Source: a virus
DNA length: 64,000 nt
Strand: one strand, 5' to 3'
Virus record (IMG/VR): IMGVR_UViG_3300032213_003144
Coordinates: 62,001-126,000 of that record
The stretch's first letter is position 1. Every line of letters begins with the position of its first letter. The notes beneath the pieces were generated by a model, which ran no database searches, was not told the origin of the DNA, and was given only the letters and a program-made list of their open reading frames with translations. Below, piece after piece: positions 1 to 64,000 of this stretch. The translations under genes were made by a program, and so were the position numbers.

Positions 1-672
1 CCAACCGCAATGTTTACTGCTAGTTCTGTCACTGGTACGGCATTGCAAGATGGAACAGTAACTTTGGCAAAAATTGCCTCAGCAACAGCCGGACAAGCTA
101 TTGTCTACAACTCGTCAAACGTTCCAACAGCAACAACCGTCACAGGAGACGTAACAATTTCTAGTGCTGGCGTTACGGCAATAGCATCTGGCGTGATAGT
201 CAATGCAGATATCAACGCTTCCGCCGCAATTACTAATACCAAGATTGCTGGGACAGCAGTAACTCTTGCGGATTCTGGAACGGTTACCTCAGCAATGATT
301 GCTGACTCAACAATAGTTGACGGAGATATAAGTTCATCTGCAGATATTGCTCGCGGAAAGATTGCAGACCTAATCACAAATGCCCAAGGTGCTTCGTATA
401 CCCTCGTTCTTGCCGACAAAAACAAAGTTGTAGAAATGAATGTTGCTGTAGCAAATAATTTAAGCGTCCCATCAAACACGACTGTTGCATTTCCTATTGG
501 CACACAAATAATTGTTATCCAAACAGGGGCAGGACAAACAACACTTCTTGGTGATTCTGGCGTAACCATAAATGGAACACCAGGAACAAAACTCCGCGCC
601 CAGTGGTCTGGCGTGACCCTTATCAAACGAGCGACTAATACGTGGGTTGCACTAGGCGACCTATCGGCATAA
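1..672 (+). CDS. Tail fibre protein, C-terminal part (5' end outside window)
   Basis: The frame is open to the first base, so the true start lies upstream; the first internal Met is at position 10. The visible part is made of imperfect short repeats rich in Ala/Thr/Ile/Asp of the type IADSTIVDGDI, which form beta-structured shafts in phage tail fibres. The last 100 residues form a separate beta-rich tip ending in a Trp-containing segment (TWVALGDL). A second protein with the same repeat style sits on the opposite strand at 22802-23773. The FN3 gene follows after 3 nt, so the two are probably cotranscribed. Role inferred: host-surface binding or fibre shaft. Confidence 0.8.
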   Translation, partial: PTAMFTASSVTGTALQDGTVTLAKIASATAGQAIVYNSSNVPTATTVTGDVTISSAGVTAIASGVIVNADINASAAITNTKIAGTAVTLADSGTVTSAMIADSTIVDGDISSSADIARGKIADLITNAQGASYTLVLADKNKVVEMNVAVANNLSVPSNTTVAFPIGTQIIVIQTGAGQTTLLGDSGVTINGTPGTKLRAQWSGVTLIKRATNTWVALGDLSA

Positions 673-675
673 ACC

Positions 676-1401
676 ATGGTTGCACTAAAAGACGTTGGAG
701 GTAAGGAACCAGGCGCACCAATAAATGTGACCGCCACAAATGGTGCTACTGGAAACGCTATTGTTTCTTTCACTCCAAATGGAACCGGAAAAGGAACCCC
801 CACATTTCAGGTTCTTTCAAGTGCTGGACACACAGCATCCGGCGCATCTAGCCCCATCACCGTTACCGGCCTAACTGGCGGAACAAGCTATACGTATCAG
901 GTTAGGTGTGTTTCTAACGGCATCACCGGTCCGTATTCATTGCCGTCGGGAAGTGTTACTTCTGGTTTGGCACCAGGCGCGCCAACTGGTGTTACTGCAA
1001 CGGCAGGCAACGCATTGGCAACAGTTGCATACACTGCTGGTGCCGCTGGAACAACTGCTTCAACATTTACAGCCACCTCAACACCGGGCAGCTTTACTGG
1101 GGTTGGCGCATCTCCGATAACGGTCAGCGGTTTGGCAAACGGAACCCCTTACACATTTACGGTTACCGCATCAAACAGTTTTGGCTCAGCAATATCGGCT
1201 GCATCAAACTCCGTAACTCCAGTAGCGCCCCCATACTTTCCTCCTTACTTCCCACCCTTTTTCCCACCGTTCTTCCCTCCGTTCTTTCCTCCATTCTTTC
1301 CACCGTTCTTCCCTCCATTCTTTCCGCCATTTTTCCCTCCATTCTTCCCTCCATTCTTCCCTCCTTTCTTCCCGCCAGGTTTTGGTCCAGGTTTCAAATA
1401 G
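676..1401 (+). CDS. Fibronectin type III protein with Pro/Phe tetrapeptide-repeat tail
   Basis: 241 residues. Two FN3 domains are seen at about residues 12-97 and 101-183, each with the repeated APxxVTAT opening and the GLxxGTxYTxxVxxxxxxG strand pattern. Residues 185-232 are twelve tandem tetrapeptides (two PPYF, ten PPFF), followed by PPGFGPGFK. FN3 domains decorate many phage virion proteins and bind carbohydrate or cell surfaces. The Pro repeat is unusual. The gene sits 3 nt after a tail fibre and 14 nt before a prolyl-4-hydroxylase-like gene, so it is a plausible substrate for Pro or Tyr modification (inference). The FN3 call is firm; the role is not. Confidence 0.8.
   Translation: MVALKDVGGKEPGAPINVTATNGATGNAIVSFTPNGTGKGTPTFQVLSSAGHTASGASSPITVTGLTGGTSYTYQVRCVSNGITGPYSLPSGSVTSGLAPGAPTGVTATAGNALATVAYTAGAAGTTASTFTATSTPGSFTGVGASPITVSGLANGTPYTFTVTASNSFGSAISAASNSVTPVAPPYFPPYFPPFFPPFFPPFFPPFFPPFFPPFFPPFFPPFFPPFFPPFFPPGFGPGFK
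1228..1371 (+). repeat. 12 x 12-nt repeat encoding PP(F/Y)F
   Basis: Twelve in-frame 12-nt units encode Pro-Pro-Tyr/Phe-Phe. Synonymous codons vary freely between units (cct, cca, ccg and ccc for Pro; ttt and ttc for Phe), so the protein pattern, rather than recent DNA slippage, appears to be maintained. A partial unit PPGF follows. Confidence 0.9.
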
Positions 1402-1415
1402 AAACAAAATAAAAA

Positions 1416-2039
1416 ATGAATTACCGAGAACTGGTTTTTGATTTAGAAAGCCTGCCGTCTGCCGACCCATCAAATATAGTCATCAAAGAAAATTTTATAA
1501 GCATAGAACACCTTGCAGAAATAATGGATTACTGTAAATCTGCAGAGTACTGGGAGTCAAGAAGTCCACTAGGTTCTGACAGTATTCATATGCCAGAATT
1601 CATTCGAAAGAATTCTCCAAAAGTGTTCTCAATCATGCAGCAATACGTGGATAACGTTCAGTATGAAGTTGAATATAAATTTGGTAGGAAACTTGAAAAA
1701 ACACAACCAGGAATACGAAAATGGTATCCAGGCGAGTATCAGGATTTGCATGCTGATGGAGAGACTTCTAGTGGGTGGCCTGGATATAACTACATCGTAG
1801 ATTACGGGTCAATAATTTATTTGAACGAAGAGTACGAAGGCGGAGAGCTATTTTTCCCAAAATATGACCTATGTATTAAACCAAATCCAGGAACTCTGGT
1901 TTTCTTCCCATCAACAAACATGTATGCTCACGGCGTTACGGAAATTATGGATGGGGTAAGGTACACATCCCCACATTTTTGGACACCAGTAAAGCACAGG
2001 CTATTAATGGAAATGGCTGTAATGGATGAGCAAAAATAA
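1416..2039 (+). CDS. 2OG-Fe(II) oxygenase, prolyl-4-hydroxylase-like
   Basis: 207 residues with the jelly-roll oxygenase signature. The iron triad is H112, D114 (LHADGE) and H172 (AHGV), and R182 (GVRYTSP) should bind 2-oxoglutarate. Between them lies the typical YLNEEYEGGELFFP strand and a KPNPGTLVFFPS turn. Such enzymes couple decarboxylation of 2OG to hydroxylation of a protein side chain or small molecule. It is the first gene after the Pro-rich FN3 protein (14 nt gap) and overlaps the next sulfotransferase by 14 nt, implying a translationally coupled modification cassette. The substrate cannot be read from sequence. Confidence 0.88.
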   Translation: MNYRELVFDLESLPSADPSNIVIKENFISIEHLAEIMDYCKSAEYWESRSPLGSDSIHMPEFIRKNSPKVFSIMQQYVDNVQYEVEYKFGRKLEKTQPGIRKWYPGEYQDLHADGETSSGWPGYNYIVDYGSIIYLNEEYEGGELFFPKYDLCIKPNPGTLVFFPSTNMYAHGVTEIMDGVRYTSPHFWTPVKHRLLMEMAVMDEQK

Positions 2040-2781
2040 ACATTTATATTTTTTGCATATACCAAAGACGTCTGGAACAAAGATGCAGCACGACATACTC
2101 GCTGCATCAAAAAGTATAAATAAAGCAAAAGTTTACATACCAGGTGACTTCGAGTTTGTATTTAATCCAGAAATAGCCAATTCGTACAATATAATTTGCG
2201 GGCACTTCGCTCGCAATCCGATAGATGTTATCAATGGACTTACGACCTTCTCGATGATAAGGGAGCCATTTGACCAGTATTTAAGTTTGGCTAAATACGC
2301 AGCCGCACAATCCGGTGTTAAGTTTAGTGAAGAATTTTTAGATTTATTCCTTAGTAATGACAATGAATTCAACACACAGTTCGAAGGTATGTCTGGATGC
2401 GACAACCCTCAGTCTTGTTTTTTATTTTCAAAAATTGCATGTATTGAACATCAATCACCCGTAGATTCGTATGGTAATTTACCTGAATCAAAATATCAAT
2501 CATTTTTTGTGGAAAAGCCAACGTCTTATTCTGAGTTAAGCGAAAGATTGGACGGAATAATGATAGGGACTACAGAAAACAGGGCCCTCCTCGTTGAGAG
2601 AGTAAACAATATTCTATTTAATTTATATGGGATTAAAATGGCGCATAGTAATTCGGTAATCAATTCCACGCCGAAGCCGACATTCAAAATAAGCAAAAAA
2701 CACAAATCGAAGATACTCGAAAAAACCGAAATAGACATCGAGTTGTACACAAAAATAAAAGAACTAGAAAATGAACTTTAG
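2026..2781 (+). CDS. Sulfotransferase family protein (copy 1)
   Basis: 251 residues. The N-terminal LHIPKTSGT (residues 10-18) matches the PAPS 5'-phosphosulfate loop of Golgi-type/bacterial sulfotransferases. ICGHF (57-61) and MIREPFDQYLS (77-87, R79 and S87) match the next strand and the 3'-phosphate-binding site. It should move sulfate from PAPS to a hydroxyl of a sugar or protein. It overlaps the upstream 2OG oxygenase by 14 nt and the next sulfotransferase by 11 nt. A hydroxylase next to a sulfotransferase suggests that a newly made hydroxyl could be sulfated (inference). Acceptor unknown. Confidence 0.8.
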   Translation: MSKNKHLYFLHIPKTSGTKMQHDILAASKSINKAKVYIPGDFEFVFNPEIANSYNIICGHFARNPIDVINGLTTFSMIREPFDQYLSLAKYAAAQSGVKFSEEFLDLFLSNDNEFNTQFEGMSGCDNPQSCFLFSKIACIEHQSPVDSYGNLPESKYQSFFVEKPTSYSELSERLDGIMIGTTENRALLVERVNNILFNLYGIKMAHSNSVINSTPKPTFKISKKHKSKILEKTEIDIELYTKIKELENEL

Positions 2782-3511
2782 AAAACTATATCACCTGCAC
2801 ATACCAAGGACATCTGGGTTTGGAATTGCTAATGCATTAGAGAAAACATTTTCCAAGCAGGGTTTTGGTCTCCACAAACCAACACAAGATGTAATTTTTT
2901 CCGAAGAGTCATATACTCACTTTCCATACGTATCTGGTCATTTTGCAAAAAATCCGATTGCAAATAATGCAGACGCTTTTGAAGTTTTTTCAATAGTCAG
3001 AGACCCAGTGGAACACTACGTGAGCATTGCCGCACATGTCTCCGAAAGCACCGATTTTGAAATGTCAAACGAATTCATGGACGATTTCATGTATGGAAAT
3101 GTAACCCCTTTTGGGGCCAACGAACTATTCTCAAATTCGGGGAATATACAGTCAAAAATGCTATTTTGCAGGATTGCTTTTGTGGATAAGTCTTTTGTTT
3201 CGCTCAGAGATAGTGATGTTGTAAACGAGAAAAATATGGTTTTTATAGAAAATGACATGCCAAACGAAAATGAAATAAAAGACTTAATTGGTTCCATGAA
3301 TCTATTCGCCCTACCAGATAGGGGGATGGCGATTGATTGGCTCAAAGCAAACGTGCTTAAGTCGCATGGTTTTTCTTTAGATAAATCAATTTATTACATA
3401 ACGAATTGCTCGAAAAAAAACGGGTTTAAACCAGACATAACCCACATAAAGGAAATAAAACGGCGCTCAGAAATAGACGAATACCTATATAGGTTAGTAA
3501 AAGAACGATAA
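2771..3511 (+). CDS. Sulfotransferase family protein (copy 2)
   Basis: 246 residues, a divergent paralogue of the preceding gene. LHIPRTSG (residues 9-16) is the 5'-phosphosulfate loop, VSGHF (54-58) the following strand, and SIVRDPVEHYVS (74-85, R77 and S85) the 3'-phosphate site. The start ATG lies inside the end of copy 1 (11-nt overlap), so the pair is probably coupled in translation. Both copies keep the cofactor residues, so the pair probably acts on different acceptors or as a heteromer; this is inference. Confidence 0.78.
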   Translation: MNFRKLYHLHIPRTSGFGIANALEKTFSKQGFGLHKPTQDVIFSEESYTHFPYVSGHFAKNPIANNADAFEVFSIVRDPVEHYVSIAAHVSESTDFEMSNEFMDDFMYGNVTPFGANELFSNSGNIQSKMLFCRIAFVDKSFVSLRDSDVVNEKNMVFIENDMPNENEIKDLIGSMNLFALPDRGMAIDWLKANVLKSHGFSLDKSIYYITNCSKKNGFKPDITHIKEIKRRSEIDEYLYRLVKER

Positions 3512-3529
3512 TTTGATAGTGTTGCAAGT

Positions 3530-4156
3530 ATGTCGCCAACCGAAAAATCACCATGGAATATACAGCCAGGACACTTTGGGGATGGTCCAGAGAACATACA
3601 CGTCTTTGAAAATTTTATAGATGAAGAAGATTTAAGGGTTGTTCAAGATTTCTGCCCAACAATAAACGAGTGGAATAACTCAAAAGAGAGCGTTTACGCC
3701 GAAGATGGAACATGCCTTTATAACGCTGATTACTGGAATGACAGGCAATGCAGCAGTGATATTCTACAAAGACTCTCCATGCCGGTTTTTAAAATAATTG
3801 ATAAATATATTACAAAGATGCAGTTAGAGCTTGAGAGAATCTACGACCTACGGTTATCTCCACGCCCACCGGTCATCATGAAGTGGAGGCCAGGAATTGA
3901 ACAGCGGCCTCACGCCGACAAGCAACTCAATAATGGTGAACCAAATGCATTCGTTGACTACGATTTGAATTCTTTGTTTTACTACAACGACGATTTTGAA
4001 GGCGGAGAACTTTATTACCCGCAACACGACTTGACCATAAAACCGAAACCCGGATTGGCTATTGCTCACCCAGGAGACGTTAATTATTTACATGGAGTCA
4101 CCTTGGTTACCAAGGGGTATAGGTACACAACACCATCGTTTTACACTGTGCTGTAA
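3530..4156 (+). CDS. 2OG-Fe(II) oxygenase
   Basis: 208 residues. The iron triad is H128, D130 (RPHADK) and H188 (YLHGV), with R198 (GYRYTTP) for 2OG. The middle strand YYNDDFEGGELYYP and turn KPKPGLAI are closely similar to the 1416-2039 protein, so the two are probably paralogues. It follows the second sulfotransferase by 18 nt and is followed after 3 nt by another oxygenase. Probably hydroxylates a protein or small molecule; substrate unknown. Confidence 0.87.
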   Translation: MSPTEKSPWNIQPGHFGDGPENIHVFENFIDEEDLRVVQDFCPTINEWNNSKESVYAEDGTCLYNADYWNDRQCSSDILQRLSMPVFKIIDKYITKMQLELERIYDLRLSPRPPVIMKWRPGIEQRPHADKQLNNGEPNAFVDYDLNSLFYYNDDFEGGELYYPQHDLTIKPKPGLAIAHPGDVNYLHGVTLVTKGYRYTTPSFYTVL

Positions 4157-4159
4157 GCA

Positions 4160-4687
4160 ATGATTTTAATTCAAAAGAATTTTATAAAACCAAAAGAATC
4201 TGACCTAATCCTTGATTCGATTAAGGAGATAGGTTTGCCGCCCAACCTTGCAGAAGATGACCACTCAACCGGCTATTACAGCAAATCCGCCTTACTAGAG
4301 TCCGACGTCTTCGCATACGGAATATTCAATGAGGTATGCGAGCGAGTTTTGGGTTTAGCAGAAAAAGTATTTGATTTAAGCCTAGAACTAGACCAAGCCA
4401 CCCTCATTAAGGTCATTCCTGGAAATATAAGCGAAGAACACGCGGATAGTCAAAACCTTGACGGAACCCCCAAAACGGGCTGTAGTAATTTTCGTATTTC
4501 GGCAGTTGCGTACCTAAATGATGATTTCACTGGTGGGGACCTAGTTTTCCCGACAATGGAACACAGATACAAACCAGTCCCAGGGGATTGTGTAATATTC
4601 CCAAGTCATTTACAATATAGCCACTATGTGGATAGCGTCTTTAGCGGGGAACGAATAAGTTTGGCAATGTGGTTCTCCGGAGTATGA
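4160..4687 (+). CDS. 2OG-Fe(II) oxygenase, short form
   Basis: 175 residues, nearly just the catalytic jelly roll. The triad is H94, D96 (EEHADS) and H155 (YSHYV), with R165 (GERISLAMWF) as 2OG ligand. The strand AYLNDDFTGGDLVFP and turn KPVPGDCVIFPS are typical. The N terminus begins directly with the first beta strand (MILIQKNFI), without the extra helix bundle seen in the larger paralogues. It lies in the tight plus-strand cassette, 3 nt after one oxygenase and 7 nt before another. Confidence 0.85.
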   Translation: MILIQKNFIKPKESDLILDSIKEIGLPPNLAEDDHSTGYYSKSALLESDVFAYGIFNEVCERVLGLAEKVFDLSLELDQATLIKVIPGNISEEHADSQNLDGTPKTGCSNFRISAVAYLNDDFTGGDLVFPTMEHRYKPVPGDCVIFPSHLQYSHYVDSVFSGERISLAMWFSGV

Positions 4688-4694
4688 TGAGACA

Positions 4695-5426
4695 ATGAGA
4701 AACATTGATGTCGAGTACATAGGTGACCCCAAAGCTGGGTTTTTGGTTTATAGAAACATACTTACCGAAGACCTTAGAATTCCAGAACGCCTAGAAGCAA
4801 CAATAGGCGACAGCACCACTCCTCCTTATTCGTGGATGCAGGCCCTTGTCGGTGATGGTCAAGTAATGAAGGATTACAGGGATTGCGTTGACTGCAAGAT
4901 GAGCCCGGCACATTTTCAAAACTGTCCAGAGCAATACTCAGAACTCATCAACATATACAACGACACTGTCGTTGGATTGACTGCTTGCTTGCAAGATTAC
5001 GAATCCAGGTACAACATACGTATGGACTTCATGGAAGCAATCAACTACGTCCGATACAACGAGGGTCAGCACTTCAATGTTCACGCCGACCACGGTTTTT
5101 CATACGTCTGCACCGTGTCTTCGGTCATGTATCTTAACGATGATTACGACGGCGGCGAGCTTTGGTTTCCGTACTTAGATGTTACGTTTAAGCCTAAATA
5201 CGGAGACATAGTTTTATTTCCGTCAACATTCATCTATTCTCATGCATCCAAACCTGTCACCAGGGGAACCAAGTATGCAGCTGTAACCATGTTTGACTAC
5301 AACGACAGGTTCCATAAACAGTGGAAGGGCTACGGCAAGAACATAGACGGAACCGACGCTGAATACGGACCCGGAATCGTTAGCCCAACGGCAAACCAAG
5401 TCGAAAGATTTGTATTCAAAAAATGA
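4695..5426 (+). CDS. 2OG-Fe(II) oxygenase with Lys as likely 2OG ligand
   Basis: 243 residues. The triad is H130, D132 (NVHADHG) and H183 (YSHAS). The usual Arg eight to ten residues further on is Lys (K193 in RGTKYAAV), as in animal and plant prolyl-4-hydroxylases. The N-terminal half has extra Cys residues (DCVDCK, 63-68). Its closest relative in the window is the minus-strand gene 20607-21272, which shares the (I/T)KY...VTMFDYN tail and the long helical N-terminus. It overlaps the next gene by 4 nt (ATGA). Confidence 0.86.
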   Translation: MRNIDVEYIGDPKAGFLVYRNILTEDLRIPERLEATIGDSTTPPYSWMQALVGDGQVMKDYRDCVDCKMSPAHFQNCPEQYSELINIYNDTVVGLTACLQDYESRYNIRMDFMEAINYVRYNEGQHFNVHADHGFSYVCTVSSVMYLNDDYDGGELWFPYLDVTFKPKYGDIVLFPSTFIYSHASKPVTRGTKYAAVTMFDYNDRFHKQWKGYGKNIDGTDAEYGPGIVSPTANQVERFVFKK

Positions 5427-6124
5427 CAAAATTATTTCTTAAACAAACACATCAGAGCCCACCACTCATACAACAGTCGAGGATTAAGCGTGACTGGATG
5501 GACGCTACTTATAATAAACACGCCTATCAATGTCTTCCAATGACGGTAGCCAATGTGTATGGATGGGAGTTGATTCTCGAAGAGGACCTAGTTGTTCAAT
5601 GGGATGGCGGGAATACTCCACCGACAATTATCTCTGGGGAGACGACCTCCTCTGGTCGGGTTCAGGCAATATCTTCGATAATCGGAATGATTTCAATAAA
5701 TATGGGCTGGGTAATAAATACAGAAGAGGGATACAACACCTGGATTTCTGGTTCGCCGAATTACTTCTTGGACGGAGCGGTTCCATTAACTGCAACAATT
5801 CCTAGTCATTGGTGGCCAGACGAATCCCAGATGAATTGGAAGATAACCAAAATTGGAGAGCCGGTAACATTTGCGGCGGGAACCCCATTTTGTTTTTTTA
5901 ATATCTACGACAACTCGATACTCGAGAATGTTGAGATTGTTCGGTCAAGTCTTTGGAGCGACCCTGAGCTCGTTGCGTCTCGCATGAAATACGGGGAAAT
6001 GAAGGCAAAAAATAATGTTGAAAAGCCGTGGACGTGGACAAAAGGTATTCGTACAGGTCTTGACGCGGACGGTAAACAAATAGGGCCTACATTCACTGGT
6101 CTGCCAAAACTAGCCAATCCATAG
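5423..6124 (+). CDS. DUF6065 family protein
   Basis: 233 residues. It shows the recognisable pattern of the DUF6065 family as I know it: WMDATYNKHAYQCLPM near residue 24, ANVYGWEL, a WDGG segment, GYNTWISGSPN, and MNWKITKIGEPVTFAAGTPF with FCFFNI. Family members are single-domain beta-rich proteins of unknown function often found near oxygenases or secondary-metabolism genes. The start ATG overlaps the stop of the preceding oxygenase (ATGA), so it belongs to the same cassette. No catalytic residue can be named. Probably an accessory or substrate-handling protein (inference). Confidence 0.7.
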   Translation: MTKLFLKQTHQSPPLIQQSRIKRDWMDATYNKHAYQCLPMTVANVYGWELILEEDLVVQWDGGNTPPTIISGETTSSGRVQAISSIIGMISINMGWVINTEEGYNTWISGSPNYFLDGAVPLTATIPSHWWPDESQMNWKITKIGEPVTFAAGTPFCFFNIYDNSILENVEIVRSSLWSDPELVASRMKYGEMKAKNNVEKPWTWTKGIRTGLDADGKQIGPTFTGLPKLANP

Positions 6125-6169
6125 TGTAAAATATGGGTACTTGTCCAAAACTAGTACGACGGAGCAAAC

Positions 6170-6406
6170 ATGAAATTCGAGTCTTCATTTTCAACGCAAG
6201 AGAAGAAACTTATATATCAGCGCACGCTCAAAGACCTGGAAAGACAGCTCATGGAGAGACTTCTTCAAGAGGGCTTTGACCCAGAGACATTTGATGCCGC
6301 AACGTTTGTCCCAAGTAACGACAGCCACGGCATGATTCAGGGACATAGATTTATTCTTGATTTCTTGGCAAAAATAGGAACTGTCAAATCAAGACTGGAA
6401 GAGTAG
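6170..6406 (+). CDS. Small hypothetical protein (78 aa)
   Basis: A 78-residue, mostly helical, charged protein with no recognised motif. The start is supported by a GGAG box 6 nt upstream of the ATG. It opens a run of four short genes with small gaps or overlaps that ends with the methyltransferase-like gene. Size and placement are typical of virion accessory or small regulatory phage proteins, but no function is visible. Confidence 0.6.
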   Translation: MKFESSFSTQEKKLIYQRTLKDLERQLMERLLQEGFDPETFDAATFVPSNDSHGMIQGHRFILDFLAKIGTVKSRLEE

Positions 6407-6415
6407 TATCCACTT

Positions 6416-6649
6416 ATGGCACTTTCTGCAGGACAACTAGCCAAAGCAAAGGCTGAAGCGATTCAAATTCTTGAGTACTCAATCTACACCCTTGCTTTTT
6501 CTCTTGGTATTCAAGACGAAGACCTTCTACCAGACATGGAAAATCCTATAGACATGTCATTGGCGGAGAATAGTTCTCTCGCTGCACAGTACGATGCATA
6601 CGAATGTCTCAAACTGCAATTGGCGGCCCTGGCAAGATTACAGAGTTAG
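6416..6649 (+). CDS. Small hypothetical protein (77 aa)
   Basis: A 77-residue acidic, Ala/Leu-rich helical protein (for example LAKAKAEAIQILEYSIYTLA at residues 8-27). No family recognised. It starts 9 nt after the preceding stop and lies 9 nt before the next start, in the same small-gene run. Confidence 0.6.
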   Translation: MALSAGQLAKAKAEAIQILEYSIYTLAFSLGIQDEDLLPDMENPIDMSLAENSSLAAQYDAYECLKLQLAALARLQS

Positions 6650-6658
6650 CAGGTTGTT

Positions 6659-6970
6659 GTGAGGATAACTCCAGATATTCCGGCAACAATTTCAATTGTA
6701 GAAACTGCCATGGAATCAGGAAGATACGAAATATGTCCTGACATTGAGCCTGAATACCCAAATATTCAGGAGCCAATGCAAAACCCAAACAGAGATAGTC
6801 AGGTCCCTCGTTGGAATCCTAGGTTATTTTCTTTTGAGCTTCCAGATGGGGCTGCATTTTTTTGTGACTTACTTCAATCAAGTGATGCTCAATCACCATG
6901 GGAATCAACACATCAGGGTGATTTTACGAAAAATGAAACAGTAGAGGAGGCTTTCCAGGATGAGAACTAG
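6659..6970 (+). CDS. Hypothetical protein (103 aa), GTG start
   Basis: 103 residues, acidic and Pro-rich (CPDIEPEYPNIQEPMQNPN around 22-40), probably largely extended or disordered. The GTG at 6659 is the only start that uses the whole frame; no strong ribosome site precedes it, so an internal start is possible. The end overlaps the next gene by 11 nt. Function unknown. Confidence 0.5.
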   Translation: MRITPDIPATISIVETAMESGRYEICPDIEPEYPNIQEPMQNPNRDSQVPRWNPRLFSFELPDGAAFFCDLLQSSDAQSPWESTHQGDFTKNETVEEAFQDEN

Positions 6971-7283
6971 AAGTATTGGCGAGGGAAACCTTTATAACGC
7001 TGAATCAGACATGTCGTACCATGAGCAAAAATTAGCTGTTACTTCATATTTAGTTGGGTTTGACCCATCAGACATTGATTCAATGAGAATCGACTATGCC
7101 GTTGTTAAACTGCGAAAACTATGGAACTACTCCAGCGATGTGCGCGGAGACGTCGCTAATTCAACATTTTCTTCAAACAAGATTCATACGTTTTTATCAA
7201 AACAAAATGTCGCGCTAACAGAAGGTGCAAGATACGCGTACTGGAATTACTGTCTTGCAAGGGGTGTGAAAAATGGACAATAG
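6960..7283 (+). CDS. Hypothetical protein (107 aa)
   Basis: 107 residues, predicted helical, no recognised family. A strong ribosome site (GAGGAGG at 6944-6950) lies nine bases before the ATG, inside the previous gene, which supports real expression and coupling. It overlaps the following methyltransferase-like gene by 11 nt. Confidence 0.6.
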   Translation: MRTRSIGEGNLYNAESDMSYHEQKLAVTSYLVGFDPSDIDSMRIDYAVVKLRKLWNYSSDVRGDVANSTFSSNKIHTFLSKQNVALTEGARYAYWNYCLARGVKNGQ

Positions 7284-8031
7284 ACAACTAAGAACAGCTA
7301 TGGCCTCCAGGCTGATTGGGAAAAACCCAATTGAGTCAATTTTCCCCGACAGCACAGAGGAAATACTTTCTCTAATATCAGAAATGGCATCAAATGTCAC
7401 CGAATGGAGAAAGAGCGTAGAAGGACTTACTATGAGTATTGCCGCCCGAGGCGGTAGTGATGGGTGCTGGTACATAGACCTTATTGCAAATTTTCAAACC
7501 GGATTCAAGGAACTTCTTGCAAGGTCCGATGATGCCCTGGCTAGTTACGCCTTTGCAAAATTACCTCAAAAAGCTTTATTTTTTACCCCAGACGCAATGA
7601 CAACAATGTATTCGCTTAAACACGAACATCCAGAAACAGAAATACATTTTGTTAATACCCAGTCGCTTTACAATTATGAAACGTTTGCAAGAGATTCATC
7701 GGTTGTCGGGGGACCAGATTCCTATAGAGACATCGATTACAGTGTTGTCGAAAGAGACGAGATTGGTTCTGGAGATGCTTCAGGTTATGATTTCATCCAG
7801 GTGGCAGCGTGGGATGCAGTTTACGATTTAGAAATACTCAACAAGTGTGTTGATGCTCTATCCAGTAATGGAATTCTCTACGTAATGTCAACTAATCATT
7901 CAGGAAAGATTTATAGAGACGATGCAAAAATGCATCCATACTACGGTGCTCACGAATTGTTGAATAGCAAAGATGGCTATACGTATCACAACTCAGACAC
8001 ATATGGGTTCACGGTATTTACTAAAAAATAA
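7273..8031 (+). CDS. Methyltransferase-like (Rossmann-fold) protein
   Basis: 252 residues. The second half has the strand/helix order of a class I SAM-dependent methyltransferase: KALFFTPDAMTTMYSL near 98 could be motif I (without the usual GxGxG), TEIHFVNTQS the acidic second strand, YDFIQVAAWDAVYD the motif IV region, and NGILYVMSTN the motif VI region. The N-terminal 85 residues are helical and unassigned. The glycine loop is degenerate, so SAM binding is uncertain. It is the last gene of the plus-strand run, 5 nt from the convergent Cfa-like gene. Could equally be a non-enzymatic Rossmann relative. Confidence 0.5.
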   Translation: MDNRQLRTAMASRLIGKNPIESIFPDSTEEILSLISEMASNVTEWRKSVEGLTMSIAARGGSDGCWYIDLIANFQTGFKELLARSDDALASYAFAKLPQKALFFTPDAMTTMYSLKHEHPETEIHFVNTQSLYNYETFARDSSVVGGPDSYRDIDYSVVERDEIGSGDASGYDFIQVAAWDAVYDLEILNKCVDALSSNGILYVMSTNHSGKIYRDDAKMHPYYGAHELLNSKDGYTYHNSDTYGFTVFTKK

Positions 8032-8036
8032 CGTTT

Positions 8037-9161
8037 CTACCTACAGGTATATCTTTCAAAGTCCATACCCTTGCGACGCATTACGTACTGCCAGAGATTA
8101 AATTTTCTAGACATAAATGCGCCCATGCATGACAAAAGGTAGAACTCCCACATTTTTCTAAATCGCTCGTCATAATTTGGGAGGTTTTCCCAATTTGATG
8201 TTACGTTTTTGTACCATTCCGCCAGAGTTTTTGAATAGTCCATGCCAAAGTTGTGCACATCTTCAATCACCCAATTTGGTTCTGCTGCTGCGGTGAATTG
8301 CGAAACCGATGGAAGGATTCCGCCAGGGAATATATATCTGTCATAGAACGGGTCAGCATCATGTCGTGCTCGAGTTGAGCCAATAAGGTGATGAACCATT
8401 ATTCCCTTGGGTTCTAATTGCTCATCACACTTATCAAAAAATAGTTTTAGATTTTTGGGCCCGACATGTTCCATCATTCCAATTGAAACAATCCGGTCAA
8501 ATTTGCCGAACTGTCCATCAAGGTCCTGGTATGTGAGTTGATGAATTTCAATCCCAAGGGGCTCGCATCTCTTGGTCGCGGTAGATATTTGCTTATCCAC
8601 AGGGGTAATCCCAACTCCAGTGATACCATACTTTTTTGCCGCATATTCAAGGAACCCACCCCAGCCGCACCCAATGTCCAAAACCCTCATCCCCGGCTTT
8701 AATTTTAGTTTTTTACAAATAAGGTCCATCTTCGCAATTTGTGCATCTTCCAAATTGTCTGCTTTTTGCCAATAGCCACACGAATACATCATGTAGTCAT
8801 CAAGCATCAGCTCAAAAAGGTCATTGCCAATCCCATAATGGAACTCCGCATTTTTTGGTGAACGACTTCTGTTCTGACGGTTAGCAATTCTTGACCATGC
8901 AGCCGCAATCGCAATACTTGGGCTCATCGGTATTTGTTTGGCCAAATCAATATTGGTAAAACGCGTAAGCATTTCGTCAACCTTTTCACACGACCACCAA
9001 CCATCCACGTAACCCTCTGCTAACCCAAGTAGTCTCTGGTCCATAAGCCTGTCCCATATACGTTCATCGTGGACTTGTATTGAGTACGGCTCGGGTCCGT
9101 TGATTGGGATTCCGGCCTGTGCGAATAGTTTTGTAAAGAGTTTGGATGATTTTTTTGACAT
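8037..9161 (-). CDS. Cyclopropane-fatty-acyl-phospholipid synthase-like methyltransferase
   Basis: 374 residues from the ATG at 9161, chosen over a TTG two codons upstream because AGGA lies 7 nt before it. The SAM-binding motif VLDIGCGWGG is clear (about residues 160-169), preceded by FHYGIGNDLF and YSCGYW, hallmarks of Cfa enzymes, and followed by GVGITPVDKQ and IVSIGMMEHVG. These enzymes add a methylene or methyl group from SAM to double bonds of membrane phospholipid acyl chains. Length is close to bacterial Cfa (about 380). It is isolated on the minus strand between plus-strand blocks. With the desaturase-like gene at 10087 it could alter host membrane lipids; this is inference. Confidence 0.85.
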   Translation of the reverse strand: MSKKSSKLFTKLFAQAGIPINGPEPYSIQVHDERIWDRLMDQRLLGLAEGYVDGWWSCEKVDEMLTRFTNIDLAKQIPMSPSIAIAAAWSRIANRQNRSRSPKNAEFHYGIGNDLFELMLDDYMMYSCGYWQKADNLEDAQIAKMDLICKKLKLKPGMRVLDIGCGWGGFLEYAAKKYGITGVGITPVDKQISTATKRCEPLGIEIHQLTYQDLDGQFGKFDRIVSIGMMEHVGPKNLKLFFDKCDEQLEPKGIMVHHLIGSTRARHDADPFYDRYIFPGGILPSVSQFTAAAEPNWVIEDVHNFGMDYSKTLAEWYKNVTSNWENLPNYDERFRKMWEFYLLSCMGAFMSRKFNLWQYVMRRKGMDFERYTCR

Positions 9162-9216
9162 ATCCAAATCCTAGCATGGTAGCAAAGCGCAAAAATATTA
9201 AAAACAACCCCTGTGC

Positions 9217-9222
9217 TATGAT
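9217..9222 (+). promoter_or_regulatory. Candidate extended -10 promoter element
   Basis: TATGAT preceded by TGC (extended -10 form TGn) lies 7 nt upstream of the small membrane-protein ATG at 9229, in the divergent gap after the Cfa-like gene. No convincing -35 hexamer is seen. If used, the transcript would be nearly leaderless. Confidence 0.3.
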
Positions 9223-9228
9223 TTTTGT

Positions 9229-9369
9229 ATGTTTGGTCGCATTTTTAATAAAAAATCATGCCTGTTTAGGGACATCACTAAGAAGGATATCCTCATTATC
9301 GCCTTCGGCGCTCCTATCATCGCATTACTGTGCGGACTCGTTAATGAATTAGTGTCCAGACTGATTTGA
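9229..9369 (+). CDS. Tiny single-pass membrane protein (46 aa)
   Basis: A 46-codon frame in the otherwise empty gap between the divergent Cfa-like gene and the hydroxylase at 9380. The product has a basic N-terminus (GRIFNKK), then one hydrophobic helix (about residues 21-38, ILIIAFGAPIIALLCGLV) and a short charged end. Phages encode many such peptides, including lysis regulators and membrane effectors. The stop is 10 nt before the next start. No family recognised; the call rests on composition and position. Confidence 0.45.
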   Translation: MFGRIFNKKSCLFRDITKKDILIIAFGAPIIALLCGLVNELVSRLI

Positions 9370-9379
9370 GGACGGCAGA

Positions 9380-10090
9380 ATGAACGCTAATCTTCAGCCA
9401 AAATTCTGGGAAAACATCATCAAGGATGTTCCATCTATCGTTTCTGCAGTAAGTAACTGGCAGGAGATACTTGCCGAATTTGAAAAGCAGATAGAGGACA
9501 CAAAAGCTCTTTGGTTATGGAGCGTGCCGCGTGTGACGATATCAAGAGATGACCTCAAATCACCAAATAACCCTGATGACATAAAGCTTTACAGTGGTGA
9601 AAAATGGAGAATAATGCCGGCTGGGGTGGCTCCCGAATCTGCAGAATTTCTCGGTCTTGGAGAAGAACTGGGTCGCAGGGTGGTGAAGATGAAGACAAAG
9701 ATGCCATATGAAGAGGGACTGAAGAAACTTCAAGAAACACTTCCGTTCACATCGTCCTTATTTGCAGATTACTCAAAACGTGGAGAATTAAACAACGCAG
9801 TGCTGAGCGTTTTGTCTCCGGGGACAATAATAAACCCACACCGCGGCGACCCGACAATCATGAGAATTCATATTGGCCTCAAGTGTGACCCGAATTGTTC
9901 AATCATGGTTGGCAATGATGATGTTGGTTATGAGTCGAGAACCTGGGAACCGGGCGGGGTAGTGGCGTTTAGAGACGGTGGAGATTTCTGCCATTCTGTT
10001 ATTCACAAGGGCAAAGAAGATAGATGGATATTAATGTTTGACATACCAATCGACTACTTAAAGACAGTAGTCGATAATGAGTATTTATGA
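9380..10090 (+). CDS. Aspartyl/asparaginyl beta-hydroxylase-like 2OG oxygenase
   Basis: 236 residues. The C-terminal half matches the Asp/Asn beta-hydroxylase (LpxO-like) fold: LSPGTIINPHRGDP with H154, MRIHIGL, the strand WEPGGVVAFRDGGDFCHSV with H205, then R215 (DRWILMFD). This family hydroxylates Asp/Asn in proteins or acyl chains in lipid A, typically with a two-His iron site. The N-terminal 120 residues are extra and unassigned. GAGGA lies 7 nt before the ATG. It overlaps the desaturase-like gene by 4 nt, so a lipid substrate is one possibility. Confidence 0.8.
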   Translation: MNANLQPKFWENIIKDVPSIVSAVSNWQEILAEFEKQIEDTKALWLWSVPRVTISRDDLKSPNNPDDIKLYSGEKWRIMPAGVAPESAEFLGLGEELGRRVVKMKTKMPYEEGLKKLQETLPFTSSLFADYSKRGELNNAVLSVLSPGTIINPHRGDPTIMRIHIGLKCDPNCSIMVGNDDVGYESRTWEPGGVVAFRDGGDFCHSVIHKGKEDRWILMFDIPIDYLKTVVDNEYL

Positions 10091-10944
10091 TTCCCGAAAG
10101 TGAAGCGGCGGAATACGCCAAACAAATATCATCAACCCAATCAGTTTCAATATTGATTTATTCGTTTGCCAGCATTTGTTTGTACATTCTAAATATTGCT
10201 GCGTACCAGAACGATTTATATGGTCTTCTGATAGCTTTGCCTATTAGCGCTATAGTTTCATACTATATTTTTTCCACTGTTCACGAAGCAGTACACAATT
10301 CCGTAGTCCCATCAAATAGAAAAATAAATGACTTAATTGGACGGGTTTTTGCTTTTGTTTTAAATATGGATTTTGCATCATTTAGAAAAATACATCAACA
10401 GCACCATATTCATGCGAATTCTAAGCGCGACCCAGATTCCATATTTGGAGAACAGGGTAAGCGCTCCTATGTCATTACTATGCCAACATTTTTGGTTTTA
10501 TTGCGAATATTCGTTGTGCTCCCAAGAAATATACGAATGAAATTTATTAAGAATTTAAGCGGCAGGACAAAAGTGTTTATTTACTTATACCAAAAAGACA
10601 ATAGTCAATGTCGAGTATATGTAATAAATTTCTACTTGGCACTTATTTCGCTAACCATATTTGGGTTTGATTCCGTGATGATGTTTTGCTATATGTCTTC
10701 AATGCTGGCAATGTTCATTATCTATCCAATGGTAACCTGGTTGCCGCATTTGTCTATTTTTGATAGAGAAGAACACGCTGTCGATAAATATAAAACGACC
10801 AAAATACAAGGGGGCCGACTTAGTCCACTTACCCTATTCCCAATACCTCATCATTTGACCCACCATCTTTACCCCAGTGTTCCTGTTTCAAGACTGAAAA
10901 AGATGTCAAAATTTATACAACCGATGTTGGGTAGTGCCAAGTAA
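10087..10944 (+). CDS. Fatty acid desaturase / membrane hydroxylase-like protein
   Basis: 285 residues with the three His boxes of the membrane di-iron desaturase superfamily: HEAVH (66-70), HQQHH (103-107) and HHLTHH (255-260), the last followed by LYPSVP. Two hydrophobic segments precede the first box and more lie at about 170-215, consistent with a polytopic inner-membrane enzyme. It should oxidise an acyl chain or carotenoid, needing an electron donor not seen here. It is coupled to the upstream hydroxylase by a 4-nt ATGA overlap. Desaturation would create double bonds, the substrate of a Cfa-type enzyme, encoded 1 kb away. Confidence 0.82.
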   Translation: MIPESEAAEYAKQISSTQSVSILIYSFASICLYILNIAAYQNDLYGLLIALPISAIVSYYIFSTVHEAVHNSVVPSNRKINDLIGRVFAFVLNMDFASFRKIHQQHHIHANSKRDPDSIFGEQGKRSYVITMPTFLVLLRIFVVLPRNIRMKFIKNLSGRTKVFIYLYQKDNSQCRVYVINFYLALISLTIFGFDSVMMFCYMSSMLAMFIIYPMVTWLPHLSIFDREEHAVDKYKTTKIQGGRLSPLTLFPIPHHLTHHLYPSVPVSRLKKMSKFIQPMLGSAK

Positions 10945-10945
10945 T

Positions 10946-11131
10946 ATGAACGACCGTGAGTTGGCAGATATGTTGTATGCTGCTTTTTCTAGAAATGAAA
11001 TAGACGAAGCATATATTCCAAAGCCAGGACAAAAATGCGCACCGCTACAGGACCATGATGTGGTTAGGGACATATTTAGGTGCAAACAAGAGGCACTCGC
11101 TGCATACAGAGAAGCTCGGGGAATAAAATGA
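10946..11131 (+). CDS. Small hypothetical protein (61 aa)
   Basis: 61 residues from the ATG two nt after the desaturase stop; a GTG at 10934 would add four residues. The end (DIFRCKQEALAAYREARGIK) is helical and basic. No family recognised. The stop overlaps the ATG of the next oxygenase (ATGA at 11128), so it may serve translational coupling as much as make a functional product. Confidence 0.5.
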   Translation: MNDRELADMLYAAFSRNEIDEAYIPKPGQKCAPLQDHDVVRDIFRCKQEALAAYREARGIK

Positions 11132-11799
11132 TAGTTAAAGACAATTTTCTCTCACCTGGAATGCTTTCTAATGTTTTTGAAGATAAAACATTTTTTCCAG
11201 GCATCATGCAAGCTGATAGCCGAATAGCAAGTGAGGTCAATTCTTACCACGACGAACAGGCAAGTTGCTATGCGCCGTATATGTTTTGGGATGGATGGTG
11301 GACGTCTCCGGCGGATACTCTTAGGAAAAAGGTAATTAGGAATATATGGGAAAGTAATCTTCAAATCAAGAAAGAAGACATTCTTGGATTTGAGTACTGG
11401 ACGCGCACATTTGGGCCAGGACAATTTCTTGGGCCTCATGTTGATGAAGATACTTTTTTGTATCAAGAAAGCAAAATATACAACGGACCAGAAATTGGTT
11501 GTGTTTACTATGGACCATCCGAGGAAAAAGTTGTTGGTGGCTTTCTTGAGCTATTTGAATCAAAACTTGTATTTGGTGAAGCCAACGCTCTTGAATGGGA
11601 AAATCTAGAAACAAAGCTAGACCCAATTGAACTCCGGGAGAGAATTGCTTTCAAGGAAAATAGATTAATAATATTTGATGCTGGAAGAGTGATTCATCAG
11701 ACCAGCCCATGCGTTTCTGGGGTTAGAAATGTCATGGTTGTAAATGTATGGCTAAAGTCCAATCCACCTGTAGATATGGAAAATTTTGTATATGAATAA
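11128..11799 (+). CDS. 2OG-Fe(II) oxygenase, long-insert type
   Basis: 223 residues from the ATG at 11128, preferred over an upstream GTG because it has a GGGGA box 5 nt before it and overlaps the previous stop as ATGA. The triad is H104, D106 (LGPHVDED) and H190 (RVIHQT), with R200 (VRNVMVVN). Between the two halves lies an insert (about 130-175) not seen in the other paralogues. Trp/Tyr-rich N-terminus (MFWDGWW). The substrate is unknown; it sits in the run 9380-14879. Confidence 0.82.
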   Translation: MIVKDNFLSPGMLSNVFEDKTFFPGIMQADSRIASEVNSYHDEQASCYAPYMFWDGWWTSPADTLRKKVIRNIWESNLQIKKEDILGFEYWTRTFGPGQFLGPHVDEDTFLYQESKIYNGPEIGCVYYGPSEEKVVGGFLELFESKLVFGEANALEWENLETKLDPIELRERIAFKENRLIIFDAGRVIHQTSPCVSGVRNVMVVNVWLKSNPPVDMENFVYE

Positions 11800-12397
11800 C
11801 GATATTACCCCAATACCAATATCCGATTTCAACATATACATGACAAAATTAGATGTTGATAATTCTAAAATTATGGAAGAATTGGACATAGGTAAAAGAC
11901 AGGTTGAGCCTTCCTATAAAGATGGTTTTCTATCCAAAACAACAGTCACGTATTTTGAAGATGAACGACTGCCACTAGACGCCAAAGAATGTGAAAAACT
12001 CAAGAAATTGATGACCGAAAAAGTTAGCATTGCTGCAGGAAAACCAATGATTCTTGCCGAGATATGGTCACTGACCCTCAGTCGTGGTCAGTCCATAACC
12101 GTTCACACACATAAGTCAAATACTCATATGCGTCCAGAAGATTACTACTCTGTTTCATATTATGTAAATGCCCCTGAGGGAAGCGCAAGATTGATATTCA
12201 ATGTAAACATATGTAACACAATTGAGCGCTTAATACCAATAACACCAGAGCCTGGAATGTTTTTAATTTTTAACTCATTCATACAGCATTACAGCGATAG
12301 ACATTGTTCAGACGAGCCAAGACTGGTTATAAGTGCAAATTTCCACCCCAAAGACCCTGATTTGACACCCGTCCCAGACTGGTCCGCCTACAACTAG
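11792..12397 (+). CDS. Putative 2OG-Fe(II) oxygenase of the HxH type
   Basis: 201 residues from the ATG at 11792, which overlaps the previous gene by 8 nt. The motif pattern VHTHKSN (H105, H107), SVSYYVNAPEGSARLIF, PEPGMFLIFNS and H166 (IQHYSD) with R177 resembles the family named putative 2OG-Fe(II) oxygenase (2OG-FeII_Oxy_5 type), in which HxH stands where HxD is usual. Members are common in phages, and their activity is largely untested. A different branch from its neighbours, so not a recent duplicate. Confidence 0.7.
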   Translation: MNNDITPIPISDFNIYMTKLDVDNSKIMEELDIGKRQVEPSYKDGFLSKTTVTYFEDERLPLDAKECEKLKKLMTEKVSIAAGKPMILAEIWSLTLSRGQSITVHTHKSNTHMRPEDYYSVSYYVNAPEGSARLIFNVNICNTIERLIPITPEPGMFLIFNSFIQHYSDRHCSDEPRLVISANFHPKDPDLTPVPDWSAYN

Positions 12398-12406
12398 TAT
12401 CAATAT

Positions 12407-13267
12407 ATGGCTGCAGATATAAAAAATCTCGGTGGCGGTGTTGTCGTTTTTGAAGACGCAATTAGTGTCCCAATTGCGGAGATAGTAGAGGTCATTGACA
12501 GACTTTCTGATGATGCAATAAAAGAGCAGTACGAGTATGTATATGACACCAATGGCGAACCAATTCATGCAATAAACAAAAGTGGGTTTATCTACCAACT
12601 TGACTCAATAGCAAAAAGTCCAACAAGAATTCAAAACCTTACCGACCCATTCTTTTGGCAATGCGAAAACGCAATATACAAATGTCTTCTCCAGTACATC
12701 GAATTATTTCCCGCCGTTCTTCAGTGTCTATGGTGGAAAAGTGAAGGGCATGTCCTGAAGTACCCAACTGGCTCCAGTCTCGGATTCCACTGTGACAATG
12801 ACGTGAATTATCGATATGGACAACTCCCGCCTTTTGAGCATGCCACAAGGAATGTGATAAGTGCTCTTGTGTACATAAACAACAATTGCGATGACTCAGA
12901 TTGCGACCAGTTTTCCTTTACTGGCGGAGAAATGATTATTCCGTATTTCGACATAACTATAAAGCCAAAAAGCGGAACAGTAATTTTCATGCCAGCGAAT
13001 TATCTCGGTGCGCATGAAATTATGGAGATAACTTCTGGTTCCAGATACTCCTATCTTTCGTGGTTCGCCCAGGGCTCTCCACAGCAGGAGAAAGGTGTTT
13101 CTCCACAATACCTAGAAAGCTCAGACGATAGGCCCATCGGCGGTCAGTGGTGGATGCCAACACTTATTGCGGACTATGACAAACACCTTATGGACAAGTA
13201 TGGCGATGAGGGTAGAATACCCCCAGGAGCAACTCCATTCAAGTCAAGAAAGAACGACCATAAATGA
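12407..13267 (+). CDS. 2OG-Fe(II) oxygenase, LGGGVVVF subfamily
   Basis: 286 residues. It begins with NLGGGVVVFEDA, the signature of a five-member subfamily in this window. Then comes a helical region, the LWWKSEGHVLKY strand, H128/D130 (FHCDND), the strand FTGGEMIIPYFD, turn KPKSG, H203 (GAHEI) and R213 (SRYSYLSWFAQG). About 80 residues longer than the minimal oxygenases because of the N-terminal helical part. It overlaps the next paralogue by 4 nt, so the three genes to 14879 form one translational unit. Substrate unknown. Confidence 0.86.
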   Translation: MAADIKNLGGGVVVFEDAISVPIAEIVEVIDRLSDDAIKEQYEYVYDTNGEPIHAINKSGFIYQLDSIAKSPTRIQNLTDPFFWQCENAIYKCLLQYIELFPAVLQCLWWKSEGHVLKYPTGSSLGFHCDNDVNYRYGQLPPFEHATRNVISALVYINNNCDDSDCDQFSFTGGEMIIPYFDITIKPKSGTVIFMPANYLGAHEIMEITSGSRYSYLSWFAQGSPQQEKGVSPQYLESSDDRPIGGQWWMPTLIADYDKHLMDKYGDEGRIPPGATPFKSRKNDHK

Positions 13268-14154
13268 TTTTCAACGATTCAAAAGCCGAACATCTTGGTG
13301 GTGGTGTTGTTGTATTTCGCAATGCTGTATCTGTTAATTGGGAGTTTGCTAATAATATTTCAAAAGAAATAGTTGATAGAGAAGTTGTAGAAATGTATTC
13401 TCCGGCAATAAATCCAGATAGCGGCAAAGAAGAATACGTAAACAGAAGTGGATACTTCTTTTCTAAAACCGGAATCGACAAAATGCCCAAAAGGGGCTCA
13501 AGGGTTCATCAGGACACCAGGGGCGAGGTTGTCGAGTTGTTTACATTTTTAGAAGACTCAAAAGATAGGTACTTGTTCAAATACATGCACATGTTTCCAT
13601 TATCATATAAAAATATTTGGTGGAAAGTTAAAGGGCATTTAGTTAACTATTCGTCTGAATGTGGTGGATACATCGGTGAACACAGTGACACCAGCGTTGA
13701 CTATGTTTACGGCATTCCTCACCCACCCCATCAGTTGGCGTCAAGAAATACGCTCTCTTGCATTGTGTATTTTGGCAGCTGCGTTGATGGACACATTCCT
13801 TCTGGGCCTGGTGATTTTACTGGTGGACATCATAAATTTACATATCTTGATATTGAGTACATCCCAAACCGAGGGGACATACTGATGTTCCCGTCAAACT
13901 ATGTAGCAGCACACGAGGTAACACCAGTTAGGTCAGGAAATAGATTCACCTATCTCGGATGGTATGCACACGGAACTCCAAACCCAAACGTCAATGAAGA
14001 AGTCGAGGACCCAGGAGTCAATCCAGAAAAAGCCGCAATATCATCAAATGTTTATATCCCATATTTAAGAGATAAATTCTTGGATTATCTAGACTCTGTT
14101 GGTGAAGATAAATCTTCAAAAACATATAGACTTGCCCTCGGGGAAGGCATATGA
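13264..14154 (+). CDS. 2OG-Fe(II) oxygenase, LGGGVVVF subfamily
   Basis: 296 residues, paralogue of its two neighbours. Starts with HLGGGVVVFRNA; IWWKVKGHLVNY precedes H140/D142 (GEHSDT); FTGGHHKFTYLD is the middle strand; H217 (AAHEV) and R227 (NRFTYLGWYAHG) complete the site. ATGA overlaps at both ends show tight coupling. All iron and 2OG ligands are present, so it should be active. Sequence divergence from its neighbours is large, arguing for old duplication and separate substrates (inference). Confidence 0.86.
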   Translation: MIFNDSKAEHLGGGVVVFRNAVSVNWEFANNISKEIVDREVVEMYSPAINPDSGKEEYVNRSGYFFSKTGIDKMPKRGSRVHQDTRGEVVELFTFLEDSKDRYLFKYMHMFPLSYKNIWWKVKGHLVNYSSECGGYIGEHSDTSVDYVYGIPHPPHQLASRNTLSCIVYFGSCVDGHIPSGPGDFTGGHHKFTYLDIEYIPNRGDILMFPSNYVAAHEVTPVRSGNRFTYLGWYAHGTPNPNVNEEVEDPGVNPEKAAISSNVYIPYLRDKFLDYLDSVGEDKSSKTYRLALGEGI

Positions 14155-14879
14155 AATTAACACACCTCGGAAGCGGAATAGTATTAGTACGAAATTTAGT
14201 CGAAATTTCGCACGATGACACCAATGAAATAAGTGGAATATTCAACTCAACGGCACCACAAGGTTTTTCGATTGTTAATGGGAAAATAATAAGTGATGGT
14301 GGATATGAGTTTGACGAGATTGGTAGGAGCAAGTCTCCGACCAGATATACAGACATAGGAGAATTCGCTATAACAAAGAAGTTGAGGGAGTCAATGTATT
14401 CAGCAATCGTTGAATACTGTAAAGTATTCCCAGTTGCTCTTGAGTGTATAACTGGGCAGACTGATGGCTACATGATTAGATATGGTCACGGAAGTGATAT
14501 GGGTCCACACTCGGATTGCAATCTTCCGTACAAACCTGGAACCCTTGAGCCGATGACAAGTAGTCCTGCATTCAATACTCTTACAACCTCTATATTTCTT
14601 AACGACGGGTACGCCGGGGGGGAGGTGACTTTCAGGATGTGGGGAATCACGGTTAAGCCAGAAGCTGGAACTGCAATTATCTATCCATCAAATTTCATTG
14701 GCTGCCACGAGGTTGCGGAAGTCAGCGATGGAGAAAGGTGGGCTTTTCTTAGTTGGTTTTTCCACGGAAACGGACAGGAGAGCAAAGATGGTTCCTATGA
14801 GTGGTCCCAGCAACTAAAGCAAAAAGTTGGACTTGGAAATATTTTTCAGAAAAACATTCTAATAGGGGATATTAGCTGA
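14151..14879 (+). CDS. 2OG-Fe(II) oxygenase, LGGGVVVF subfamily, shortened
   Basis: 242 residues, the shortest and most divergent of the five-member subfamily: HLGSGIVLVRNL at the start, GYMIRY before H120/D122 (GPHSDC), AGGEVTFRMWG strand, KPEAG turn, H186 (GCHEV), R196 (ERWAFLSWFFHG). The WW pair before the metal site is lost and the C-terminal tail is short. The gene ends the plus-strand block and overlaps the convergent dehydrogenase-like gene by 8 nt at their stops. Confidence 0.84.
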   Translation: MKLTHLGSGIVLVRNLVEISHDDTNEISGIFNSTAPQGFSIVNGKIISDGGYEFDEIGRSKSPTRYTDIGEFAITKKLRESMYSAIVEYCKVFPVALECITGQTDGYMIRYGHGSDMGPHSDCNLPYKPGTLEPMTSSPAFNTLTTSIFLNDGYAGGEVTFRMWGITVKPEAGTAIIYPSNFIGCHEVAEVSDGERWAFLSWFFHGNGQESKDGSYEWSQQLKQKVGLGNIFQKNILIGDIS

Positions 14880-15417
14880 ACAATCTTTTAAAGGTTGTTC
14901 GATTGAGTGCCTTCGCCGAATCAGCACAAATGTGAACCTTCCATATCCCATCAGAAAATAGGGATTCTACAAGTTTTATTGATTCTTGCTTGCCCGACAA
15001 ATATAAGTCACGCTTATCCTCACCGCCCCCTTGGTCGTACCCGGTAGGAAATCCTCGAAACAGTGCTTCAACAAAATCTATATTTGCGGAACCTGCCATT
15101 TCTCTTACTTCTTGTTCCGACTCTTCACCGTGAAGATTGTTTCCGTCGACATATATGCCCTTGAAACCATGTTTTGCTGTTGCGGTAATTGTTTCAATCC
15201 CAATATTTAATCTTCCTATACAAAATAGAATGTCTGAAGCATCCAGCAGCTCAGGAAGTGAGTCATGTCGTACTGCGCCGGTAAGTGTTTTAGCGTTATC
15301 CAGTGTCTGTTGAGAACGACCAATAGGAGTCCAGTGGACTTCGTTTCCGGAATTAGTGACACTCTTTGAGATTGTTAGGCCCATTTTCCCCATAGACACA
15401 ATTCCAACCTTAAGCAC
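14872..15417 (-). CDS. Short NAD(P)-binding dehydrogenase-like protein
   Basis: 181 residues. The N-terminus VGIVSMGKMGLTISKSV is the GxxxMGxMG Rossmann loop of the 3-hydroxyisobutyrate/6-phosphogluconate dehydrogenase family; the middle has the ASDILFCIGR strand and YVDGNNLHG, and FVEALFRGFP corresponds to the end of the NAD domain. Family members are near 290 residues with a C-terminal helical dimer/substrate domain, which is absent here. So it is either a minimal NAD-binding protein or a truncated relic. It is convergent with 14151-14879 and lies 2 nt after the next minus-strand oxygenase. Confidence 0.6.
   Translation of the reverse strand: MLKVGIVSMGKMGLTISKSVTNSGNEVHWTPIGRSQQTLDNAKTLTGAVRHDSLPELLDASDILFCIGRLNIGIETITATAKHGFKGIYVDGNNLHGEESEQEVREMAGSANIDFVEALFRGFPTGYDQGGGEDKRDLYLSGKQESIKLVESLFSDGIWKVHICADSAKALNRTTFKRLFS
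14878..14900. repeat. Near-perfect inverted repeat at a convergent gene junction
   Basis: A 23-nt palindrome (GAACAATCTTT followed by T and AAAGGTTGTTC, one G-T pair) begins within the stop of 14151-14879 and lies inside the last codons of the convergent minus-strand gene. It could act as a bidirectional transcript-end hairpin, but neither strand has a U-tract after it. Confidence 0.35.
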
Positions 15418-15419
15418 GA

Positions 15420-16409
15420 CTATTGGGCTTTCTGGTTTGCCGGATTTATGTATCCTTGTTCGCCCTCTAGGTTTCTGACGAGGTAATCAACATTGTTGGA
15501 ATTCTCGTCCAGGTGAGAAAAGTTTGTCCTCAGATGGGAGCAATAAGCTTGATAGTCATCAAACACTGAATCAATCCAATGTGGAGCACACCAGTTTGAA
15601 ACCTCTCCTGGCTCAACAACTTCTATTCTGACATTTGCATCAGGGCTACCCTGAGAAAAAAACTCCAAATACGAATAACGAGTTCCGCCAGTAACCGTAT
15701 TTACGCCATGTGAGGCAACATAATTTGTGGGGAAGATTATTATGTCTCCCCGTTTGGCTTGATGAGATATACCCAGGTATGGGAAAAATAATTCACCGCC
15801 TGAATAGTTTGTTCCATCTAGCTCTTCCACCGAACCAACGCAATCGTTAATATAAAGAAGTACTGCAACCGTCTGTCTTGCGCCAAGCTGACCATAGGGG
15901 ATGTATCGCTGACCGCCAGTGGCCCTGTAGTTCGTATCATTATCGTTGTGAAGGCCGAGATACTTCCCGGTGTCGTAACGGAGAATGTGTCCTCGGTTTC
16001 TCCACCAGATTGTTCCTGCGACAAGGGGGAACATGTCGATATATCTAATTAGGGATTTATAAATAGAATCTTCCCAGTTTCTTACAATGTCCACAACCTC
16101 TTGCTCTGTGTTGTCTTGAATTGGTTGAAGCACTCTTACCGGTACGGCCTCCACCTGTTCCAGGGAGAACTTGTTCCCGTCCTCATTTTTTAAGTACACC
16201 ACTCCGTTTATGTCTGTGTCGTACTTCCATCTCTGCTGATGCGCAGCAAGGGCATTTTTATCAATCCATTTGGACATAAACTCCAAGTTGGTTTCCATGA
16301 CATTGTGAAAAACAACCACCCCACCACCAAGGTTGGTAAAGTCCAATTTCCTGATTTCCTCCAGAACCTCTGGCGTCATTTCTGGTGTATCAACCTCATA
16401 CCTCTTCAA
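15420..16409 (-). CDS. 2OG-Fe(II) oxygenase, LGGGVVVF subfamily
   Basis: 329 residues. It has about 25 extra residues before NLGGGVVVFHNV. IWWRNRGHILRY precedes H154/D156 (GLHNDND); YSGGELFFPYLG, KRGDIIIFP, H234 (ASHGV) and R244 (TRYSYLEFFSQG) follow. Its closest relative is the next gene, 16396-17394, with which it overlaps by 14 nt; together they are a tandem pair on the strand opposite the 12407-14879 trio. All catalytic residues are present; substrate unknown. Confidence 0.86.
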   Translation of the reverse strand: MKRYEVDTPEMTPEVLEEIRKLDFTNLGGGVVVFHNVMETNLEFMSKWIDKNALAAHQQRWKYDTDINGVVYLKNEDGNKFSLEQVEAVPVRVLQPIQDNTEQEVVDIVRNWEDSIYKSLIRYIDMFPLVAGTIWWRNRGHILRYDTGKYLGLHNDNDTNYRATGGQRYIPYGQLGARQTVAVLLYINDCVGSVEELDGTNYSGGELFFPYLGISHQAKRGDIIIFPTNYVASHGVNTVTGGTRYSYLEFFSQGSPDANVRIEVVEPGEVSNWCAPHWIDSVFDDYQAYCSHLRTNFSHLDENSNNVDYLVRNLEGEQGYINPANQKAQ

Positions 16410-17394
16410 TTGCGTTCACCCTTTCTGCGATGTGCGTTTCTCCATACTGAGTGACGCATCTATTTTGAAAAACAGGATTTGCTCCCAGCTCAAGGTCGGG
16501 GGTTGGGTGTGACCATATTGAGAATTCAGATTTGCAATAACGCTCATAGTCATCGTAGATACTGTCGAACCAAACAGGTTCGCACCATTGGATACTTTCG
16601 ACAGACTCCTTAATTCGGATATTTGCAGATTCATCAGTTCCGCCTTGACCAAAGAAAGTTAGATACGCATACCTAGTGCCACCCTCCATCTTGGTTACTC
16701 CATGAGCACATATATAATTGGTTGGAAACATGATGATGTCTCCCTTTTGCGGCTTATAATCAATCCCAAGATACGTGAACTTTAAGTGACCCCCGACGAA
16801 TGTCTCTTCAGTTAGGTCGTCTTTGGAGTCAACGCAATTATTGAAGTAGGCAAGTGCTCCGGCTGTTTGACGAAGTGCGACCTGGCCCCTAGGCATGTAT
16901 CGAACACCTTCGGTCACTTTGTAGTTGGTGTCATTGTCCTGATGCCAGCCAAGTATGCCTCCACCGTCATACCTGAGTATGTGTCCGCGTGTTCTCCACC
17001 ATAGGCTTCCGACGATAAGTGGGAACATGTCAATATATTTTATTAAACATTTATAAATGACGTTCTCGAGCTCTGTGAAGTATTGGGTGGCATATTCATC
17101 TGTCGACTCGATAACGGGCTCTAGCAGCCTCACAGGAGCGTTTGGGACGTCCTCCAGGCGATACCTGAAGCCATCTTCGTTGATGCCGTACTCAACTCCA
17201 TCCTCGCCAGTTATGTATGTCCATCTAACCTTATGTGCTTCGGCTGCACAGTCGTCAATATGCTCAAGGATTCTATCTTCTACCTTGAATACATTCTTGA
17301 AAACGACTATTCCGCTTCCGAGGTCCTCAAAGGCAAATTCTGATATTTCCTTAAGTTCGTTTTCCCCAATGATTGGGGTGCCGGGCATTATCAC
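16396..17394 (-). CDS. 2OG-Fe(II) oxygenase, LGGGVVVF subfamily
   Basis: 332 residues from a GTG at 17394; an ATG two codons on (17388) is an equal candidate. DLGSGIVVFKNV, then LWWRTRGHILRY before H151/D153 (GWHQDND), VGGHLKFTYLG, KGDIIMFP, H231 (CAHGV) and R241 (TRYAYLTFFGQG). Nearly colinear with 15420-16409, with a C-terminal tail (PVWFDSIYDDYERYC) also shared. The gene starts 2 nt after the stop of the glutathione-peroxidase-like gene. Confidence 0.86.
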   Translation of the reverse strand: MIMPGTPIIGENELKEISEFAFEDLGSGIVVFKNVFKVEDRILEHIDDCAAEAHKVRWTYITGEDGVEYGINEDGFRYRLEDVPNAPVRLLEPVIESTDEYATQYFTELENVIYKCLIKYIDMFPLIVGSLWWRTRGHILRYDGGGILGWHQDNDTNYKVTEGVRYMPRGQVALRQTAGALAYFNNCVDSKDDLTEETFVGGHLKFTYLGIDYKPQKGDIIMFPTNYICAHGVTKMEGGTRYAYLTFFGQGGTDESANIRIKESVESIQWCEPVWFDSIYDDYERYCKSEFSIWSHPTPDLELGANPVFQNRCVTQYGETHIAERVNAIEEV

Positions 17395-17396
17395 GG

Positions 17397-18020
17397 CTAA
17401 CCGACAAGAAACTTGACTGCATCAATCACGGTCCAAGACTGTCCTGCCGCAACCGGTTTTTCTGCAAGCGGTCTATCGGCCCAATTGAATCTTCCAACCT
17501 GTTGACCGTCTCGGCTTATGAGGAATTTTTCATTGTTATGTGGGATTCTCATTATTGCCTGTCCGGCGAGATTCTGTCCAGCGGCAGCACCTTCGGAGCC
17601 GTCGGCCTTGTTGTCGTCGAAAGAACGAACAGTATCCCCCTTCATGAAGCTCCAGGTTTTATGTTCGTCCGGACCGTTGACATCAATTTTTTCTGTTATA
17701 GGGAAGGTGACGAATGGGTATGCTTCTGAAACAAATTTTGCTATTTCCTCATTACCCATCGGGTCCATTTCGCTGAATTGATTACACGGAAAAGCTACAA
17801 CGCTGAAACCTTTGTCTTCAAACATTTCGTGAAGCATTTGCAATTCCCATAGTTGTCTTGCCGCTCTTGCGTAAGACCAAACAGGACTACACTTAGGCGT
17901 ATACCCAGCCTTGGTCGCAATGTTTGTAAATAGGCATACTTTCCCCCTCACTGAGTCAAGTAAATTTGGGGACCCGTCTATAGAGTTAATTGAAATATCA
18001 AAAATTGAACGATTGGTCAT
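17397..18020 (-). CDS. Glutathione peroxidase-like protein lacking the peroxidatic Cys
   Basis: 207 residues with the thioredoxin-fold GPx pattern: NIATKAGYTPK (33-43), AFPCNQF (76-82), ITEKIDVNG (108-116) and EKFLISRDGQQVGRF. In active GPx the Cys/Sec stands where A38 is found (codon gct). The tetrad Gln is M85 and the Trp is H161; only N162 remains. An insert of about ten residues with C44 follows the active-site loop. It is therefore probably a pseudo-peroxidase, or uses another Cys (C44 or C79). It overlaps the 99-residue gene upstream by 4 nt. Confidence 0.78.
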   Translation of the reverse strand: MTNRSIFDISINSIDGSPNLLDSVRGKVCLFTNIATKAGYTPKCSPVWSYARAARQLWELQMLHEMFEDKGFSVVAFPCNQFSEMDPMGNEEIAKFVSEAYPFVTFPITEKIDVNGPDEHKTWSFMKGDTVRSFDDNKADGSEGAAAGQNLAGQAIMRIPHNNEKFLISRDGQQVGRFNWADRPLAEKPVAAGQSWTVIDAVKFLVG

Positions 18021-18316
18021 ACTTTTACTCCGTTTATTTCGACGGTAACGTACTTATCAATCTCAACAAATCCTTTTAGTATTTTGCCGACCGATTGAAA
18101 CTTGCAGTGAAAATCAACGCTCATCGGGATATCGGTATGACCGCATAGGTCGACGTCAATCGTGTCGTCTGTCGTATTGATTATGGCTCCAGAGAATTGA
18201 ACTATACCCTTGTCGTGGGATATTGAGCCAGAGCCGTCATCGTTCAGACCGATGACATACGATTCTTTACCCAGTGGGGATAATGCGCTTACTGACCAAG
18301 TTCCCAAAGATTCCAT
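18017..18316 (-). CDS. Small beta-barrel-type hypothetical protein (99 aa)
   Basis: 99 residues, almost all predicted beta strand: starts with LGTWSVSALSPLGKES, then LNDDGSGSISHDKG, MSVDFHCKF, ILKGFVEIDKYVTVEI. The GTW start and the order resemble small lipocalin-like or enzyme-accessory beta-barrel proteins found in metabolic gene clusters; I cannot name the family with certainty. It lies between the PhyH-like gene (19 nt away) and the GPx-like gene (4-nt overlap), suggesting a joint role. Confidence 0.5.
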   Translation of the reverse strand: MESLGTWSVSALSPLGKESYVIGLNDDGSGSISHDKGIVQFSGAIINTTDDTIDVDLCGHTDIPMSVDFHCKFQSVGKILKGFVEIDKYVTVEINGVKV

Positions 18317-18335
18317 GAGGGTATGTTAGCACTGA

Positions 18336-19124
18336 CTATGGAGTCCTGAAGTATATTCCTTCGCCCCACTTGGCAAAAACATCAGAATGCTTTTCGACCA
18401 TTTCATCACGAATGGTACCTGACTGCTCGTAGAGCTCTCTGTCTTCAGGCTTGACATCTGGGTTTGAGAACATATTGCAATAATGCCCGATTAGGGATTT
18501 TCTTGTTAGTCCCCTATTGACCGGCATTGAACCTCTGTGAACAAGATGCCCGTGCCAAATTATGACATCACCCTTTTCGGCAATAAATGGGAACGTAGTT
18601 GCATTCCGTTTATCTATTTCTTTTTGGAAGAAATCATGAGATGATAATCCCTCTCTGATTCTTCCTGGCTTGCCAGGCTCCGTCAGGTACAAATCATCCA
18701 AACTGCAATTCCAGTTATGTGAACCAGGGACTATCTCGAACGGACCGGCTTCAGGGCTGACATCCTCAAGAGCAACCCAAGCGCCCTGATAATTGTCTCC
18801 AGCTTCTTTGAACGTAAAAGCTGCATCTTGATGCCAACCTTGTTCGGTTGACGTGAAGTACGTGACGTTCTTGTGAAGAGCTACCGCCTTGTTGACGTCA
18901 ACGAAAGTTCTTGCAATAGAGTCGTGGCAAAGAATGTCCATGATTTCTGGGTGGTCGAGGTATACGTCGAAGTCATTGCCCCATCCCTCTAGGTTTCCTC
19001 GTTCGTCCATTCGGTCTGCTACGTGCTTTAGCCAGAGCTGTTCGTATTTCTCGATGAGGTCGTCAGGGATTGCTTTTTTTAGTAATACGTAGCCATTTTC
19101 GTCGTAAAAGTCTTTAATGCTCAT
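18336..19124 (-). CDS. Phytanoyl-CoA dioxygenase (PhyH) family 2OG oxygenase
   Basis: 262 residues. Starts DFYDENGYVLLKKAIP, the standard PhyH opening; H98/D100 in QGWHQDAAF, then GAWVALEDVSPEAGPFEIVPGSH, the most typical PhyH block, and H196 (LVHRGS) with R208. PhyH enzymes hydroxylate lipids, small molecules or antibiotics with Fe(II)/2OG. Length is normal for the family. A different branch from the prolyl-hydroxylase-like genes around it. It precedes the 99-residue and GPx-like genes in the same minus-strand run. Confidence 0.9.
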   Translation of the reverse strand: MSIKDFYDENGYVLLKKAIPDDLIEKYEQLWLKHVADRMDERGNLEGWGNDFDVYLDHPEIMDILCHDSIARTFVDVNKAVALHKNVTYFTSTEQGWHQDAAFTFKEAGDNYQGAWVALEDVSPEAGPFEIVPGSHNWNCSLDDLYLTEPGKPGRIREGLSSHDFFQKEIDKRNATTFPFIAEKGDVIIWHGHLVHRGSMPVNRGLTRKSLIGHYCNMFSNPDVKPEDRELYEQSGTIRDEMVEKHSDVFAKWGEGIYFRTP

Positions 19125-19188
19125 GAACTAGACATTACACCATTTCTGCTAATAGTAAGACACACACTATAAAAATGCTGAAATCTAT

Positions 19189-19650
19189 TTACGTTTTAAC
19201 CCAAAAGAAGGAAGACGCATACCTATCTCCTGCGGTGATTTCTTTTACACCATGAAAAACCGGATTGCGCCAAAAAATAAGCGAACCCTCTTTCGGCTTA
19301 ATCTCTATCTTGTCATCAGGGAAGTATATTTCACCACCATCAAAACTATCAACCCAGTACAGTGTTGACGAAAAATCTGGTCTTTCTTCTCTCTTTGTGA
19401 AATCAATATGGACATCCTGTTTTTCCCCAATTGTGGAAATGTTGTAGTCCAACCCTGGATAGTCATATTCTTGGACTGTGATTGAAAATTCTGCTTCTAT
19501 TAAAGATTTTACCCTGTCCCTTATCGACTCGTAGTTGATTGTTGGTGGCAGGGACGGGAACCCATCTTTTGGGGTATTGGATATATGTTGAGCAAAAATC
19601 TCTAATTCAGAAGCTGTTAGTAAATCTTCAATATAATGAATTCTGCTCAT
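19189..19650 (-). CDS. 2OG-Fe(II) oxygenase, minimal (153 aa)
   Basis: 153 residues, the smallest oxygenase here and close to the bare jelly roll. Triad H81, D83 (DVHIDFT) and H133 (VFHGV), with R143 (GDRYASSFFW). WVDSFDGGEIYFP and KPKEGSLIFW are typical strands. It lies 18 nt downstream of the glycosyltransferase on the same strand, so a joint hydroxylation and glycosylation role is possible. Confidence 0.85.
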   Translation of the reverse strand: MSRIHYIEDLLTASELEIFAQHISNTPKDGFPSLPPTINYESIRDRVKSLIEAEFSITVQEYDYPGLDYNISTIGEKQDVHIDFTKREERPDFSSTLYWVDSFDGGEIYFPDDKIEIKPKEGSLIFWRNPVFHGVKEITAGDRYASSFFWVKT

Positions 19651-19668
19651 GTTTTCACAACGACCTTA

Positions 19669-20610
19669 TTAATCCAATGCATCCATTGCTTCGTAGAACT
19701 CCACTGGGTTGAAGCCGGCAAAATCTAGGTACTCTTTCAATTTTTCTGCATTTGGTGCTCCGCTATCGCCAAATAATTCACCCATATATATGCTTCGTTG
19801 GCGAGCTAAATCTTTTTGAAAACGTACTGAATAGCGGTTCATGTTTGAATGACCAATGTTGCCATGCCAATCATTTTCATAAAAAACCTCACCCTTGTTC
19901 ATGTGCCATAAAAATGGCTTTCCAATCGAGAACATTCTGTAACCACGAGTGTATGAGCGAAGTGCTACGAGGTGCTCATCACCAATAAATACAAACTTCC
20001 AGTCATGCCCAACCTCCTCCAACCATGATGATGAAGCAAACAAGACGTGGCCAGCAATCGTGTTGTGCTCAACCACATCTTCTCCGCACACAACTGAATC
20101 CCAAGACCTTTTTGGCTCTATCCAATTTTTTTCTGGAAAACCAAAAATGTAAGAACATACGTTGCAACAATTCTGTGAATCCGGTTTGTAGTGGAGTATT
20201 TCCCCATTTTCCCCTACTGACCACCATGGCACGAATGTTGAGATAATCGGTTTTTCGAACCCAGATTCAATTATTTTTTTATGTGCAGATATCAGACCGG
20301 AATCCCAATTTTTTTCAAAAAGCATGTGGGCGTCAATTTGTAAATAGTAATCCTCATTATTCCAAAATGAATCAGCTATCAATCTGTCAACACCAAAACC
20401 AGAAGGTTTACCAATTATTGAATATCTTACTTGAACGTTTTTAAGCATTGACAGGTCTTCGAAGCATCCGTCATTTGACTGATAATTTATTCCAAAAAAC
20501 ACTCGTTCTTGATGTTCGGCCATCTTTTGAGCTGACTCAATTGTTTGTTTTAAATATTGCTCATTATACGCAGGAATTGAAATAAAAATTGTCTTTTGAT
20601 TGTCGGTCAT
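19669..20610 (-). CDS. Glycosyltransferase resembling Skp1-type hydroxyproline GlcNAc-transferase (GT60-like)
   Basis: 313 residues. IFISIPAYNEQYLKQTIESA at the N-terminus, RVFFGINYQSN, then the block RLIADSFWNNEDYYLQIDAH (76-95) with LFEKNWDSGLI, which follows the GlcNAc-transferase family (PF11397/GT60) whose Dictyostelium member adds GlcNAc to hydroxyproline of Skp1. The D-A-H of QIDAH would hold the metal. It overlaps an upstream 2OG oxygenase by 4 nt and is followed by another, matching a hydroxylate-then-glycosylate order. Family recognised by eye only; a generic GT-A enzyme is the alternative. Confidence 0.72.
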   Translation of the reverse strand: MTDNQKTIFISIPAYNEQYLKQTIESAQKMAEHQERVFFGINYQSNDGCFEDLSMLKNVQVRYSIIGKPSGFGVDRLIADSFWNNEDYYLQIDAHMLFEKNWDSGLISAHKKIIESGFEKPIISTFVPWWSVGENGEILHYKPDSQNCCNVCSYIFGFPEKNWIEPKRSWDSVVCGEDVVEHNTIAGHVLFASSSWLEEVGHDWKFVFIGDEHLVALRSYTRGYRMFSIGKPFLWHMNKGEVFYENDWHGNIGHSNMNRYSVRFQKDLARQRSIYMGELFGDSGAPNAEKLKEYLDFAGFNPVEFYEAMDALD

Positions 20611-21272
20611 AAATCAAATTTTTCTATTGAAGAGTTTACAGATGCCCTGTATGTTGTCTTAAAGTACTCATGTCTATTGTAGTCAAACATAGTGACAACG
20701 GAATATTTGATACCATCTTCGACATTTAGGGCAGAGTGCATATACATAAAATTAGAAGGAAACACAATAATATCCCCAGCCTCAGGCTGAATGGTCACGT
20801 CAAGATTTTTGAAGTGCAGAGCACCCCCAGTAAAATCTGAATTTAAATACGCAACTGACGAAACAGATGCGACATAGCTAAAACCATCATCTGAATGATA
20901 ATTAAAGTAGTTATCATCATAATACTTTATGATATTCATAGTTTCCACGAAACCTAGGTCAACATTGAAATTCCTGGCATAATTTAATGCCGTATCGATT
21001 ATTTTGTTCCGCATCGAATTTACAATTCGAATATCATCTATGTCGTATTGTTTGTTTTTTAATGCAACTAGGTCTGGTTTCCAATCAAAACATTTCCTAT
21101 AAGTCGCACTTAATTGATAGTGTCCAACTTGCGCGGGGGACCATAGACACTCTTGGCCGTTTTGCCCACTAGCAATTCTCTCTATTGCGTCAACTACTGC
21201 TGGCGCATCATCTATTGCGTTTGGGAATCTCCAAATTCCAAAGCGTTCTTCACCACAGTATGCGTGGTCCAT
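20607..21272 (-). CDS. 2OG-Fe(II) oxygenase with Lys as likely 2OG ligand
   Basis: 221 residues. Triad H126, D128 (NYHSDDG) and H179 (YMHSA), with K189 (GIKYSVVTMFDYN) in place of Arg. This matches 4695-5426 on the other strand in the Lys and in the VTMFDYN end, so the two are paralogues. Lys is also the 2OG ligand of classical collagen-type prolyl-4-hydroxylases. It overlaps the GT60-like gene by 4 nt (coupled translation) and lies downstream of the Pro-rich FN3 protein. Confidence 0.86.
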   Translation of the reverse strand: MDHAYCGEERFGIWRFPNAIDDAPAVVDAIERIASGQNGQECLWSPAQVGHYQLSATYRKCFDWKPDLVALKNKQYDIDDIRIVNSMRNKIIDTALNYARNFNVDLGFVETMNIIKYYDDNYFNYHSDDGFSYVASVSSVAYLNSDFTGGALHFKNLDVTIQPEAGDIIVFPSNFMYMHSALNVEDGIKYSVVTMFDYNRHEYFKTTYRASVNSSIEKFDL

Positions 21273-21278
21273 TGATTG

Positions 21279-21506
21279 CTACCACTTGCCAAGCGGGCAT
21301 GCGGCTGCCTCCATCTTCACCTTGAGTTTCATGAAGCATCCACACTCTTTGCATTGTTTTGTTGTTTTGATTAAGCTCGGGCACTCCTCGCATATTTTGA
21401 ACCGATTTGCCGAAACATCTTCCGTCGCTTGAGGTGTGTTTGGGTTTAGTACATCCCACGGACGTGTTGTGCCTAGTTTCTTTTTATATTCTTGCCATGC
21501 ATTCAT
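21279..21506 (-). CDS. Small Cys4 zinc-ribbon-like protein
   Basis: 75 residues. After a helical start it has ICEECPSL, CKECGCFMKLK and ACPLGKW, that is, a CxxC and CxxCxC pair typical of a zinc ribbon, followed by a terminal Cys. Similar small CP...CGCFM...CPLGKW proteins are widespread in tailed phages without known function. The start ATG at 21506 is the only one covering the conserved part. Possibly a nucleic-acid-binding regulator. Confidence 0.65.
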   Translation of the reverse strand: MNAWQEYKKKLGTTRPWDVLNPNTPQATEDVSANRFKICEECPSLIKTTKQCKECGCFMKLKVKMEAAACPLGKW

Positions 21507-21523
21507 GCTGTAAATCCTTGCTC

Positions 21524-21754
21524 CTATACTGGTGGGTGAAAGCCTGTCTCATCATGAGTGTATCCCTCAATGACCATATCCTTTTGTTCCTCTAAAAGGA
21601 CTATTACCTTTGGGTCAGAAGATAGGGCTGCCACTTCGAGCGGCATATATTCGGTTCTCATTGGAATAATGCAGGCCACTTCGCCATCTACGACAAAAGC
21701 AAAGTAGGTGAAGTCTTCCTTGCGGAAAGTTGTTGGTGCTTCATTGTTTGACAT
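21524..21754 (-). CDS. Small hypothetical protein (76 aa)
   Basis: 76 residues, alpha/beta, with FTYFAFVVDGEVACIIPM and later LEEQKDMVIEGYTHDETG. Proteins with this look accompany tail genes in large phages, but no function is known to me. It sits between the FN3 gene and the zinc-ribbon gene on the minus strand, with an AGGAGAAA ribosome site 5 nt before the ATG. Confidence 0.6.
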   Translation of the reverse strand: MSNNEAPTTFRKEDFTYFAFVVDGEVACIIPMRTEYMPLEVAALSSDPKVIVLLEEQKDMVIEGYTHDETGFHPPV

Positions 21755-21775
21755 ATTTCTCCTTCTTTCTAAATG

Positions 21776-22795
21776 CTAACAGCCTGGGCCATCGCAATAT
21801 ACGTTTTGTGTAATGGTGCAGTTGGCGTTTCTTCTGTCTACCTGGAAGCAGTTTCCAGCACCTGGGTAGCATTTTCGACCGCTATTGTAGTACAGGACGG
21901 TACAGCCACTCGAAAATGAAGGTGGTGCGGTAAAGGTCGGTGGTGCGGTAAAGGTCGGTGGTGCGGCAAAGGTCGGTGGTGCAACCCAGCCACACTGTGC
22001 TTGGTACGGGTAGTTATTTATTCCAACTTCGCCACAACATCCGTCAGCAATAACATCTTGCAAGCTGTACGTAGGGCTTCCTGGTATGCAGTTCATGCCA
22101 ATAGGTGTTCCGTATGGGTCACATCCAGCGCAAGGGTCATTGAAGGTTGGAGGAGGAGCAGCAAATACCGGCGGTGAAACGTTTGTGGTCTCTTCAAGGT
22201 AAATTGAATCAGAGTTTGCCCAACCAGTCTTGGATACGTATACATATGTAAAGCGATTGACATTCTCACCAAGGCCAGTCCAACCGTGGCAACTTCCACT
22301 CTGGTCGTTTGGTACAACGTTGTAGCCGTAATAGTTGTAAGTATATGTAGCGTCGTGGTTGTCATAACAAAGCGGAATCGAGGAAGTTGTTTCTGCAATG
22401 TCGGAAACAATCGGTGTTGGGAGTTTTCCAAATAGCGGAGTTACCGAGTTTGAGTTGCTTGAAAAAGCCCCTGTGCCAATCGTATTTACTGCGGCGACCC
22501 TGAACACATAGGCTGTTCCGTTGGTCAAGCCAGTCACCGTAACTGAGGTTGAAGTTGAAACAGAGTCAGAGAATGTTGTAAAAGTGGAACCGCTGTCACT
22601 TGAATACTGGATTACATAATCGTTCAATGCCGGGCTCCCCAACATGACGGGGGCCGTCCAACTTACCGATGCAGTTGTGTTTCCATATGTTGCAGGAAGA
22701 CTTGCGGTCACCGATGTTGGTGCGCCTGGGACGAATCCCATGCGAAAACCAAACTTACTAGTTGAGCCGCTTCCAATACGGTTTAAGAATGGCAT
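21776..22795 (-). CDS. FN3 virion protein with Pro/Thr/Phe repeats and Cys-rich end
   Basis: 339 residues. One FN3 domain (about 25-120, APTSVTASLPATYG through GLTNGTAYVFRVAAVNTIG), then a linker, and a Cys-rich C-terminal half with about twelve Cys residues and the repeat PPTFAAPPTFTAPPTF. The Cys count suggests disulfide bonding on the virion surface. It lies 6 nt after the tail fibre gene, the same order as 1-1401 on the other strand. Role inferred: surface-exposed fibre-associated protein and possible target of the neighbouring oxygenases and glycosyltransferase. Confidence 0.75.
   Translation of the reverse strand: MPFLNRIGSGSTSKFGFRMGFVPGAPTSVTASLPATYGNTTASVSWTAPVMLGSPALNDYVIQYSSDSGSTFTTFSDSVSTSTSVTVTGLTNGTAYVFRVAAVNTIGTGAFSSNSNSVTPLFGKLPTPIVSDIAETTSSIPLCYDNHDATYTYNYYGYNVVPNDQSGSCHGWTGLGENVNRFTYVYVSKTGWANSDSIYLEETTNVSPPVFAAPPPTFNDPCAGCDPYGTPIGMNCIPGSPTYSLQDVIADGCCGEVGINNYPYQAQCGWVAPPTFAAPPTFTAPPTFTAPPSFSSGCTVLYYNSGRKCYPGAGNCFQVDRRNANCTITQNVYCDGPGC
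21921..21982. repeat. Tandem 18-nt repeats encoding the PPTF(A/T)A unit
   Basis: About three and a half head-to-tail 18-nt units (plus-strand core GGTCGGTGGTGCGGTAAA) lie within the FN3 gene. They are nearly identical at DNA level, unlike the 1228-1371 repeat, so they may have arisen by recent slippage. Confidence 0.85.
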
Positions 22796-22801
22796 AGTTC
22801 A

Positions 22802-23773
22802 TTACGCAAATTTCGTTTGACTCGCAAGAACAGTAAATGCAGCATTTCCTGTTTTGATTATCGCAAGTGTGTATGCATCAATTGAGCTAGCGTTCCCAGT
22901 TGCAGGGGCAGTTCCACCCATCCATTTTGGAGTTACGGCCGAACCGTCCACCTGAAACACTGTTGGTCTTCTTTGTGTTGTTCCTATCGTTGCAAGAAAA
23001 GTTACCGTCGCTATCTGACCTGTTGCAAGAGTGTTGTTCAGTGTGACGCTTGATGTTCCCCTTACATTAAGCGTCCAGTTTGCAGAAGCATCAACCGTGT
23101 AGTAAACCGTTGGATTTGTGCTGAAGTCAATGTTGATGGTACCCGTGGCAGCAGAAGCACTTATACTTGCAGTCTCAATAACGGTAGTCACATCAATTGC
23201 CGTAAGTATTGCCTTGCCAGCAGCATCTCTTGCGACAATTGCTGATGCAGTGTTTGCGTCAGTAGCGGTAGTTGCCGAGTTTAATACTTTCCCAGGAGTT
23301 GAAATTGTCCCAAGTTTTGTATCGGCTATTCCGGCGGAAGCAATCTTTGCCGAAGTTACAGAGCCATCAGCTATATCAGCAGCGATTATTGTTCCGTCCG
23401 CTATATGGGCTGCGGTTATTGCGTTGTCCGCAATTTTCGCACCAGTCACAGCGTCATCAGCAATTTTTATAGTTGTAACTTCACCATCCGCAAGTACGAA
23501 TGTTGGCGCTGAAACCCAACTTGAACCGTTAAAAAATGTAACGTCGTTATTTAAATCTATATACGCAAACATCCCCTCCTGCAGAAGGGGTTTCCCGTCT
23601 CCAACCACGCCGGCAACGGTTTGACCAATAGCAATACCATTACCAAACGCAGTATCCCTGGCTGCGGTGGTCGCGAATCTCATAATCGACTGATTCATTA
23701 AATAGCCGTTAACGTCCGCAGCAGTAATTACGTCTCCGGCAACAAAAAGTCTTGTTCCTAATCCACCAGCCAT
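22802..23773 (-). CDS. Tail fibre protein
   Basis: 323 residues from the ATG at 23773, chosen because AGGAG lies 7 nt upstream; a longer frame to 23836 overlaps the neighbour. Starts MAGGLGTRLFVAGDVITAADVNGYLMNQ, a common fibre attachment segment, then FATTAARDTAFGN, a repeat shaft of IADNAITAAHIADGTII type, and a beta-rich tip. The shaft is of the same style as the 1-672 protein on the opposite strand. It follows the baseplate gene set and precedes the FN3 gene, so it is the primary tail fibre of this module. Confidence 0.82.
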   Translation of the reverse strand: MAGGLGTRLFVAGDVITAADVNGYLMNQSIMRFATTAARDTAFGNGIAIGQTVAGVVGDGKPLLQEGMFAYIDLNNDVTFFNGSSWVSAPTFVLADGEVTTIKIADDAVTGAKIADNAITAAHIADGTIIAADIADGSVTSAKIASAGIADTKLGTISTPGKVLNSATTATDANTASAIVARDAAGKAILTAIDVTTVIETASISASAATGTINIDFSTNPTVYYTVDASANWTLNVRGTSSVTLNNTLATGQIATVTFLATIGTTQRRPTVFQVDGSAVTPKWMGGTAPATGNASSIDAYTLAIIKTGNAAFTVLASQTKFA

Positions 23774-23813
23774 TATTGGTCTCCTGTATTTCTGATTGTA
23801 AAGTTTATCATTG

Positions 23814-25088
23814 CTATCCCAGTGGGTATTCCCCAAGTACCCCGAGTGTCACGTCGTCAAGTGCTAATAAAAATGCCAGCACTGTCAAGTGTGTTATTTT
23901 GTAACCAAGAGGCCTTGATGGTTCAACTGCAGCAAGTACTATGTCGCTTGACTCGCCAACTTCTGCATCCAGGGTTTCGTTTACTATTGTTTGGATTCTT
24001 ATAGCCCATGGGTCGCCTCCGAATTTTGGGGTCAAAGAAACACTTCTGGTCGATGAAGAACCGTCTACTGTTTTTATAAGAACCTGCTTGGCTGATTCAA
24101 GTATCGCCCTTCTACTTCCAGCCCCTCTTCCGTGGTGAGAGCTACTCAGTTGCCACTCTAAAAAATCCCTAATCAAAGATTCGTTATCCAGGTAAAGTGA
24201 TTTATCTGGTAATTGAAAATTTTGTTTTAAAAATTCACCTGTAAATTGAGCCAGCCATGGCATGTACTCAGGCCTTACAGACTGTGGTGATACGAGTGAA
24301 CTTGATGCCCAGTATTCAGTTTTCAAGGACGGTGTATATATTTCATCATTCTCGTAGCCATACATTCTTTGATACTCACGTCGCGCGTCGCCGGCAAATG
24401 CAGTGAGAACGTCAATCAATCTGTAGAAGGGGTATGTTGGCGATGATTGGTCGGAGTCAATAGACCAGTAAAAATCAGGAAGATGATGCCTAAATTGACC
24501 AACAAATGGATTTTCGTAAAAACCAAGTTCCCTTATTAGATGCGCATTTGTCATTCTTATTTGCGTTGCTTCGTGTCCGGTTATTTCTACATCTATATTC
24601 GCATAATGGGTAGATGAATCGTTTGGAACGTAAGCAACATTTGACCAAACACCATTATATTGACCGCTTGATATTTCAGCAATGTTCTCTTCTACTGGAT
24701 AAAAAACCGAAGAAGAAGCCGACTGAGCTATGTTTGTTGATGGATTGACATAATAAACCGCTGAAGCTGAATCAATCCATAATTTTATTGCTACTGTAAC
24801 TTCATCAAGCGTTTTAATTTTTGAGTTAAAAACGAGACCAACACCATTTGTGTCAAGTGGGAGTTCTATGTTCCTTAATTTATATTTTACCGCCAGCGTG
24901 CTCGACGGGCTCGCAATGGCAACAAACCTAGACGTTACGTTTAAGTCTGTCTGAGATATTTCAAGCGTAGCGTTATCTGTTTCCCAGCCAAATGGATATG
25001 TCGTATTTGCGAGTGACACCAATCTGCCGTTTTCGTCATAGACGCTTAATGCGTCATGCCATGGGAGGAGGTTTACGGTTGTTGGCAT
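23814..25088 (-). CDS. Baseplate/tail protein of the P2 gpI type
   Basis: 424 residues. The C-terminal half has the P2 gpI-like pattern: MPWLAQFTGEFL, then FLEWQLSSSHHGRGAGSRRAI, which stands for the HR.KGT...AI block. The N-terminal half is a beta-rich extension that probably anchors the fibre. Its place right after the J-like gene (1-nt overlap) fits the J-I order of contractile baseplates. Function inferred: wedge tip joining the fibre to the baseplate. Confidence 0.65.
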   Translation of the reverse strand: MPTTVNLLPWHDALSVYDENGRLVSLANTTYPFGWETDNATLEISQTDLNVTSRFVAIASPSSTLAVKYKLRNIELPLDTNGVGLVFNSKIKTLDEVTVAIKLWIDSASAVYYVNPSTNIAQSASSSVFYPVEENIAEISSGQYNGVWSNVAYVPNDSSTHYANIDVEITGHEATQIRMTNAHLIRELGFYENPFVGQFRHHLPDFYWSIDSDQSSPTYPFYRLIDVLTAFAGDARREYQRMYGYENDEIYTPSLKTEYWASSSLVSPQSVRPEYMPWLAQFTGEFLKQNFQLPDKSLYLDNESLIRDFLEWQLSSSHHGRGAGSRRAILESAKQVLIKTVDGSSSTRSVSLTPKFGGDPWAIRIQTIVNETLDAEVGESSDIVLAAVEPSRPLGYKITHLTVLAFLLALDDVTLGVLGEYPLG

Positions 25089-26539
25089 TACGACTCAAAT
25101 ACGGTTATGGTCAAAGTTATGTCTTCTGCAGAAATAATCGGCAAAGTACCCTTATTCGCAAACAGCAAGTCTGTTCCGTACTTTGGTAGCCATCCACTAC
25201 CAACTGGGGATATTGAGACAGATTCTACATATATCACACCTGGTATGTTGGCAATTAGTGATACAAGTTGTGTTGTTCTTACCCTATCGAGATTGAAAGG
25301 GAAAACTCCAGGACTCAAGTAGTCTACGAGGGTATCAGTAATAGATGAACTAACAACAGATGTGTCGTATGATTCACTAATAACAACATCTGCTTCAATT
25401 GTTAAATTCACCAATGTTGGGTCTAGGACATTTACTGTTAGCCCGGCAACAGACGAGTCTGACACTTCTGTCTTGATTCCTAGTTTTTCTGTCTGTGTTA
25501 AGAACGTATTCAATCCATAACCAAAAACAGTTACATAACCTGGGTCGTCTTCTCCGGCATAGGCAGAGCCAGTTACTACAGTGCTGGCACTGTTTGAACC
25601 AACAGATGTGAATACTATTGTCGATGCGCTAGTTGCTAAAACTTCAAAATCACCAGAAAAAGGTCCGCAGTTAGAGAGCCTTACAGTATCTCCGGCTATA
25701 AATAAGTGTGGTGCCTGTGTTCGCACTGTACCGATATTCGTTGTTCCATCTCTAAATGTTTTAATTACACCAGCAGTCCTACTTACTGTTATGTCACCGG
25801 AAGTGCTGTCACCGTTTGTTAGGTCATATGAGCGAACTCGTCCAACAACACCAGGAAAAGTTGTAAGAATATACGAATCAAGTTGGCTTGATTTATTTAT
25901 GGTCGAAGACAATGAGCGCAAGTAAGTTGCAGAACGAGACAGATAATCTGAGTCTGTATCTGCGTTTACACCATTAACAAAATTGCTTGGGCTTGCAACA
26001 ATTGCACTAAAAATATTTGTACCAGCAGATATGACATTTAATTCCGCATTAGCTGATATTGGGGGTATTATTCCTAGCGTAAGGCAAGAACAGGTTATTG
26101 TTGCCGCTGGGTAGTCAGGGTCAACTTCTGGGTCAACTTCGGATATCTCTACCGCTTCGAGTGTTTGAAATGCATATTCCTGAAGCTCATCTTCAAAATA
26201 TGTTTCATAGCTAACAACTGTTCCAGCTGGAACAGTTCCGCCACTGTAGCTGTTTAGGGTGAATACGACATCTACCTGTGAGGCCACTCCTTCTTGTCGA
26301 TTAAATCCAAGGATTGCCATTACTCCAGACATCAGTCTGTTCGGTAATCTATTTATTGCTGAAATATTCAATGCGCTCACATATGCCATTGCCTGGAATA
26401 TTGCGTCTTCTGGGGTTCCTGTGCGAAGCTCAAATTGAGGAAGTGAAAGACGTGCAAGTTCAAGAGAATCCCTATAGATATCACCTGGCTCTAAGTCAAA
26501 AACACTTAGGTCTATATAGTTTGAAAAATCTGCAGGCAT
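25088..26539 (-). CDS. Baseplate J-like protein
   Basis: 483 residues. The opening SLELARLSLPQFELRTGTPEDAIFQAMAYVSALN and GFNRQEGVASQVDVVFTL with TVPAGTVVSYE are characteristic of the baseplate J family (P2 gpJ / T4 gp6 wedge). The domain NFVNGVNADTDSDYLSRSATYLRS with TFPGVVGRVRSYDL is the conserved core. It forms part of the baseplate wedge. It overlaps the I-like gene and lies 8 nt after the gp25-like gene. Confidence 0.88.
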   Translation of the reverse strand: MPADFSNYIDLSVFDLEPGDIYRDSLELARLSLPQFELRTGTPEDAIFQAMAYVSALNISAINRLPNRLMSGVMAILGFNRQEGVASQVDVVFTLNSYSGGTVPAGTVVSYETYFEDELQEYAFQTLEAVEISEVDPEVDPDYPAATITCSCLTLGIIPPISANAELNVISAGTNIFSAIVASPSNFVNGVNADTDSDYLSRSATYLRSLSSTINKSSQLDSYILTTFPGVVGRVRSYDLTNGDSTSGDITVSRTAGVIKTFRDGTTNIGTVRTQAPHLFIAGDTVRLSNCGPFSGDFEVLATSASTIVFTSVGSNSASTVVTGSAYAGEDDPGYVTVFGYGLNTFLTQTEKLGIKTEVSDSSVAGLTVNVLDPTLVNLTIEADVVISESYDTSVVSSSITDTLVDYLSPGVFPFNLDRVRTTQLVSLIANIPGVIYVESVSISPVGSGWLPKYGTDLLFANKGTLPIISAEDITLTITVFES

Positions 26540-26547
26540 TTGCGCTC

Positions 26548-26844
26548 CTAAACTAGAACATCAAATGCAAATGTAACTTTTGCATTCGAGTCGGAATCTT
26601 CCGTTGTTAATACTGAAGTTATTTTTACTTCTGGCACATACCGCGCGGCATTAAGCACAAATAAGCCTTTGTCTATCCCTCTAAACGCAGGGTCATTAAC
26701 TCCGAATCGTGGGGTAAATGGGTGCGTCATTGGTTCTGTAAGCATGCAGATTGAGAGTAGTTGCGTGTAATATTCGTCGCTACCATCTCGATGTTTTTTA
26801 AAACCAGTGCTATCAAATCTAACTGGGAATGCAATCATGTCCAT
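26548..26844 (-). CDS. Baseplate wedge protein, gp25/W-like
   Basis: 98 residues with the gp25-like order: IAFPVRFDSTGF, a helix, LLSICMLTEPMTHPFTPRFGV (replacing the LLtrpGer.f.pdfG block) and a C-terminal strand pair. These proteins join the tail tube/sheath to the baseplate and are lysozyme-like only in fold. Start/stop overlap with the upstream spike-like gene; precedes J, as in P2 and many myoviruses. Confidence 0.8.
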   Translation of the reverse strand: MDMIAFPVRFDSTGFKKHRDGSDEYYTQLLSICMLTEPMTHPFTPRFGVNDPAFRGIDKGLFVLNAARYVPEVKITSVLTTEDSDSNAKVTFAFDVLV

Positions 26845-27224
26845 TATGCGTTCTCCAATGCCGTAACCCGCTGATTAAGAGCTATGATTTGATTTTGAAG
26901 ACTAGTTATTGTTGTTACTAAAGTCTGAACAAGAGTCTTGGATGCATACACATCTTGTTTATTTTTTGCGCTACCAATCACCATGAGTTCTGTAAAAAAT
27001 TCATCAGTAAAAGTGCACTGTACGGAATCCCCTGTAGAAAGCTTGTTGAGCGTCGTTGTTCCAATTGGTGTTATTGGACCATAGCTAGTTCCCAGTTCGT
27101 TAACTTTTACAAAAACTCTTCCAGATGAGTCAACAGAAGTAACTGATGCTTTATAGAAACGGCCAGGAGCCAGTCTATGCGTCGAAGCTTTTTGTGAATT
27201 TACTATGTCTGGTCTTTTTGCCAT
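26844..27224 (-). CDS. Baseplate spike/OB-fold protein with C-terminal coiled coil
   Basis: 126 residues. After a basic start, residues 22-90 look like an OB barrel (RFYKASVTSVDSSGRVFVKV, YGPITPIG, LSTGDSVQCTFTDEF), as in gp5/V-type spike N-termini. The last 35 residues are a heptad-patterned helix (TLVTTITSLQNQIIALNQRV), fitting a trimer. No metal-binding HxH tip is present, so another protein may form the needle. The position between the hub and the gp25-like gene agrees. Confidence 0.6.
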   Translation of the reverse strand: MAKRPDIVNSQKASTHRLAPGRFYKASVTSVDSSGRVFVKVNELGTSYGPITPIGTTTLNKLSTGDSVQCTFTDEFFTELMVIGSAKNKQDVYASKTLVQTLVTTITSLQNQIIALNQRVTALENA

Positions 27225-27256
27225 TTTGACTCCTTTTCTTATTCTATTTTACTTTA

Positions 27257-28987
27257 CTATTGCCACAAAGAATCTGTCCCACCAGGGGTATTTGGAACTA
27301 GGTCCAAATCCCCATTAACAGATGGGAATCTTTTGTAGCAGATTTGCTCCTGCTGCATCGAAATCAATTTTCCATAATCTCTTGCATTTAGTATTGCCTT
27401 CGCCTCTGTGTCGCCACGGACGACACCGAGGTGTCTCCCGGTCCCTAGATATCCACCGGCCGCATTGAATGCGCTTACAATTTCCGCTTCAGTTTTCATC
27501 ACCGCTACTCCATTTTGAGTGAAAATAGAAGGAAGCAATATTGCTCTCCATTCGCTTCCAAACTGCTGGGTAACAGTTATCGAGAAAGTTGTATGTAGGC
27601 CATCAGAAGACGGGAGGGCGGGTCTGTTATATAGGTCCAGATTGCCTACGTAAATAACCGTATCTTTATCATTAGTGCTATTTGAGTTTGGTTTTCCGCC
27701 AGTTATTTCGTTCTTAATCATCGCGTGAACTGATGTTAAATTTGCATAAATCATCGATGGATACGCATACCTAGAAGAGTCTGTTGGAAGTGGGAGTATG
27801 CGAGCGTCAATTTGATTCTTGGTTATTGCTCTCCCTGATGCAGTTTTTGCTTCCTGTATTGTGGTCTGTATCTGTGGTAATCCATTGGCAACATACGTCT
27901 GCGTATAGAGCTGTCCGACTGGTAGAAGTTTTAAATTCTTTTTTTGTTGTTCTGTTCTTTCTGGTGTTCTAAAAGAAATAGAGACAGCATCAGGTGTCAT
28001 TTCATTAAAAGAAACATCTGTAATCAAATAAAATCCAGACATGTTTGGAATTGTTCCAACATAAGCAGTCATCCCAGGTCTTAGCTGAGTTCCATTAACT
28101 CTTTCAACCATGCATGAGCCATCTCCTGCATACGGGTCGTTGTCTGACTTTGTTATGTTTGGATGCTCGGTTAGAAGGAATCTTCCTGGAGTCCCAACGT
28201 AGTCTGGTGAGAAATTAGGGAACTGAAGAGGAATCCATCTCTGCTCCTTAAACCCTTTCTGTTTTCTCTTTCCTGGGTTTGCTGGGTCTGGGACCATTTT
28301 GGGAACAGTTCTTTTATCTACACCCCACTTATGAAGAAGCCATTGTTCTGATGCGAATATTAGGTAACCATCAACTTCATAACAAACAAATTTTGCTGCT
28401 TCTGCTATTCGCTGTATTACATCCCACACCGACTCTGCCTGACGGCTTCCCTTTGTCGATGTTGCTGCTCCACCCTTACTTGATTCCTGGCCGGCAAATT
28501 TAAGACCATACTTTTTTGCTGCGTTTTTTACGTACTGAGCCCCACCACCTTTGATTGTTCCTGGTTTTTTATCTCTCTTCATTTGCTGTACGGCTTTTGT
28601 GTAGCACTTAATTGAGTATGAGCAGCTTCCACCAGGACCTTGAGAGACTGTGACGTTTGCAATTTCAAACAGTTGGGAAACCGGTCTTATCTTTGAACTG
28701 GCCGGGGTTATTTGTCCAATCGCCTGTGTTTGATATATTATGTCTCTACCAAGAGTGAAGTAATTGTTTTTTGACATTGCCAGGCCTGGGTCAAGCACGT
28801 CAAATGAAAGTTCTGAAGCTAAATCCATTGTGTAACTAACGCTTACCTGCGTTACCAAACTGGATAAATCAGTAAATGCCCCACCACCAAAATTCGGAAG
28901 GTCTGCTACAAGTATTTTTCTTTGATGAGGACCAGTAAAATTTCTTGAAAATGCCCAACTCGTATATGTTGAAAGTTCCTGGGCCAC
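27257..28987 (-). CDS. Baseplate hub protein (gpD/gp27-like)
   Basis: 576 residues with a GTG start at 28987. LVTQVSVSYTMDLASELSFDV near residue 40, a middle section ESVWDVIQRIAEAAKFVCYEV with DGYLIFAS (two halves of the hub fold), TEHPNITKSDND and GSCMVERVNG, then GFYLITDVSFNEMTPDAVSISF. These match late-control/hub proteins that cap the tube and hold the spike. The C-terminal 150 residues contain GYLGTGRHLGVVRGD, possibly a separate linker domain. It lies between the 535-residue protein and the spike-like gene. Confidence 0.65.
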   Translation of the reverse strand: MAQELSTYTSWAFSRNFTGPHQRKILVADLPNFGGGAFTDLSSLVTQVSVSYTMDLASELSFDVLDPGLAMSKNNYFTLGRDIIYQTQAIGQITPASSKIRPVSQLFEIANVTVSQGPGGSCSYSIKCYTKAVQQMKRDKKPGTIKGGGAQYVKNAAKKYGLKFAGQESSKGGAATSTKGSRQAESVWDVIQRIAEAAKFVCYEVDGYLIFASEQWLLHKWGVDKRTVPKMVPDPANPGKRKQKGFKEQRWIPLQFPNFSPDYVGTPGRFLLTEHPNITKSDNDPYAGDGSCMVERVNGTQLRPGMTAYVGTIPNMSGFYLITDVSFNEMTPDAVSISFRTPERTEQQKKNLKLLPVGQLYTQTYVANGLPQIQTTIQEAKTASGRAITKNQIDARILPLPTDSSRYAYPSMIYANLTSVHAMIKNEITGGKPNSNSTNDKDTVIYVGNLDLYNRPALPSSDGLHTTFSITVTQQFGSEWRAILLPSIFTQNGVAVMKTEAEIVSAFNAAGGYLGTGRHLGVVRGDTEAKAILNARDYGKLISMQQEQICYKRFPSVNGDLDLVPNTPGGTDSLWQ

Positions 28988-28989
28988 AA

Positions 28990-30597
28990 TTACGTCCCAG
29001 TTTGTTCATTATTGCAGGTGTTTGTATCACGATTTTTTGTAACACCAGGATTAGACCAAAGTAATGGAACGCATGTTCCTCCTGGCGTGGAAGGAGGTAT
29101 GGTTGGAGTGGATATGTCAGTCAGCCTTGGCAGAACTATCAGATTCGGACCCTCAAGTGGTAATTCTTGAATCGTGAGGTTGCATGTGGCTCTAGCTATC
29201 TCTCCACGTGGAGATGATGCGCTATTGGCGTCTGGTGGCTGTTGAACCCTTTGTACCGAATTTATTGTTAAATCTACAATTGCAAACTCAATCCCGCTTC
29301 CACCAGTCCATGATGGATATATAAGTTGCTCTGTAAACATTTTATCCATACCAAGAAAAATAACTGATTCCGGCCTAGATGCCATCTGTCGTAACATTTT
29401 TAGTTCATCATCACATGAAGTCATTAGATTTGTGTTATCGCCAACCACAAACTCAAATGATATTTTCATAAGTTTGAAATTTCTAAAGTCCACAAATGGG
29501 GTGTTGTTTACTCTGTCTATTTCTGTCCAGTTTGCACCTAGGTCAGTGTATGAAACATTATTTGGATAATATCTAAACTGGAATCTGTCAGGTGTTAATG
29601 AATAGTCACCTTCTGATGTCCTGTAGTACTGGACCATCTCTGCTTTGGTATTGTCACCAAGGGCAAGTATTCTTGAATTAATTGATTTTTTTATGGTTGC
29701 TACTACTGCACGGTTTCTAGTACCACTGTCACGCTGTGCTGATTCTGCCTGTGCTGTAGCAAATGAAGAATTAGTTCCACTAGTAGTCGTGGTTTTTGCA
29801 GTTGTTCCGGCTTTTTTTGTGCTTGGGCCCTTTGCTGCTGCCGTTGGTGATTCAGCTTTTTCAGCAGCTGCATCTTCTGCTGCTATAACCTCTATTGCTG
29901 CACGTTTTGATAGACCTTGTAGCTCTAATTGCTCAATTCTTCTTTTTGTAAAATTTTCAAGATTTAATTCTTGAGCTTCACCAGTAAACTTTGAATATCT
30001 ATCCATTGAATATAATTCACCATATTGAGCTGCAGCAATTGTTTTTGATACTGGATAGAACCTTTTTTGTGCAGGATGGTACCAATATGGCGTGTAGTTG
30101 CTTTGAAGTGTGTCGCTTTGTTTTCTCCATTTGTTAAGAACATTAGTCTTATATGGATTTTTGTTATCAGGCAATCCAGTGTCCGACCAGTTAAAAACTT
30201 CTGAGGTAATGCTATATATCTCATTTGCATAAACAAAAGAAGAAATACCTACAGCATCAAGCTGGTACCTACCCCCGGTTTGTGGTTGGTTTGTGTAACT
30301 TGGCAGAACAAGTTCTGGAGTTGATTTAGGTTTTTGTTCTTGAAAAGTTAATTCATCACCATCGTTGTAAACGATATAACTATTATCAGAAATACTTGCA
30401 CCAGCTGTTGAGTATGGATACCAGTACTTAACGTTAGAAAAAGATGGAAGCAATGTCCAGCTAGAACCAGGAGGGAACCAGGTAATATTATTTTGAGCAA
30501 CAAATTTTTGTTTTATTGGGTAGCTTTTTTTTATGCTTTCAGGGGAGCTTAATGTGTACCCAATAGTCCCAAGATAAACGTCACCTCTACTAGGCAT
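28990..30597 (-). CDS. Tail/baseplate structural protein (tube-proximal)
   Basis: 535 residues. The N-terminal part is Tyr/Trp/Pro-rich; residues 215-300 are low-complexity Ala/Thr/Lys with coiled-coil traits. The block around 330-420 (RFQFRYYPNNVSYTDLGANW, NTPFVDFRNFKLMKISFEFV) resembles tube-initiator or peptidoglycan-binding linker proteins of contractile injection systems, though no LysM repeat is clear. It lies between the tape measure and the hub, where such proteins are usually encoded. The exact family is uncertain. Confidence 0.55.
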   Translation of the reverse strand: MPSRGDVYLGTIGYTLSSPESIKKSYPIKQKFVAQNNITWFPPGSSWTLLPSFSNVKYWYPYSTAGASISDNSYIVYNDGDELTFQEQKPKSTPELVLPSYTNQPQTGGRYQLDAVGISSFVYANEIYSITSEVFNWSDTGLPDNKNPYKTNVLNKWRKQSDTLQSNYTPYWYHPAQKRFYPVSKTIAAAQYGELYSMDRYSKFTGEAQELNLENFTKRRIEQLELQGLSKRAAIEVIAAEDAAAEKAESPTAAAKGPSTKKAGTTAKTTTTSGTNSSFATAQAESAQRDSGTRNRAVVATIKKSINSRILALGDNTKAEMVQYYRTSEGDYSLTPDRFQFRYYPNNVSYTDLGANWTEIDRVNNTPFVDFRNFKLMKISFEFVVGDNTNLMTSCDDELKMLRQMASRPESVIFLGMDKMFTEQLIYPSWTGGSGIEFAIVDLTINSVQRVQQPPDANSASSPRGEIARATCNLTIQELPLEGPNLIVLPRLTDISTPTIPPSTPGGTCVPLLWSNPGVTKNRDTNTCNNEQTGT

Positions 30598-33500
30598 TAC
30601 GAACGCTCCTGCATTTTTCTCTGCTCGTCTTTGAGTTTCATCATCACCATGTTTGCAACCTGCTCTGGTGAGCCGTTTCCTCCACTTACGTTTATCGACA
30701 CCGTCATTGTGTTCGAGTTTGAGGAGCCACCAGAACCACCGGAAGTCATCCTCGACATTGATGGGACCGCTGTGTCCCCATATCCTGCACCAGGAACAAC
30801 ATGCAGGTGTCGGTCTGCAAGTGTTCCGTGGAATTCAGCAAAGCCACCATTGGCATGAACTAGACGTTGATACTGACCAAGGTTTTGTCCTATTAGGTCG
30901 TATGCCTTTCCTGTTACGTGGTCGGAGTTTATTGAACCAAGTGCGGTATTCCTCCACGCCGATGTAATGGTTCTCTTGCCAGTTAGTTGCGAGTTCATTG
31001 CTCCATGGCGGGCCATTGTTTGGGATAGACGGCTTGATGTTGTGTCTCCACGTGGGGTTGATGTGTCGGTGGACTTGTACCAATCTGGTTTCTGGTCCCA
31101 CCATTCTGGTTTGTCGCTTTTCCCTGTGAAGAATCCCTTTGTCGCATCGGTGAACTGTTTGACTCCAGCTTTAAATTCATCGCTGGCATCACTCATTCTG
31201 TTGGCTACTTCATCGAGGTCCTTTGCACCACCATCACCAGTTAAATCTTCAAGTGCTGTTGTTGTCAATCCGCCAAGTCCAGCTTGATTTAAGGCGAAGC
31301 TCAAGGCGTTGCCCTTATCTTGATTTCCTGTAGCTGAAAAGTCAAGTTCCCCAGCTTGCATTTTTCGCAAGAAATCAGCAAACTTTGTTGGGTCTTCCTT
31401 CGACATTGTCGTAAGTCGTTCTTTAATCTGTCCAGCATCTCCAGAGAAACCAGCTTCAGTTAATAGACCTGAAACCTGGGTGGTTGCTGTTCCAAGAACT
31501 TCCTTGCTCATGGTTGCCATTTGTTTTTTGAGTATTTCATTTGAAAGAACGTCTTTACCCATTCCCTCAAACGTCGCACCCTTAGCAAAGGCACCTCCTT
31601 CTTCACCTTGACCAAATAGATTTTGTGTTGAAAGGTATGCCTCGATGGGGTCGTTACCAGATGCAGCAAGTGCTTGAGTAAAGTAGCTTTCAAAATAATC
31701 ATTAGTTGCTTGTGTCTTTTCCTCACCACCAAGACCGCCTGAAAGCATTTGGTCTCTGAATCCTTGGGAGGACTGGTTAATTGTCTTCTGTGCTTCCTGC
31801 TGTGTGCGTGCTTTTGTAAACAAGTTTGAACCAGCAAGGAATATGTCCGTAAAAGCTTGCTTCATTTGGTCTGCCGATTTGCCCGCAGCCAGTCCCATAC
31901 CCTTAAGTGCATCAGTAAATTTAATTGTTGTGTCGTAGAGGTTGAACCCCAATTCGTGGGCCATCTTTTCAAGCTCCGGAATTGACTTTCCTGACATTTT
32001 TACAAACTGGTCAAGACGGTTTGTTATAACTCTGTCCTGCATTTGATAAGCACTTGTCTCACCTTTTGAAACAGTTCCGGCTGCATTTAATGCAGCCTGT
32101 ACGGCTCCGTCATTCTTAAACATGTCCTTGCGTTCTTTTTCTGTTGTAACAACACCCATTTTTTCTTGATTATTTAGTACCTGCTCCAAAAGCGCTTTAT
32201 TGGATGCAATATCCCCAACAGTTCCACCAGTTTTTACCTTGCCAGTAACCATTGCTTTTATGTTCGCTGCTTTTGATAAATAACCTGCTCCAATACCCTC
32301 GAATGAACCTCTATCCTTCATCGTCGATGTGTCGTACCCTGATTCTTGCAATGCCTTGAGGTTGTCTTGGCTTCTAAAGAATTTTCCTGCACCTTGCTTA
32401 ACAACAGAAGAGAAAACTTCAGCCATGTTGTTCTTCATGGCTTCTTTTGCTTTCTTGGCTTCTTCTTTTCCTTTGTTAATCATTCCTTTGAACGCACCAG
32501 CAAGTCCGCCGATTACTGCTCCAGCAAGAGCTCCGTATGGTCCAAGATATGAACCAAGTGCAGCGCCACCAGCTGCTCCGGCCATTGCTCCAGCACCAGC
32601 GCTCTTTGCGTTCCACGCCCCACCAAGTCCTGCTACAGCAAGACCTGCTCTAGCATCAAACTGAGAAACCATGCCACCAAGAGCCATCGCTCCTTGCATT
32701 TCTTCTGGTGCGTACTGGCTGGCTAACCCAAGACCCATACTCGCACCCATCTTGCCGCCCATGCTCTTTCCAAATTTATTTGATGCAGCGCCAAATTTTG
32801 TTTCGTTACGATTAATTCTATTCAAGTCTCTAGCAAGATTTATTCTTTCAATCTTTCTAGCCATGAATCCAGTTCTTCCAGTTCCACCATCAGCAACCGA
32901 CATTTGCGAATGTTTGTAACGAGAGATTGCACTATCGCGTAGTTCTCCGGCATTTACATAACCACCAATTGTTGCCTGCTTAACATCTCGCAGTTCTAAA
33001 GGTGTTTTTCCTTTGTACTTTGATGGGTCACTAACTGTCTTACCAGTTTTTGGATTGTAGTGTTCCTGTCTTACGCTCCCGTCGGAGTTGTACATAAGTG
33101 TTTCTGACTGCATATTCGGGTCATATCTACCCTGCAGTCCGTGCGCCATCAAACCAGCCCCAGCGCCATACGCTTTAAGTCCAGCTCCAGTAACTCTGTC
33201 TGTTACTGCTTGACCAAAGTCTCTTAGTGCAGAGCCTCTAACATCTCTAAAACTTGTTCCCTCGGCAGCGGCCAGGCGGGCTGCCCTTGCTCTTCTTACG
33301 GCAGATGTGCCAGAACCAGGTGCACCCTTTGGGATTATTGCTGCAGCAGCATCTCTTCTTTCTCTCGCAACTGCGGCGTTATACGCACGGTCTTCGGCAT
33401 TCTTCTCTCTTTGTGCGTGTCTTTCGCTATACCATGACCCAGCAGCCTGGTCCATGGTGAGGGCTTTACCCATGCCCATTGCTCCGCGCATCGAGTAATT

Positions 33501-35543
33501 ATTGAATGGGTCAAGAGAAACCGCACCACCACCTCTGAATGCGCTAAGAGCTTTTTGGTCATAGGCCTCACCGCTTATGTTCCCCTTATTGAAACTGTTT
33601 CTTCTTGCCGTATGGCTCATGTCTGTGACATGTCCTGCTGTTCTGACTGTCCCATCTGCGTTATAGGTTCTCCCATTAGATATTCCTACTATCCCGCGTT
33701 GACCCATAAATGAAGTATTTCTCTGCGCCCCTAGCATGTATCCAGCCCCTACGGCACTAGCAGAACCAGCTCTGGCCCCAGACGCAAGTGATGGACCTCC
33801 TGGCCCAACTACAGCACCTCTGCCACCAGGCCCAACAGGACCTGGGACCCTTCCACCGCCAGCTCCAGGAACCGGGCTACCACCAATGCTTACCGTTCCT
33901 GCTGTTACGTTCATTTGCTGGGTTTTTAGTCTTCCGGCTTCTGGTGCCATTCTTCCACTAACTTTCCCCATGGTTCGCCCAGCAAGACTAAAAGCAAGAA
34001 GTGGGGCGAGAGTTGTCATTAGGCCTTTACCTAATCCACCTGTGAGCATCTTCGTCATCATCCCGAATATCTGTGCAACCATATTCATTATCTTCGTAAG
34101 GAATGGAAGAAGGTCAAAAAATCCTTTCTTAAGATTCATAAACAATTCTGAACCTTTTGAAATCATTCCAGCAAGAGCCTCACCAAAGGCGCTTACTTCT
34201 CCTTCGTTTTTTATTAATAAATCATTAAACAGCCATAAATTGCTAGCACCACCCTGAAGAGCTTTACCTATTGGCTTAAATGCTTTTTCCAGAACTCTTG
34301 CACCATCCTGAAGTGGTCGCATGTAGTCATTAACGCGTTTCCAGCCTTGCTTGAAATCTTTCATCCAACTGCCCATACGTTCGAACATACCGGTAGCTTT
34401 CGGTAAGAATTCCCGAATCGTCTTTACCATCCAGTTGCTTACGGAATCAACAGCATTGACCATGCCGTCGGTAATTGTTTCGAACCCCATTGACTGACCA
34501 ATTGTTGCACTTATTCGCTGAAGGTCTCTTTTGATTACCTTAAATACGCCCTCAAAAGCACCTTTTGTTGGTTCAAGGAACTGGTCTCCAAAGTCGGCAA
34601 ATTCAGTTTTTAACTGAGTCATGTATGACTTAAGTCGACCAATCAGTGTGTTATTTATTGCATCGAATTGCCCTGCCACTCCACCTTTTTCAGCAAAAAG
34701 ACCAGAAAACAGGGCATCCTTAAAGCCAGCTTTTGTTTGTGTGAACTTTGATTCCTTCAATGCTTTTTGCATCTCTGGTCCTAGTTTGTTCGCTTCGGCT
34801 TTTACATCCGCAAGACTTTTCTTCTGGTCATTGAGTGCAGCGACAACAGCTGCAACTTGCTCGATTGCCTTCTGTGGGTCTTGCCCAGCGGAACCAAAGT
34901 CCATCAATGCTTTTAAAGTTTTATTGCTTGCGTTTATCTGTGTCGAACTCATTGTTTTCGACATAACGGCATATGCTTTATTTAGACCATCAACACCAAG
35001 AATTGCCAGGTCTGCATCAGCCTGTAAGTTGCGCATTGCCATTCTGGTCTGATTCATTGCTGAACCGAACTGTTGTGCGCCCTTGCCTCTGTAGGCGTAC
35101 ATTGCTGCCTGTTGTTCGCGCATCGCTGCGGCCGCAGCTCCAAGTGCCATGGTTAGCGCTGCAGCACCTCCGGCAATTAACTGCATTGCCCCACCGTATG
35201 CCTTCATCAGGAATCTTCCCGAAGCAAAAAGTGCGTGAGTTGCAAGCATGGTTGCGCCGAGAAGACCCATTTCCAGAACAACGCCTTTAATGGCCATACC
35301 CAGGAACTTGGTCATTCCTTTCCCGGTCATTTTGACCATGGAATCTATTTGGTCAAAACTTTTTTTCCATTTTCTTGATGTATTCTGAAAGCTTAGAGAC
35401 GACCTGGCCATCTGTGCGCCGAGGTCACGACTACCCAGTTTCTTGGCTGCTCTATCAAGAGCAAGTAATTCGAGGCGTGCTTTTACAAGTTCTTTAGTCT
35501 TGGCATCAAATGAAATTTTGATTTTTACAAGCTCGTCTGCCAT
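30597..35543 (-). CDS. Tail tape measure protein with C-terminal M15-type peptidase domain
   Basis: 1,648 residues. A helical N-terminus, hydrophobic stretches (ALTMALGAAAAAM, ALGSYLGPYGALAGAVIGG), and long helical repeats mark a tape measure. Near the end, SDHVTGKAYD (H1542, D1549) and RHLHV (H1579/H1581) form the zinc pattern of D-Ala-D-Ala carboxypeptidase/L-Ala-D-Glu peptidases (M15), so the tip may cut peptidoglycan during DNA entry. A SLASG sequence (L586) inside a Gly/Pro-rich linker matches the motif of the giant protein at 52059. Tape length fits a long contractile tail. Confidence 0.88.
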   Translation of the reverse strand: MADELVKIKISFDAKTKELVKARLELLALDRAAKKLGSRDLGAQMARSSLSFQNTSRKWKKSFDQIDSMVKMTGKGMTKFLGMAIKGVVLEMGLLGATMLATHALFASGRFLMKAYGGAMQLIAGGAAALTMALGAAAAAMREQQAAMYAYRGKGAQQFGSAMNQTRMAMRNLQADADLAILGVDGLNKAYAVMSKTMSSTQINASNKTLKALMDFGSAGQDPQKAIEQVAAVVAALNDQKKSLADVKAEANKLGPEMQKALKESKFTQTKAGFKDALFSGLFAEKGGVAGQFDAINNTLIGRLKSYMTQLKTEFADFGDQFLEPTKGAFEGVFKVIKRDLQRISATIGQSMGFETITDGMVNAVDSVSNWMVKTIREFLPKATGMFERMGSWMKDFKQGWKRVNDYMRPLQDGARVLEKAFKPIGKALQGGASNLWLFNDLLIKNEGEVSAFGEALAGMISKGSELFMNLKKGFFDLLPFLTKIMNMVAQIFGMMTKMLTGGLGKGLMTTLAPLLAFSLAGRTMGKVSGRMAPEAGRLKTQQMNVTAGTVSIGGSPVPGAGGGRVPGPVGPGGRGAVVGPGGPSLASGARAGSASAVGAGYMLGAQRNTSFMGQRGIVGISNGRTYNADGTVRTAGHVTDMSHTARRNSFNKGNISGEAYDQKALSAFRGGGAVSLDPFNNYSMRGAMGMGKALTMDQAAGSWYSERHAQREKNAEDRAYNAAVARERRDAAAAIIPKGAPGSGTSAVRRARAARLAAAEGTSFRDVRGSALRDFGQAVTDRVTGAGLKAYGAGAGLMAHGLQGRYDPNMQSETLMYNSDGSVRQEHYNPKTGKTVSDPSKYKGKTPLELRDVKQATIGGYVNAGELRDSAISRYKHSQMSVADGGTGRTGFMARKIERINLARDLNRINRNETKFGAASNKFGKSMGGKMGASMGLGLASQYAPEEMQGAMALGGMVSQFDARAGLAVAGLGGAWNAKSAGAGAMAGAAGGAALGSYLGPYGALAGAVIGGLAGAFKGMINKGKEEAKKAKEAMKNNMAEVFSSVVKQGAGKFFRSQDNLKALQESGYDTSTMKDRGSFEGIGAGYLSKAANIKAMVTGKVKTGGTVGDIASNKALLEQVLNNQEKMGVVTTEKERKDMFKNDGAVQAALNAAGTVSKGETSAYQMQDRVITNRLDQFVKMSGKSIPELEKMAHELGFNLYDTTIKFTDALKGMGLAAGKSADQMKQAFTDIFLAGSNLFTKARTQQEAQKTINQSSQGFRDQMLSGGLGGEEKTQATNDYFESYFTQALAASGNDPIEAYLSTQNLFGQGEEGGAFAKGATFEGMGKDVLSNEILKKQMATMSKEVLGTATTQVSGLLTEAGFSGDAGQIKERLTTMSKEDPTKFADFLRKMQAGELDFSATGNQDKGNALSFALNQAGLGGLTTTALEDLTGDGGAKDLDEVANRMSDASDEFKAGVKQFTDATKGFFTGKSDKPEWWDQKPDWYKSTDTSTPRGDTTSSRLSQTMARHGAMNSQLTGKRTITSAWRNTALGSINSDHVTGKAYDLIGQNLGQYQRLVHANGGFAEFHGTLADRHLHVVPGAGYGDTAVPSMSRMTSGGSGGSSNSNTMTVSINVSGGNGSPEQVANMVMMKLKDEQRKMQERS

Positions 35544-35618
35544 GGCTCTTTACCACTTCATAGTGTGATTTTTAAGTCACGTGAGTGTAAAAAGCGCCGG
35601 AGCTATGCGGACATTCGG

Positions 35619-35855
35619 TTATGCCTGCTGAGTCTTCGACTTGCGCTCTTGCTCTTCGCGGTCGTTGGATATTACTTTAGCACATGACATGAGCAGTAGC
35701 CAGTCAACATCGTCCCTATCGAGGAGGTCTAACGGGTTTTGCCCGAATAACTCTCCAAGTCTTGCTGCTGATTGGATTATGGAATCTTTGACTAGCTCGT
35801 CGAAGACTCCTTCGTAGGGTCCGATGCTGACACCGTATCTGAGTATCCAGCAGCA
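35619..35855 (-). CDS. Frameshift extension of the tail assembly chaperone (gpT-like)
   Basis: A 78-codon frame with no usable start codon continues past the end of the 187-residue gene in the -1 frame. From residue 13 it reads PYEGVFDELVKDSIIQSAAR, then LGELFGQNPLDLLD and DDVDWLLLMSCAKVISN, with a charged end. Protein-like composition, no start, position between gpG-like gene and tape measure: the hallmarks of the G-T chaperone made by ribosomal frameshifting in lambda and many other phages. The overlap with the zero frame is 35792-35855, so the shift occurs there. Confidence 0.72.
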   Translation of the reverse strand, partial: CCWILRYGVSIGPYEGVFDELVKDSIIQSAARLGELFGQNPLDLLDRDDVDWLLLMSCAKVISNDREEQERKSKTQQA

Positions 35856-36355
35856 TCAAGGATTGCAAGAGCAGCTGATTCGATATGTGGGTCAACGCCG
35901 AACAGAGCTCTAACAGCGTCTGGAACAGGCTTAGTTGTCTCAGTCATTTCAAGAATAAATGGATGAGCAAAGTTCATGATGTTGCCATACTCATCGAATA
36001 CTTCTTCATCATCTACATAAATGCCAATTGTTGTATGACCAATTACCATGCAAGCAAACTTTGTTGCATCAAGGCCATTGCGTGAATCTTCACCACACTG
36101 CTTGCGCCAGTTCTTCATCTGTGTCTGAGTGATGTTTGGGCTCACCTTGACGCTGAGACCTGGTCGTTCTGGGACTTCAATAAGAACAGGGTTTCTCTCA
36201 ACCTTGCGCTTAACAAGAGTACGTAGCTTGTTTAGCTGAGTCTCTTCTGGGACAGAGGCAATAGTCGAGCTAGCTGCCGAAGTATCCTTCAGGGCTGCTC
36301 TCTTTTGCTTCTGACTGTCTGAATCTTCTGTTGTGTAAAGTGTGTTGTCGCTCAT
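35792..36355 (-). CDS. Tail assembly chaperone (gpG-like)
   Basis: 187 residues. Acidic N-terminus, then KRKVERNPVLIEVPERPGLSV region, TQTQMKNWRKQC, and FALGV-type end LFGVDPHIESAALAILDAAG. Lies between the tube gene and the tape measure, as tail chaperones do. Such proteins coat the tape measure while the tail assembles and are absent from the virion. A -1 frameshift before its stop would join it to the 35619-35855 extension, giving a longer minor product. Confidence 0.72.
   Translation of the reverse strand: MSDNTLYTTEDSDSQKQKRAALKDTSAASSTIASVPEETQLNKLRTLVKRKVERNPVLIEVPERPGLSVKVSPNITQTQMKNWRKQCGEDSRNGLDATKFACMVIGHTTIGIYVDDEEVFDEYGNIMNFAHPFILEMTETTKPVPDAVRALFGVDPHIESAALAILDAAGYSDTVSASDPTKESSTS
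35816..35822 (-). promoter_or_regulatory. Candidate -1 frameshift site (GGACCCT)
   Basis: Within the 64-nt overlap of the two frames, minus-strand G-GAC-CCT would shift to GGA-CCC. Only the A-site Pro codon re-pairs perfectly, so this is not a canonical XXXYYYZ slippery site. No better heptamer is present in the overlap, so the exact site is uncertain. Confidence 0.3.
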
Positions 36356-36406
36356 GTCCTGAAAACTACCACACCTTTATCCGCCGTAGCGGAAGTACCC
36401 TTTCAA

Positions 36407-36910
36407 CTATCTAAGGGTTGAAGTGACGTCAGATATGGCGAATGTGAGGGCGAATGTCGCTGGGGCACCGGATGATGAGTCACCATCTGGCTCTGTGATG
36501 CCAACCAAAAGGGCATCATAGTAGTAGCGGTCGTTCGTTGGGTCCTTGATGTCGCAGTCGAAAACTGAGATTACGATGTTGTAGTAGGCAATACCTACGT
36601 ACTTACGCAAACCCTGAAGCTTTGCTCCGATACCAGCAGCCGTCTCGGCACTCACCATGTCATCGTCATAGTGGGCTGTGAGCGTGATGTCGCCAATTTC
36701 CGAAGGAGCGCAAAGAACTGTCGGGCGTGACTTTCCACCTTCGTAGATTTTCTCTACAGAAGCCGTTATTTCGCCACCAGACACCTGGGCGAACTTAAAA
36801 CCAGTCCACTTAGGGAGGTTCGCCTGGACGTTTGTTTGCTGCTTGGCGTTGCTCGCAAAGTTACTTGGGAAAATCTCCGCAAGTACTTGTCTCTGTGCAA
36901 TTTTTGCCAT
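36407..36910 (-). CDS. Tail tube protein
   Basis: 167 residues. KWTGFKFAQVSGGEITASVEKIYEGGK near the N-terminus, then PSEIGDITLTAHYD and YYNIVISVFDCDIKDPTN with YYDALLVGITEPDGD, a beta-rich order as in contractile tube proteins (gp19/FII-like). Encoded right after the sheath (14 nt gap) and before the chaperone, the standard sheath-tube-chaperone-tape order. It would form the inner tube through which DNA passes. Confidence 0.78.
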   Translation of the reverse strand: MAKIAQRQVLAEIFPSNFASNAKQQTNVQANLPKWTGFKFAQVSGGEITASVEKIYEGGKSRPTVLCAPSEIGDITLTAHYDDDMVSAETAAGIGAKLQGLRKYVGIAYYNIVISVFDCDIKDPTNDRYYYDALLVGITEPDGDSSSGAPATFALTFAISDVTSTLR

Positions 36911-36924
36911 TTCCTATTCCTCCG

Positions 36925-38385
36925 TTATACGACTGTTGAAGTCAGGTTTGATTTGACGATGTCAATTTCAATCTTGTCACCGACGCTTGATACTCTTACG
37001 CCGACTCTTGCTTTGACAAGACCTGTTTGAAGCTGTGCAGCTGGGTTGATTCCGGAATCACACTTAACTGTGTACCCGTTGTCAAGCTGCTTGCCGTTTG
37101 CATCGAATGCTGGGTAGAGAGCACCAAGGTCTCTCATTCCTGCAAGGATTACAACGAGTCTTGCTTCAATGTTTGCAAATATCGTGTTTCTTCCGTCGAT
37201 TGTTGAGAACACAAGGTCCTCAAGCGAACGGTAGCACTCTGTAACAATTGTGTTAACAACATCTTGCTGTGTGATATAGCGGAAGTTGTCACTGTCTGAT
37301 GACAATGAGCGAGCTCCATAGATTCTCACAGTGTTCTGGATTACACGGATTGCGTTGACGTAATTTTCGTCAAGGTCATCTCCAGTGCTCTTATCGATGT
37401 CTGTTGCTGCTCCTGATACAAACTTTGCTGTAGAAATCAAGCCAGCAGCTGGAAGCTGAGGACCTGTTTGGTTGTGGGCAACAGCTCTTTTTGCTGCAAC
37501 ATAGCCATCTGGCGGAATTGTTCTGGTTACACCAGCAATACCAGAAGGAACAGTAACCCATGGGTAGTAGAGGGCTGCATGCTCAGCGTTGTCTTCAGCT
37601 TGAAGGGCAAGTGCTGTTGCCTTTATATCTGCACTATTCGCACCTGCTGCACCATGAAGGATTGCAATTCTGCTGTAGTTATTTGCATGAGCAATAAGAC
37701 CTGCACGAAGTGCCACATCATCGTTTGAAATTTCTGGGCATGAGACAGCTCCAGTTCCAAGTGCGTCATTAAATACTGTCAACGTGGACAGATACTTAGC
37801 TGCGTTGACTTGGTTTTCGTAAGAGTTTCCTGCAGCGAGGGTCGTTGAAGTTATCGTTTTTGGAAGGGTGCTTGCTGAGTTCACTCCCGCAGATACGTAA
37901 CGCGAAGCTATCGAGCTTGAGTTAATTCGGCCAACCATTTGTGAAGATGTGGAACAGTTGCCCGTTGTATAAACAAGCGTACTCTCAAAGTACAGGTCAA
38001 GCTTGGCTGTTGTGGTGTTGTTCGTAACTACAACCGCTACATCTGAGCTCCATGCCCCAGGGCCGTTTGCGGTGAGTGTGATGCAGTTTACGTTTGCAGG
38101 ATTCAAGAGGGAAAGGTTGCCAACTGTTGCGCTGGCCCCTACCGCACGAGCAACATACGCCTGCGTGCCGCCCTCTTCAAAGAAGGTCTCCACAGTTGGG
38201 TGTAGATATGAATCTGAGCGGTAATCACCAAACATCGATTCAAACTCGGCGATGCTCTGTACGAGAACTGCTTCACCGCTTGGGCCTCTATTAGCAAGGC
38301 CAACGACGAATAGTTGTGATGATTCTCGGACCGTCGCTGTCGATGGGCCGGTTCTTACTGAAGTTGATATTACTACGCCAGGCAT
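36925..38385 (-). CDS. Tail sheath protein
   Basis: 486 residues. MPGVVISTSVRTGPSTATV, VVGLANRGPSGEAVLVQS, FESMFGDYRSDSYLHPTVETFFEEGGTQAYVARAVG at the N-terminus and NYVNAIRVIQNTVRIYGARSL with FRYITQQDVVNTIV, DLVFSTIDGRNT and VKCDSGINP at the C-terminus are classical sheath signatures. This proves a contractile tail. An AGGAAGG ribosome site lies just before the ATG. The C-terminal part forms the conserved core that contracts. Confidence 0.95.
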   Translation of the reverse strand: MPGVVISTSVRTGPSTATVRESSQLFVVGLANRGPSGEAVLVQSIAEFESMFGDYRSDSYLHPTVETFFEEGGTQAYVARAVGASATVGNLSLLNPANVNCITLTANGPGAWSSDVAVVVTNNTTTAKLDLYFESTLVYTTGNCSTSSQMVGRINSSSIASRYVSAGVNSASTLPKTITSTTLAAGNSYENQVNAAKYLSTLTVFNDALGTGAVSCPEISNDDVALRAGLIAHANNYSRIAILHGAAGANSADIKATALALQAEDNAEHAALYYPWVTVPSGIAGVTRTIPPDGYVAAKRAVAHNQTGPQLPAAGLISTAKFVSGAATDIDKSTGDDLDENYVNAIRVIQNTVRIYGARSLSSDSDNFRYITQQDVVNTIVTECYRSLEDLVFSTIDGRNTIFANIEARLVVILAGMRDLGALYPAFDANGKQLDNGYTVKCDSGINPAAQLQTGLVKARVGVRVSSVGDKIEIDIVKSNLTSTVV

Positions 38386-38520
38386 AGGACCTTCCTATTA
38401 CTTCTCATTGAGGGTGGGATTCCCTTATGTGAGTCAATTGTACAGAGGCAAAGTGATTATTTTGTGCAACTATCACTGGAACCTCAAACAAGTGGCTTTA
38501 ATAAGAAAAACATTTATAAA

Positions 38521-39198
38521 TCATACACCAGGGCCGGTAACGATGACCTCACCATTGGCTCCAGTGAGAACTATTCTGTTATCAGTTGATGGAGTTTCAA
38601 GACCAGGAATGTCATTACCGGAGCTGACAGAAACAGTGTCAAACTCAATTTGCGACACTGCAGCATGGTCCTTGCGCATCACGACTTCATCTATCTGGAG
38701 TGTGTATGCAATATAGGAGCCTGCCATAACGCGCTCACCTTTGAGTAACGTTATATCTGAAAATTCCTCACGAATTGTTGATTCATCGATTACGGCACGA
38801 AAAGAAGTCCTTGAGTCATAAGCTCGTAGACACGGATAGTCAAGCAATGCGGAACGGACTATCGTCGTCATTCTGTCTCTCATTAATGTGCATTCCTCTG
38901 AACCCTCAGTCCTGACCCAGACGTATGTACGCATTGAATAGCTGACACGATATAACGGGTCGCCATTGTCAAATCCAATTCTTTCCATCTCATTTGTGGA
39001 GAGAACCGTAGTAATGAGTGACGGCCATCTATCAAGTGCTAATGGCTCATGGAGTATGTACTGCTCTGGCGGTGGTAGTTGTTGATTATCAAGAGCCCAA
39101 CCATTCTGATAGTCAACCAGGCGTGATGGAATATCCAACTGGAGATAGTCGTTCACATACTTTTTGGCGAAGTGGGCACCATTCATCAGGTTAATCAT
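38521..39198 (-). CDS. Tail terminator / neck protein (putative)
   Basis: 225 residues. No strong motif, but position (after the gp10-like neck gene, before the sheath), size, and content (SYSMRTYVWVRTEGSEECTLMRDR, a strand-helix common in tail terminators) fit the tail-terminator role, capping the tube and joining the head. It overlaps the previous gene by 4 nt. The following 135 nt to the sheath hold no gene; I see no clear promoter there. Confidence 0.5.
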   Translation of the reverse strand: MINLMNGAHFAKKYVNDYLQLDIPSRLVDYQNGWALDNQQLPPPEQYILHEPLALDRWPSLITTVLSTNEMERIGFDNGDPLYRVSYSMRTYVWVRTEGSEECTLMRDRMTTIVRSALLDYPCLRAYDSRTSFRAVIDESTIREEFSDITLLKGERVMAGSYIAYTLQIDEVVMRKDHAAVSQIEFDTVSVSSGNDIPGLETPSTDNRIVLTGANGEVIVTGPGV

Positions 39199-39680
39199 GT
39201 GAGCTTGCTTCCTTGGATTATGTACTTTCTTGCAGCCTTGCCAACATCTCTGTCAAAGTCTCTCGGTGTAAAAAGTATTGGTCTTGCTGGCATATTTTCT
39301 GTTCCGTATTGATGAAACTTAGCAATCCTATTATTGACTGTTAGCGTTATGGACTGGTCGCTCGCTGCTCCACCAATAACATCAAGATGAGTTGCATCGA
39401 ATAATAATCCACCAGTTCTTACCAACATTGGAGTGGGCCAGTGTGTTGCCTTCCATGCTCCGTACTCAGGGGAGAGCGGTGGCCACGCTCCACCGAGCAT
39501 TGCTTTTGCAGACATAGAACCTTGTGATAAAAAATTCTCTTTAGTTGCATCTTCTAGTTTGTTTTTTGCCCACCTAAGAACAGGACCCATATCCCGTGTT
39601 CTGTCGCCCAAATCATCTAGTCGTTCTTTTGCTTCGTCAGAGTCGATTGAGACTCGTGTTACTACGCGTACTCGTGTCAC
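39195..39680 (-). CDS. Neck/virion morphogenesis protein (Mu gpG / HK97 gp10-like)
   Basis: 161 residues. Helical N-terminus (EAKERLDDLGDRTRDM), then NFLSQGSMSAKAMLGGAWPPLSP, MLVRTGGLLFDATH, KFHQYGTENMPARPILF. The FxxxGxxGGxWPPLS...LxxTGxLxxS...YQxG....PARPF pattern is typical of phage virion morphogenesis proteins of the Mu gpG type. It acts at the head-tail junction. Located between the head-tail adaptor and the terminator-like gene, with 2-nt and 4-nt junctions. Confidence 0.78.
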   Translation of the reverse strand: MTRVRVVTRVSIDSDEAKERLDDLGDRTRDMGPVLRWAKNKLEDATKENFLSQGSMSAKAMLGGAWPPLSPEYGAWKATHWPTPMLVRTGGLLFDATHLDVIGGAASDQSITLTVNNRIAKFHQYGTENMPARPILFTPRDFDRDVGKAARKYIIQGSKLT

Positions 39681-39682
39681 TA

Positions 39683-40327
39683 TTAAATCCGTGTTCTTTT
39701 ATATCTTCTCAAAGTTGAAAGTTCAGTATCCATGAATCCAGTCATCATCGGAGCAACATTTCTTGGATTTAGGTCTTTTACACCAACAACATCGTCATGC
39801 ATGTTTTGCATTTCACGAGTTGCCGCACGAAGAATCATCAGTTTGAAAACAGGGATACTTGCCCCATCTAAACCTGCAGTATAAGTAATCGTCATCAGGT
39901 CATCTGGGTACCCATAGTAGAAATCTATTCCATACGTTCTTGTTACATAGTCCTGTTCATTAACTAGGATTCTTTCTGTTCCTTGTGCTGGCTTAACTTT
40001 TACCTGAGTTATAGAAACTATTGGGGTATTCTTTAGGTATATGGCTGGAGGGGGAGCGGCGTACGTCGTGTTATTGACCACGTTATCGACGAACGTATCG
40101 CTGTAGTTGTTGTCCGTAATCGACAGGAATGATGACATCGGTACACCGTAATGACCAGCGTCCAGGCGATGCTCCTCAACAAACTGAGTTGGCTCTATAG
40201 GTCGGCGAAGAAAAGCTTCTAGTTCGCTTTGGAGCCCTTCTAGAATCATTTCGCACGCGTCTATCTGGCGGTTAGTCAAGGATATATCCATGTAGACCTT
40301 AAGGTCATTTACCGTAACAAGTGCCAT
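39683..40327 (-). CDS. Head-tail connector/adaptor protein
   Basis: 214 residues. VTVNDLKVYMDISLTNRQIDACEMILEG and LEAFLRRPIEP is the start of connector-family proteins (gp6-like), helical, followed by a beta segment and helical end. It joins the portal to the neck in siphoviruses and simple myoviruses. First gene of the minus-strand tail operon (38521-40327 and on), with a GAGGA ribosome site 5 nt upstream. Confidence 0.68.
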   Translation of the reverse strand: MALVTVNDLKVYMDISLTNRQIDACEMILEGLQSELEAFLRRPIEPTQFVEEHRLDAGHYGVPMSSFLSITDNNYSDTFVDNVVNNTTYAAPPPAIYLKNTPIVSITQVKVKPAQGTERILVNEQDYVTRTYGIDFYYGYPDDLMTITYTAGLDGASIPVFKLMILRAATREMQNMHDDVVGVKDLNPRNVAPMMTGFMDTELSTLRRYKRTRI

Positions 40328-40398
40328 GTCATCCTCGGGTCAAAAGTTATTGGGACTCTTTATAGTCCATAATTTTAACATTTTTTACCTATTTTTGA

Positions 40399-40417
40399 GG
40401 TCAATGATTGATTGACC
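40399..40417. promoter_or_regulatory. Operator-like inverted repeat in a divergent gap
   Basis: GGTCAAT and ATTGACC, a perfect 7-bp inverted repeat with a 5-bp centre, lies in the 119-nt gap between the divergent genes at 40327 and 40447. It overlaps a possible -35 (TTGACC, 40412-40417) with TAGTGT 17 nt on (40435-40440), next to the ATG at 40447. Binding by a dimeric repressor is plausible but unproven. Confidence 0.35.
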
Positions 40418-40446
40418 AACCACTTAGATGCTGGTAGTGTACGGAA

Positions 40447-40833
40447 ATGGCCAAACCGAGCAAAACAGAAACAAAAGAGGATGTAGTAAATATCCTCAAT
40501 CATGTCACTGAAACCCTATTTTTCTTTTTTGAAGATAACGAGGAAGACATTGAAGAAGACGATGAGGCTCTTGATGAGTTTACTGACTTCATGTGGGTGA
40601 TTGCCAATGTAGCCATGGGTGCAGCGGGTATGACTATTACTGGAAGAAACCCAGACGGGACAATCAATGCGGTATTCAATCCAGTTAAAAGCGTTAAAAA
40701 GTTCCTACAAGAGGAATACACCGGAGATGACACCGATAGATACTTCGAGGATATGGTTACCGTTAATGACGACCCATCCGAAATGGACCTAGGGGACTTC
40801 GACGAATTATTTACTGGAGAAAAGAAGAAGTAA
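40447..40833 (+). CDS. Acidic hypothetical protein on the opposite strand (128 aa)
   Basis: 128 residues, strongly acidic (FFFFEDNEEDIEEDDEALDE), with a hydrophobic middle (FMWVIANVAMGAAGMTI). No family recognised. It is the only plus-strand gene between 14879 and 49668, alone in the minus-strand block, and convergent with the basic protein at 40836 (2 nt gap). Its acidity next to a very basic partner gene is notable. Own promoter expected (see 40399-40417). Confidence 0.6.
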   Translation: MAKPSKTETKEDVVNILNHVTETLFFFFEDNEEDIEEDDEALDEFTDFMWVIANVAMGAAGMTITGRNPDGTINAVFNPVKSVKKFLQEEYTGDDTDRYFEDMVTVNDDPSEMDLGDFDELFTGEKKK

Positions 40834-40835
40834 AA

Positions 40836-41597
40836 CTACTTCTTTCTCGTTACACTACGTTTTTTGCCGCCAGACTTAACTGTCTTCTTCGTCTTTGACT
40901 GAGCTGTTTTTGCTCTTTTTGAAGAAGCTGCAGCACGTGGTCTTTTAACAATTGGCGGTCTAAGACCCTTCATCGGTGACTTAACTCCACCAGCCTTGTT
41001 GATTCCAGATGGTGTTGCTCGCTTTGCTATCTGCAATCTATCCAATCCTTCTTCGTTGGTGACGCGCTTTTTCTTTCCAGCACCAACCCTAACTCCGCCA
41101 CGCTTGGCCATTCTCTCGAATGCGCGCTTCTTGATGTCGGTGTATTGTTTGGTTTGTGTCAAGCCAATATATGATGAGCCCTGACCTGCACGACGTGTAA
41201 CTTTTTCATCACTTCTACGTAGGCTCTCTTTTGTATCTCTCTTGAGCTTTATTCTTCCAGTTCTCTTGTTTTTTGCAATTTTAGCTCTTTTTGACGCTGA
41301 ACCCTTTTTGGTAATACCATCACGAGAGTATTGCTGCATTTTAAAAAGGTCGCCGTAGTTACCCTTCTTTAAATCGCGCTTTGTAACACCAAAGATGTCA
41401 GTTGCCATAGCGGCGAAACGGTCATACTTTTGTTGGTCTCGTTTGTTGAGTTTGGCTGCTTTTACTTTTTTCCCAGCCTTTTGGGCGGCCTGAGCTGCAC
41501 GCTTGAGTGACTGCTCTTTTTTATTGAGGTCGACTATGCCCTTATAGATATAAGCAGCATCATCCGAAATATCTGGGCCGTAACGTACACCTGGCAT
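40836..41597 (-). CDS. Lys/Arg-rich basic protein
   Basis: 253 residues, with more than a quarter Lys/Arg, mainly low-complexity (AAQAAQKAGKKVKAAKLNKR, RAAASSKRAKTAQSKTKKTV). The N-terminus has a tyrosine patch (PGVRYGPDISDDAAYIYKGI) that may be a small folded part. Composition suggests DNA or RNA binding or capsid-internal packaging, as for phage internal or histone-like proteins. AAGGAG lies 4 nt before the ATG. No family recognised. Confidence 0.6.
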   Translation of the reverse strand: MPGVRYGPDISDDAAYIYKGIVDLNKKEQSLKRAAQAAQKAGKKVKAAKLNKRDQQKYDRFAAMATDIFGVTKRDLKKGNYGDLFKMQQYSRDGITKKGSASKRAKIAKNKRTGRIKLKRDTKESLRRSDEKVTRRAGQGSSYIGLTQTKQYTDIKKRAFERMAKRGGVRVGAGKKKRVTNEEGLDRLQIAKRATPSGINKAGGVKSPMKGLRPPIVKRPRAAASSKRAKTAQSKTKKTVKSGGKKRSVTRKK

Positions 41598-41671
41598 AAA
41601 ACTCCTTGGACATAAAAATATACCAGAAAATATGCCTACAACCTGGACACCATTTAATTAAGTTTTATTAA

Positions 41672-42232
41672 TCACCTGTCAGCATTTGGTGGCGATTCAA
41701 AGAATGGCCCAGAAATACCCTCTTTCCCGGATGGGGCCTCTATCGGGACCCATGCACGAGCATAGTTGTGTTCTTTTATCTTTCGCACTTTTATCAGACT
41801 GCTGTCAAGCATTAACGATAACTCATCAGATTTCATGCACAACATGTCATCAAAATCCTGGTTCGTGTAGCGACCTGACCGTTTCATCTCGCGAACTATT
41901 TTTGAAAGCTTTGCTGCAACAATGACAGATTTTCCTCGATTTAGCTGAATGTGCATCATCATTGCTTCTAGCTTGTCGCAATCATGGAATACAACAGGTA
42001 TACGATTGCCGTGAATTTCAGATATTTCAGAAATACTCATAAATAGGTTGTATCTCTCCGAACCATCTATTATCTCGCCAGTCTCCCTCCGTGCGTGTAT
42101 TGGGTGTATGAACCCATGCTGCATTAAGGATGAAGAAATTACGAGCAGCTCAGGTCTAATCGTGTATGTTGTCTTCCAATCTGGGATAACGAGCGAGCCA
42201 GCACTAACCCATTCAATTTTTATTTCTTTCAT
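41672..42232 (-). CDS. ParB-like nuclease-domain protein (copy 1)
   Basis: 186 residues. LVISSSLMQHGFIHPIHARRETGEIIDGSERYNLFM corresponds to the ParB/Srx fold order (I..S....G...P......G.iidG.eR), followed by IPVVFHDCDKLEAMMMHIQLN. Proteins of this type act as CTP-switch or nuclease-like modules and pair with PAPS-reductase-like proteins, as in the IbrA/IbrB system. It overlaps the PAPS-reductase-like gene by 4 nt, giving a coupled pair. Nuclease activity cannot be claimed from sequence. Confidence 0.75.
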   Translation of the reverse strand: MKEIKIEWVSAGSLVIPDWKTTYTIRPELLVISSSLMQHGFIHPIHARRETGEIIDGSERYNLFMSISEISEIHGNRIPVVFHDCDKLEAMMMHIQLNRGKSVIVAAKLSKIVREMKRSGRYTNQDFDDMLCMKSDELSLMLDSSLIKVRKIKEHNYARAWVPIEAPSGKEGISGPFFESPPNADR

Positions 42233-43356
42233 AGTTCTAGTTCGCTTTCAATTATTCTCACTGCATTTGCTTTGGTCTTTGGTCCAACAGGGGTCGGCGA
42301 ATTAACATCTATCTCATTGAGCATGAGATTTCTTATTAACCAAGAAATCGGATATCCATATGGGTCCTGAATATGTTTTTTTCTAAACTTTGAAACATAA
42401 ACACGCGCTTCCATTTTTCTTCTATCGCCAACAAGATACTCTTCAATAAACTCAGATGCACCATCAAATCCTCTACCAGAGTATCTGGCAATAAGGCTTT
42501 CGCTGTCAAATTCAGGCCACCACCTTCGCTGCGCGTCGATGAACGGGAAGCACTCCCAAAGCCTGTCATAAAATTCTGGCTCAGTAGCAATAACATCGCC
42601 TATCCTTCTGATTGCTGTTGCATGGAGCGGTATCCCAACCCTCGTATTACTACCAGTAGCTACCGCCAAGTCGTAGTACTCACAGTATTCGGCTCCGTGT
42701 TCTTCTGTTATGAACTTAAATACGTCATTCGTATTCCAGTCATAAATTACTTTTGCAAATTTAAGAGGAATTCCAGCCTTGAGTTTATATGGAGTATTGA
42801 TGTAATTTTCGTGCAGTTTCTGGACTACGGAGCGATATCGCACCATTGACTCACTAGCCCTAACTCCTGTAAGAAACGCAACATTGCCCTTTTTACCCTG
42901 CATCGTGTAGTAGTCGGTTTGTTCAGGGAGAGACGTACTATGCGATAGACCAAAGTGGTTACCGTTGATAGCAAACTCTGGCATGTCTCTTAGCCATCTT
43001 TGCTGCTCGCCTCTTTGCTCACTCCATAGGATTGTTGTGAGCCTATATCCAAGAATCCAAATTTCAGCAGGGTATGGCAAGCAGTACCACTCCATATCAA
43101 CCCAGTCGTAGTTCCTGACCTTCTCAACGTATTCAACAACGCTTGGGCTCACCATCTCTTCGTCACGGAAAATAACTTTTACCGGACCGAGTCCTCTTTC
43201 TTCGTGCACTTCTTTGGCTAGATAGAGAATTGCTGTTGAGTCTTTCCCACCAGAAAACTGAACGCACACCGTGTCGAACTGGTCGTAGACATGCCTAATA
43301 CGCTGTCTTGCAGCATCCACGCATGTCATATCTAGGAATAATCTCTGTCTAGTCAT
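42229..43356 (-). CDS. PAPS reductase-family (IbrA-like) protein
   Basis: 375 residues. The PP-loop SGGKDST (35-41), FRDEEMVSPSVVEYVEKV, and TGVRASESMVRYRS are typical of the phosphoadenosine phosphosulfate reductase superfamily, as in IbrA. The C-terminal redox Cys motif of true CysH (ECGLH) is absent, so adenylylation or ATP-dependent thiolation of another substrate is more likely than sulfate reduction. It sits between two ParB-like genes with 4-nt overlaps each side. The role may be transcription control or nucleic acid modification; both are inference. Confidence 0.82.
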   Translation of the reverse strand: MTRQRLFLDMTCVDAARQRIRHVYDQFDTVCVQFSGGKDSTAILYLAKEVHEERGLGPVKVIFRDEEMVSPSVVEYVEKVRNYDWVDMEWYCLPYPAEIWILGYRLTTILWSEQRGEQQRWLRDMPEFAINGNHFGLSHSTSLPEQTDYYTMQGKKGNVAFLTGVRASESMVRYRSVVQKLHENYINTPYKLKAGIPLKFAKVIYDWNTNDVFKFITEEHGAEYCEYYDLAVATGSNTRVGIPLHATAIRRIGDVIATEPEFYDRLWECFPFIDAQRRWWPEFDSESLIARYSGRGFDGASEFIEEYLVGDRRKMEARVYVSKFRKKHIQDPYGYPISWLIRNLMLNEIDVNSPTPVGPKTKANAVRIIESELEL

Positions 43357-44162
43357 GGTGTGTGCTCTGAGATAAATGAAATTAATTTCTCAGCAACAGT
43401 GTCACCTTCCAATCCTGCGTCAGAACGTAGCCACTTTATGAACGTATACCACTCAGCTTGTTGCTGAGTGTCGTCAAAAACTATTGTGTACTGAACAACA
43501 GCCTGTGGTGCCGAGCGAGGGGAAACCGTGGTTGAACCCCTAATCACTGCGTCGTTCTGGTCGACTCCAGGACGAACATTTATTTGCTGATTTCCATCTT
43601 TGTCTTTTGTTATTGAGACGGTATTTAGGTCGACCGACGTGTCTTTCTTTACTTTTTCTTCTTCTTCTTCTTCTTTAGAAAAAATAATTGGTGGAACGTA
43701 TTTGTCCGAACCAAGAACTTGATACTCTTCCCTGATTGATGTCTGTTCAAATTCTGCAATCTCGAACTCATCCCATCCAAGACTGTCAACGAGCTCTGGA
43801 TACTCTTCGTGAATTTCAAGGATGAACTCACTTAGCAATTCCGCTTCTGTGTAGCCAAGCTCCATTGTTCTGTTGTCGGCAATAGCAAATGCAATCGCCT
43901 TCTTATTGTCAACGTCATAGCTAACTGCTGCTATCTTGTCCCATCCAAGAAGTTTTGCTGCTTCTAGCTGATGGTTACCCGCAATAACTGTTGCCGTTCC
44001 ATCGTCGTTTGGGCGAATAACAATTGGTTTTATCTGCCCAAATTCTTTATATGAAGCCATGATTGACTGGACGTTACCTTTTCTTGGGTTTCCCTCAAGT
44101 GGAACAAGTTTGTCGACATCAACAGCAAGTTGCTTTAATGATTCGTGAATTTTATCTGACAT
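43353..44162 (-). CDS. ParB-like nuclease-domain protein (copy 2)
   Basis: 269 residues. N-terminal ParB domain: LVPLEGNPRKG, YKEFGQIKPIVIR, TVIAGNHQLEAAKLLGW, AVSYDVDNKKAIAFAIADNRT. The R of GxxRxxAA is Q (GNHQLEAA). A Glu-rich linker follows, then a C-terminal domain (VVQYTIVFDDTQQQAEWYTFIKWL). It overlaps the PAPS-reductase-like gene by 4 nt and lies 2 nt before the 111-residue gene. A DNA-binding or modification partner is likely. Confidence 0.8.
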   Translation of the reverse strand: MSDKIHESLKQLAVDVDKLVPLEGNPRKGNVQSIMASYKEFGQIKPIVIRPNDDGTATVIAGNHQLEAAKLLGWDKIAAVSYDVDNKKAIAFAIADNRTMELGYTEAELLSEFILEIHEEYPELVDSLGWDEFEIAEFEQTSIREEYQVLGSDKYVPPIIFSKEEEEEEKVKKDTSVDLNTVSITKDKDGNQQINVRPGVDQNDAVIRGSTTVSPRSAPQAVVQYTIVFDDTQQQAEWYTFIKWLRSDAGLEGDTVAEKLISFISEHTP

Positions 44163-44164
44163 AG

Positions 44165-44500
44165 TTATACCTGTGTTCTGACGTTTGCATTGAGTGTTCT
44201 CATTGCGTCAATTGATGTTCTTAGGGATAGAAGTAATTCTCTCTTCGTTTTAACTAACGCCTCTGCGCACCTGTAGTCAAAATTTTGCTCGTCCATCTTG
44301 TAGTCCGCCCAAGCTTCTCGCTCCTTGATTGAACCCTTCGCGGATAAATATTCGCGAGCCCATGTTGACTTATAGAGCGCATCTTTTTTTGCAGCGTCCA
44401 TCGCTAAGGTTTCAAATTTTTCTGTTTCTGTTTCAAGTCTGTCTATTAGTCTTATAAGCTCTTGTTCAATTTCTACCTGGCTTATGGGTGATGTTCTCAT
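44165..44500 (-). CDS. Hypothetical helical protein (111 aa)
   Basis: 111 residues from the ATG at 44500, which overlaps the stop of the RuvC-like gene (TAATG) and has GGGG 5 nt upstream; a longer reading frame upstream lies within RuvC and is less likely. It is nearly all helical, with EQELIRLIDRLETETEKFET and long amphipathic stretches, probably a coiled coil. No family recognised. It forms part of the recombination operon. Confidence 0.6.
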   Translation of the reverse strand: MRTSPISQVEIEQELIRLIDRLETETEKFETLAMDAAKKDALYKSTWAREYLSAKGSIKEREAWADYKMDEQNFDYRCAEALVKTKRELLLSLRTSIDAMRTLNANVRTQV

Positions 44501-45027
44501 TATTCCCCTTTTTTCTCGATTGGCGTCCAATCTACCTTGGCTAGGGCATCCATGTTCTGTGCCGGCCAATTAAATCGTGGTTTACCTATGTGGGCCAAGC
44601 CCATCTCCTGCAGAACCCACGCGTCACATCTGTCATCAGCTCCAGGATTTTGCCAAACAATTCCAGTACGTGCTGATATAGACGAAATCACTTCATTTTT
44701 TGATGCGTTTCCTTTTCCGGTTGCAAACTTTGCTCGACACGTTGGGGGTATCGTTACGTAGGGAATTCCAATTTGCCACAGCAGTAGGCGAATCACCCCA
44801 CCGAGCTCTCCAATAGAGAAAGCCTGACCGCTGCGTGAAGCAAACGAGTAACCCTCAAGCATGACGGCCTTTACCTCGTATCTATTGATTAGGGATTCTA
44901 TTTCCCTTTTTACTAGCCAGAGTCTTTCTGGTCCAGACTTATTAAAAGAGATAACTCCAGATTCGTCGCCAAACGCATACCCAGTTGATGTTAGGGATAG
45001 GTCTAGTCCAAGAAAATCGTTTATCAC
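44500..45027 (-). CDS. RuvC-like Holliday junction resolvase
   Basis: 175 residues with a GTG start. RNase H-fold residues: D9 (FLGLDLSLTSTG), E58 (VMLEGYSF), D131/D132 and D135 (GADDRCDAW), as in RuvC. The region SIGELGGVIRLLLWQ and VTIPPTCRAKFATGKGNASKNEV matches too. It cuts four-way junctions made in phage DNA recombination and replication, helping clear DNA for packaging. It is the first gene after the terminator at 45053-45085. Confidence 0.88.
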   Translation of the reverse strand: MINDFLGLDLSLTSTGYAFGDESGVISFNKSGPERLWLVKREIESLINRYEVKAVMLEGYSFASRSGQAFSIGELGGVIRLLLWQIGIPYVTIPPTCRAKFATGKGNASKNEVISSISARTGIVWQNPGADDRCDAWVLQEMGLAHIGKPRFNWPAQNMDALAKVDWTPIEKKGE

Positions 45028-45052
45028 AGTGACATACTAACCTAAAAGCAAA

Positions 45053-45085
45053 AACCCACCGAACATCCAGCGAGTTCGGTGGGTT
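45053..45085 (-). terminator. Rho-independent terminator
   Basis: A perfect 12-bp stem (AACCCACCGAAC / GTTCGGTGGGTT) with a 9-nt loop is followed on the minus strand by TTTGCTTTT. It ends transcription ahead of the RuvC-like gene, so RuvC and downstream genes need their own promoter or read-through. Confidence 0.8.
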
Positions 45086-45264
45086 AAATTCGAACCGTTT
45101 GCGGCGGCTCAGAATCATTGCCGTGTAGGAACACTCGACTCTTGGACCACCGCCTTTCTTCCGTGAAGGGTAGATATCGGCTAGACGAATTAAGGTTAGC
45201 ACTTATGTTATGCACTAATAAGTGAAGAGCTTTTAAATAATGTTCCACTAAAGTAAAAAACGCA

Positions 45265-45294
45265 AAAGCCGAGTGAGTCTCCCCACCCGACTTT
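45265..45294 (-). terminator. Rho-independent terminator after the HNH gene
   Basis: On the minus strand, AAAGTCGGGTGGG - GAGA - CTCACTCGGCTTT forms a 13-bp stem that is perfect if G-U pairs are allowed, with a GNRA-type GAGA loop, followed by TGCGTTTTTT. The plus-strand version would have mismatches, so it is oriented for minus-strand transcripts ending after the HNH gene. Confidence 0.75.
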
Positions 45295-45374
45295 CGCGCC
45301 TATAACGGTCCTAAGAATTACAACGATACACCCGTACTAAATAGTGAAAGTGTTAATTATAAAACTATAAATAA

Positions 45375-45716
45375 TTATCTTTCCCAGCCATGTTTTGCTA
45401 ACCCTAAATCAAACGCAAGTTGAGGGTAATTACCAATTCTTACGTGACACAGCCTGCAAACTGCAAGTACATTTTCCTCATCAAGTATGGAGCCACCCTG
45501 AGAGCGTCTGATTATTTCGTGAACATCCCTACTGAGATGTTGGTTGTATGTCGTCTTGCCGTCGTGAGTTGCAAAAACTTTACAAGCCTCGCATGCCGGT
45601 CTTTCCCTTAGTATTTTTTCAACAAACTTACGCCGTTCGACATAAATCTCTTCGGTTTTTGCACTTCTTTTTTTAGGAGGGCCACTTCTCTTGATTGGTT
45701 TGTTTCTTCGAATCAT
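45375..45716 (-). CDS. HNH endonuclease
   Basis: 113 residues. Basic N-terminus, then zinc ligands C42/C45 (CEAC), H66-E67 in DVHEIIRRSQGG, N82 in LDEENVLAVC, and C87/C90 with H91 (CRLCH). This is the classic HNH pattern with two Cys pairs. Phage HNH nucleases near terminases often act in DNA packaging (stimulating terminase cutting); others are homing enzymes. It lies in the terminase-proximal operon, which fits packaging. Confidence 0.85.
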   Translation of the reverse strand: MIRRNKPIKRSGPPKKRSAKTEEIYVERRKFVEKILRERPACEACKVFATHDGKTTYNQHLSRDVHEIIRRSQGGSILDEENVLAVCRLCHVRIGNYPQLAFDLGLAKHGWER

Positions 45717-45744
45717 TGGCGACCTCTATGCTCATGTTGTTTAC

Positions 45745-46254
45745 CTAGAGTGAATCCTCGCTAATGTCTTCGAATGTCCACTTGTTATCAAGAGTATCCC
45801 ACAGCGAACGGTCTATCGCCGTATCTTCTAGGTCAAAATCCCTGAGCATTGCTCTGTGCTTTGCTATTGCTCGCTTGAAGAACTCAACCTGTTCCCAGCC
45901 ATCGTTTTGCATTTCTTGGCCAGTCGAAATCATGACAGCAACTTCATCAAGCCTTCTATCAACATGAAATTTGAAGCGTTTAATTCTTGTTGCCTTGGTC
46001 TCGTAGTAGGAACCAGCTTCGCGAGTTAGCTTTGTTCCAGCCCTCCCTAGCGAGCCGTATCGTGCAAGGTCGGACTCTGAGTCAGCCTCTATATCGTCGA
46101 TTTGAAGTTGGAGATTATTGGATAGTGCGAGAAGTGCGTCTTTCCATTTTTCCCAGTTCTCCTGCTTCATTAATTCTTTTTTATGCAAAGGTGACAGTTT
46201 GTTTTTAACTTCTTCTGCAACCATGCGCGCAAAAGCATCGTCGTTCGTAATCAT
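45745..46254 (-). CDS. Hypothetical protein (169 aa)
   Basis: 169 residues, mainly helical, with a coiled-coil-like middle (ALLALSNNLQLQIDDIEADSE) and a C-terminal part (NDGWEQVEFFKRAIAKHRAML). No family recognised. It lies between the Cas4-like nuclease and the HNH gene in a recombination operon, so a DNA-metabolism accessory role is possible but unsupported by motif. Confidence 0.6.
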   Translation of the reverse strand: MITNDDAFARMVAEEVKNKLSPLHKKELMKQENWEKWKDALLALSNNLQLQIDDIEADSESDLARYGSLGRAGTKLTREAGSYYETKATRIKRFKFHVDRRLDEVAVMISTGQEMQNDGWEQVEFFKRAIAKHRAMLRDFDLEDTAIDRSLWDTLDNKWTFEDISEDSL

Positions 46255-46264
46255 TTAATTCCCC

Positions 46265-47056
46265 TTATTTCCAGGCTGGACAAAAAGACTTGTATCCGCA
46301 CCATCCACACAAAACTGACTTCTTGGCTTCAAACTCCCCGGAGACACATCTTTCGTCTATTCCGGACTTTGTGTTTTGTATCTTCTCAACAACCCGACTA
46401 ACGTCAGATGGGGTTATCTGCATCTCAAAGCGAACTCCGTCTTTCAGGTACAAAAGTTCGGCTGATGATTCTTCTGATTCAATCCCGATGCTTGAAAGAA
46501 GCTGGGAATAAATAATCAATTGGAAGAACCTGTCTTGAAGGTCTGATTTGCGTGGAGTTTTACCTGTCTTGTAGTCACTGATTTTTGGTGCTCCAGTAAC
46601 TGCGTCCTGAGTAAGTCGGTCGATGAATCCACGTATTTTGACTCCACCAATCCCACCACTAACGAAAGACTCAAGGCTATGAGGCGCTATTAACGCTGGG
46701 TCTTCAAGTCTCCAAAGGTTTTCAACACACCACCAAGCAGACCATCTGAATAGCTTTAGATTTTTGTCATCGGTCACAATCTCTTGAACCTGTACCGCCC
46801 ACTTTGTGTCCCACTGTTCTTTGGCAATTATTTTTGCTTGTTCCTGTGTTCTGAACTCTGGTGGGAGTTTGTACATTTCTTCAAGAATGTCGTGAACAAA
46901 GTTGCCGAGAAGAGCTTCTTTGCCACTTGGGTCCTTGATGTTGTCAATCTTGCTGTACTTAAATTTAAGCGGGCACTGATTAAATGTAGAGATGGATGAT
47001 GGTGATAGAAACTCTGGAGCTTTTAGTCCACCATTACTGTTACTTTGTGTCGACAT
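46265..47056 (-). CDS. Cas4/RecB-like PD-(D/E)XK exonuclease with Fe-S cluster
   Basis: 263 residues from the ATG at 47056 (GGTGG upstream); an ATG at 47068 would add four. FLSPSSISTFNQCPLKFKY (C28), GNFVHDILEEMY, GFIDRL and ISDYKTGK are the PD-(D/E)XK core; C250, C253 and C259 (VLCGWCGYKSFCPAW) with C28 make the four Fe-S ligands of Cas4/AddB-type nucleases. It overlaps the Rad52-like gene, so resection by this exonuclease may feed single-strand annealing. Confidence 0.85.
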   Translation of the reverse strand: MSTQSNSNGGLKAPEFLSPSSISTFNQCPLKFKYSKIDNIKDPSGKEALLGNFVHDILEEMYKLPPEFRTQEQAKIIAKEQWDTKWAVQVQEIVTDDKNLKLFRWSAWWCVENLWRLEDPALIAPHSLESFVSGGIGGVKIRGFIDRLTQDAVTGAPKISDYKTGKTPRKSDLQDRFFQLIIYSQLLSSIGIESEESSAELLYLKDGVRFEMQITPSDVSRVVEKIQNTKSGIDERCVSGEFEAKKSVLCGWCGYKSFCPAWK

Positions 47057-47747
47057 ATTTGCCACCAAACTGAAGACGCAAGGCTTCTACTACGAGGGCC
47101 TGTAGGTCATCGAGTGACGCTGTTGTCTTCGTTGGCTTTGGCTTGCCGCCACTGTGCGTGGACCAGAACTCGTTGAGTTCATTCTTTTGCTCCTTGGTGA
47201 GCGCTTTTGTTATTTCAACAAAAGTATCCCACTTCTCTTCCAGCTCTGTTTTTGGTGCTACCTCAACTGGTTCTGCTTGGTGGGGTGTCGAGAAGCCGGC
47301 TTCCATTGCATCCTCAATATCCATCGCGTCTGCAGAGCGTGACAGGTAAAGGCCAACACCAATCAGTTGCGCAGCTTTTTTGAGCGCATCAGAAACTGCC
47401 ATTTTTCTTGAGTTTCCGTAATCCAACGGTTTCCCAGTTGCTTTGATTCTTTTTACTGGTGCTCCGCCAACGGCATGCTTTACGACTCTCTTGCCGTTTC
47501 CAAAATCAACAGTGAGGCTCACATGGGCACTCAGCTCATCGACATTTGTTGAAACTTCATCGCAGCTAATTATTTCGAACGACCAACCATCAACGCCGAG
47601 AACTTTGTTGAGACGATTTATGACTTCACTCACGGGGATGAACTTTAAGTTGACCCCAGAAAGATTCATGCTTTTTTCCATCTCCTCAGGGAATGGTGCG
47701 TAAAGCGCTTGGGTTATTGCCTGTTCGTTTACTTGTTGTTGTTCCAT
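47040..47747 (-). CDS. Rad52-like single-strand annealing protein
   Basis: 235 residues. VSEVINRLNKVLGVDGWSFEI, then GGAPVKRIKATGKPLDYGNSRKMAVSDALKKAAQLIGVGLYL is the Rad52/Rad22 (Sak-type) core. These phage recombinases anneal complementary single strands during replication and repair. The C-terminal 90 residues are a linker and a helical end. Partner of the overlapping Cas4-like exonuclease and near RuvC, forming a phage recombination set placed inside the packaging block. Confidence 0.85.
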   Translation of the reverse strand: MEQQQVNEQAITQALYAPFPEEMEKSMNLSGVNLKFIPVSEVINRLNKVLGVDGWSFEIISCDEVSTNVDELSAHVSLTVDFGNGKRVVKHAVGGAPVKRIKATGKPLDYGNSRKMAVSDALKKAAQLIGVGLYLSRSADAMDIEDAMEAGFSTPHQAEPVEVAPKTELEEKWDTFVEITKALTKEQKNELNEFWSTHSGGKPKPTKTTASLDDLQALVVEALRLQFGGKYVDTK

Positions 47748-47775
47748 AGTTGGTTCTATCTCCTATTTCTAGTGG

Positions 47776-48267
47776 TTATTTTGCTTTGCGAACAATGATG
47801 CTTGTTTTGAGGTCGCCGACTTCACAGTAGTTGTCTGGATTAATGCCAATTTTATTGAGTTCTTTAACTCTCCAGTACGATGGCGCGCAATAGGTCAGCA
47901 TGTCAAGAGCGATTTCTTGTGGAGACTTTGTAATCTCACCAGTATCCATGTCTACGGACATCTTCATCAACTTGTCCGCAACCGCAGAACCAAGGTCTTT
48001 GTGCTTCCAGCCCTTGCGCTCGTATGACGAGTTCTTTTCAATTTTGATTCCGCTTGCAAGATTGACCTCTTGCTCATCGCCAATGATTCTTCCCATTGCA
48101 TAAACGTAAGAATCGTAAGCAGTTGCTAAATCGCGCTTCAAGAAATTCAACTCAGCCAGTAACTCGCATGCCTCTGTGACATCTGGATTTGAGTCTGCGT
48201 ATTCCATGAGTTCTGAATCAAGCTCAGCGACGAGCTTTTTAATAAGGTCTAATTTTTCATTGTTCAT
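47776..48267 (-). CDS. Hypothetical protein (163 aa)
   Basis: 163 residues. Helical first half (LIKKLVAELDSELMEYAD, LNFLKRDLATAYDSYVYAM), then a beta/alpha region (IKIEKNSSYERKGWKHKDLG) and a C-terminal strand. No family recognised. Located between the terminase and the Rad52-like gene on the same strand with short gaps; perhaps a recombination accessory protein (inference from position only). Confidence 0.55.
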   Translation of the reverse strand: MNNEKLDLIKKLVAELDSELMEYADSNPDVTEACELLAELNFLKRDLATAYDSYVYAMGRIIGDEQEVNLASGIKIEKNSSYERKGWKHKDLGSAVADKLMKMSVDMDTGEITKSPQEIALDMLTYCAPSYWRVKELNKIGINPDNYCEVGDLKTSIIVRKAK

Positions 48268-48299
48268 TTTTAATATTCCTTGTGGTAGTGGGTCTATCT

Positions 48300-49613
48300 C
48301 TAGAGCAGTATAGAAACTTTTCTCCTCTGAGGCAACCCCAGGCCAGTTAAAAATGTGAAAGCTCCAGTAGCGGAGTCAACCTGGTCGTCGTGGTCGCAAG
48401 ATTCAGGAAAAGACGAGAATTCGTCTAGCCAGTTGGATAGCCATGGAGCCCTAACGACCCTCACGTTTCCATTTGCAACAGCAGCCGCGAATGGTCTTGC
48501 TCTGGTTTCTTTATCTCCAGTTGACCGTATTGCGGAGAAGTCATAGCCAGGAAGGACGTATCTTGCGTACTGGTCGGCTAGGGCCTTGCCAGACGAGCCT
48601 GGTTCCTGCTCCATTCGTATCGCCACGCCATGCCCGTCCTCTAGTGCTGTTTGGGCTAGAAGCTGCTCAACCTTCTCTCCTCGGACACGGGCTCTCCGTA
48701 CGTCAAGAACGTAGGATATGCCCTCATCAAGCAGCATAAGGGTCCCTACGGTCCAGTCAGGGTCAGGGTTTGAAGATGTTGGCTCTGATGCTGCCAAGTC
48801 CCAGAATCGAACAACTCGCGCAGAACTGGTTATTGGAGGGAGTTCGGCCGAATCAATGATAACGAACCCTGTTCTATCAAATAGGGTGCCGAGCGTTGTG
48901 CTCCACCAGTCGCCCTCCTCTAGTCGTCTGCGTTCAATTGGGTCTAGGGCCTGAAGGGCTTGGCGATATGAAACAGCATCAATTCCTGGGTTATCTGTCA
49001 GTTTTGAAGGAACGAAGATTCTCCCCTCCTGGCGGCCCTCAACGATAAATCGCTGCCTAACCCAATTGGGTGCTGGGTTTGAGGCACATCGCATTCTAAG
49101 GGGAATCTGAGAAACTGGTCCGCTATTTGGACGGCGCAATCGTGAGAAGAGGTATCTATAGTCTGACTCTCGTATTTCAGTGACTTCATCCATCCCTATA
49201 AATTGGAACTCTGAACCCTTATAACGAAGGTAGTCATTGACATTGTTCAGGTAACCGAAAGATACCCTGGCTCCAGATGGGAAGGTAGCGATAAACGTAT
49301 TGCTATTCCAGTGGATGTCATCGTAGTTTGCCATCCATGTCTTGAATCGGTCCATCAACGCTCCAGGGAGCGACAAGTCAGCAAAAGTTCTACGGAAGAG
49401 AATTGCCGAATAACCAGGAATATCTACGTATTGAAGTGCCGACATTAGTAGTGCTGAAGATTTGCCACCACCAGCAGCGCCTCCAAAAAGGGCTTCAAGT
49501 GCGTGCGTTCTGAGAAAAACCTTTTGATTGAGTGATGGCTCCTCAGGACAGAACGGAGTCTCCTTTGGCGTGAGGTACTTAAGCACCTCGTCCCAATTTG
49601 GTTTATTAGCCAT
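48300..49613 (-). CDS. terL: Terminase large subunit
   Basis: 437 residues. ATPase: Walker A GGAAGGGKSS (44-53), FRRTFADLSLPGAL, Walker B FIGMDEV (D142, E143). Nuclease: RFWDLAASEP (first Asp), a middle acidic MEQEPGSSGK, and DHDDQVDSATGAF (final Asp). It pumps DNA into the prohead and cuts concatemers. Length is slightly short for the family but both domains are complete. No small terminase gene is obvious nearby. It is divergent from the small membrane protein at 49668 (54 nt gap). Confidence 0.95.
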   Translation of the reverse strand: MANKPNWDEVLKYLTPKETPFCPEEPSLNQKVFLRTHALEALFGGAAGGGKSSALLMSALQYVDIPGYSAILFRRTFADLSLPGALMDRFKTWMANYDDIHWNSNTFIATFPSGARVSFGYLNNVNDYLRYKGSEFQFIGMDEVTEIRESDYRYLFSRLRRPNSGPVSQIPLRMRCASNPAPNWVRQRFIVEGRQEGRIFVPSKLTDNPGIDAVSYRQALQALDPIERRRLEEGDWWSTTLGTLFDRTGFVIIDSAELPPITSSARVVRFWDLAASEPTSSNPDPDWTVGTLMLLDEGISYVLDVRRARVRGEKVEQLLAQTALEDGHGVAIRMEQEPGSSGKALADQYARYVLPGYDFSAIRSTGDKETRARPFAAAVANGNVRVVRAPWLSNWLDEFSSFPESCDHDDQVDSATGAFTFLTGLGLPQRRKVSILL

Positions 49614-49667
49614 CGGATTTACATTCCCTAATGTCGTAACTCGTGTTTATAGGCTACTGTATGTTAT

Positions 49668-49868
49668 ATGCCCAAACTGAGCACTTTGTCCAATAAGTTC
49701 AAGTCCGTAATAAAACCCAGACTAAATAGACGTACGTTCGCTAATCTGTTCATGGTTTCATTTATACTATGTACAAGTATTGGAGCAGGTTTAATATTCC
49801 CGCCAGCGGGATTAGTGGTTGCCGGACTGACGTGCGGTCTATTTGGTTTATTGTTAGGACTTGAGTAA
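49668..49868 (+). CDS. Small two-helix membrane protein (66 aa)
   Basis: 66 residues: a basic N-terminus (NKFKSVIKPRLNRRTFANL) followed by two hydrophobic helices (about 27-42 and 46-64, LFMVSFILCTSIGAGLIFPP and GLVVAGLTCGLFGLLLG) with a Pro turn. The layout would suit a pinholin-type or other membrane effector, but no lysis gene is next to it. It lies 54 nt from the divergent terminase and 3 nt before the portal. Confidence 0.6.
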   Translation: MPKLSTLSNKFKSVIKPRLNRRTFANLFMVSFILCTSIGAGLIFPPAGLVVAGLTCGLFGLLLGLE

Positions 49869-49871
49869 AAT

Positions 49872-51950
49872 ATGGCTTGGAATTCATCCGAAAATAAGTC
49901 TGCTGGTCAAAAGCAGACTAAATCCGCCATTGGTTACGGCGCGCCCGTATCAAGTAACCCAAGTTACACGGATAAGCCATACAGGGACTCGTGGGATATT
50001 GAGCGTGCCTATAGAGAGGGCATGCAGAAAATTACCTGGGTTAACAGGTGTATAGATGCAATTGCTGGGAACCAAGCAAGACTTCCGATAATTCTAAGAA
50101 AAGACAATTCAAAAGACGGCGAAATCGTAGTCGGCCGTGAGGCCAAGCGTTCTTCATTGCTTGAGCTCCTCAACGTTAAATCAAATATCGGCGAGAACTC
50201 TTTTATTTTCAGATACAGACTTTCTGCCCAGTTACTACTTGGTACGCGCGGAGCATTTATCGAAAAGATTCGCGGACGAGATGGTGGCGTTATTGGGCTG
50301 AACCTTCTTCCGCCACAGTCAACTGCACCAATTCCTGACGCTAGAACATTTGTTTCTGGGTACGAAGTGCAGATGCCTTACGGTAAAAAAGTAATAATGA
50401 AGCCAGAGGATGTTGTCTGGATTAGAAGGCCTCACCCGCTAGACCCATATCTGTCGCTAACTCCATTGGAAGCATCTGGAGTTGCCGTAGAAATAGAAAA
50501 CCTAGCCAAGTTGTACAACAGAAACTACCTGCTTAATGACGGAAGACCTGGTGGATTACTTGTTGTCAGAGGTGAGATTGACGAAGACGATAAAGAGGAA
50601 TTACGCAATAGATTTAGGGGTAATTTAGGGAAAACTGGGCACACAACAGTTATCGCTGCAGACGAAGGTGTTGACTTTGTTGATACTTCGGCAAACCCAA
50701 GAGACGCTGCCTACATACAAATGCGTCAAATTACAAAAGAAGAAATTCTTGCTGCGTTTGGAGTTCCAGAATCAGTAATTGGAAATGCCTCAGGACGAAC
50801 GTTTAGTAACTCATCTGAAGAGATTAGAGTTTTCTGGGTAGAGACAATGTTGCCTCACTTGGAGCCAATAGCAAGAGCTCTCGATGAACTTGACGAAAAG
50901 TATTACCTTGACTTTGACACAAGCGAAGTTCCAATTTTGCTGCTTTACAAACAGGAACGTGAAAGATACCTAAAAGACGAATTGGGCCAAGGTCTCATCT
51001 CTGTGAACGAATACAGAATTGCGAGCGGAAGAAAAGAAGTTGAAGCAGACCTCGCTGATTCATTACTCATGAATCCGAACCTGATTCCTATTGCTAATAC
51101 AAAAAAGAAGATGGAAGAGAATGCCGCCCAGATACCCGGTGGCGCTCCTGGGGCACCAGGAATGCCTCCAATGCCAGGTATGCCACCAGTTCCAGGTATG
51201 CCACCAGTTGAGGGCGCAGTTCCACCACTTGACCCAAATACGATGCAAGGTGCAATGGCTGAAGTTGCAGCCGGTGGTGCTGGTGACATGGCTCAGACTA
51301 CGCTCCCACCAGAAGTGGCCGGAATGGCACCAGCAACTGGAGCAGCCCCAATACCGCAAGGCATGGCTAGCGACCCACAAGATGGTTTTCAGTACAAAAC
51401 AGCACTGACCGAGGATTTTGATAAATCGGAAATGGCGATTGAGCGCTGGTCAGAAATTCTCTCCAGAGGAATCGAGAGGGTCGTTGAAAGACAGCAAAGG
51501 GTTGTTCTGGAAAAGGCTGGCAGCAGCAAGTCCAAGAAAGCTCTGATGTCTGGGACTCTTGACCTTGATTCAATTTTCGCCACAGATACATGGAACAAGC
51601 AAATGGAAGACGACTTGCGTCCTGTTATTTCCGCAATAATCAATGACTCTTTTGAATTTAGAAAAGAATCGTATTCTCAAAAAGGACTCAAGCCGAGAAC
51701 AATTGCGCCTGCGACAATTAAGAAAAATATCGATTCACAGATATCAAGAATCATCTCAATCAACTCAGGTATTCGTTCTTCAATGGAAGAAATGATGATG
51801 AAATCATTCTCCCACGCTGGAGAAGAGCAAAGATTTTCCGTCTTTAGAGAAGAGCTTGTGGGCATGTACGCAAACATTCTTGCCAAGGACCAGTTGGAAA
51901 TTTCAGAAACTGAAGCAAAAAATGCATGGACGTTTGGACAGGTTGGATAG
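49872..51950 (+). CDS. Portal protein (HK97 type) with Pro-rich extension
   Basis: 692 residues. HK97-like portal core: WVNRCIDAIAGNQARLPIIL, FRYRLSAQLLLGTRGAFIEK, VVWIRRPHPLDPYLSLTPLEA, LYNRNYLLNDGRPGGLL, QMRQITKEEILAAFGVPESVIG. The portal ring is the DNA entry and packaging gate. A Pro/Gly/Met-rich linker (about 417-455, units GMPPMPGMPPVPGMPPV) separates it from a helical C-terminal domain that is much longer than usual (families are often 400-500 residues). First structural gene on the plus strand. Confidence 0.92.
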   Translation: MAWNSSENKSAGQKQTKSAIGYGAPVSSNPSYTDKPYRDSWDIERAYREGMQKITWVNRCIDAIAGNQARLPIILRKDNSKDGEIVVGREAKRSSLLELLNVKSNIGENSFIFRYRLSAQLLLGTRGAFIEKIRGRDGGVIGLNLLPPQSTAPIPDARTFVSGYEVQMPYGKKVIMKPEDVVWIRRPHPLDPYLSLTPLEASGVAVEIENLAKLYNRNYLLNDGRPGGLLVVRGEIDEDDKEELRNRFRGNLGKTGHTTVIAADEGVDFVDTSANPRDAAYIQMRQITKEEILAAFGVPESVIGNASGRTFSNSSEEIRVFWVETMLPHLEPIARALDELDEKYYLDFDTSEVPILLLYKQERERYLKDELGQGLISVNEYRIASGRKEVEADLADSLLMNPNLIPIANTKKKMEENAAQIPGGAPGAPGMPPMPGMPPVPGMPPVEGAVPPLDPNTMQGAMAEVAAGGAGDMAQTTLPPEVAGMAPATGAAPIPQGMASDPQDGFQYKTALTEDFDKSEMAIERWSEILSRGIERVVERQQRVVLEKAGSSKSKKALMSGTLDLDSIFATDTWNKQMEDDLRPVISAIINDSFEFRKESYSQKGLKPRTIAPATIKKNIDSQISRIISINSGIRSSMEEMMMKSFSHAGEEQRFSVFREELVGMYANILAKDQLEISETEAKNAWTFGQVG

Positions 51951-52058
51951 TTTCACTAAACTATTTCTGTAAAACATTCACTTTTTTTAAATACTTACAT
52001 TCTGGAACATGTTTTTCGTTTAATATCGACTAGCAGCCGAGAGAAGTTGGTTCCAAAA

Positions 52059-52640
52059 ATGTCAAATGAAGCATTCGAATACAAGTCATCGGCGCACGGC
52101 TCTCAGTCCATCAAAGGAACGGTCAGCCTAGACGAGGCCCAGGGGATAGTCGAATGTTTCGTAGCTGGAATTGGTAATAAAGACTCAGTCGGAGACGTAT
52201 GTGCTTCAGGAGCCTTCACAAAGAGCCTTCTTCGCAGAAAGCCAAGAGTTGTATGGGGCCACAACTGGAATGACCCTATTGGTAAAGTATTGGAAATATA
52301 CGAGGTTGGTCCACAGGACCCACGCCTCCCACTGAAAATGAAACTTGCCGGGATAGGCGGTTTGTTTGCAAAAGTTCAATTTAATCTAAGTTCAGAAAAA
52401 GGAAAAGAAGCATTTGCTAATGTCCACTTTTTCGGAGAAGAACAAGAGTGGTCGATTGGATACAAAACACTAAGAGCTCAGTTTGACCAAAAGTCGCAAG
52501 CAAATATTCTTTACGAAGTTGAACTCTACGAAGTTAGCCCTGTTCTCCACGGAGCCAATCAGCTAACAGGAACAATATCCGTTAAGGCAGATGATTCCGC
52601 CTACGGAGGTTCAGTAGCAATGATGCCGCAAAGAGAAGAG
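52059..52640 (+). other. Domain: HK97-type prohead protease
   Basis: VECFVAGIGNKDSVGDVCASGAF, VVWGHNWNDPIGKVLEI (H68), EWSIGYK (S132) and LYEVSPVLHGAN (E158) follow the serine protease fold of HK97 gp4-type maturation proteases. It should process capsid proteins and, by inference, the rest of its own chain. Confidence 0.85.
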
Positions 52641-55600
52641 AGCAACGGCTACGAAGAAATGGAGAAGGAACTCTCCAATCTATTCGGTGCAAAAGTTTCT
52701 GTTCATTCAATCGATGGCGACGAGGTCGTATTCACACGCCAAGAGATGAACGGTGCGAAGAAGTACAAGTGCGGCTTCATGAGAAATCAAGGCCGATACA
52801 TGTTCGGAACTCCTGAAGTAATCAATATTCCGCAGTCCCCAGTTCGTTCTCCTCAATCAGCACCAATGCCTGTGGTGAGCGGAAGACCTACTCCACCCAA
52901 CGACCCACAACGCGTCATTAGACCACAACAGATGCCTTCAATACCAGTTGCGATTAAGCCAAGCGACAATGGGCTAATGATGATTCCTCTTCCAGCTGTT
53001 CAGTATGACTCAAACGAAAAGCCGTCCCTGGACAAGGAGGAAGCAGACCTCCGTGATGCGCTGTTAAAGATAGTTTCACGCCACGGCAAATTTAACGAAG
53101 ACTCTAACGGCGTATGGGCTGGATACAGCCCTGCAGAAGAAAACGAAGTAGCACGTATCGGTGTTAAATGCTCAAACTGCGTCTTCTATCAAGGCGGCTC
53201 AAAGTGCAAAATTATTGACATGCCAGTTGAGCCAGAAGGGAAATGCAGATTTGCTGTTATTCCAAATGGGATTGTTTTGAGCAGTGGTTCCAAAGAACTC
53301 GAAGAGCATGTTTCCGAAGCAGAAAATGCAATCATCGATGTACTAGAACTAAAATACCCAGGCGAGTTTGTTCTTGGAATTGTCAGAAATGCAGTTGGTA
53401 AGAAAAAGAAGAAAAGAAATAAATACAAAAATCTTTCAGAGTTTGGTGATGACGACGACATGGGTGAAAAGTCGTACGTAATACCAGTCGAGCCAAGTTT
53501 TGCATTTAGAGTAAAAACAGCCCTTGACCCAATATTCGATTACCACAGAGCAGAGACTTTTGTTGACTCAGAAGGAATAGTGATTACCTCTGGGGTAACT
53601 GAAAATCTCATAGACGCAGTCGATACGGCTCTTCACAACTTAAAAAAAAAATTCTCAGAACATGAAATAGAGGGAAAATCCCTCGGTTACAGAATAGGTC
53701 GGTCGCTTGGTTCGAGGCTCGTAGATAGACCAAACCTCGGTGGTGGTAGGGATAGAAACAACCGTGGCGGCGGTCGTGGATTCGGGATGCCGGATGGCGA
53801 CCTTGACCCCAGGACAAGAGTTGACAAGAATAGGGATGGAACACTTTTTGATAATGTCCCAGGATGGGAACAGCCAGACCCAACCCCAGATGGACCTGGT
53901 TCGATAAATAACCGAAAACTCTCTTCCTCACAAAGAAGAGATGTTGCCAATATTCCGAGCGAGAGCGTAAACCCAGAATCGGTAGACGGTGACGTAATAA
54001 AGAGCCGCAAACCAAGGTATACGGCTGATGACCTTGGTGAAATCCTTGGAGAAAAGAAGAAGCCAACGAAGAAGGCAGTAGCAAAAAAATCTCCTGTTAA
54101 AAAAGAAAAAGTAAAGCGTGGAGAACTTGATTTCGCTAAGGGTCCCAAAAAAGATAAGACACCATCACTATCCTCTGGTGAGGAAAGACCGCCACGTACT
54201 GCAGTTGCAATGCAGATGGACCCAAAGAATTCGAAGCTTGCAAGACAGATTGATTACGACCCACAGAATGGTGACCTCACTGTTTATTACAGAGATGGCA
54301 AAAAAGAAACATTCAATGATGTTCCTTATGACCGCGTGCGTAAGGCTGGATTTGACGACAAGCCAGATGCATTAATCAGTGCACTACAGAGAGAACAAAA
54401 GAAACCACAAGGCAGGATTAGTCTTGCATCTGGGGAGCAAGAAAAGAGACTTACCCGCCACTCTGGTGACCCAAAATTTGAATCACTTGTATCTCCAGAA
54501 GAACTTGAAAAGCGTAAGAAGTTTGAAGAAGTAATTAAAGACTGGAAAGACTCTGGTTACGGATGGGAAGACGTTCCTAGATACAAGCCAGACGTCTACA
54601 AGTCCCCGGATTATTTGCGTGGTAGGGAAATGGGCGTCAATCAGGCCAAAGTTATGTGGCGTGGAGATAGCACGGTAGAGAGACCAAAGGGATTCAACGA
54701 AAAGCAAAAAGCCTCACTTGATTATCAAGAGTGGTATTCACGAATGGTGATGAGGGCTGGAGCTTTTCTAGAAGCATCACGTGGCGATGACAACGAATTC
54801 TACAACGGCATGGAAGATGCCATGCATGAATTCATGTACAACAATAGACCAGATATAACAACCTACAACATCGATGGAGATAGAAAAGAACCGATGGCCG
54901 ACTGGATGCGTCAGTACGGATTCGACCCAGGCTCACCGACTCCATTAAGAAAGAAAAAAGAAGGAAAGAAGAGAAGTTCACTCTCCCTCTCTTCTGGCGC
55001 AGACGACGATACAAGACCAAACTTTGATGAAGAGAATTACGAAAGTGATACCAACGTAGATTTCTACGACACCCTTCTTGACATGATGGGCCCAGAAGAA
55101 GAAAGACCAAAAGTCACTTCTCGCAAAAAGCCAAAAGACATGAGTGATGAAGAGATTTATCGCAAGAGAACAACAACCGGAGCATCCCTGCAGGATGTTG
55201 CGGAAGAACTTGGTCTAACTAGAATGGAAGTTAGGAAGCGCGAACAACGACACATGCGCAAAATGCGCAATGAAAAAGACGGCGTATCACTTTCTTCTGG
55301 AGCAAGCGATGACTGGGCCACTTCTAGGGGATACGAGCCAGACAGATTCGACCTTCGCGAAACGATGAATCAAATTGGTAGAGGAAACATAATGGCCATA
55401 TCTGGTGGCCGCGTTGAGCGTAGAGGGAATGAAATGATTCTTCCTTCTACAAAAGACCAGCAAGTAGTCATCGGGTACAACTCGGTTCCAGACCTCTACT
55501 ACGTCAGAGCTGAGCAGAAAATAAATACAGGTAAGGACAAGGGAACCAACAGAATTCTTGCGCAATGGGACGAGGTTTATGCTGACGAAATTGGCGAACT

Positions 55601-58600
55601 CGCATATCAGGCAAGTCTCAAGCCAGCAAACCTCAATAGTGAGAACAAGGAGTACTGGAAGCTCGGCAAGGGAAATCAATTTGCAGACAGACTCGTTGAT
55701 AGACGTAGCGGAAAGCTCGTAAGCAGAGAATCAAGAAATCTTCCATCAAAGCCAGCGCCAGAGGAAAGCCCAACTCTTTCTTCGGGTGGCAGAGGTCGTG
55801 ACTACTACAACTACGACATAACAACAACCGATGAAGGAAATGGATTACTCGACCAGGTGCATGATTACCTTGAAGAGAACCCCCTAATCAAAGATGACAT
55901 AACAACCGATATTGCAGACATGCTCGGTGGAGATGGAATAGTTGAGGCTAATGGCTTTGACACAAAAAAGGCATTTGACCTGGTTACTGGTGGAGACGAT
56001 GAGTTCCAGGATTATATGGACATCGTTGATGATGCCATGGAGGCCCTAAGTAATGGCTCCCTAGCAAAGCACAAGGCAACCGTTCGCGATACGAATGTAA
56101 GACTTGAGTCAGCAAAGCCAGGCAGTAATGAAGCAGGAAAACTCGAAGCAATCCGTGATAGGTCGTACGAGTGGATTGGCGACATAAACAAGTATTCACG
56201 CGTATCCACAATTAAAGATAAGAAGAATATTGAAGCCAGCGACGTGGCAACAAGAATGATTTCCAAAGAGCAAGATTCGCTCTGGAATGCTCGCGCGTCA
56301 ATAACAGAAAAATATATTGAAGATATTGCTTCAGCTGGAAAAGAATCAAAGCGCCGTGTATCAATCAGCGCAGTAGATACAGACTCTCGCGACATTCCAG
56401 AGTATGATTTAGCTCTCTCGTCTGGCAGTGTTTTTAAGGATAAACCAGCATCAAAAACGCTTTCCGGTAAGGCTGATGGCCTTTCTCTTGCCTCTGGAGA
56501 AAATAAAAAGATTTATGACGAAATAGGTAAGTCCATTCTTGAGGCATTAATTGAGATGGATAAGAACCCAACAGCAACCTATTGGGACGTACCGTGGAGA
56601 ACACCAACCCTATACGCAAGAAACCCAACAAAGAATCGCCTTTATCAGGGAATGAACTCCCTACTGCTTGCCAATGCGCATAGGCAGAATAAGTACAGAG
56701 GAAATTTCTGGGCCGGGAAGACTCAGTGGGCAAAGTTCGGTGGAACAATAAAGAATGGCAAGGATGGAGTAAATATCCTTGTTCCAAGAGAGGGTTCAAC
56801 CGGAAAATACTTTGTCGTACAGACCGTATATAACCTCGATGATATTGAAGGGCTCCCAGATGCATATGTAAAGAAGCTTCTAGATACAGGAAAGGAACTT
56901 CTTGACCCAGCGACAAAGATAAAGGACGCCGAGTCGGTAATGGAGGAAATTAATCCTGTCATCAAGTTTGGCGGAGATGCTGCATACTTCTCAATTACGA
57001 ATGACCATATTCAAATGCCACCATACGAGATGTTTAAGTCTCCAGAGCAGTACTACTCAACCCTACTGCATGAGCTAACACACTGGACTGGCGGAAAGTC
57101 TCGTCTTGGAAGAAAGCAGGTAGGCCGCCAACAGGACAAGAAGGCTTATGCATACGAGGAATTAATTGCAGAAATGGGTTCTTCTTTCCTTCTTGCCGCA
57201 CTTGGCATCGCACCAGAAGTAAGACAAGACCACGTTGTTTATATCAAGAGTTGGATTTCCAACCTTCGCGAGGACCCGGGTGCATTCGTTAGAGCAATGA
57301 CTGAGGCGCAGCAGGCGGCAGACTGGGTCATGGATAGGTCTCCAACAATGAGAAGACTTTCCGGTGTACCTGATAGCGAAAGAAAAGGAAAGCCAGATGC
57401 GGTTGATGCTGGGGAATCCGCAGTCTCAGAAGTAGTTGAAGAGACTAAGGGCTCTGTTACAGCACTCTCATCCGGCTCTCAAGTTGGATTAAGGAAAGCA
57501 AAAGAACTCAGATACTTTGGCGATGAAAAAGAATATGGCTCAGGCATAACTCAAAGAGACTCCAGTGGAAGGATTCTTGATGAATCTGGAGCACTTTCTC
57601 TTTCAAGTGGTGCAAAACCAATCGTCAGCCTTGACGGTAAAACAACGATTCCAAGACTAGACGACTCTGTCTCGTATAGAGAAAAGTATAAGTTCCTTCC
57701 TGATGAATTTGAACCAACAGAACAACAAAAGGCTTCAATAGACACGCTTGTTCATATGCTTGAAAGTGAGACACCAGGGATTGTCGCTATTGGTGCTGGT
57801 GCTGGTTCAGGAAAGACAACCAACCTTAAACAGAATGCTCGTGCAGTTGCCGCACTTTACCCTGGAAAACAAATTTATTACACCGTATTCAATAGAGGAA
57901 ATGCTAAAGACGGAAACAGGGTGATGCCTAGAAATACAGGTGTTGCAACTGGGAACCAAATAGCATATTGGTCACTTGTTCTTGGAACTGGAGACGCCTT
58001 CTATGGTGCTGGAACAACCAGAAAGATACAACTCGGAGTTGGTCCAAGAGACTCCAAGAAGTTGCGAGGAGCAAAACGTAACACCGTGAACGTTGCAACC
58101 ACGTTTGAGGGAGAAACAAAGGAATTCGCAGGAGAGATACCAGGGTACAGAGAGCTTGGGTACACAAGCTATGACTCTGCACCGAATATCGCAGAACGCC
58201 TTGCTAAAGATGGGATTGTTGACGAAGAAACTGATGATGGTTTTACTATTTCCCAAAATCTCAAAAAAGCTCTTGGCAGGTTTGCTGAAAGCTCGGATGA
58301 GAAGCTGTCAAAACAACATTTCCTACTTCGTGATATAGAGAAAATTCAGGCATTACAAAATGGTGAACCAGTACCAACTGAAGATTCAATCGATGAAAAA
58401 ATGGTTCAATATGCACAAATGCTTTGGGATGAAACAGTTGACCCAAAATCAAACGTGCTTATCCCGCAGGACTATCAAATCAAGATGTGGGCCCTAACAA
58501 ATCCAGACCTTAGGTATGACAAAGGACTGATTGGTCACAGGCCAAACGAAACAGTGTTTGATAAAGTTTTTCTTGGAACCGTTGAGGAAATGAACTCCGG

Positions 58601-61600
58601 AAAAATAAAAGTCGGAGACCTTGTAGAATTTAAAATTCCAGAAACTGGAGAAAAAGTTGCAGCAGTAATACGAAAACTAAACCCTCCATCAAAGAAAGAA
58701 ACAAAAAAGGGTGAGCTATCTGGCAGTAGACAAGTAACCGGAACTGTATCGATTGTTTCTGTCACGAGTGATAAGCCTCTTGATGTGTTCATGTTCGACG
58801 AGGCCCAAGACGTAAACCCTGTGTTGGCAAAAGTACTCGCCGATAATGCAAAGAACATGCCGATAATAATGGTTGGCGACTCACGCCAAGCAATCTATGG
58901 GTTCAGAGGAGCCATGGATGCCCTGGAGAAAGCTAATGCAACATTCAGACTTCCTCTAACACGTTCATTTAGGTATGGAGCAATCCCTGCATATTTAGCC
59001 AATGTCGTGCTGATGCAAGGCAATATAGACGATTTTAACTTTTATCAAAACATGGGAACACCCGAAAAAAACATATGGCACCATGTTGTAGGAGAGGCGC
59101 AAAATGTTGTTATAAACGCGCTCAACATAAACGGACCAGATGGGAAAATACTTCCTAAAAAAGAACTTGAAAAGAAACTTAAATTCATAGAAGTTAAATA
59201 CAAACTTGGCGGAAGAGCTGTCGACTTTAAGGGCAAAAACGAAAAAGAAGTAAAAGACATCATTTCAAAACTTTACGACGAACATGTCCCACGCGCTGAA
59301 GGTCAGATAGTTGAGGACATGACTAGTGCTGATGCTGTTCTAACTTCTACCAACTCCGGAGTAATGGTCGAAGCCTTGAAGGTAATCCAGGACGGTATTA
59401 ATGCACATCAAATCGCGTATCTCGACCTAGATGGAATAGAAGATATAAAAAATCCAGAAGAGCTAGCTGGAAGACTAAGAACATTATCCGAGAAATACAC
59501 TCTTGATGGTGTTGCTGTAGACCTTATAGAAATATTGGAAAAAGATGGTAGAGATTCAATGCTCAATGCCGTCAATGAACTTAGAGAAGAATATGCTCCA
59601 GGTGGAGCTGACGGGAAAATACCAGCCATTGGCATACCTGCCGACACACATGAAAAGTTTCTTGATTTCTTCACTCAACTCGACTGGATTATTGGTGACC
59701 TTGATAAGAAGTTTGGAATCGAAGGAAGACCAAAACCATCTAAACTACTTAAAGACGTATGGAGATTTGATAAGAAAAAGGGCAGATACCCATCAAAAGA
59801 TGAGATGCTGGCAAAAATTGACAAGATGATTAAGGGTGGAGAATCAGAACTTCGCACGCTTTACAACCTTGCTTACCCCAAGTCCAAGGATGGAGGGGTA
59901 AGAGGTGATGCAAAAGGGGCAAGATTCTTTAAAGACCTTTTACGTCCACAAGGCCAAAAATATACTGACATAAATGGAACTGAGGTTAAGTACCAAGGCC
60001 TTAGACCAATGCGTGAAGGAATCAATCTTCCGAATATGGAATCTGGTCGAGACCACATAACTACCGAAGAGATGGACAGAGTCGGAAAGCTTAAGCCTGG
60101 AACAAAATCTGGAAGCAGCCAAAAAATTTCCTGGATAATACCCAAGAAGGAAGAGAGCGTATCTGATGGTGAGGTATTCGTAAAACTTCACATCGGAGAA
60201 AACGGAAAGCCATCTGGAGCGTTGATAATTGCAGGCGATGGAGCGCACGGAGGAAAGTACAAAGTCAGAAGATGGAATAAGGCCAAGAAAACCTGGAGCC
60301 CAATCGAAGAGGGGAAACCAGGGAAGATTGACTACCACGGTGATATATCAAAAGTTATAAAAAAGATGAAAGCTGAATACCCAGACGCCGTAATTGAATT
60401 TAGGCAGGGACTAATACAGCAAGTTGGTACAGCTCAGACATTCCCATCAGACATATCTGATGATTTTGTCCCACCAATGAAAGGTGATTTGCCAGATAGT
60501 TCTGTGCCAAGAGCTTCGCTTCCAGGGTTCTTCATACAAGGAAAAGACAGCGAAGAAACTGCGCGTCTTGCCAATGAACTCGGAAACAGGGTTAGACAAC
60601 TTGCCACGGAAGGAAACACGGATACCGACATTATGACGGTTCATGTTTCCAAGGGCAGGGAGTGGAAGAGGGTCAGACTCGCTGATGATTTCAAAAATCC
60701 TGAAGACATGGTCCCAGTAATACCAGAAGAAGAATTAGCAAAGTTAAGTCCAAAGGACAGACTTGCTGTCGAGAGACAGCTCCAATTGATGCGCAGAGAA
60801 GAGCACAACAAGGTATACATTGCAATAACCAGAGCTCAAGAGCAAATAGATATTGGCGCAGTTCTTGCAAAACTTTATTTTGATGATTCACAAAACGCAT
60901 CTATAAAAAGTGCAAAAGATAAAATTGCAGAAAATCCAGATGGAATATATGACGAGCTTCAGGCTCCTGCTGGTTTCTATGTTCCGTATTCTGGTGATAC
61001 AGAAGCACGCGATGCTGCCAGAAAAGAACGCAGAAAGAGATTGGATGAGTCTTTCGATAGATACGTCAAGTCACAAGGAAAGACCAAAGATGTCGCTCCA
61101 GAAGAAGATGATGAACCAGAGGTGGAGGACGAATCTGGCGGTTTTGACTCTGGTGACCCTGATTTTGTTGATGTTGCTGGACCTGATGATGATGGAGCTG
61201 AAGAATTCGACGAAGAAGATGGCGACGTGCAGTCACTCTCCCTTTCTTCAGGAGCAAAGAAGAAGAAAACCAATAGGGCAAATAGGCGTCTTCCATTTAG
61301 TGAGCAAGAGAGACAAAGCCTTGCCGATGGAGACATATTGCGCTCAAAGAAAATACCCAAGAAGCGCAAACCAGCTCCGTCAAAAGAGGAGTTTGACGAC
61401 CTAGCTCTTGCCTCTGGAGCCAATACACCAGAGGGAAGATACGCCAGAAGACTGAGGTCGATAAGCCTTTCCAGCGGCAACAATGAGCTTGGCGCTGGAG
61501 CACAGAATCAAAGAATAAGTGGAAAGAGATTCGCCCGCAATATTTCCGGACCAAAAGACCTTGCATCGATAAGAGTTGATGGTGACCCAAGTAAAGACCC

Positions 61601-63131
61601 AAACGCAAAGAGAAAAATTGAATATGCGATGAGTTTCTGGCGTGGTGTCAGGGAACGCGGAATTGCTTTTGACCCCCAAGACGCATCACAAGATAGAAAG
61701 TCGATAGAAATTAATAACGCCATTTCTTCTGTGTCAAAATCCATGGCTACGCGACCAAAAGCCAAAATTGGTAAAGTTTCACAGAATCAAATAAAAGATG
61801 ATGTGAACCCAGACGAGTGGTTTGTCCCAGTATCAAAACTTAGGGATGCAATCAGAATTCCAACAGAATTCTCCAACTCCCCCGCGGACCCATCCAATCC
61901 AAATAGCAGAATGATTGCACGATGGACCCAAACAAGGCCATTAAGCAACGAAGAGTTGGGCAAGATGCTCTCTCTCAGCAAGACCGACATTGCAAAACTG
62001 TCAGACGATGATGCAGGAATAACCCACGACTCGGTTAGATTCCTGCTTGCGGCCATGGGGCAGCAGGAAGGTTTTGAGGCATGGAACTTTTTTGCTCCAA
62101 CATCTACTACCGAAGATGGAGTTTCCGCCATGTCTACTTCTGAGAAGTTCGTAGAGAATCTCGGAAGAGCCAACATGCGAGACAGGTTCATCATCGAAAC
62201 CTTTGGAAAAGACGCTTTCCCTTACTGGATTGACAAAGATGAGAATACCGTCATCGGCCAAAAGGAGTACTCATCGCTAGGCGAGGTCAGCGAGATGTCG
62301 AAGTTCAGGTCATCGGGTCTGTTTAGTAATAAGAGGAACGAATCAAACTTCTCCTCAACAGCCGAGGAGATGCTTCTTGAAGAGGCAGTATTTGGTGGAG
62401 ATGACACTCCAAGCGACATGGTTAAGCAGTCTGTCGTGGAAGCAGCTTCAGCCCCATCAGACAAGACCAGCCGAGAGCAGTTTGACGTAGACCAGCTCCT
62501 TGAGTCGTTGGGTATCGATAAGAGTGATAAGTGGCATGAAGAGCTGAAGAGGAGAATGGTCGAGTCTTTCGGGGTTGACGATGTCGGCCTGAATACGAGA
62601 GAGATTGCTAGAAACTGGGAGGCCGGTGGAGTCCCAACTACATACATAAATGAGATGATTAGAACAGGGATGATTCCTGATGCAAAGTCGGTATGGAAGA
62701 AAGATGAATCTGGCAAAAAGCTAGACCAAGAGCTGGCAGCATCTAAGCACTCCGTGTATGAAGCCCTGTATGAATTTACTCAGTCAAAGCACGCTGCTGA
62801 TAAAGCCAAAAACACTAGACGGAATAGGGACTACATCCTTAATTCTTCTGACTTCACGGTCTCCCATAAGGGTGTCGCTGCCAGAAAGGGAGCCACATTC
62901 TCAAAGAAAACTGGTGATGAAAGAAGATTCAGTCAGGGCGAACTACAGAATGTTGTAAATCGTTTTAATGAAATTTTTGGAACTAACTACAAGATTGATG
63001 ACATCTTTAGTGCTGAACAGTTGCGCAATGCAACAAAGAGATTGAGAGAGGAAGGCAGGACTCTGTATGGAGATGACGCCTCCGAACTCGGTAAAAGAGT
63101 TATCCTTAAGAAAGATAAAGACAAGAAGTAA
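52059..63131 (+). CDS. Giant polyvalent protein: HK97 prohead protease + KTSC + ArdC/zincin + UvrD-type helicase
   Basis: 3,690 residues from the ATG at 52059; a TTG at 52047 has no better ribosome site. Order: HK97-like prohead protease (1-190; H68, S132, E158), a Cys-rich segment (CSNCVFYQGGSKC), a Lys/Gly-rich linker, a KTSC-like domain (715-770), a helix-turn-helix-like segment (about 1040-1075), an ArdC-like ssDNA-binding domain with the zincin HELTH (H1671, E1672, H1675), a UvrD-type helicase (Walker A to K1919, DEAQD at 2247, TRAQ at 2925), and a C-terminal domain of about 550 residues with no known family. Thirteen L-(S/A)-S-G motifs lie between the segments. Fits the polyvalent proteins of Iyer and co-workers. 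Confidence 0.85.
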   Translation: MSNEAFEYKSSAHGSQSIKGTVSLDEAQGIVECFVAGIGNKDSVGDVCASGAFTKSLLRRKPRVVWGHNWNDPIGKVLEIYEVGPQDPRLPLKMKLAGIGGLFAKVQFNLSSEKGKEAFANVHFFGEEQEWSIGYKTLRAQFDQKSQANILYEVELYEVSPVLHGANQLTGTISVKADDSAYGGSVAMMPQREESNGYEEMEKELSNLFGAKVSVHSIDGDEVVFTRQEMNGAKKYKCGFMRNQGRYMFGTPEVINIPQSPVRSPQSAPMPVVSGRPTPPNDPQRVIRPQQMPSIPVAIKPSDNGLMMIPLPAVQYDSNEKPSLDKEEADLRDALLKIVSRHGKFNEDSNGVWAGYSPAEENEVARIGVKCSNCVFYQGGSKCKIIDMPVEPEGKCRFAVIPNGIVLSSGSKELEEHVSEAENAIIDVLELKYPGEFVLGIVRNAVGKKKKKRNKYKNLSEFGDDDDMGEKSYVIPVEPSFAFRVKTALDPIFDYHRAETFVDSEGIVITSGVTENLIDAVDTALHNLKKKFSEHEIEGKSLGYRIGRSLGSRLVDRPNLGGGRDRNNRGGGRGFGMPDGDLDPRTRVDKNRDGTLFDNVPGWEQPDPTPDGPGSINNRKLSSSQRRDVANIPSESVNPESVDGDVIKSRKPRYTADDLGEILGEKKKPTKKAVAKKSPVKKEKVKRGELDFAKGPKKDKTPSLSSGEERPPRTAVAMQMDPKNSKLARQIDYDPQNGDLTVYYRDGKKETFNDVPYDRVRKAGFDDKPDALISALQREQKKPQGRISLASGEQEKRLTRHSGDPKFESLVSPEELEKRKKFEEVIKDWKDSGYGWEDVPRYKPDVYKSPDYLRGREMGVNQAKVMWRGDSTVERPKGFNEKQKASLDYQEWYSRMVMRAGAFLEASRGDDNEFYNGMEDAMHEFMYNNRPDITTYNIDGDRKEPMADWMRQYGFDPGSPTPLRKKKEGKKRSSLSLSSGADDDTRPNFDEENYESDTNVDFYDTLLDMMGPEEERPKVTSRKKPKDMSDEEIYRKRTTTGASLQDVAEELGLTRMEVRKREQRHMRKMRNEKDGVSLSSGASDDWATSRGYEPDRFDLRETMNQIGRGNIMAISGGRVERRGNEMILPSTKDQQVVIGYNSVPDLYYVRAEQKINTGKDKGTNRILAQWDEVYADEIGELAYQASLKPANLNSENKEYWKLGKGNQFADRLVDRRSGKLVSRESRNLPSKPAPEESPTLSSGGRGRDYYNYDITTTDEGNGLLDQVHDYLEENPLIKDDITTDIADMLGGDGIVEANGFDTKKAFDLVTGGDDEFQDYMDIVDDAMEALSNGSLAKHKATVRDTNVRLESAKPGSNEAGKLEAIRDRSYEWIGDINKYSRVSTIKDKKNIEASDVATRMISKEQDSLWNARASITEKYIEDIASAGKESKRRVSISAVDTDSRDIPEYDLALSSGSVFKDKPASKTLSGKADGLSLASGENKKIYDEIGKSILEALIEMDKNPTATYWDVPWRTPTLYARNPTKNRLYQGMNSLLLANAHRQNKYRGNFWAGKTQWAKFGGTIKNGKDGVNILVPREGSTGKYFVVQTVYNLDDIEGLPDAYVKKLLDTGKELLDPATKIKDAESVMEEINPVIKFGGDAAYFSITNDHIQMPPYEMFKSPEQYYSTLLHELTHWTGGKSRLGRKQVGRQQDKKAYAYEELIAEMGSSFLLAALGIAPEVRQDHVVYIKSWISNLREDPGAFVRAMTEAQQAADWVMDRSPTMRRLSGVPDSERKGKPDAVDAGESAVSEVVEETKGSVTALSSGSQVGLRKAKELRYFGDEKEYGSGITQRDSSGRILDESGALSLSSGAKPIVSLDGKTTIPRLDDSVSYREKYKFLPDEFEPTEQQKASIDTLVHMLESETPGIVAIGAGAGSGKTTNLKQNARAVAALYPGKQIYYTVFNRGNAKDGNRVMPRNTGVATGNQIAYWSLVLGTGDAFYGAGTTRKIQLGVGPRDSKKLRGAKRNTVNVATTFEGETKEFAGEIPGYRELGYTSYDSAPNIAERLAKDGIVDEETDDGFTISQNLKKALGRFAESSDEKLSKQHFLLRDIEKIQALQNGEPVPTEDSIDEKMVQYAQMLWDETVDPKSNVLIPQDYQIKMWALTNPDLRYDKGLIGHRPNETVFDKVFLGTVEEMNSGKIKVGDLVEFKIPETGEKVAAVIRKLNPPSKKETKKGELSGSRQVTGTVSIVSVTSDKPLDVFMFDEAQDVNPVLAKVLADNAKNMPIIMVGDSRQAIYGFRGAMDALEKANATFRLPLTRSFRYGAIPAYLANVVLMQGNIDDFNFYQNMGTPEKNIWHHVVGEAQNVVINALNINGPDGKILPKKELEKKLKFIEVKYKLGGRAVDFKGKNEKEVKDIISKLYDEHVPRAEGQIVEDMTSADAVLTSTNSGVMVEALKVIQDGINAHQIAYLDLDGIEDIKNPEELAGRLRTLSEKYTLDGVAVDLIEILEKDGRDSMLNAVNELREEYAPGGADGKIPAIGIPADTHEKFLDFFTQLDWIIGDLDKKFGIEGRPKPSKLLKDVWRFDKKKGRYPSKDEMLAKIDKMIKGGESELRTLYNLAYPKSKDGGVRGDAKGARFFKDLLRPQGQKYTDINGTEVKYQGLRPMREGINLPNMESGRDHITTEEMDRVGKLKPGTKSGSSQKISWIIPKKEESVSDGEVFVKLHIGENGKPSGALIIAGDGAHGGKYKVRRWNKAKKTWSPIEEGKPGKIDYHGDISKVIKKMKAEYPDAVIEFRQGLIQQVGTAQTFPSDISDDFVPPMKGDLPDSSVPRASLPGFFIQGKDSEETARLANELGNRVRQLATEGNTDTDIMTVHVSKGREWKRVRLADDFKNPEDMVPVIPEEELAKLSPKDRLAVERQLQLMRREEHNKVYIAITRAQEQIDIGAVLAKLYFDDSQNASIKSAKDKIAENPDGIYDELQAPAGFYVPYSGDTEARDAARKERRKRLDESFDRYVKSQGKTKDVAPEEDDEPEVEDESGGFDSGDPDFVDVAGPDDDGAEEFDEEDGDVQSLSLSSGAKKKKTNRANRRLPFSEQERQSLADGDILRSKKIPKKRKPAPSKEEFDDLALASGANTPEGRYARRLRSISLSSGNNELGAGAQNQRISGKRFARNISGPKDLASIRVDGDPSKDPNAKRKIEYAMSFWRGVRERGIAFDPQDASQDRKSIEINNAISSVSKSMATRPKAKIGKVSQNQIKDDVNPDEWFVPVSKLRDAIRIPTEFSNSPADPSNPNSRMIARWTQTRPLSNEELGKMLSLSKTDIAKLSDDDAGITHDSVRFLLAAMGQQEGFEAWNFFAPTSTTEDGVSAMSTSEKFVENLGRANMRDRFIIETFGKDAFPYWIDKDENTVIGQKEYSSLGEVSEMSKFRSSGLFSNKRNESNFSSTAEEMLLEEAVFGGDDTPSDMVKQSVVEAASAPSDKTSREQFDVDQLLESLGIDKSDKWHEELKRRMVESFGVDDVGLNTREIARNWEAGGVPTTYINEMIRTGMIPDAKSVWKKDESGKKLDQELAASKHSVYEALYEFTQSKHAADKAKNTRRNRDYILNSSDFTVSHKGVAARKGATFSKKTGDERRFSQGELQNVVNRFNEIFGTNYKIDDIFSAEQLRNATKRLREEGRTLYGDDASELGKRVILKKDKDKK
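54165..54434 (+). other. Domain: KTSC-like, flanked by SLSSG and SLASG
   Basis: NSKLARQIDYDPQNGDLTVY, RDGKKETFNDVPYDRVRKA matches the KTSC pattern (SS.I..I.YD...L.V.F..G..Y.Y..VP). KTSC domains are known parts of phage polyvalent proteins. The segment is about 85 residues, enclosed exactly by two motifs. Confidence 0.7.
56481..57476 (+). other. Domain: ArdC-like ssDNA-binding plus zincin peptidase, flanked by motifs
   Basis: PWRTPTLYARNPTKNRLYQG, NSLLLANAHRQ, FWAGKTQWAKFGGTIKNG match ArdC N-terminal ssDNA-binding domains. TLLHELTHWTGGKSRL with H1671, E1672 and H1675, and AYEELIAEMGSSFLL (E1700) as third ligand, form a zincin. Antirestriction ArdC proteins carry the same pair and shield incoming DNA. 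Confidence 0.78.
57591..61253 (+). other. Domain: UvrD/PcrA-type SF1 helicase segment (about 1,214 aa)
   Basis: GAGSGKTT (1914-1921), FMFDEAQDV (D2247) with VGDSRQAIYGFRGA, TRSFRYG (motif IV), MTVHVSKGREW (motif V) and VYIAITRAQ (motif VI, R2925) are the SF1A set. Long inserts separate motifs IV and V. A DNA-unwinding helicase delivered by the virion could assist entry or start of replication (inference). Confidence 0.82.
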
Positions 63132-63206
63132 GACGAAGGTCCAGGGTCTACATTTCCATCTAAACCACTAAATATTGCTAATCCATTCCAGAGGCGCGTG
63201 GTAGGT

Positions 63207-63212
63207 TATAAT
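63207..63212 (+). promoter_or_regulatory. Candidate -10 promoter element
   Basis: A perfect TATAAT in the 140-nt gap between the giant gene and the next gene, 60 nt before its ATG. No matching -35 at 16-18 nt was found. It would give the scaffold/capsid gene extra transcription. Confidence 0.35.
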
Positions 63213-63271
63213 TTAGACCATTAACAAAAGGTAACACCAACTGGTGATTGCCTGTAAATTTCAGGAGTCAT

Positions 63272-64000
63272 ATGAGCTACGACGAAAAGGCCAATGTAAG
63301 CATCGATGCTGATGGAAACGTGCTGAAGTGCGCCAAGGGTGCCGCCCCTACCGAATGTGGCTTTGTAAAGGGTTCAGAGTTGTGCGCAAAATGTGGCGCG
63401 ATACCTTTACAGATGAAGATGGTCCCGATGGAAGACATGGTCGACGAGGACATGGTCGACGCCGAAAAGCCAATGAAGAAAAAGAATAAGAAGAAAATGA
63501 TTTCACTTCCAGATGGAAGCAATGAAGAAGAAGATGATGACGAAGAAGATGATGAAGTACTGGGCGACGGAGAGATTCCGGAAGATGCCGTTGGCATGAC
63601 AAAGCCAGACCTCAAGAAGCCAAGCCAAAAAGGCATGGACATGCAAATGGACGCCATGATGGCAGAGGGTGAAGAAGAAGACGAAGATGACGAAGAAGAA
63701 GACGAAGAAGAAATAACCGCCGCAGAGGGAATGGAAGACGAAGACATGTCTGAAGAGGAGCTTGAAAAAGCGCTCAACTGGATGAAGAGTCGTCGCATGG
63801 CCGAAAAGGGCGACATGGAAGTTGACGAAGAAATCGATGAAGAAGTCTCGGCAGAAACAGAAGTTCCTGAAGATGAAATGTCGGAAGACGACATCATGAA
63901 AGCATTGAATTACGTTCGCAAAATGAAGAAAATGCACGAGAAGGGTATTGACCCAGAGGAAGAAACCGACGAGCAAGTACTTTTCGATGCAGCAGACAAG
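63272..64000 (+). CDS. Very acidic scaffold/capsid-type protein (3' end outside window)
   Basis: 243 codons are visible, open to the window edge. A ribosome site (AGGAG at 63263-63267) precedes the ATG. The N-terminus has four Cys in VLKCAKGAAPTECGFVKGSE and LCAKCGAIP, a possible zinc knuckle. The rest is extremely acidic (EEEDDDEEDDEVLG, EGEEEDEDDEEEDEEEITAA) with Met/Lys helices (LEKALNWMKSRRM, IMKALNYVRKMKKM). Acidic helical proteins after the protease gene are usually the scaffold or a capsid protein with an N-terminal scaffold part. MISLPDGS resembles, but does not match, the motif of the giant protein. Confidence 0.6.
   Translation, partial: MSYDEKANVSIDADGNVLKCAKGAAPTECGFVKGSELCAKCGAIPLQMKMVPMEDMVDEDMVDAEKPMKKKNKKKMISLPDGSNEEEDDDEEDDEVLGDGEIPEDAVGMTKPDLKKPSQKGMDMQMDAMMAEGEEEDEDDEEEDEEEITAAEGMEDEDMSEEELEKALNWMKSRRMAEKGDMEVDEEIDEEVSAETEVPEDEMSEDDIMKALNYVRKMKKMHEKGIDPEEETDEQVLFDAADK

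What the first reader, a model, noticed from the sequence alone, without database searches (positions are those of the whole stretch)
19669..22795. Possible hydroxyproline glycosylation pathway for tail proteins
Seen: a glycosyltransferase with the NNEDYYLQIDAH...NWDSGLI pattern, overlapping a 2OG oxygenase that uses Lys (GIKY) as in collagen-type prolyl-4-hydroxylases, and close to an FN3 virion protein with PPTF repeats. Known: the eukaryotic family with this pattern (GT60) puts GlcNAc on hydroxyproline of Skp1 after a prolyl hydroxylase acts. Inference: the phage hydroxylates Pro in its own fibre proteins and caps them with sugar, perhaps to change host range or resist proteases.
Basis: inference. 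Interest (0 to 1): 0.82.

Follow-up and report, generated by a model that had tools for sequence, protein, structure and literature searches.

The report
Phage tail-linker hydroxylation and O-glycosylation genes
This phage carries, right behind a tail-fibre gene, enzymes that look able to hydroxylate the prolines and add sugars to the threonines of the fibre's repetitive tail, a mucin-like or collagen-like decoration previously associated with eukaryotes; comparison of over a hundred related phages supports both steps but suggests that the sugar goes mainly on threonine rather than on hydroxyproline.

Summary
The glycosyltransferase (GT, 19669-20610) is a strong Pfam PF11397/GT60 match. Its gene overlaps that of a prolyl-hydroxylase-like 2OG oxygenase (20607-21272). 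Both lie downstream, on the same strand, of a tail-associated FN3 protein ending in APPTF repeats.

Comparative tests support a virion-decorating cassette in two separable parts:
(1) The Lys-type oxygenase clade tracks PPxF repeats. In an unbiased scan, 44 of 48 loci with at least 4 kb upstream carry PPxF repeats upstream on the same strand; 0 of 66 random viral loci do.
(2) GT60 tracks threonine. Thr-rich linkers lie upstream in 27 of 35 clade-II GT loci. Among PPxF tails, Thr occurs in 12 of 16 with GT60 and 0 of 62 without. Some long records carry GT60 plus poly-Thr but no PF13640 oxygenase.

By fold the GT is nearest polypeptide GalNAc-transferases and the oxygenase nearest protein prolyl hydroxylases.

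Best reading: prolyl hydroxylation plus mucin-type Thr/Ser O-glycosylation of the same fibre linker. There is no chemical evidence for either modification.

The parts
19669..20610 (-). GT60-type polypeptide HexNAc-transferase (predicted)
   Evidence: PF11397 E=4.3e-24; AF2 pLDDT 88, the 46 best PDB fold matches are polypeptide GalNAc-transferases; conserved D93, H95, W102, D103
20607..21272 (-). Lys-type prolyl-4-hydroxylase-like 2OG oxygenase (oxK), overlapping the GT by 4 bp
   Evidence: PF13640 E=2.7e-9; clade profile best in PDB = Bacillus anthracis P4H, 4.4e-7; fold nearest P. putida P4H and Dictyostelium PHD
19189..19650 (-). Short Arg-type 2OG oxygenase 22 bp downstream of the GT
   Evidence: PF13640 E=1.6e-9; profile of GT-adjacent relatives best in PDB = prolyl 3-hydroxylase 1, 1e-13
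21776..22795 (-). FN3, Cys-rich tail-associated protein; proposed substrate
   Evidence: fn3 E=4e-14; PHROG minor tail/tail fibre matches; linker varies with the enzymes in relatives
21896..21979 (-). APPTF x3 / APPSF linker, proposed hydroxylation and glycosylation site
   Evidence: translation
22106..22174 (-). SPPVFAAPPPTF linker, second proposed site
   Evidence: translation
21279..21506 (-). DUF6171 small Cys-rich protein, conserved between the fibre and enzyme genes
   Evidence: PF19668 1.2e-6; present in relatives
21524..21754 (-). small conserved ORF (FVVDGEV motif) between fibre and enzymes
22802..23836 (-). tail-fibre-like protein upstream in the same gene run
   Evidence: PHROG tail fibre 892 and phrog_5906
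676..1401 (+). second FN3 protein with (PPYF)2(PPFF)10 C-terminus; proposed substrate of the Lys-type clade
   Evidence: 77 related PPFF loci, 70 with a 2OG gene
4695..5426 (+). Lys-type 2OG oxygenase, paralogue of 20607-21272
   Evidence: H183+10=K; orthologue in 57 of 77 PPFF loci
1416..2039 (+). 2OG oxygenase directly after the PPFF protein
   Evidence: PF13640 4.9e-8; orthologue in 44 of 77 PPFF loci

Best explanation
A tail-fibre modification cassette. The FN3/APPTF fibre protein is made together with its modifying enzymes from one same-strand gene run (gene order shown; co-transcription inferred). The Lys-type 2OG oxygenase hydroxylates prolines of the PPxF repeats (inferred; strong genomic association). 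The GT60 enzyme transfers a HexNAc from a UDP-sugar onto hydroxyls of the same linker, mainly Thr/Ser as in protist mucins (inferred). Hydroxyproline is a possible extra acceptor where Thr is scarce. The result would be a stiff, polyproline-like, sugar-coated stalk between the FN3 part and the Cys-rich tip, which could protect the fibre or tune adhesion (function inferred).
For: GT: PF11397; fold nearest polypeptide GalNAc-transferases. Oxygenase: clade profile and fold nearest protein prolyl hydroxylases. 2OG with PPxF: Lys-clade scan of viral contigs, chosen without regard to linkers: PPxF x3 upstream in 44/48 loci with at least 4 kb upstream (36/39 non-redundant), all 59 cases in the full set same strand and upstream; random loci 0/66. 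Random viral loci with any 2OG: 1/66. GT60 with Thr: scan by GT alone: Thr linkers upstream in 27/35 clade-II loci, 0/35 downstream; random loci 4/66 with at least 9 T in 20 aa. Among PPxF tails, Thr at 0.25 or more per PP in 12/16 with GT60 and 0/62 without, P=4e-11. Within the window protein's own family, GT60-positive relatives (L106, L108, L112, L117) have Thr/Ser linkers such as (ATTAAP)n and TTTTTTAAPPPPTTT; GT60-negative ones have PPPPPPDP, PPNPPPP, PPEPPPP or PPSFPPDF.
Against: No modified residue, sugar donor or enzyme activity has been observed. Thr-free PPxF linkers with GT60 exist (L067, L102, L130; L127 has Ser only). The window's GT belongs to clade I, where poly-Thr linkers are rare (1/30) and 20/30 loci or so show neither linker type, some without an evident tail context, so other substrates are possible. 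Associations are not phylogenetically independent: for PPxF with 2OG-adjacency, independent pairs were too few for significance. L109 and L111 have two Thr before PPPPPP yet no GT60.
Confidence: 0.55

Rival explanations
1. One reading: the oxygenase makes 4-hydroxyproline in the APPTF repeats and GT60 caps that hydroxyproline with alpha-GlcNAc, as Gnt1 does on Skp1. The hydroxylase is required for glycosylation.
For: 4-bp gene overlap. 2OG gene within 60 bp of GT60 in 13/16 PPxF loci versus 2/23 Thr-only loci, holding in both GT clades when PPxF loci are compared with all others (P=0.013 and 1e-4). Some GT60 loci have PPxF linkers with no or almost no Thr/Ser (L067, L102). The Dictyostelium prolyl hydroxylase is the second-best fold match of the oxygenase. 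SAR86 bacteria keep a divergent gene pair of GT60 and a canonical P4H in 15 genomes.
Against: GT60 follows Thr, not PP: most PPxF phages with Lys-type 2OG lack GT60 near the locus, and those that have it mostly have Thr. GT60 occurs with poly-Thr and no PF13640 hydroxylase in records of 78-103 kb. GT-adjacent oxygenases in relatives are mostly Arg-type and not orthologous to the window's.
Confidence: 0.28
2. The enzymes act elsewhere: they belong to a tailoring island that modifies host lipid, surface polysaccharide or small molecules, and the neighbourhood with the fibre gene is incidental.
For: The same 20 kb holds a cyclopropane synthase, a fatty-acid desaturase, a PhyH protein, sulfotransferase-like genes and many Arg-type oxygenases. 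About two thirds of clade-I GT60 loci have no recognisable linker.
Against: Linker type covaries with enzyme content across many phages and always upstream on the same strand. Both folds are nearest to peptide-acting enzymes.
Confidence: 0.12
3. Only the hydroxylase step is real for this phage; the GT is a degenerate or different-specificity passenger.
For: The window's GT is only 22-43% identical to all but one of its homologues; PPxF plus 2OG without GT60 is the commoner arrangement.
Against: The GT keeps the family's invariant core residues, is confidently folded, and is 80% identical to an orthologue in the same position in another phage (L106/L119).
Confidence: 0.05

Closest known systems
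Protist polypeptide alpha-GlcNAc-transferases of CAZy GT60 (Trypanosoma cruzi, Dictyostelium mucin-type)
   Same: PF11397 family; acceptors are Thr/Ser-rich mucin-like domains, as beside most clade-II phage GT60 genes
   Different: Phage enzymes are single small domains encoded next to tail-fibre genes; donor sugar and linkage untested; the window's clade I goes with PPxF rather than poly-Thr linkers
Skp1 PhyA-Gnt1 hydroxyproline-GlcNAc pathway (Dictyostelium, Toxoplasma)
   Same: Prolyl hydroxylase plus GT60 acting on one protein; the Dictyostelium PHD is a top fold match for the oxygenase
   Different: Skp1 is modified at a single proline and regulates a ubiquitin ligase; here repeats of a virion protein; dependence of GT60 on the hydroxylase is not supported by the pattern across phages
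Viral, algal and bacterial collagen-type prolyl 4-hydroxylases (PBCV-1 vCPH, Chlamydomonas P4H-1, Bacillus anthracis P4H)
   Same: Closest solved sequences and folds for the Lys-type clade; Pro-rich repeat substrates
   Different: Targets inferred here are PPxF repeats at the end of phage tail proteins, in a clade well apart from the known enzymes (E about 4e-7 by profile)
Virion glycosylation of mycobacteriophages (Freeman et al. 2023, cited in PMC12619734)
   Same: Phage-encoded glycosyltransferases decorate C-termini of virion proteins
   Different: There the capsid and tail-tube subunits are decorated; no prolyl hydroxylases or fibre linkers are mentioned (known to me only from the citing text)
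Animal polypeptide GalNAc-transferases (GT27)
   Same: Best fold matches; initiate mucin-type O-glycosylation
   Different: The phage enzyme is a PF11397/GT60 protein, shorter (313 aa against about 440-540 aa for most matched chains)

Membership tests
GT60 / PF11397 GlcNAc transferases | Profile match above the curated cut-off | tested here: met
   86.1 bits versus cut-off 21
GT60 / PF11397 GlcNAc transferases | Conserved core motif (QxDxH...WD) | tested here: met
   D93, H95, W102, D103 invariant in 38 phage homologues
GT60 / PF11397 GlcNAc transferases | UDP-GlcNAc donor, alpha linkage to a peptide hydroxyl | not testable with these tools
   needs enzymology; the fold is nearest peptide-acting GT27
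Skp1-type hydroxyproline GlcNAc-transferase pathway | GT60 requires a partner prolyl hydroxylase | tested here: not met
   for the phage family as a whole: GT60 with poly-Thr linkers and no PF13640 in records of 78-103 kb; this does not exclude it for the window's own pair
Skp1-type hydroxyproline GlcNAc-transferase pathway | Acceptor is hydroxyproline | tested here: inconclusive
   covariation favours Thr, but Thr-free linkers with GT60 exist
Mucin-type polypeptide alpha-GlcNAc-transferase (T. cruzi type) | Thr/Ser-rich, Pro-containing acceptor domain nearby | tested here: met
   the window linker APPTF/APPSF contains Thr/Ser; Thr enriched in GT60-positive linkers. Whether it is the acceptor is untested
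Collagen-type prolyl 4-hydroxylase | HxD...H facial triad with Lys at H+10 | tested here: met
   H126, D128, H179, K189; invariant in the clade
Collagen-type prolyl 4-hydroxylase | Sequence and fold closest to known protein prolyl hydroxylases | tested here: met
   the large Arg-type island enzymes (A6) are instead nearest PiuC
Collagen-type prolyl 4-hydroxylase | Hydroxylates peptidyl proline | not testable with these tools
   no activity data; substrate inferred from PPxF association

The most novel reading that the evidence does not exclude
The window encodes a hydroxyproline-O-glycosylation pathway in a phage: a Lys-type prolyl hydroxylase supplies hydroxyls in Pro-rich fibre linkers and a GT60 enzyme caps them. 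Thr linkers would be the form that needs no hydroxylase. The same GT60-P4H pairing would also work in SAR86 bacteria. This would be a prokaryotic counterpart of Skp1- or extensin-type Hyp glycosylation.
Probability: 0.28. Interest if true: 0.9.

Novelty: new variant of a known kind. Interest (0 to 1): 0.76.

Why it matters
Many phage genomes carry 2OG oxygenases with no known substrate (PHROG 61 and relatives). This work gives one clade a concrete, testable substrate, the PPxF repeats of tail proteins, in 44 of 48 loci. It also gives phage GT60 enzymes one, the Thr-rich linkers of the gene just upstream. If true, aquatic phages build hydroxylated, mucin-like fibres. Both chemistries are best known from eukaryotes and would alter adhesion, protease resistance and recognition of virions. 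It would also make simple two-gene systems available for Pro hydroxylation and Thr O-glycosylation in bacteria.

Tried and rejected
GT2 alternative: rejected (below Pfam cut-off). Phage collection (mostly cultured phages): no match for the GT or the FN3 protein, so the system is known here only from uncultured phages. A single-sequence scan of viral contigs with the GT found nothing; an alignment query was needed. Solved structures by sequence for the GT: none.

The early idea that Lys at H+10 marks the GT-coupled hydroxylase was dropped: GT-adjacent oxygenases in relatives are mostly Arg-type. The idea that GT60 simply partners 2OG was weakened by loci with Thr linkers and no 2OG. A first count of PPxF in the Lys-clade scan (50/72) was an undercount: my gene caller missed reading frames overlaid by longer spurious ORFs. 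It was redone frame by frame with a stricter x3 repeat criterion (59/72; 44/48). The first-pass Thr criterion (9 T in 20) also hits FN3 domains; a stricter one was used by clade.

Literature searches on phage prolyl hydroxylase, hydroxyproline or tail O-glycosylation found no description of this system in the open-access library; one Baltic survey lists P4H as a viral gene whose use is cryptic.
Full report
What is there. The window is part (62001-126000) of a 170,425-bp uncultured virus record of a contractile-tailed phage: tail sheath, baseplate J, portal and terminase genes are present. On the minus strand the order is baseplate J (25088-26539), a tail-fibre-like protein (22802-23836), an FN3/Cys-rich protein ending in APPTF repeats (21776-22795), two small conserved ORFs (21524-21754; 21279-21506, DUF6171), a 2OG oxygenase (20607-21272), the glycosyltransferase (19669-20610, overlapping the oxygenase by 4 bp), and another short 2OG oxygenase (19189-19650).

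What the two enzymes are. The GT hits PF11397 at 4.3e-24, far above cut-off, while GT2 stays below cut-off. AlphaFold2 gives a confident model (pLDDT 88), and its 46 best PDB fold matches are polypeptide GalNAc-transferases, the enzymes that start mucin-type O-glycosylation in animals. The oxygenase has the HxD...H triad with Lys at H+10. A profile of its clade finds Bacillus anthracis prolyl 4-hydroxylase first (4.4e-7). Its model (pLDDT 89) is nearest a Pseudomonas prolyl 4-hydroxylase, the Dictyostelium prolyl hydroxylase, PHDs, PBCV-1 and Chlamydomonas P4H. PHD2 is over-represented in the PDB, so rank counts there mean little. The short Arg-type oxygenases that adjoin GT60 genes in relatives (A5) are nearest prolyl 3-hydroxylase 1 (1e-13). 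The large Arg-type island oxygenases tested (A6) are nearest PiuC instead.

A second pair in the same window. An FN3 protein at 676-1401 ends in (PPYF)2(PPFF)10 and is followed by a run of 2OG genes, including 4695-5426, a Lys-type paralogue of the finding's oxygenase. In 77 related loci with PPFF tails, 70 have a 2OG gene in the fetched stretch and 57 have an orthologue of 4695-5426. Those loci were found partly with PPFF patterns, so PPFF is selected there; the 2OG genes were not.

Test 1: does the Lys-type oxygenase go with PPxF? I scanned viral contigs with the Lys-clade alignment only. Of 48 loci with at least 4 kb upstream, 44 have three or more PPxF repeats (36 of 39 after removing near-duplicates). 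In the full set of 72 loci, all 59 cases with repeats lie upstream on the same strand. In 66 random viral loci none does. Three of the four misses have shorter or interrupted versions (PPYFPPSF, PPYFPPNF, PPFFPFFPPFF) and the fourth has NPGF/EPAF repeats.

Test 2: what does GT60 go with? I scanned viral contigs with the GT alignment only (80 loci kept, 67 non-redundant after adding loci found earlier). A tree gives two well-supported clades. In clade II, Thr-rich linkers (poly-T, PTPA, ATTAAP) lie upstream in 27 of 35 loci and downstream in none. In clade I, the window's, Thr-rich linkers occur in 1 of 30 and PPxF in 9 of 30. Random loci: at least nine T in 20 aa in 4 of 66. A 2OG gene lies within 60 bp of the GT in 13 of 16 PPxF loci, 2 of 23 Thr-only loci and 5 of 26 with neither. 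Several long GT60 records with Thr linkers contain no PF13640 gene (78, 92 and 103 kb; in the 92-kb one the Thr linker is on the opposite strand about 4.8 kb away). So GT60 does not need the hydroxylase, and the hydroxylase goes with PPxF.

Test 3: Thr or Hyp? Among PPxF tails, Thr at 0.25 or more per PP occurs in 12 of 16 with a GT60 gene and in 0 of 62 from the Lys-clade scan without one (1 of 113 when the PPFF-selected set is added). Within the family of the window's own FN3 protein, relatives with GT60 carry Thr/Ser linkers: APPSFTAP, TPPPTT, (ATTAAP)n, TTTTTTAAPPPPTTT. Those without GT60 carry PPPPPPDP, PPNPPPP, PPEPPPP, PPPPPPPP or PPSFPPDF. This favours Thr/Ser as acceptor. Four GT60 loci have PPxF linkers without appreciable Thr (L067, L102, L130; L127 with Ser only). 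There Hyp, Ser or another protein must be the target.

Independent hint for Hyp. In a scan of bacterial genomes, 15 SAR86 or related gammaproteobacterial genomes keep GT60 as a divergent neighbour of a canonical prolyl 4-hydroxylase (1.9e-32 to Bacillus P4H for the one compared). The target is unknown. This is one lineage with conserved synteny, so it counts once.

Relation to the literature. GT60 comprises Gnt1 (Skp1 hydroxyproline) and protist mucin-type enzymes acting on Ser/Thr-rich proteins (PMC6939170, PMC8724618). Virion glycosylation by phage enzymes is known in mycobacteriophages (cited in PMC12619734). Phold reports many phage proteins folded like prolyl hydroxylase EGLN3; the passages found assign no substrate (PMC12774648). 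I found no description of phage fibre prolyl hydroxylation or of phage GT60 with mucin-like linkers in the searchable library; most subscription papers are not in it.

Limits. My 2OG, GT and FN3 detectors outside Pfam/PHROG calls are home-made profiles. Contigs are fragments, so absence is local unless a whole record was searched, and even records may be incomplete. P-values ignore relatedness; with phylogenetic pairing the PPxF/2OG-adjacency link had too few independent contrasts. No chemistry is shown. Shown: gene content, order, homology, fold similarity, association of repeats with enzymes. Inferred: the reactions, the acceptors, the sugar, the function in the virion.

Verdict.

Noticed in passing
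676-1401 with 1416-6124: FN3 protein ending in (PPYF)2(PPFF)10 followed by a run of 2OG genes; the best-supported hydroxylase/substrate set in the window, repeated in many viral contigs.
   Followed up: yes
1416-21272: About 15 2OG-type oxygenase genes in 20 kb, including an Asp/Asn hydroxylase-like (9380-10090) and a PhyH protein (18336-19124); targets of most are unknown.
   Followed up: partly
L344-L373 (SAR86 and related bacterial genomes): GT60 gene divergently paired with a canonical prolyl 4-hydroxylase in 15 genomes; a possible cellular Hyp-glycosylation system.
   Followed up: partly
L098, L099, L100, L103, L108, L112, L117: A radical SAM/SPASM-like protein (Pfam-confirmed in L099 and L112) lies in the same gene run, next to or near the GT60 gene, in relatives; not seen at this place in the window.
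   Followed up: partly
2026-2781 and 2771-3511: Two proteins with a HIPKTSGT/HIPRTSGF motif, weakly sulfotransferase-like (PHROG 3347 for the first); possible fibre or host glycan sulfation.
   Followed up: no
5423-6124: DUF6065 protein, with relatives in 50 of 77 PPFF loci; a frequent companion of the Lys-type oxygenase with unknown role.
   Followed up: no
8037-9167 and 10087-10944: Cyclopropane-fatty-acid synthase-like and fatty-acid desaturase genes in the same island.
   Followed up: no
17397-18020: Glutathione-peroxidase-like gene; relatives sit within the oxygenase island of other phages too.
   Followed up: no
L266, L296, L311, L314 (Lys-clade loci): In several phages the PPxF tail follows a small domain that does not look like FN3, so the repeat may travel between different carrier domains.
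   Followed up: no
52047-63131: A single 3694-aa open reading frame on the plus strand after the portal gene, not examined.
   Followed up: no
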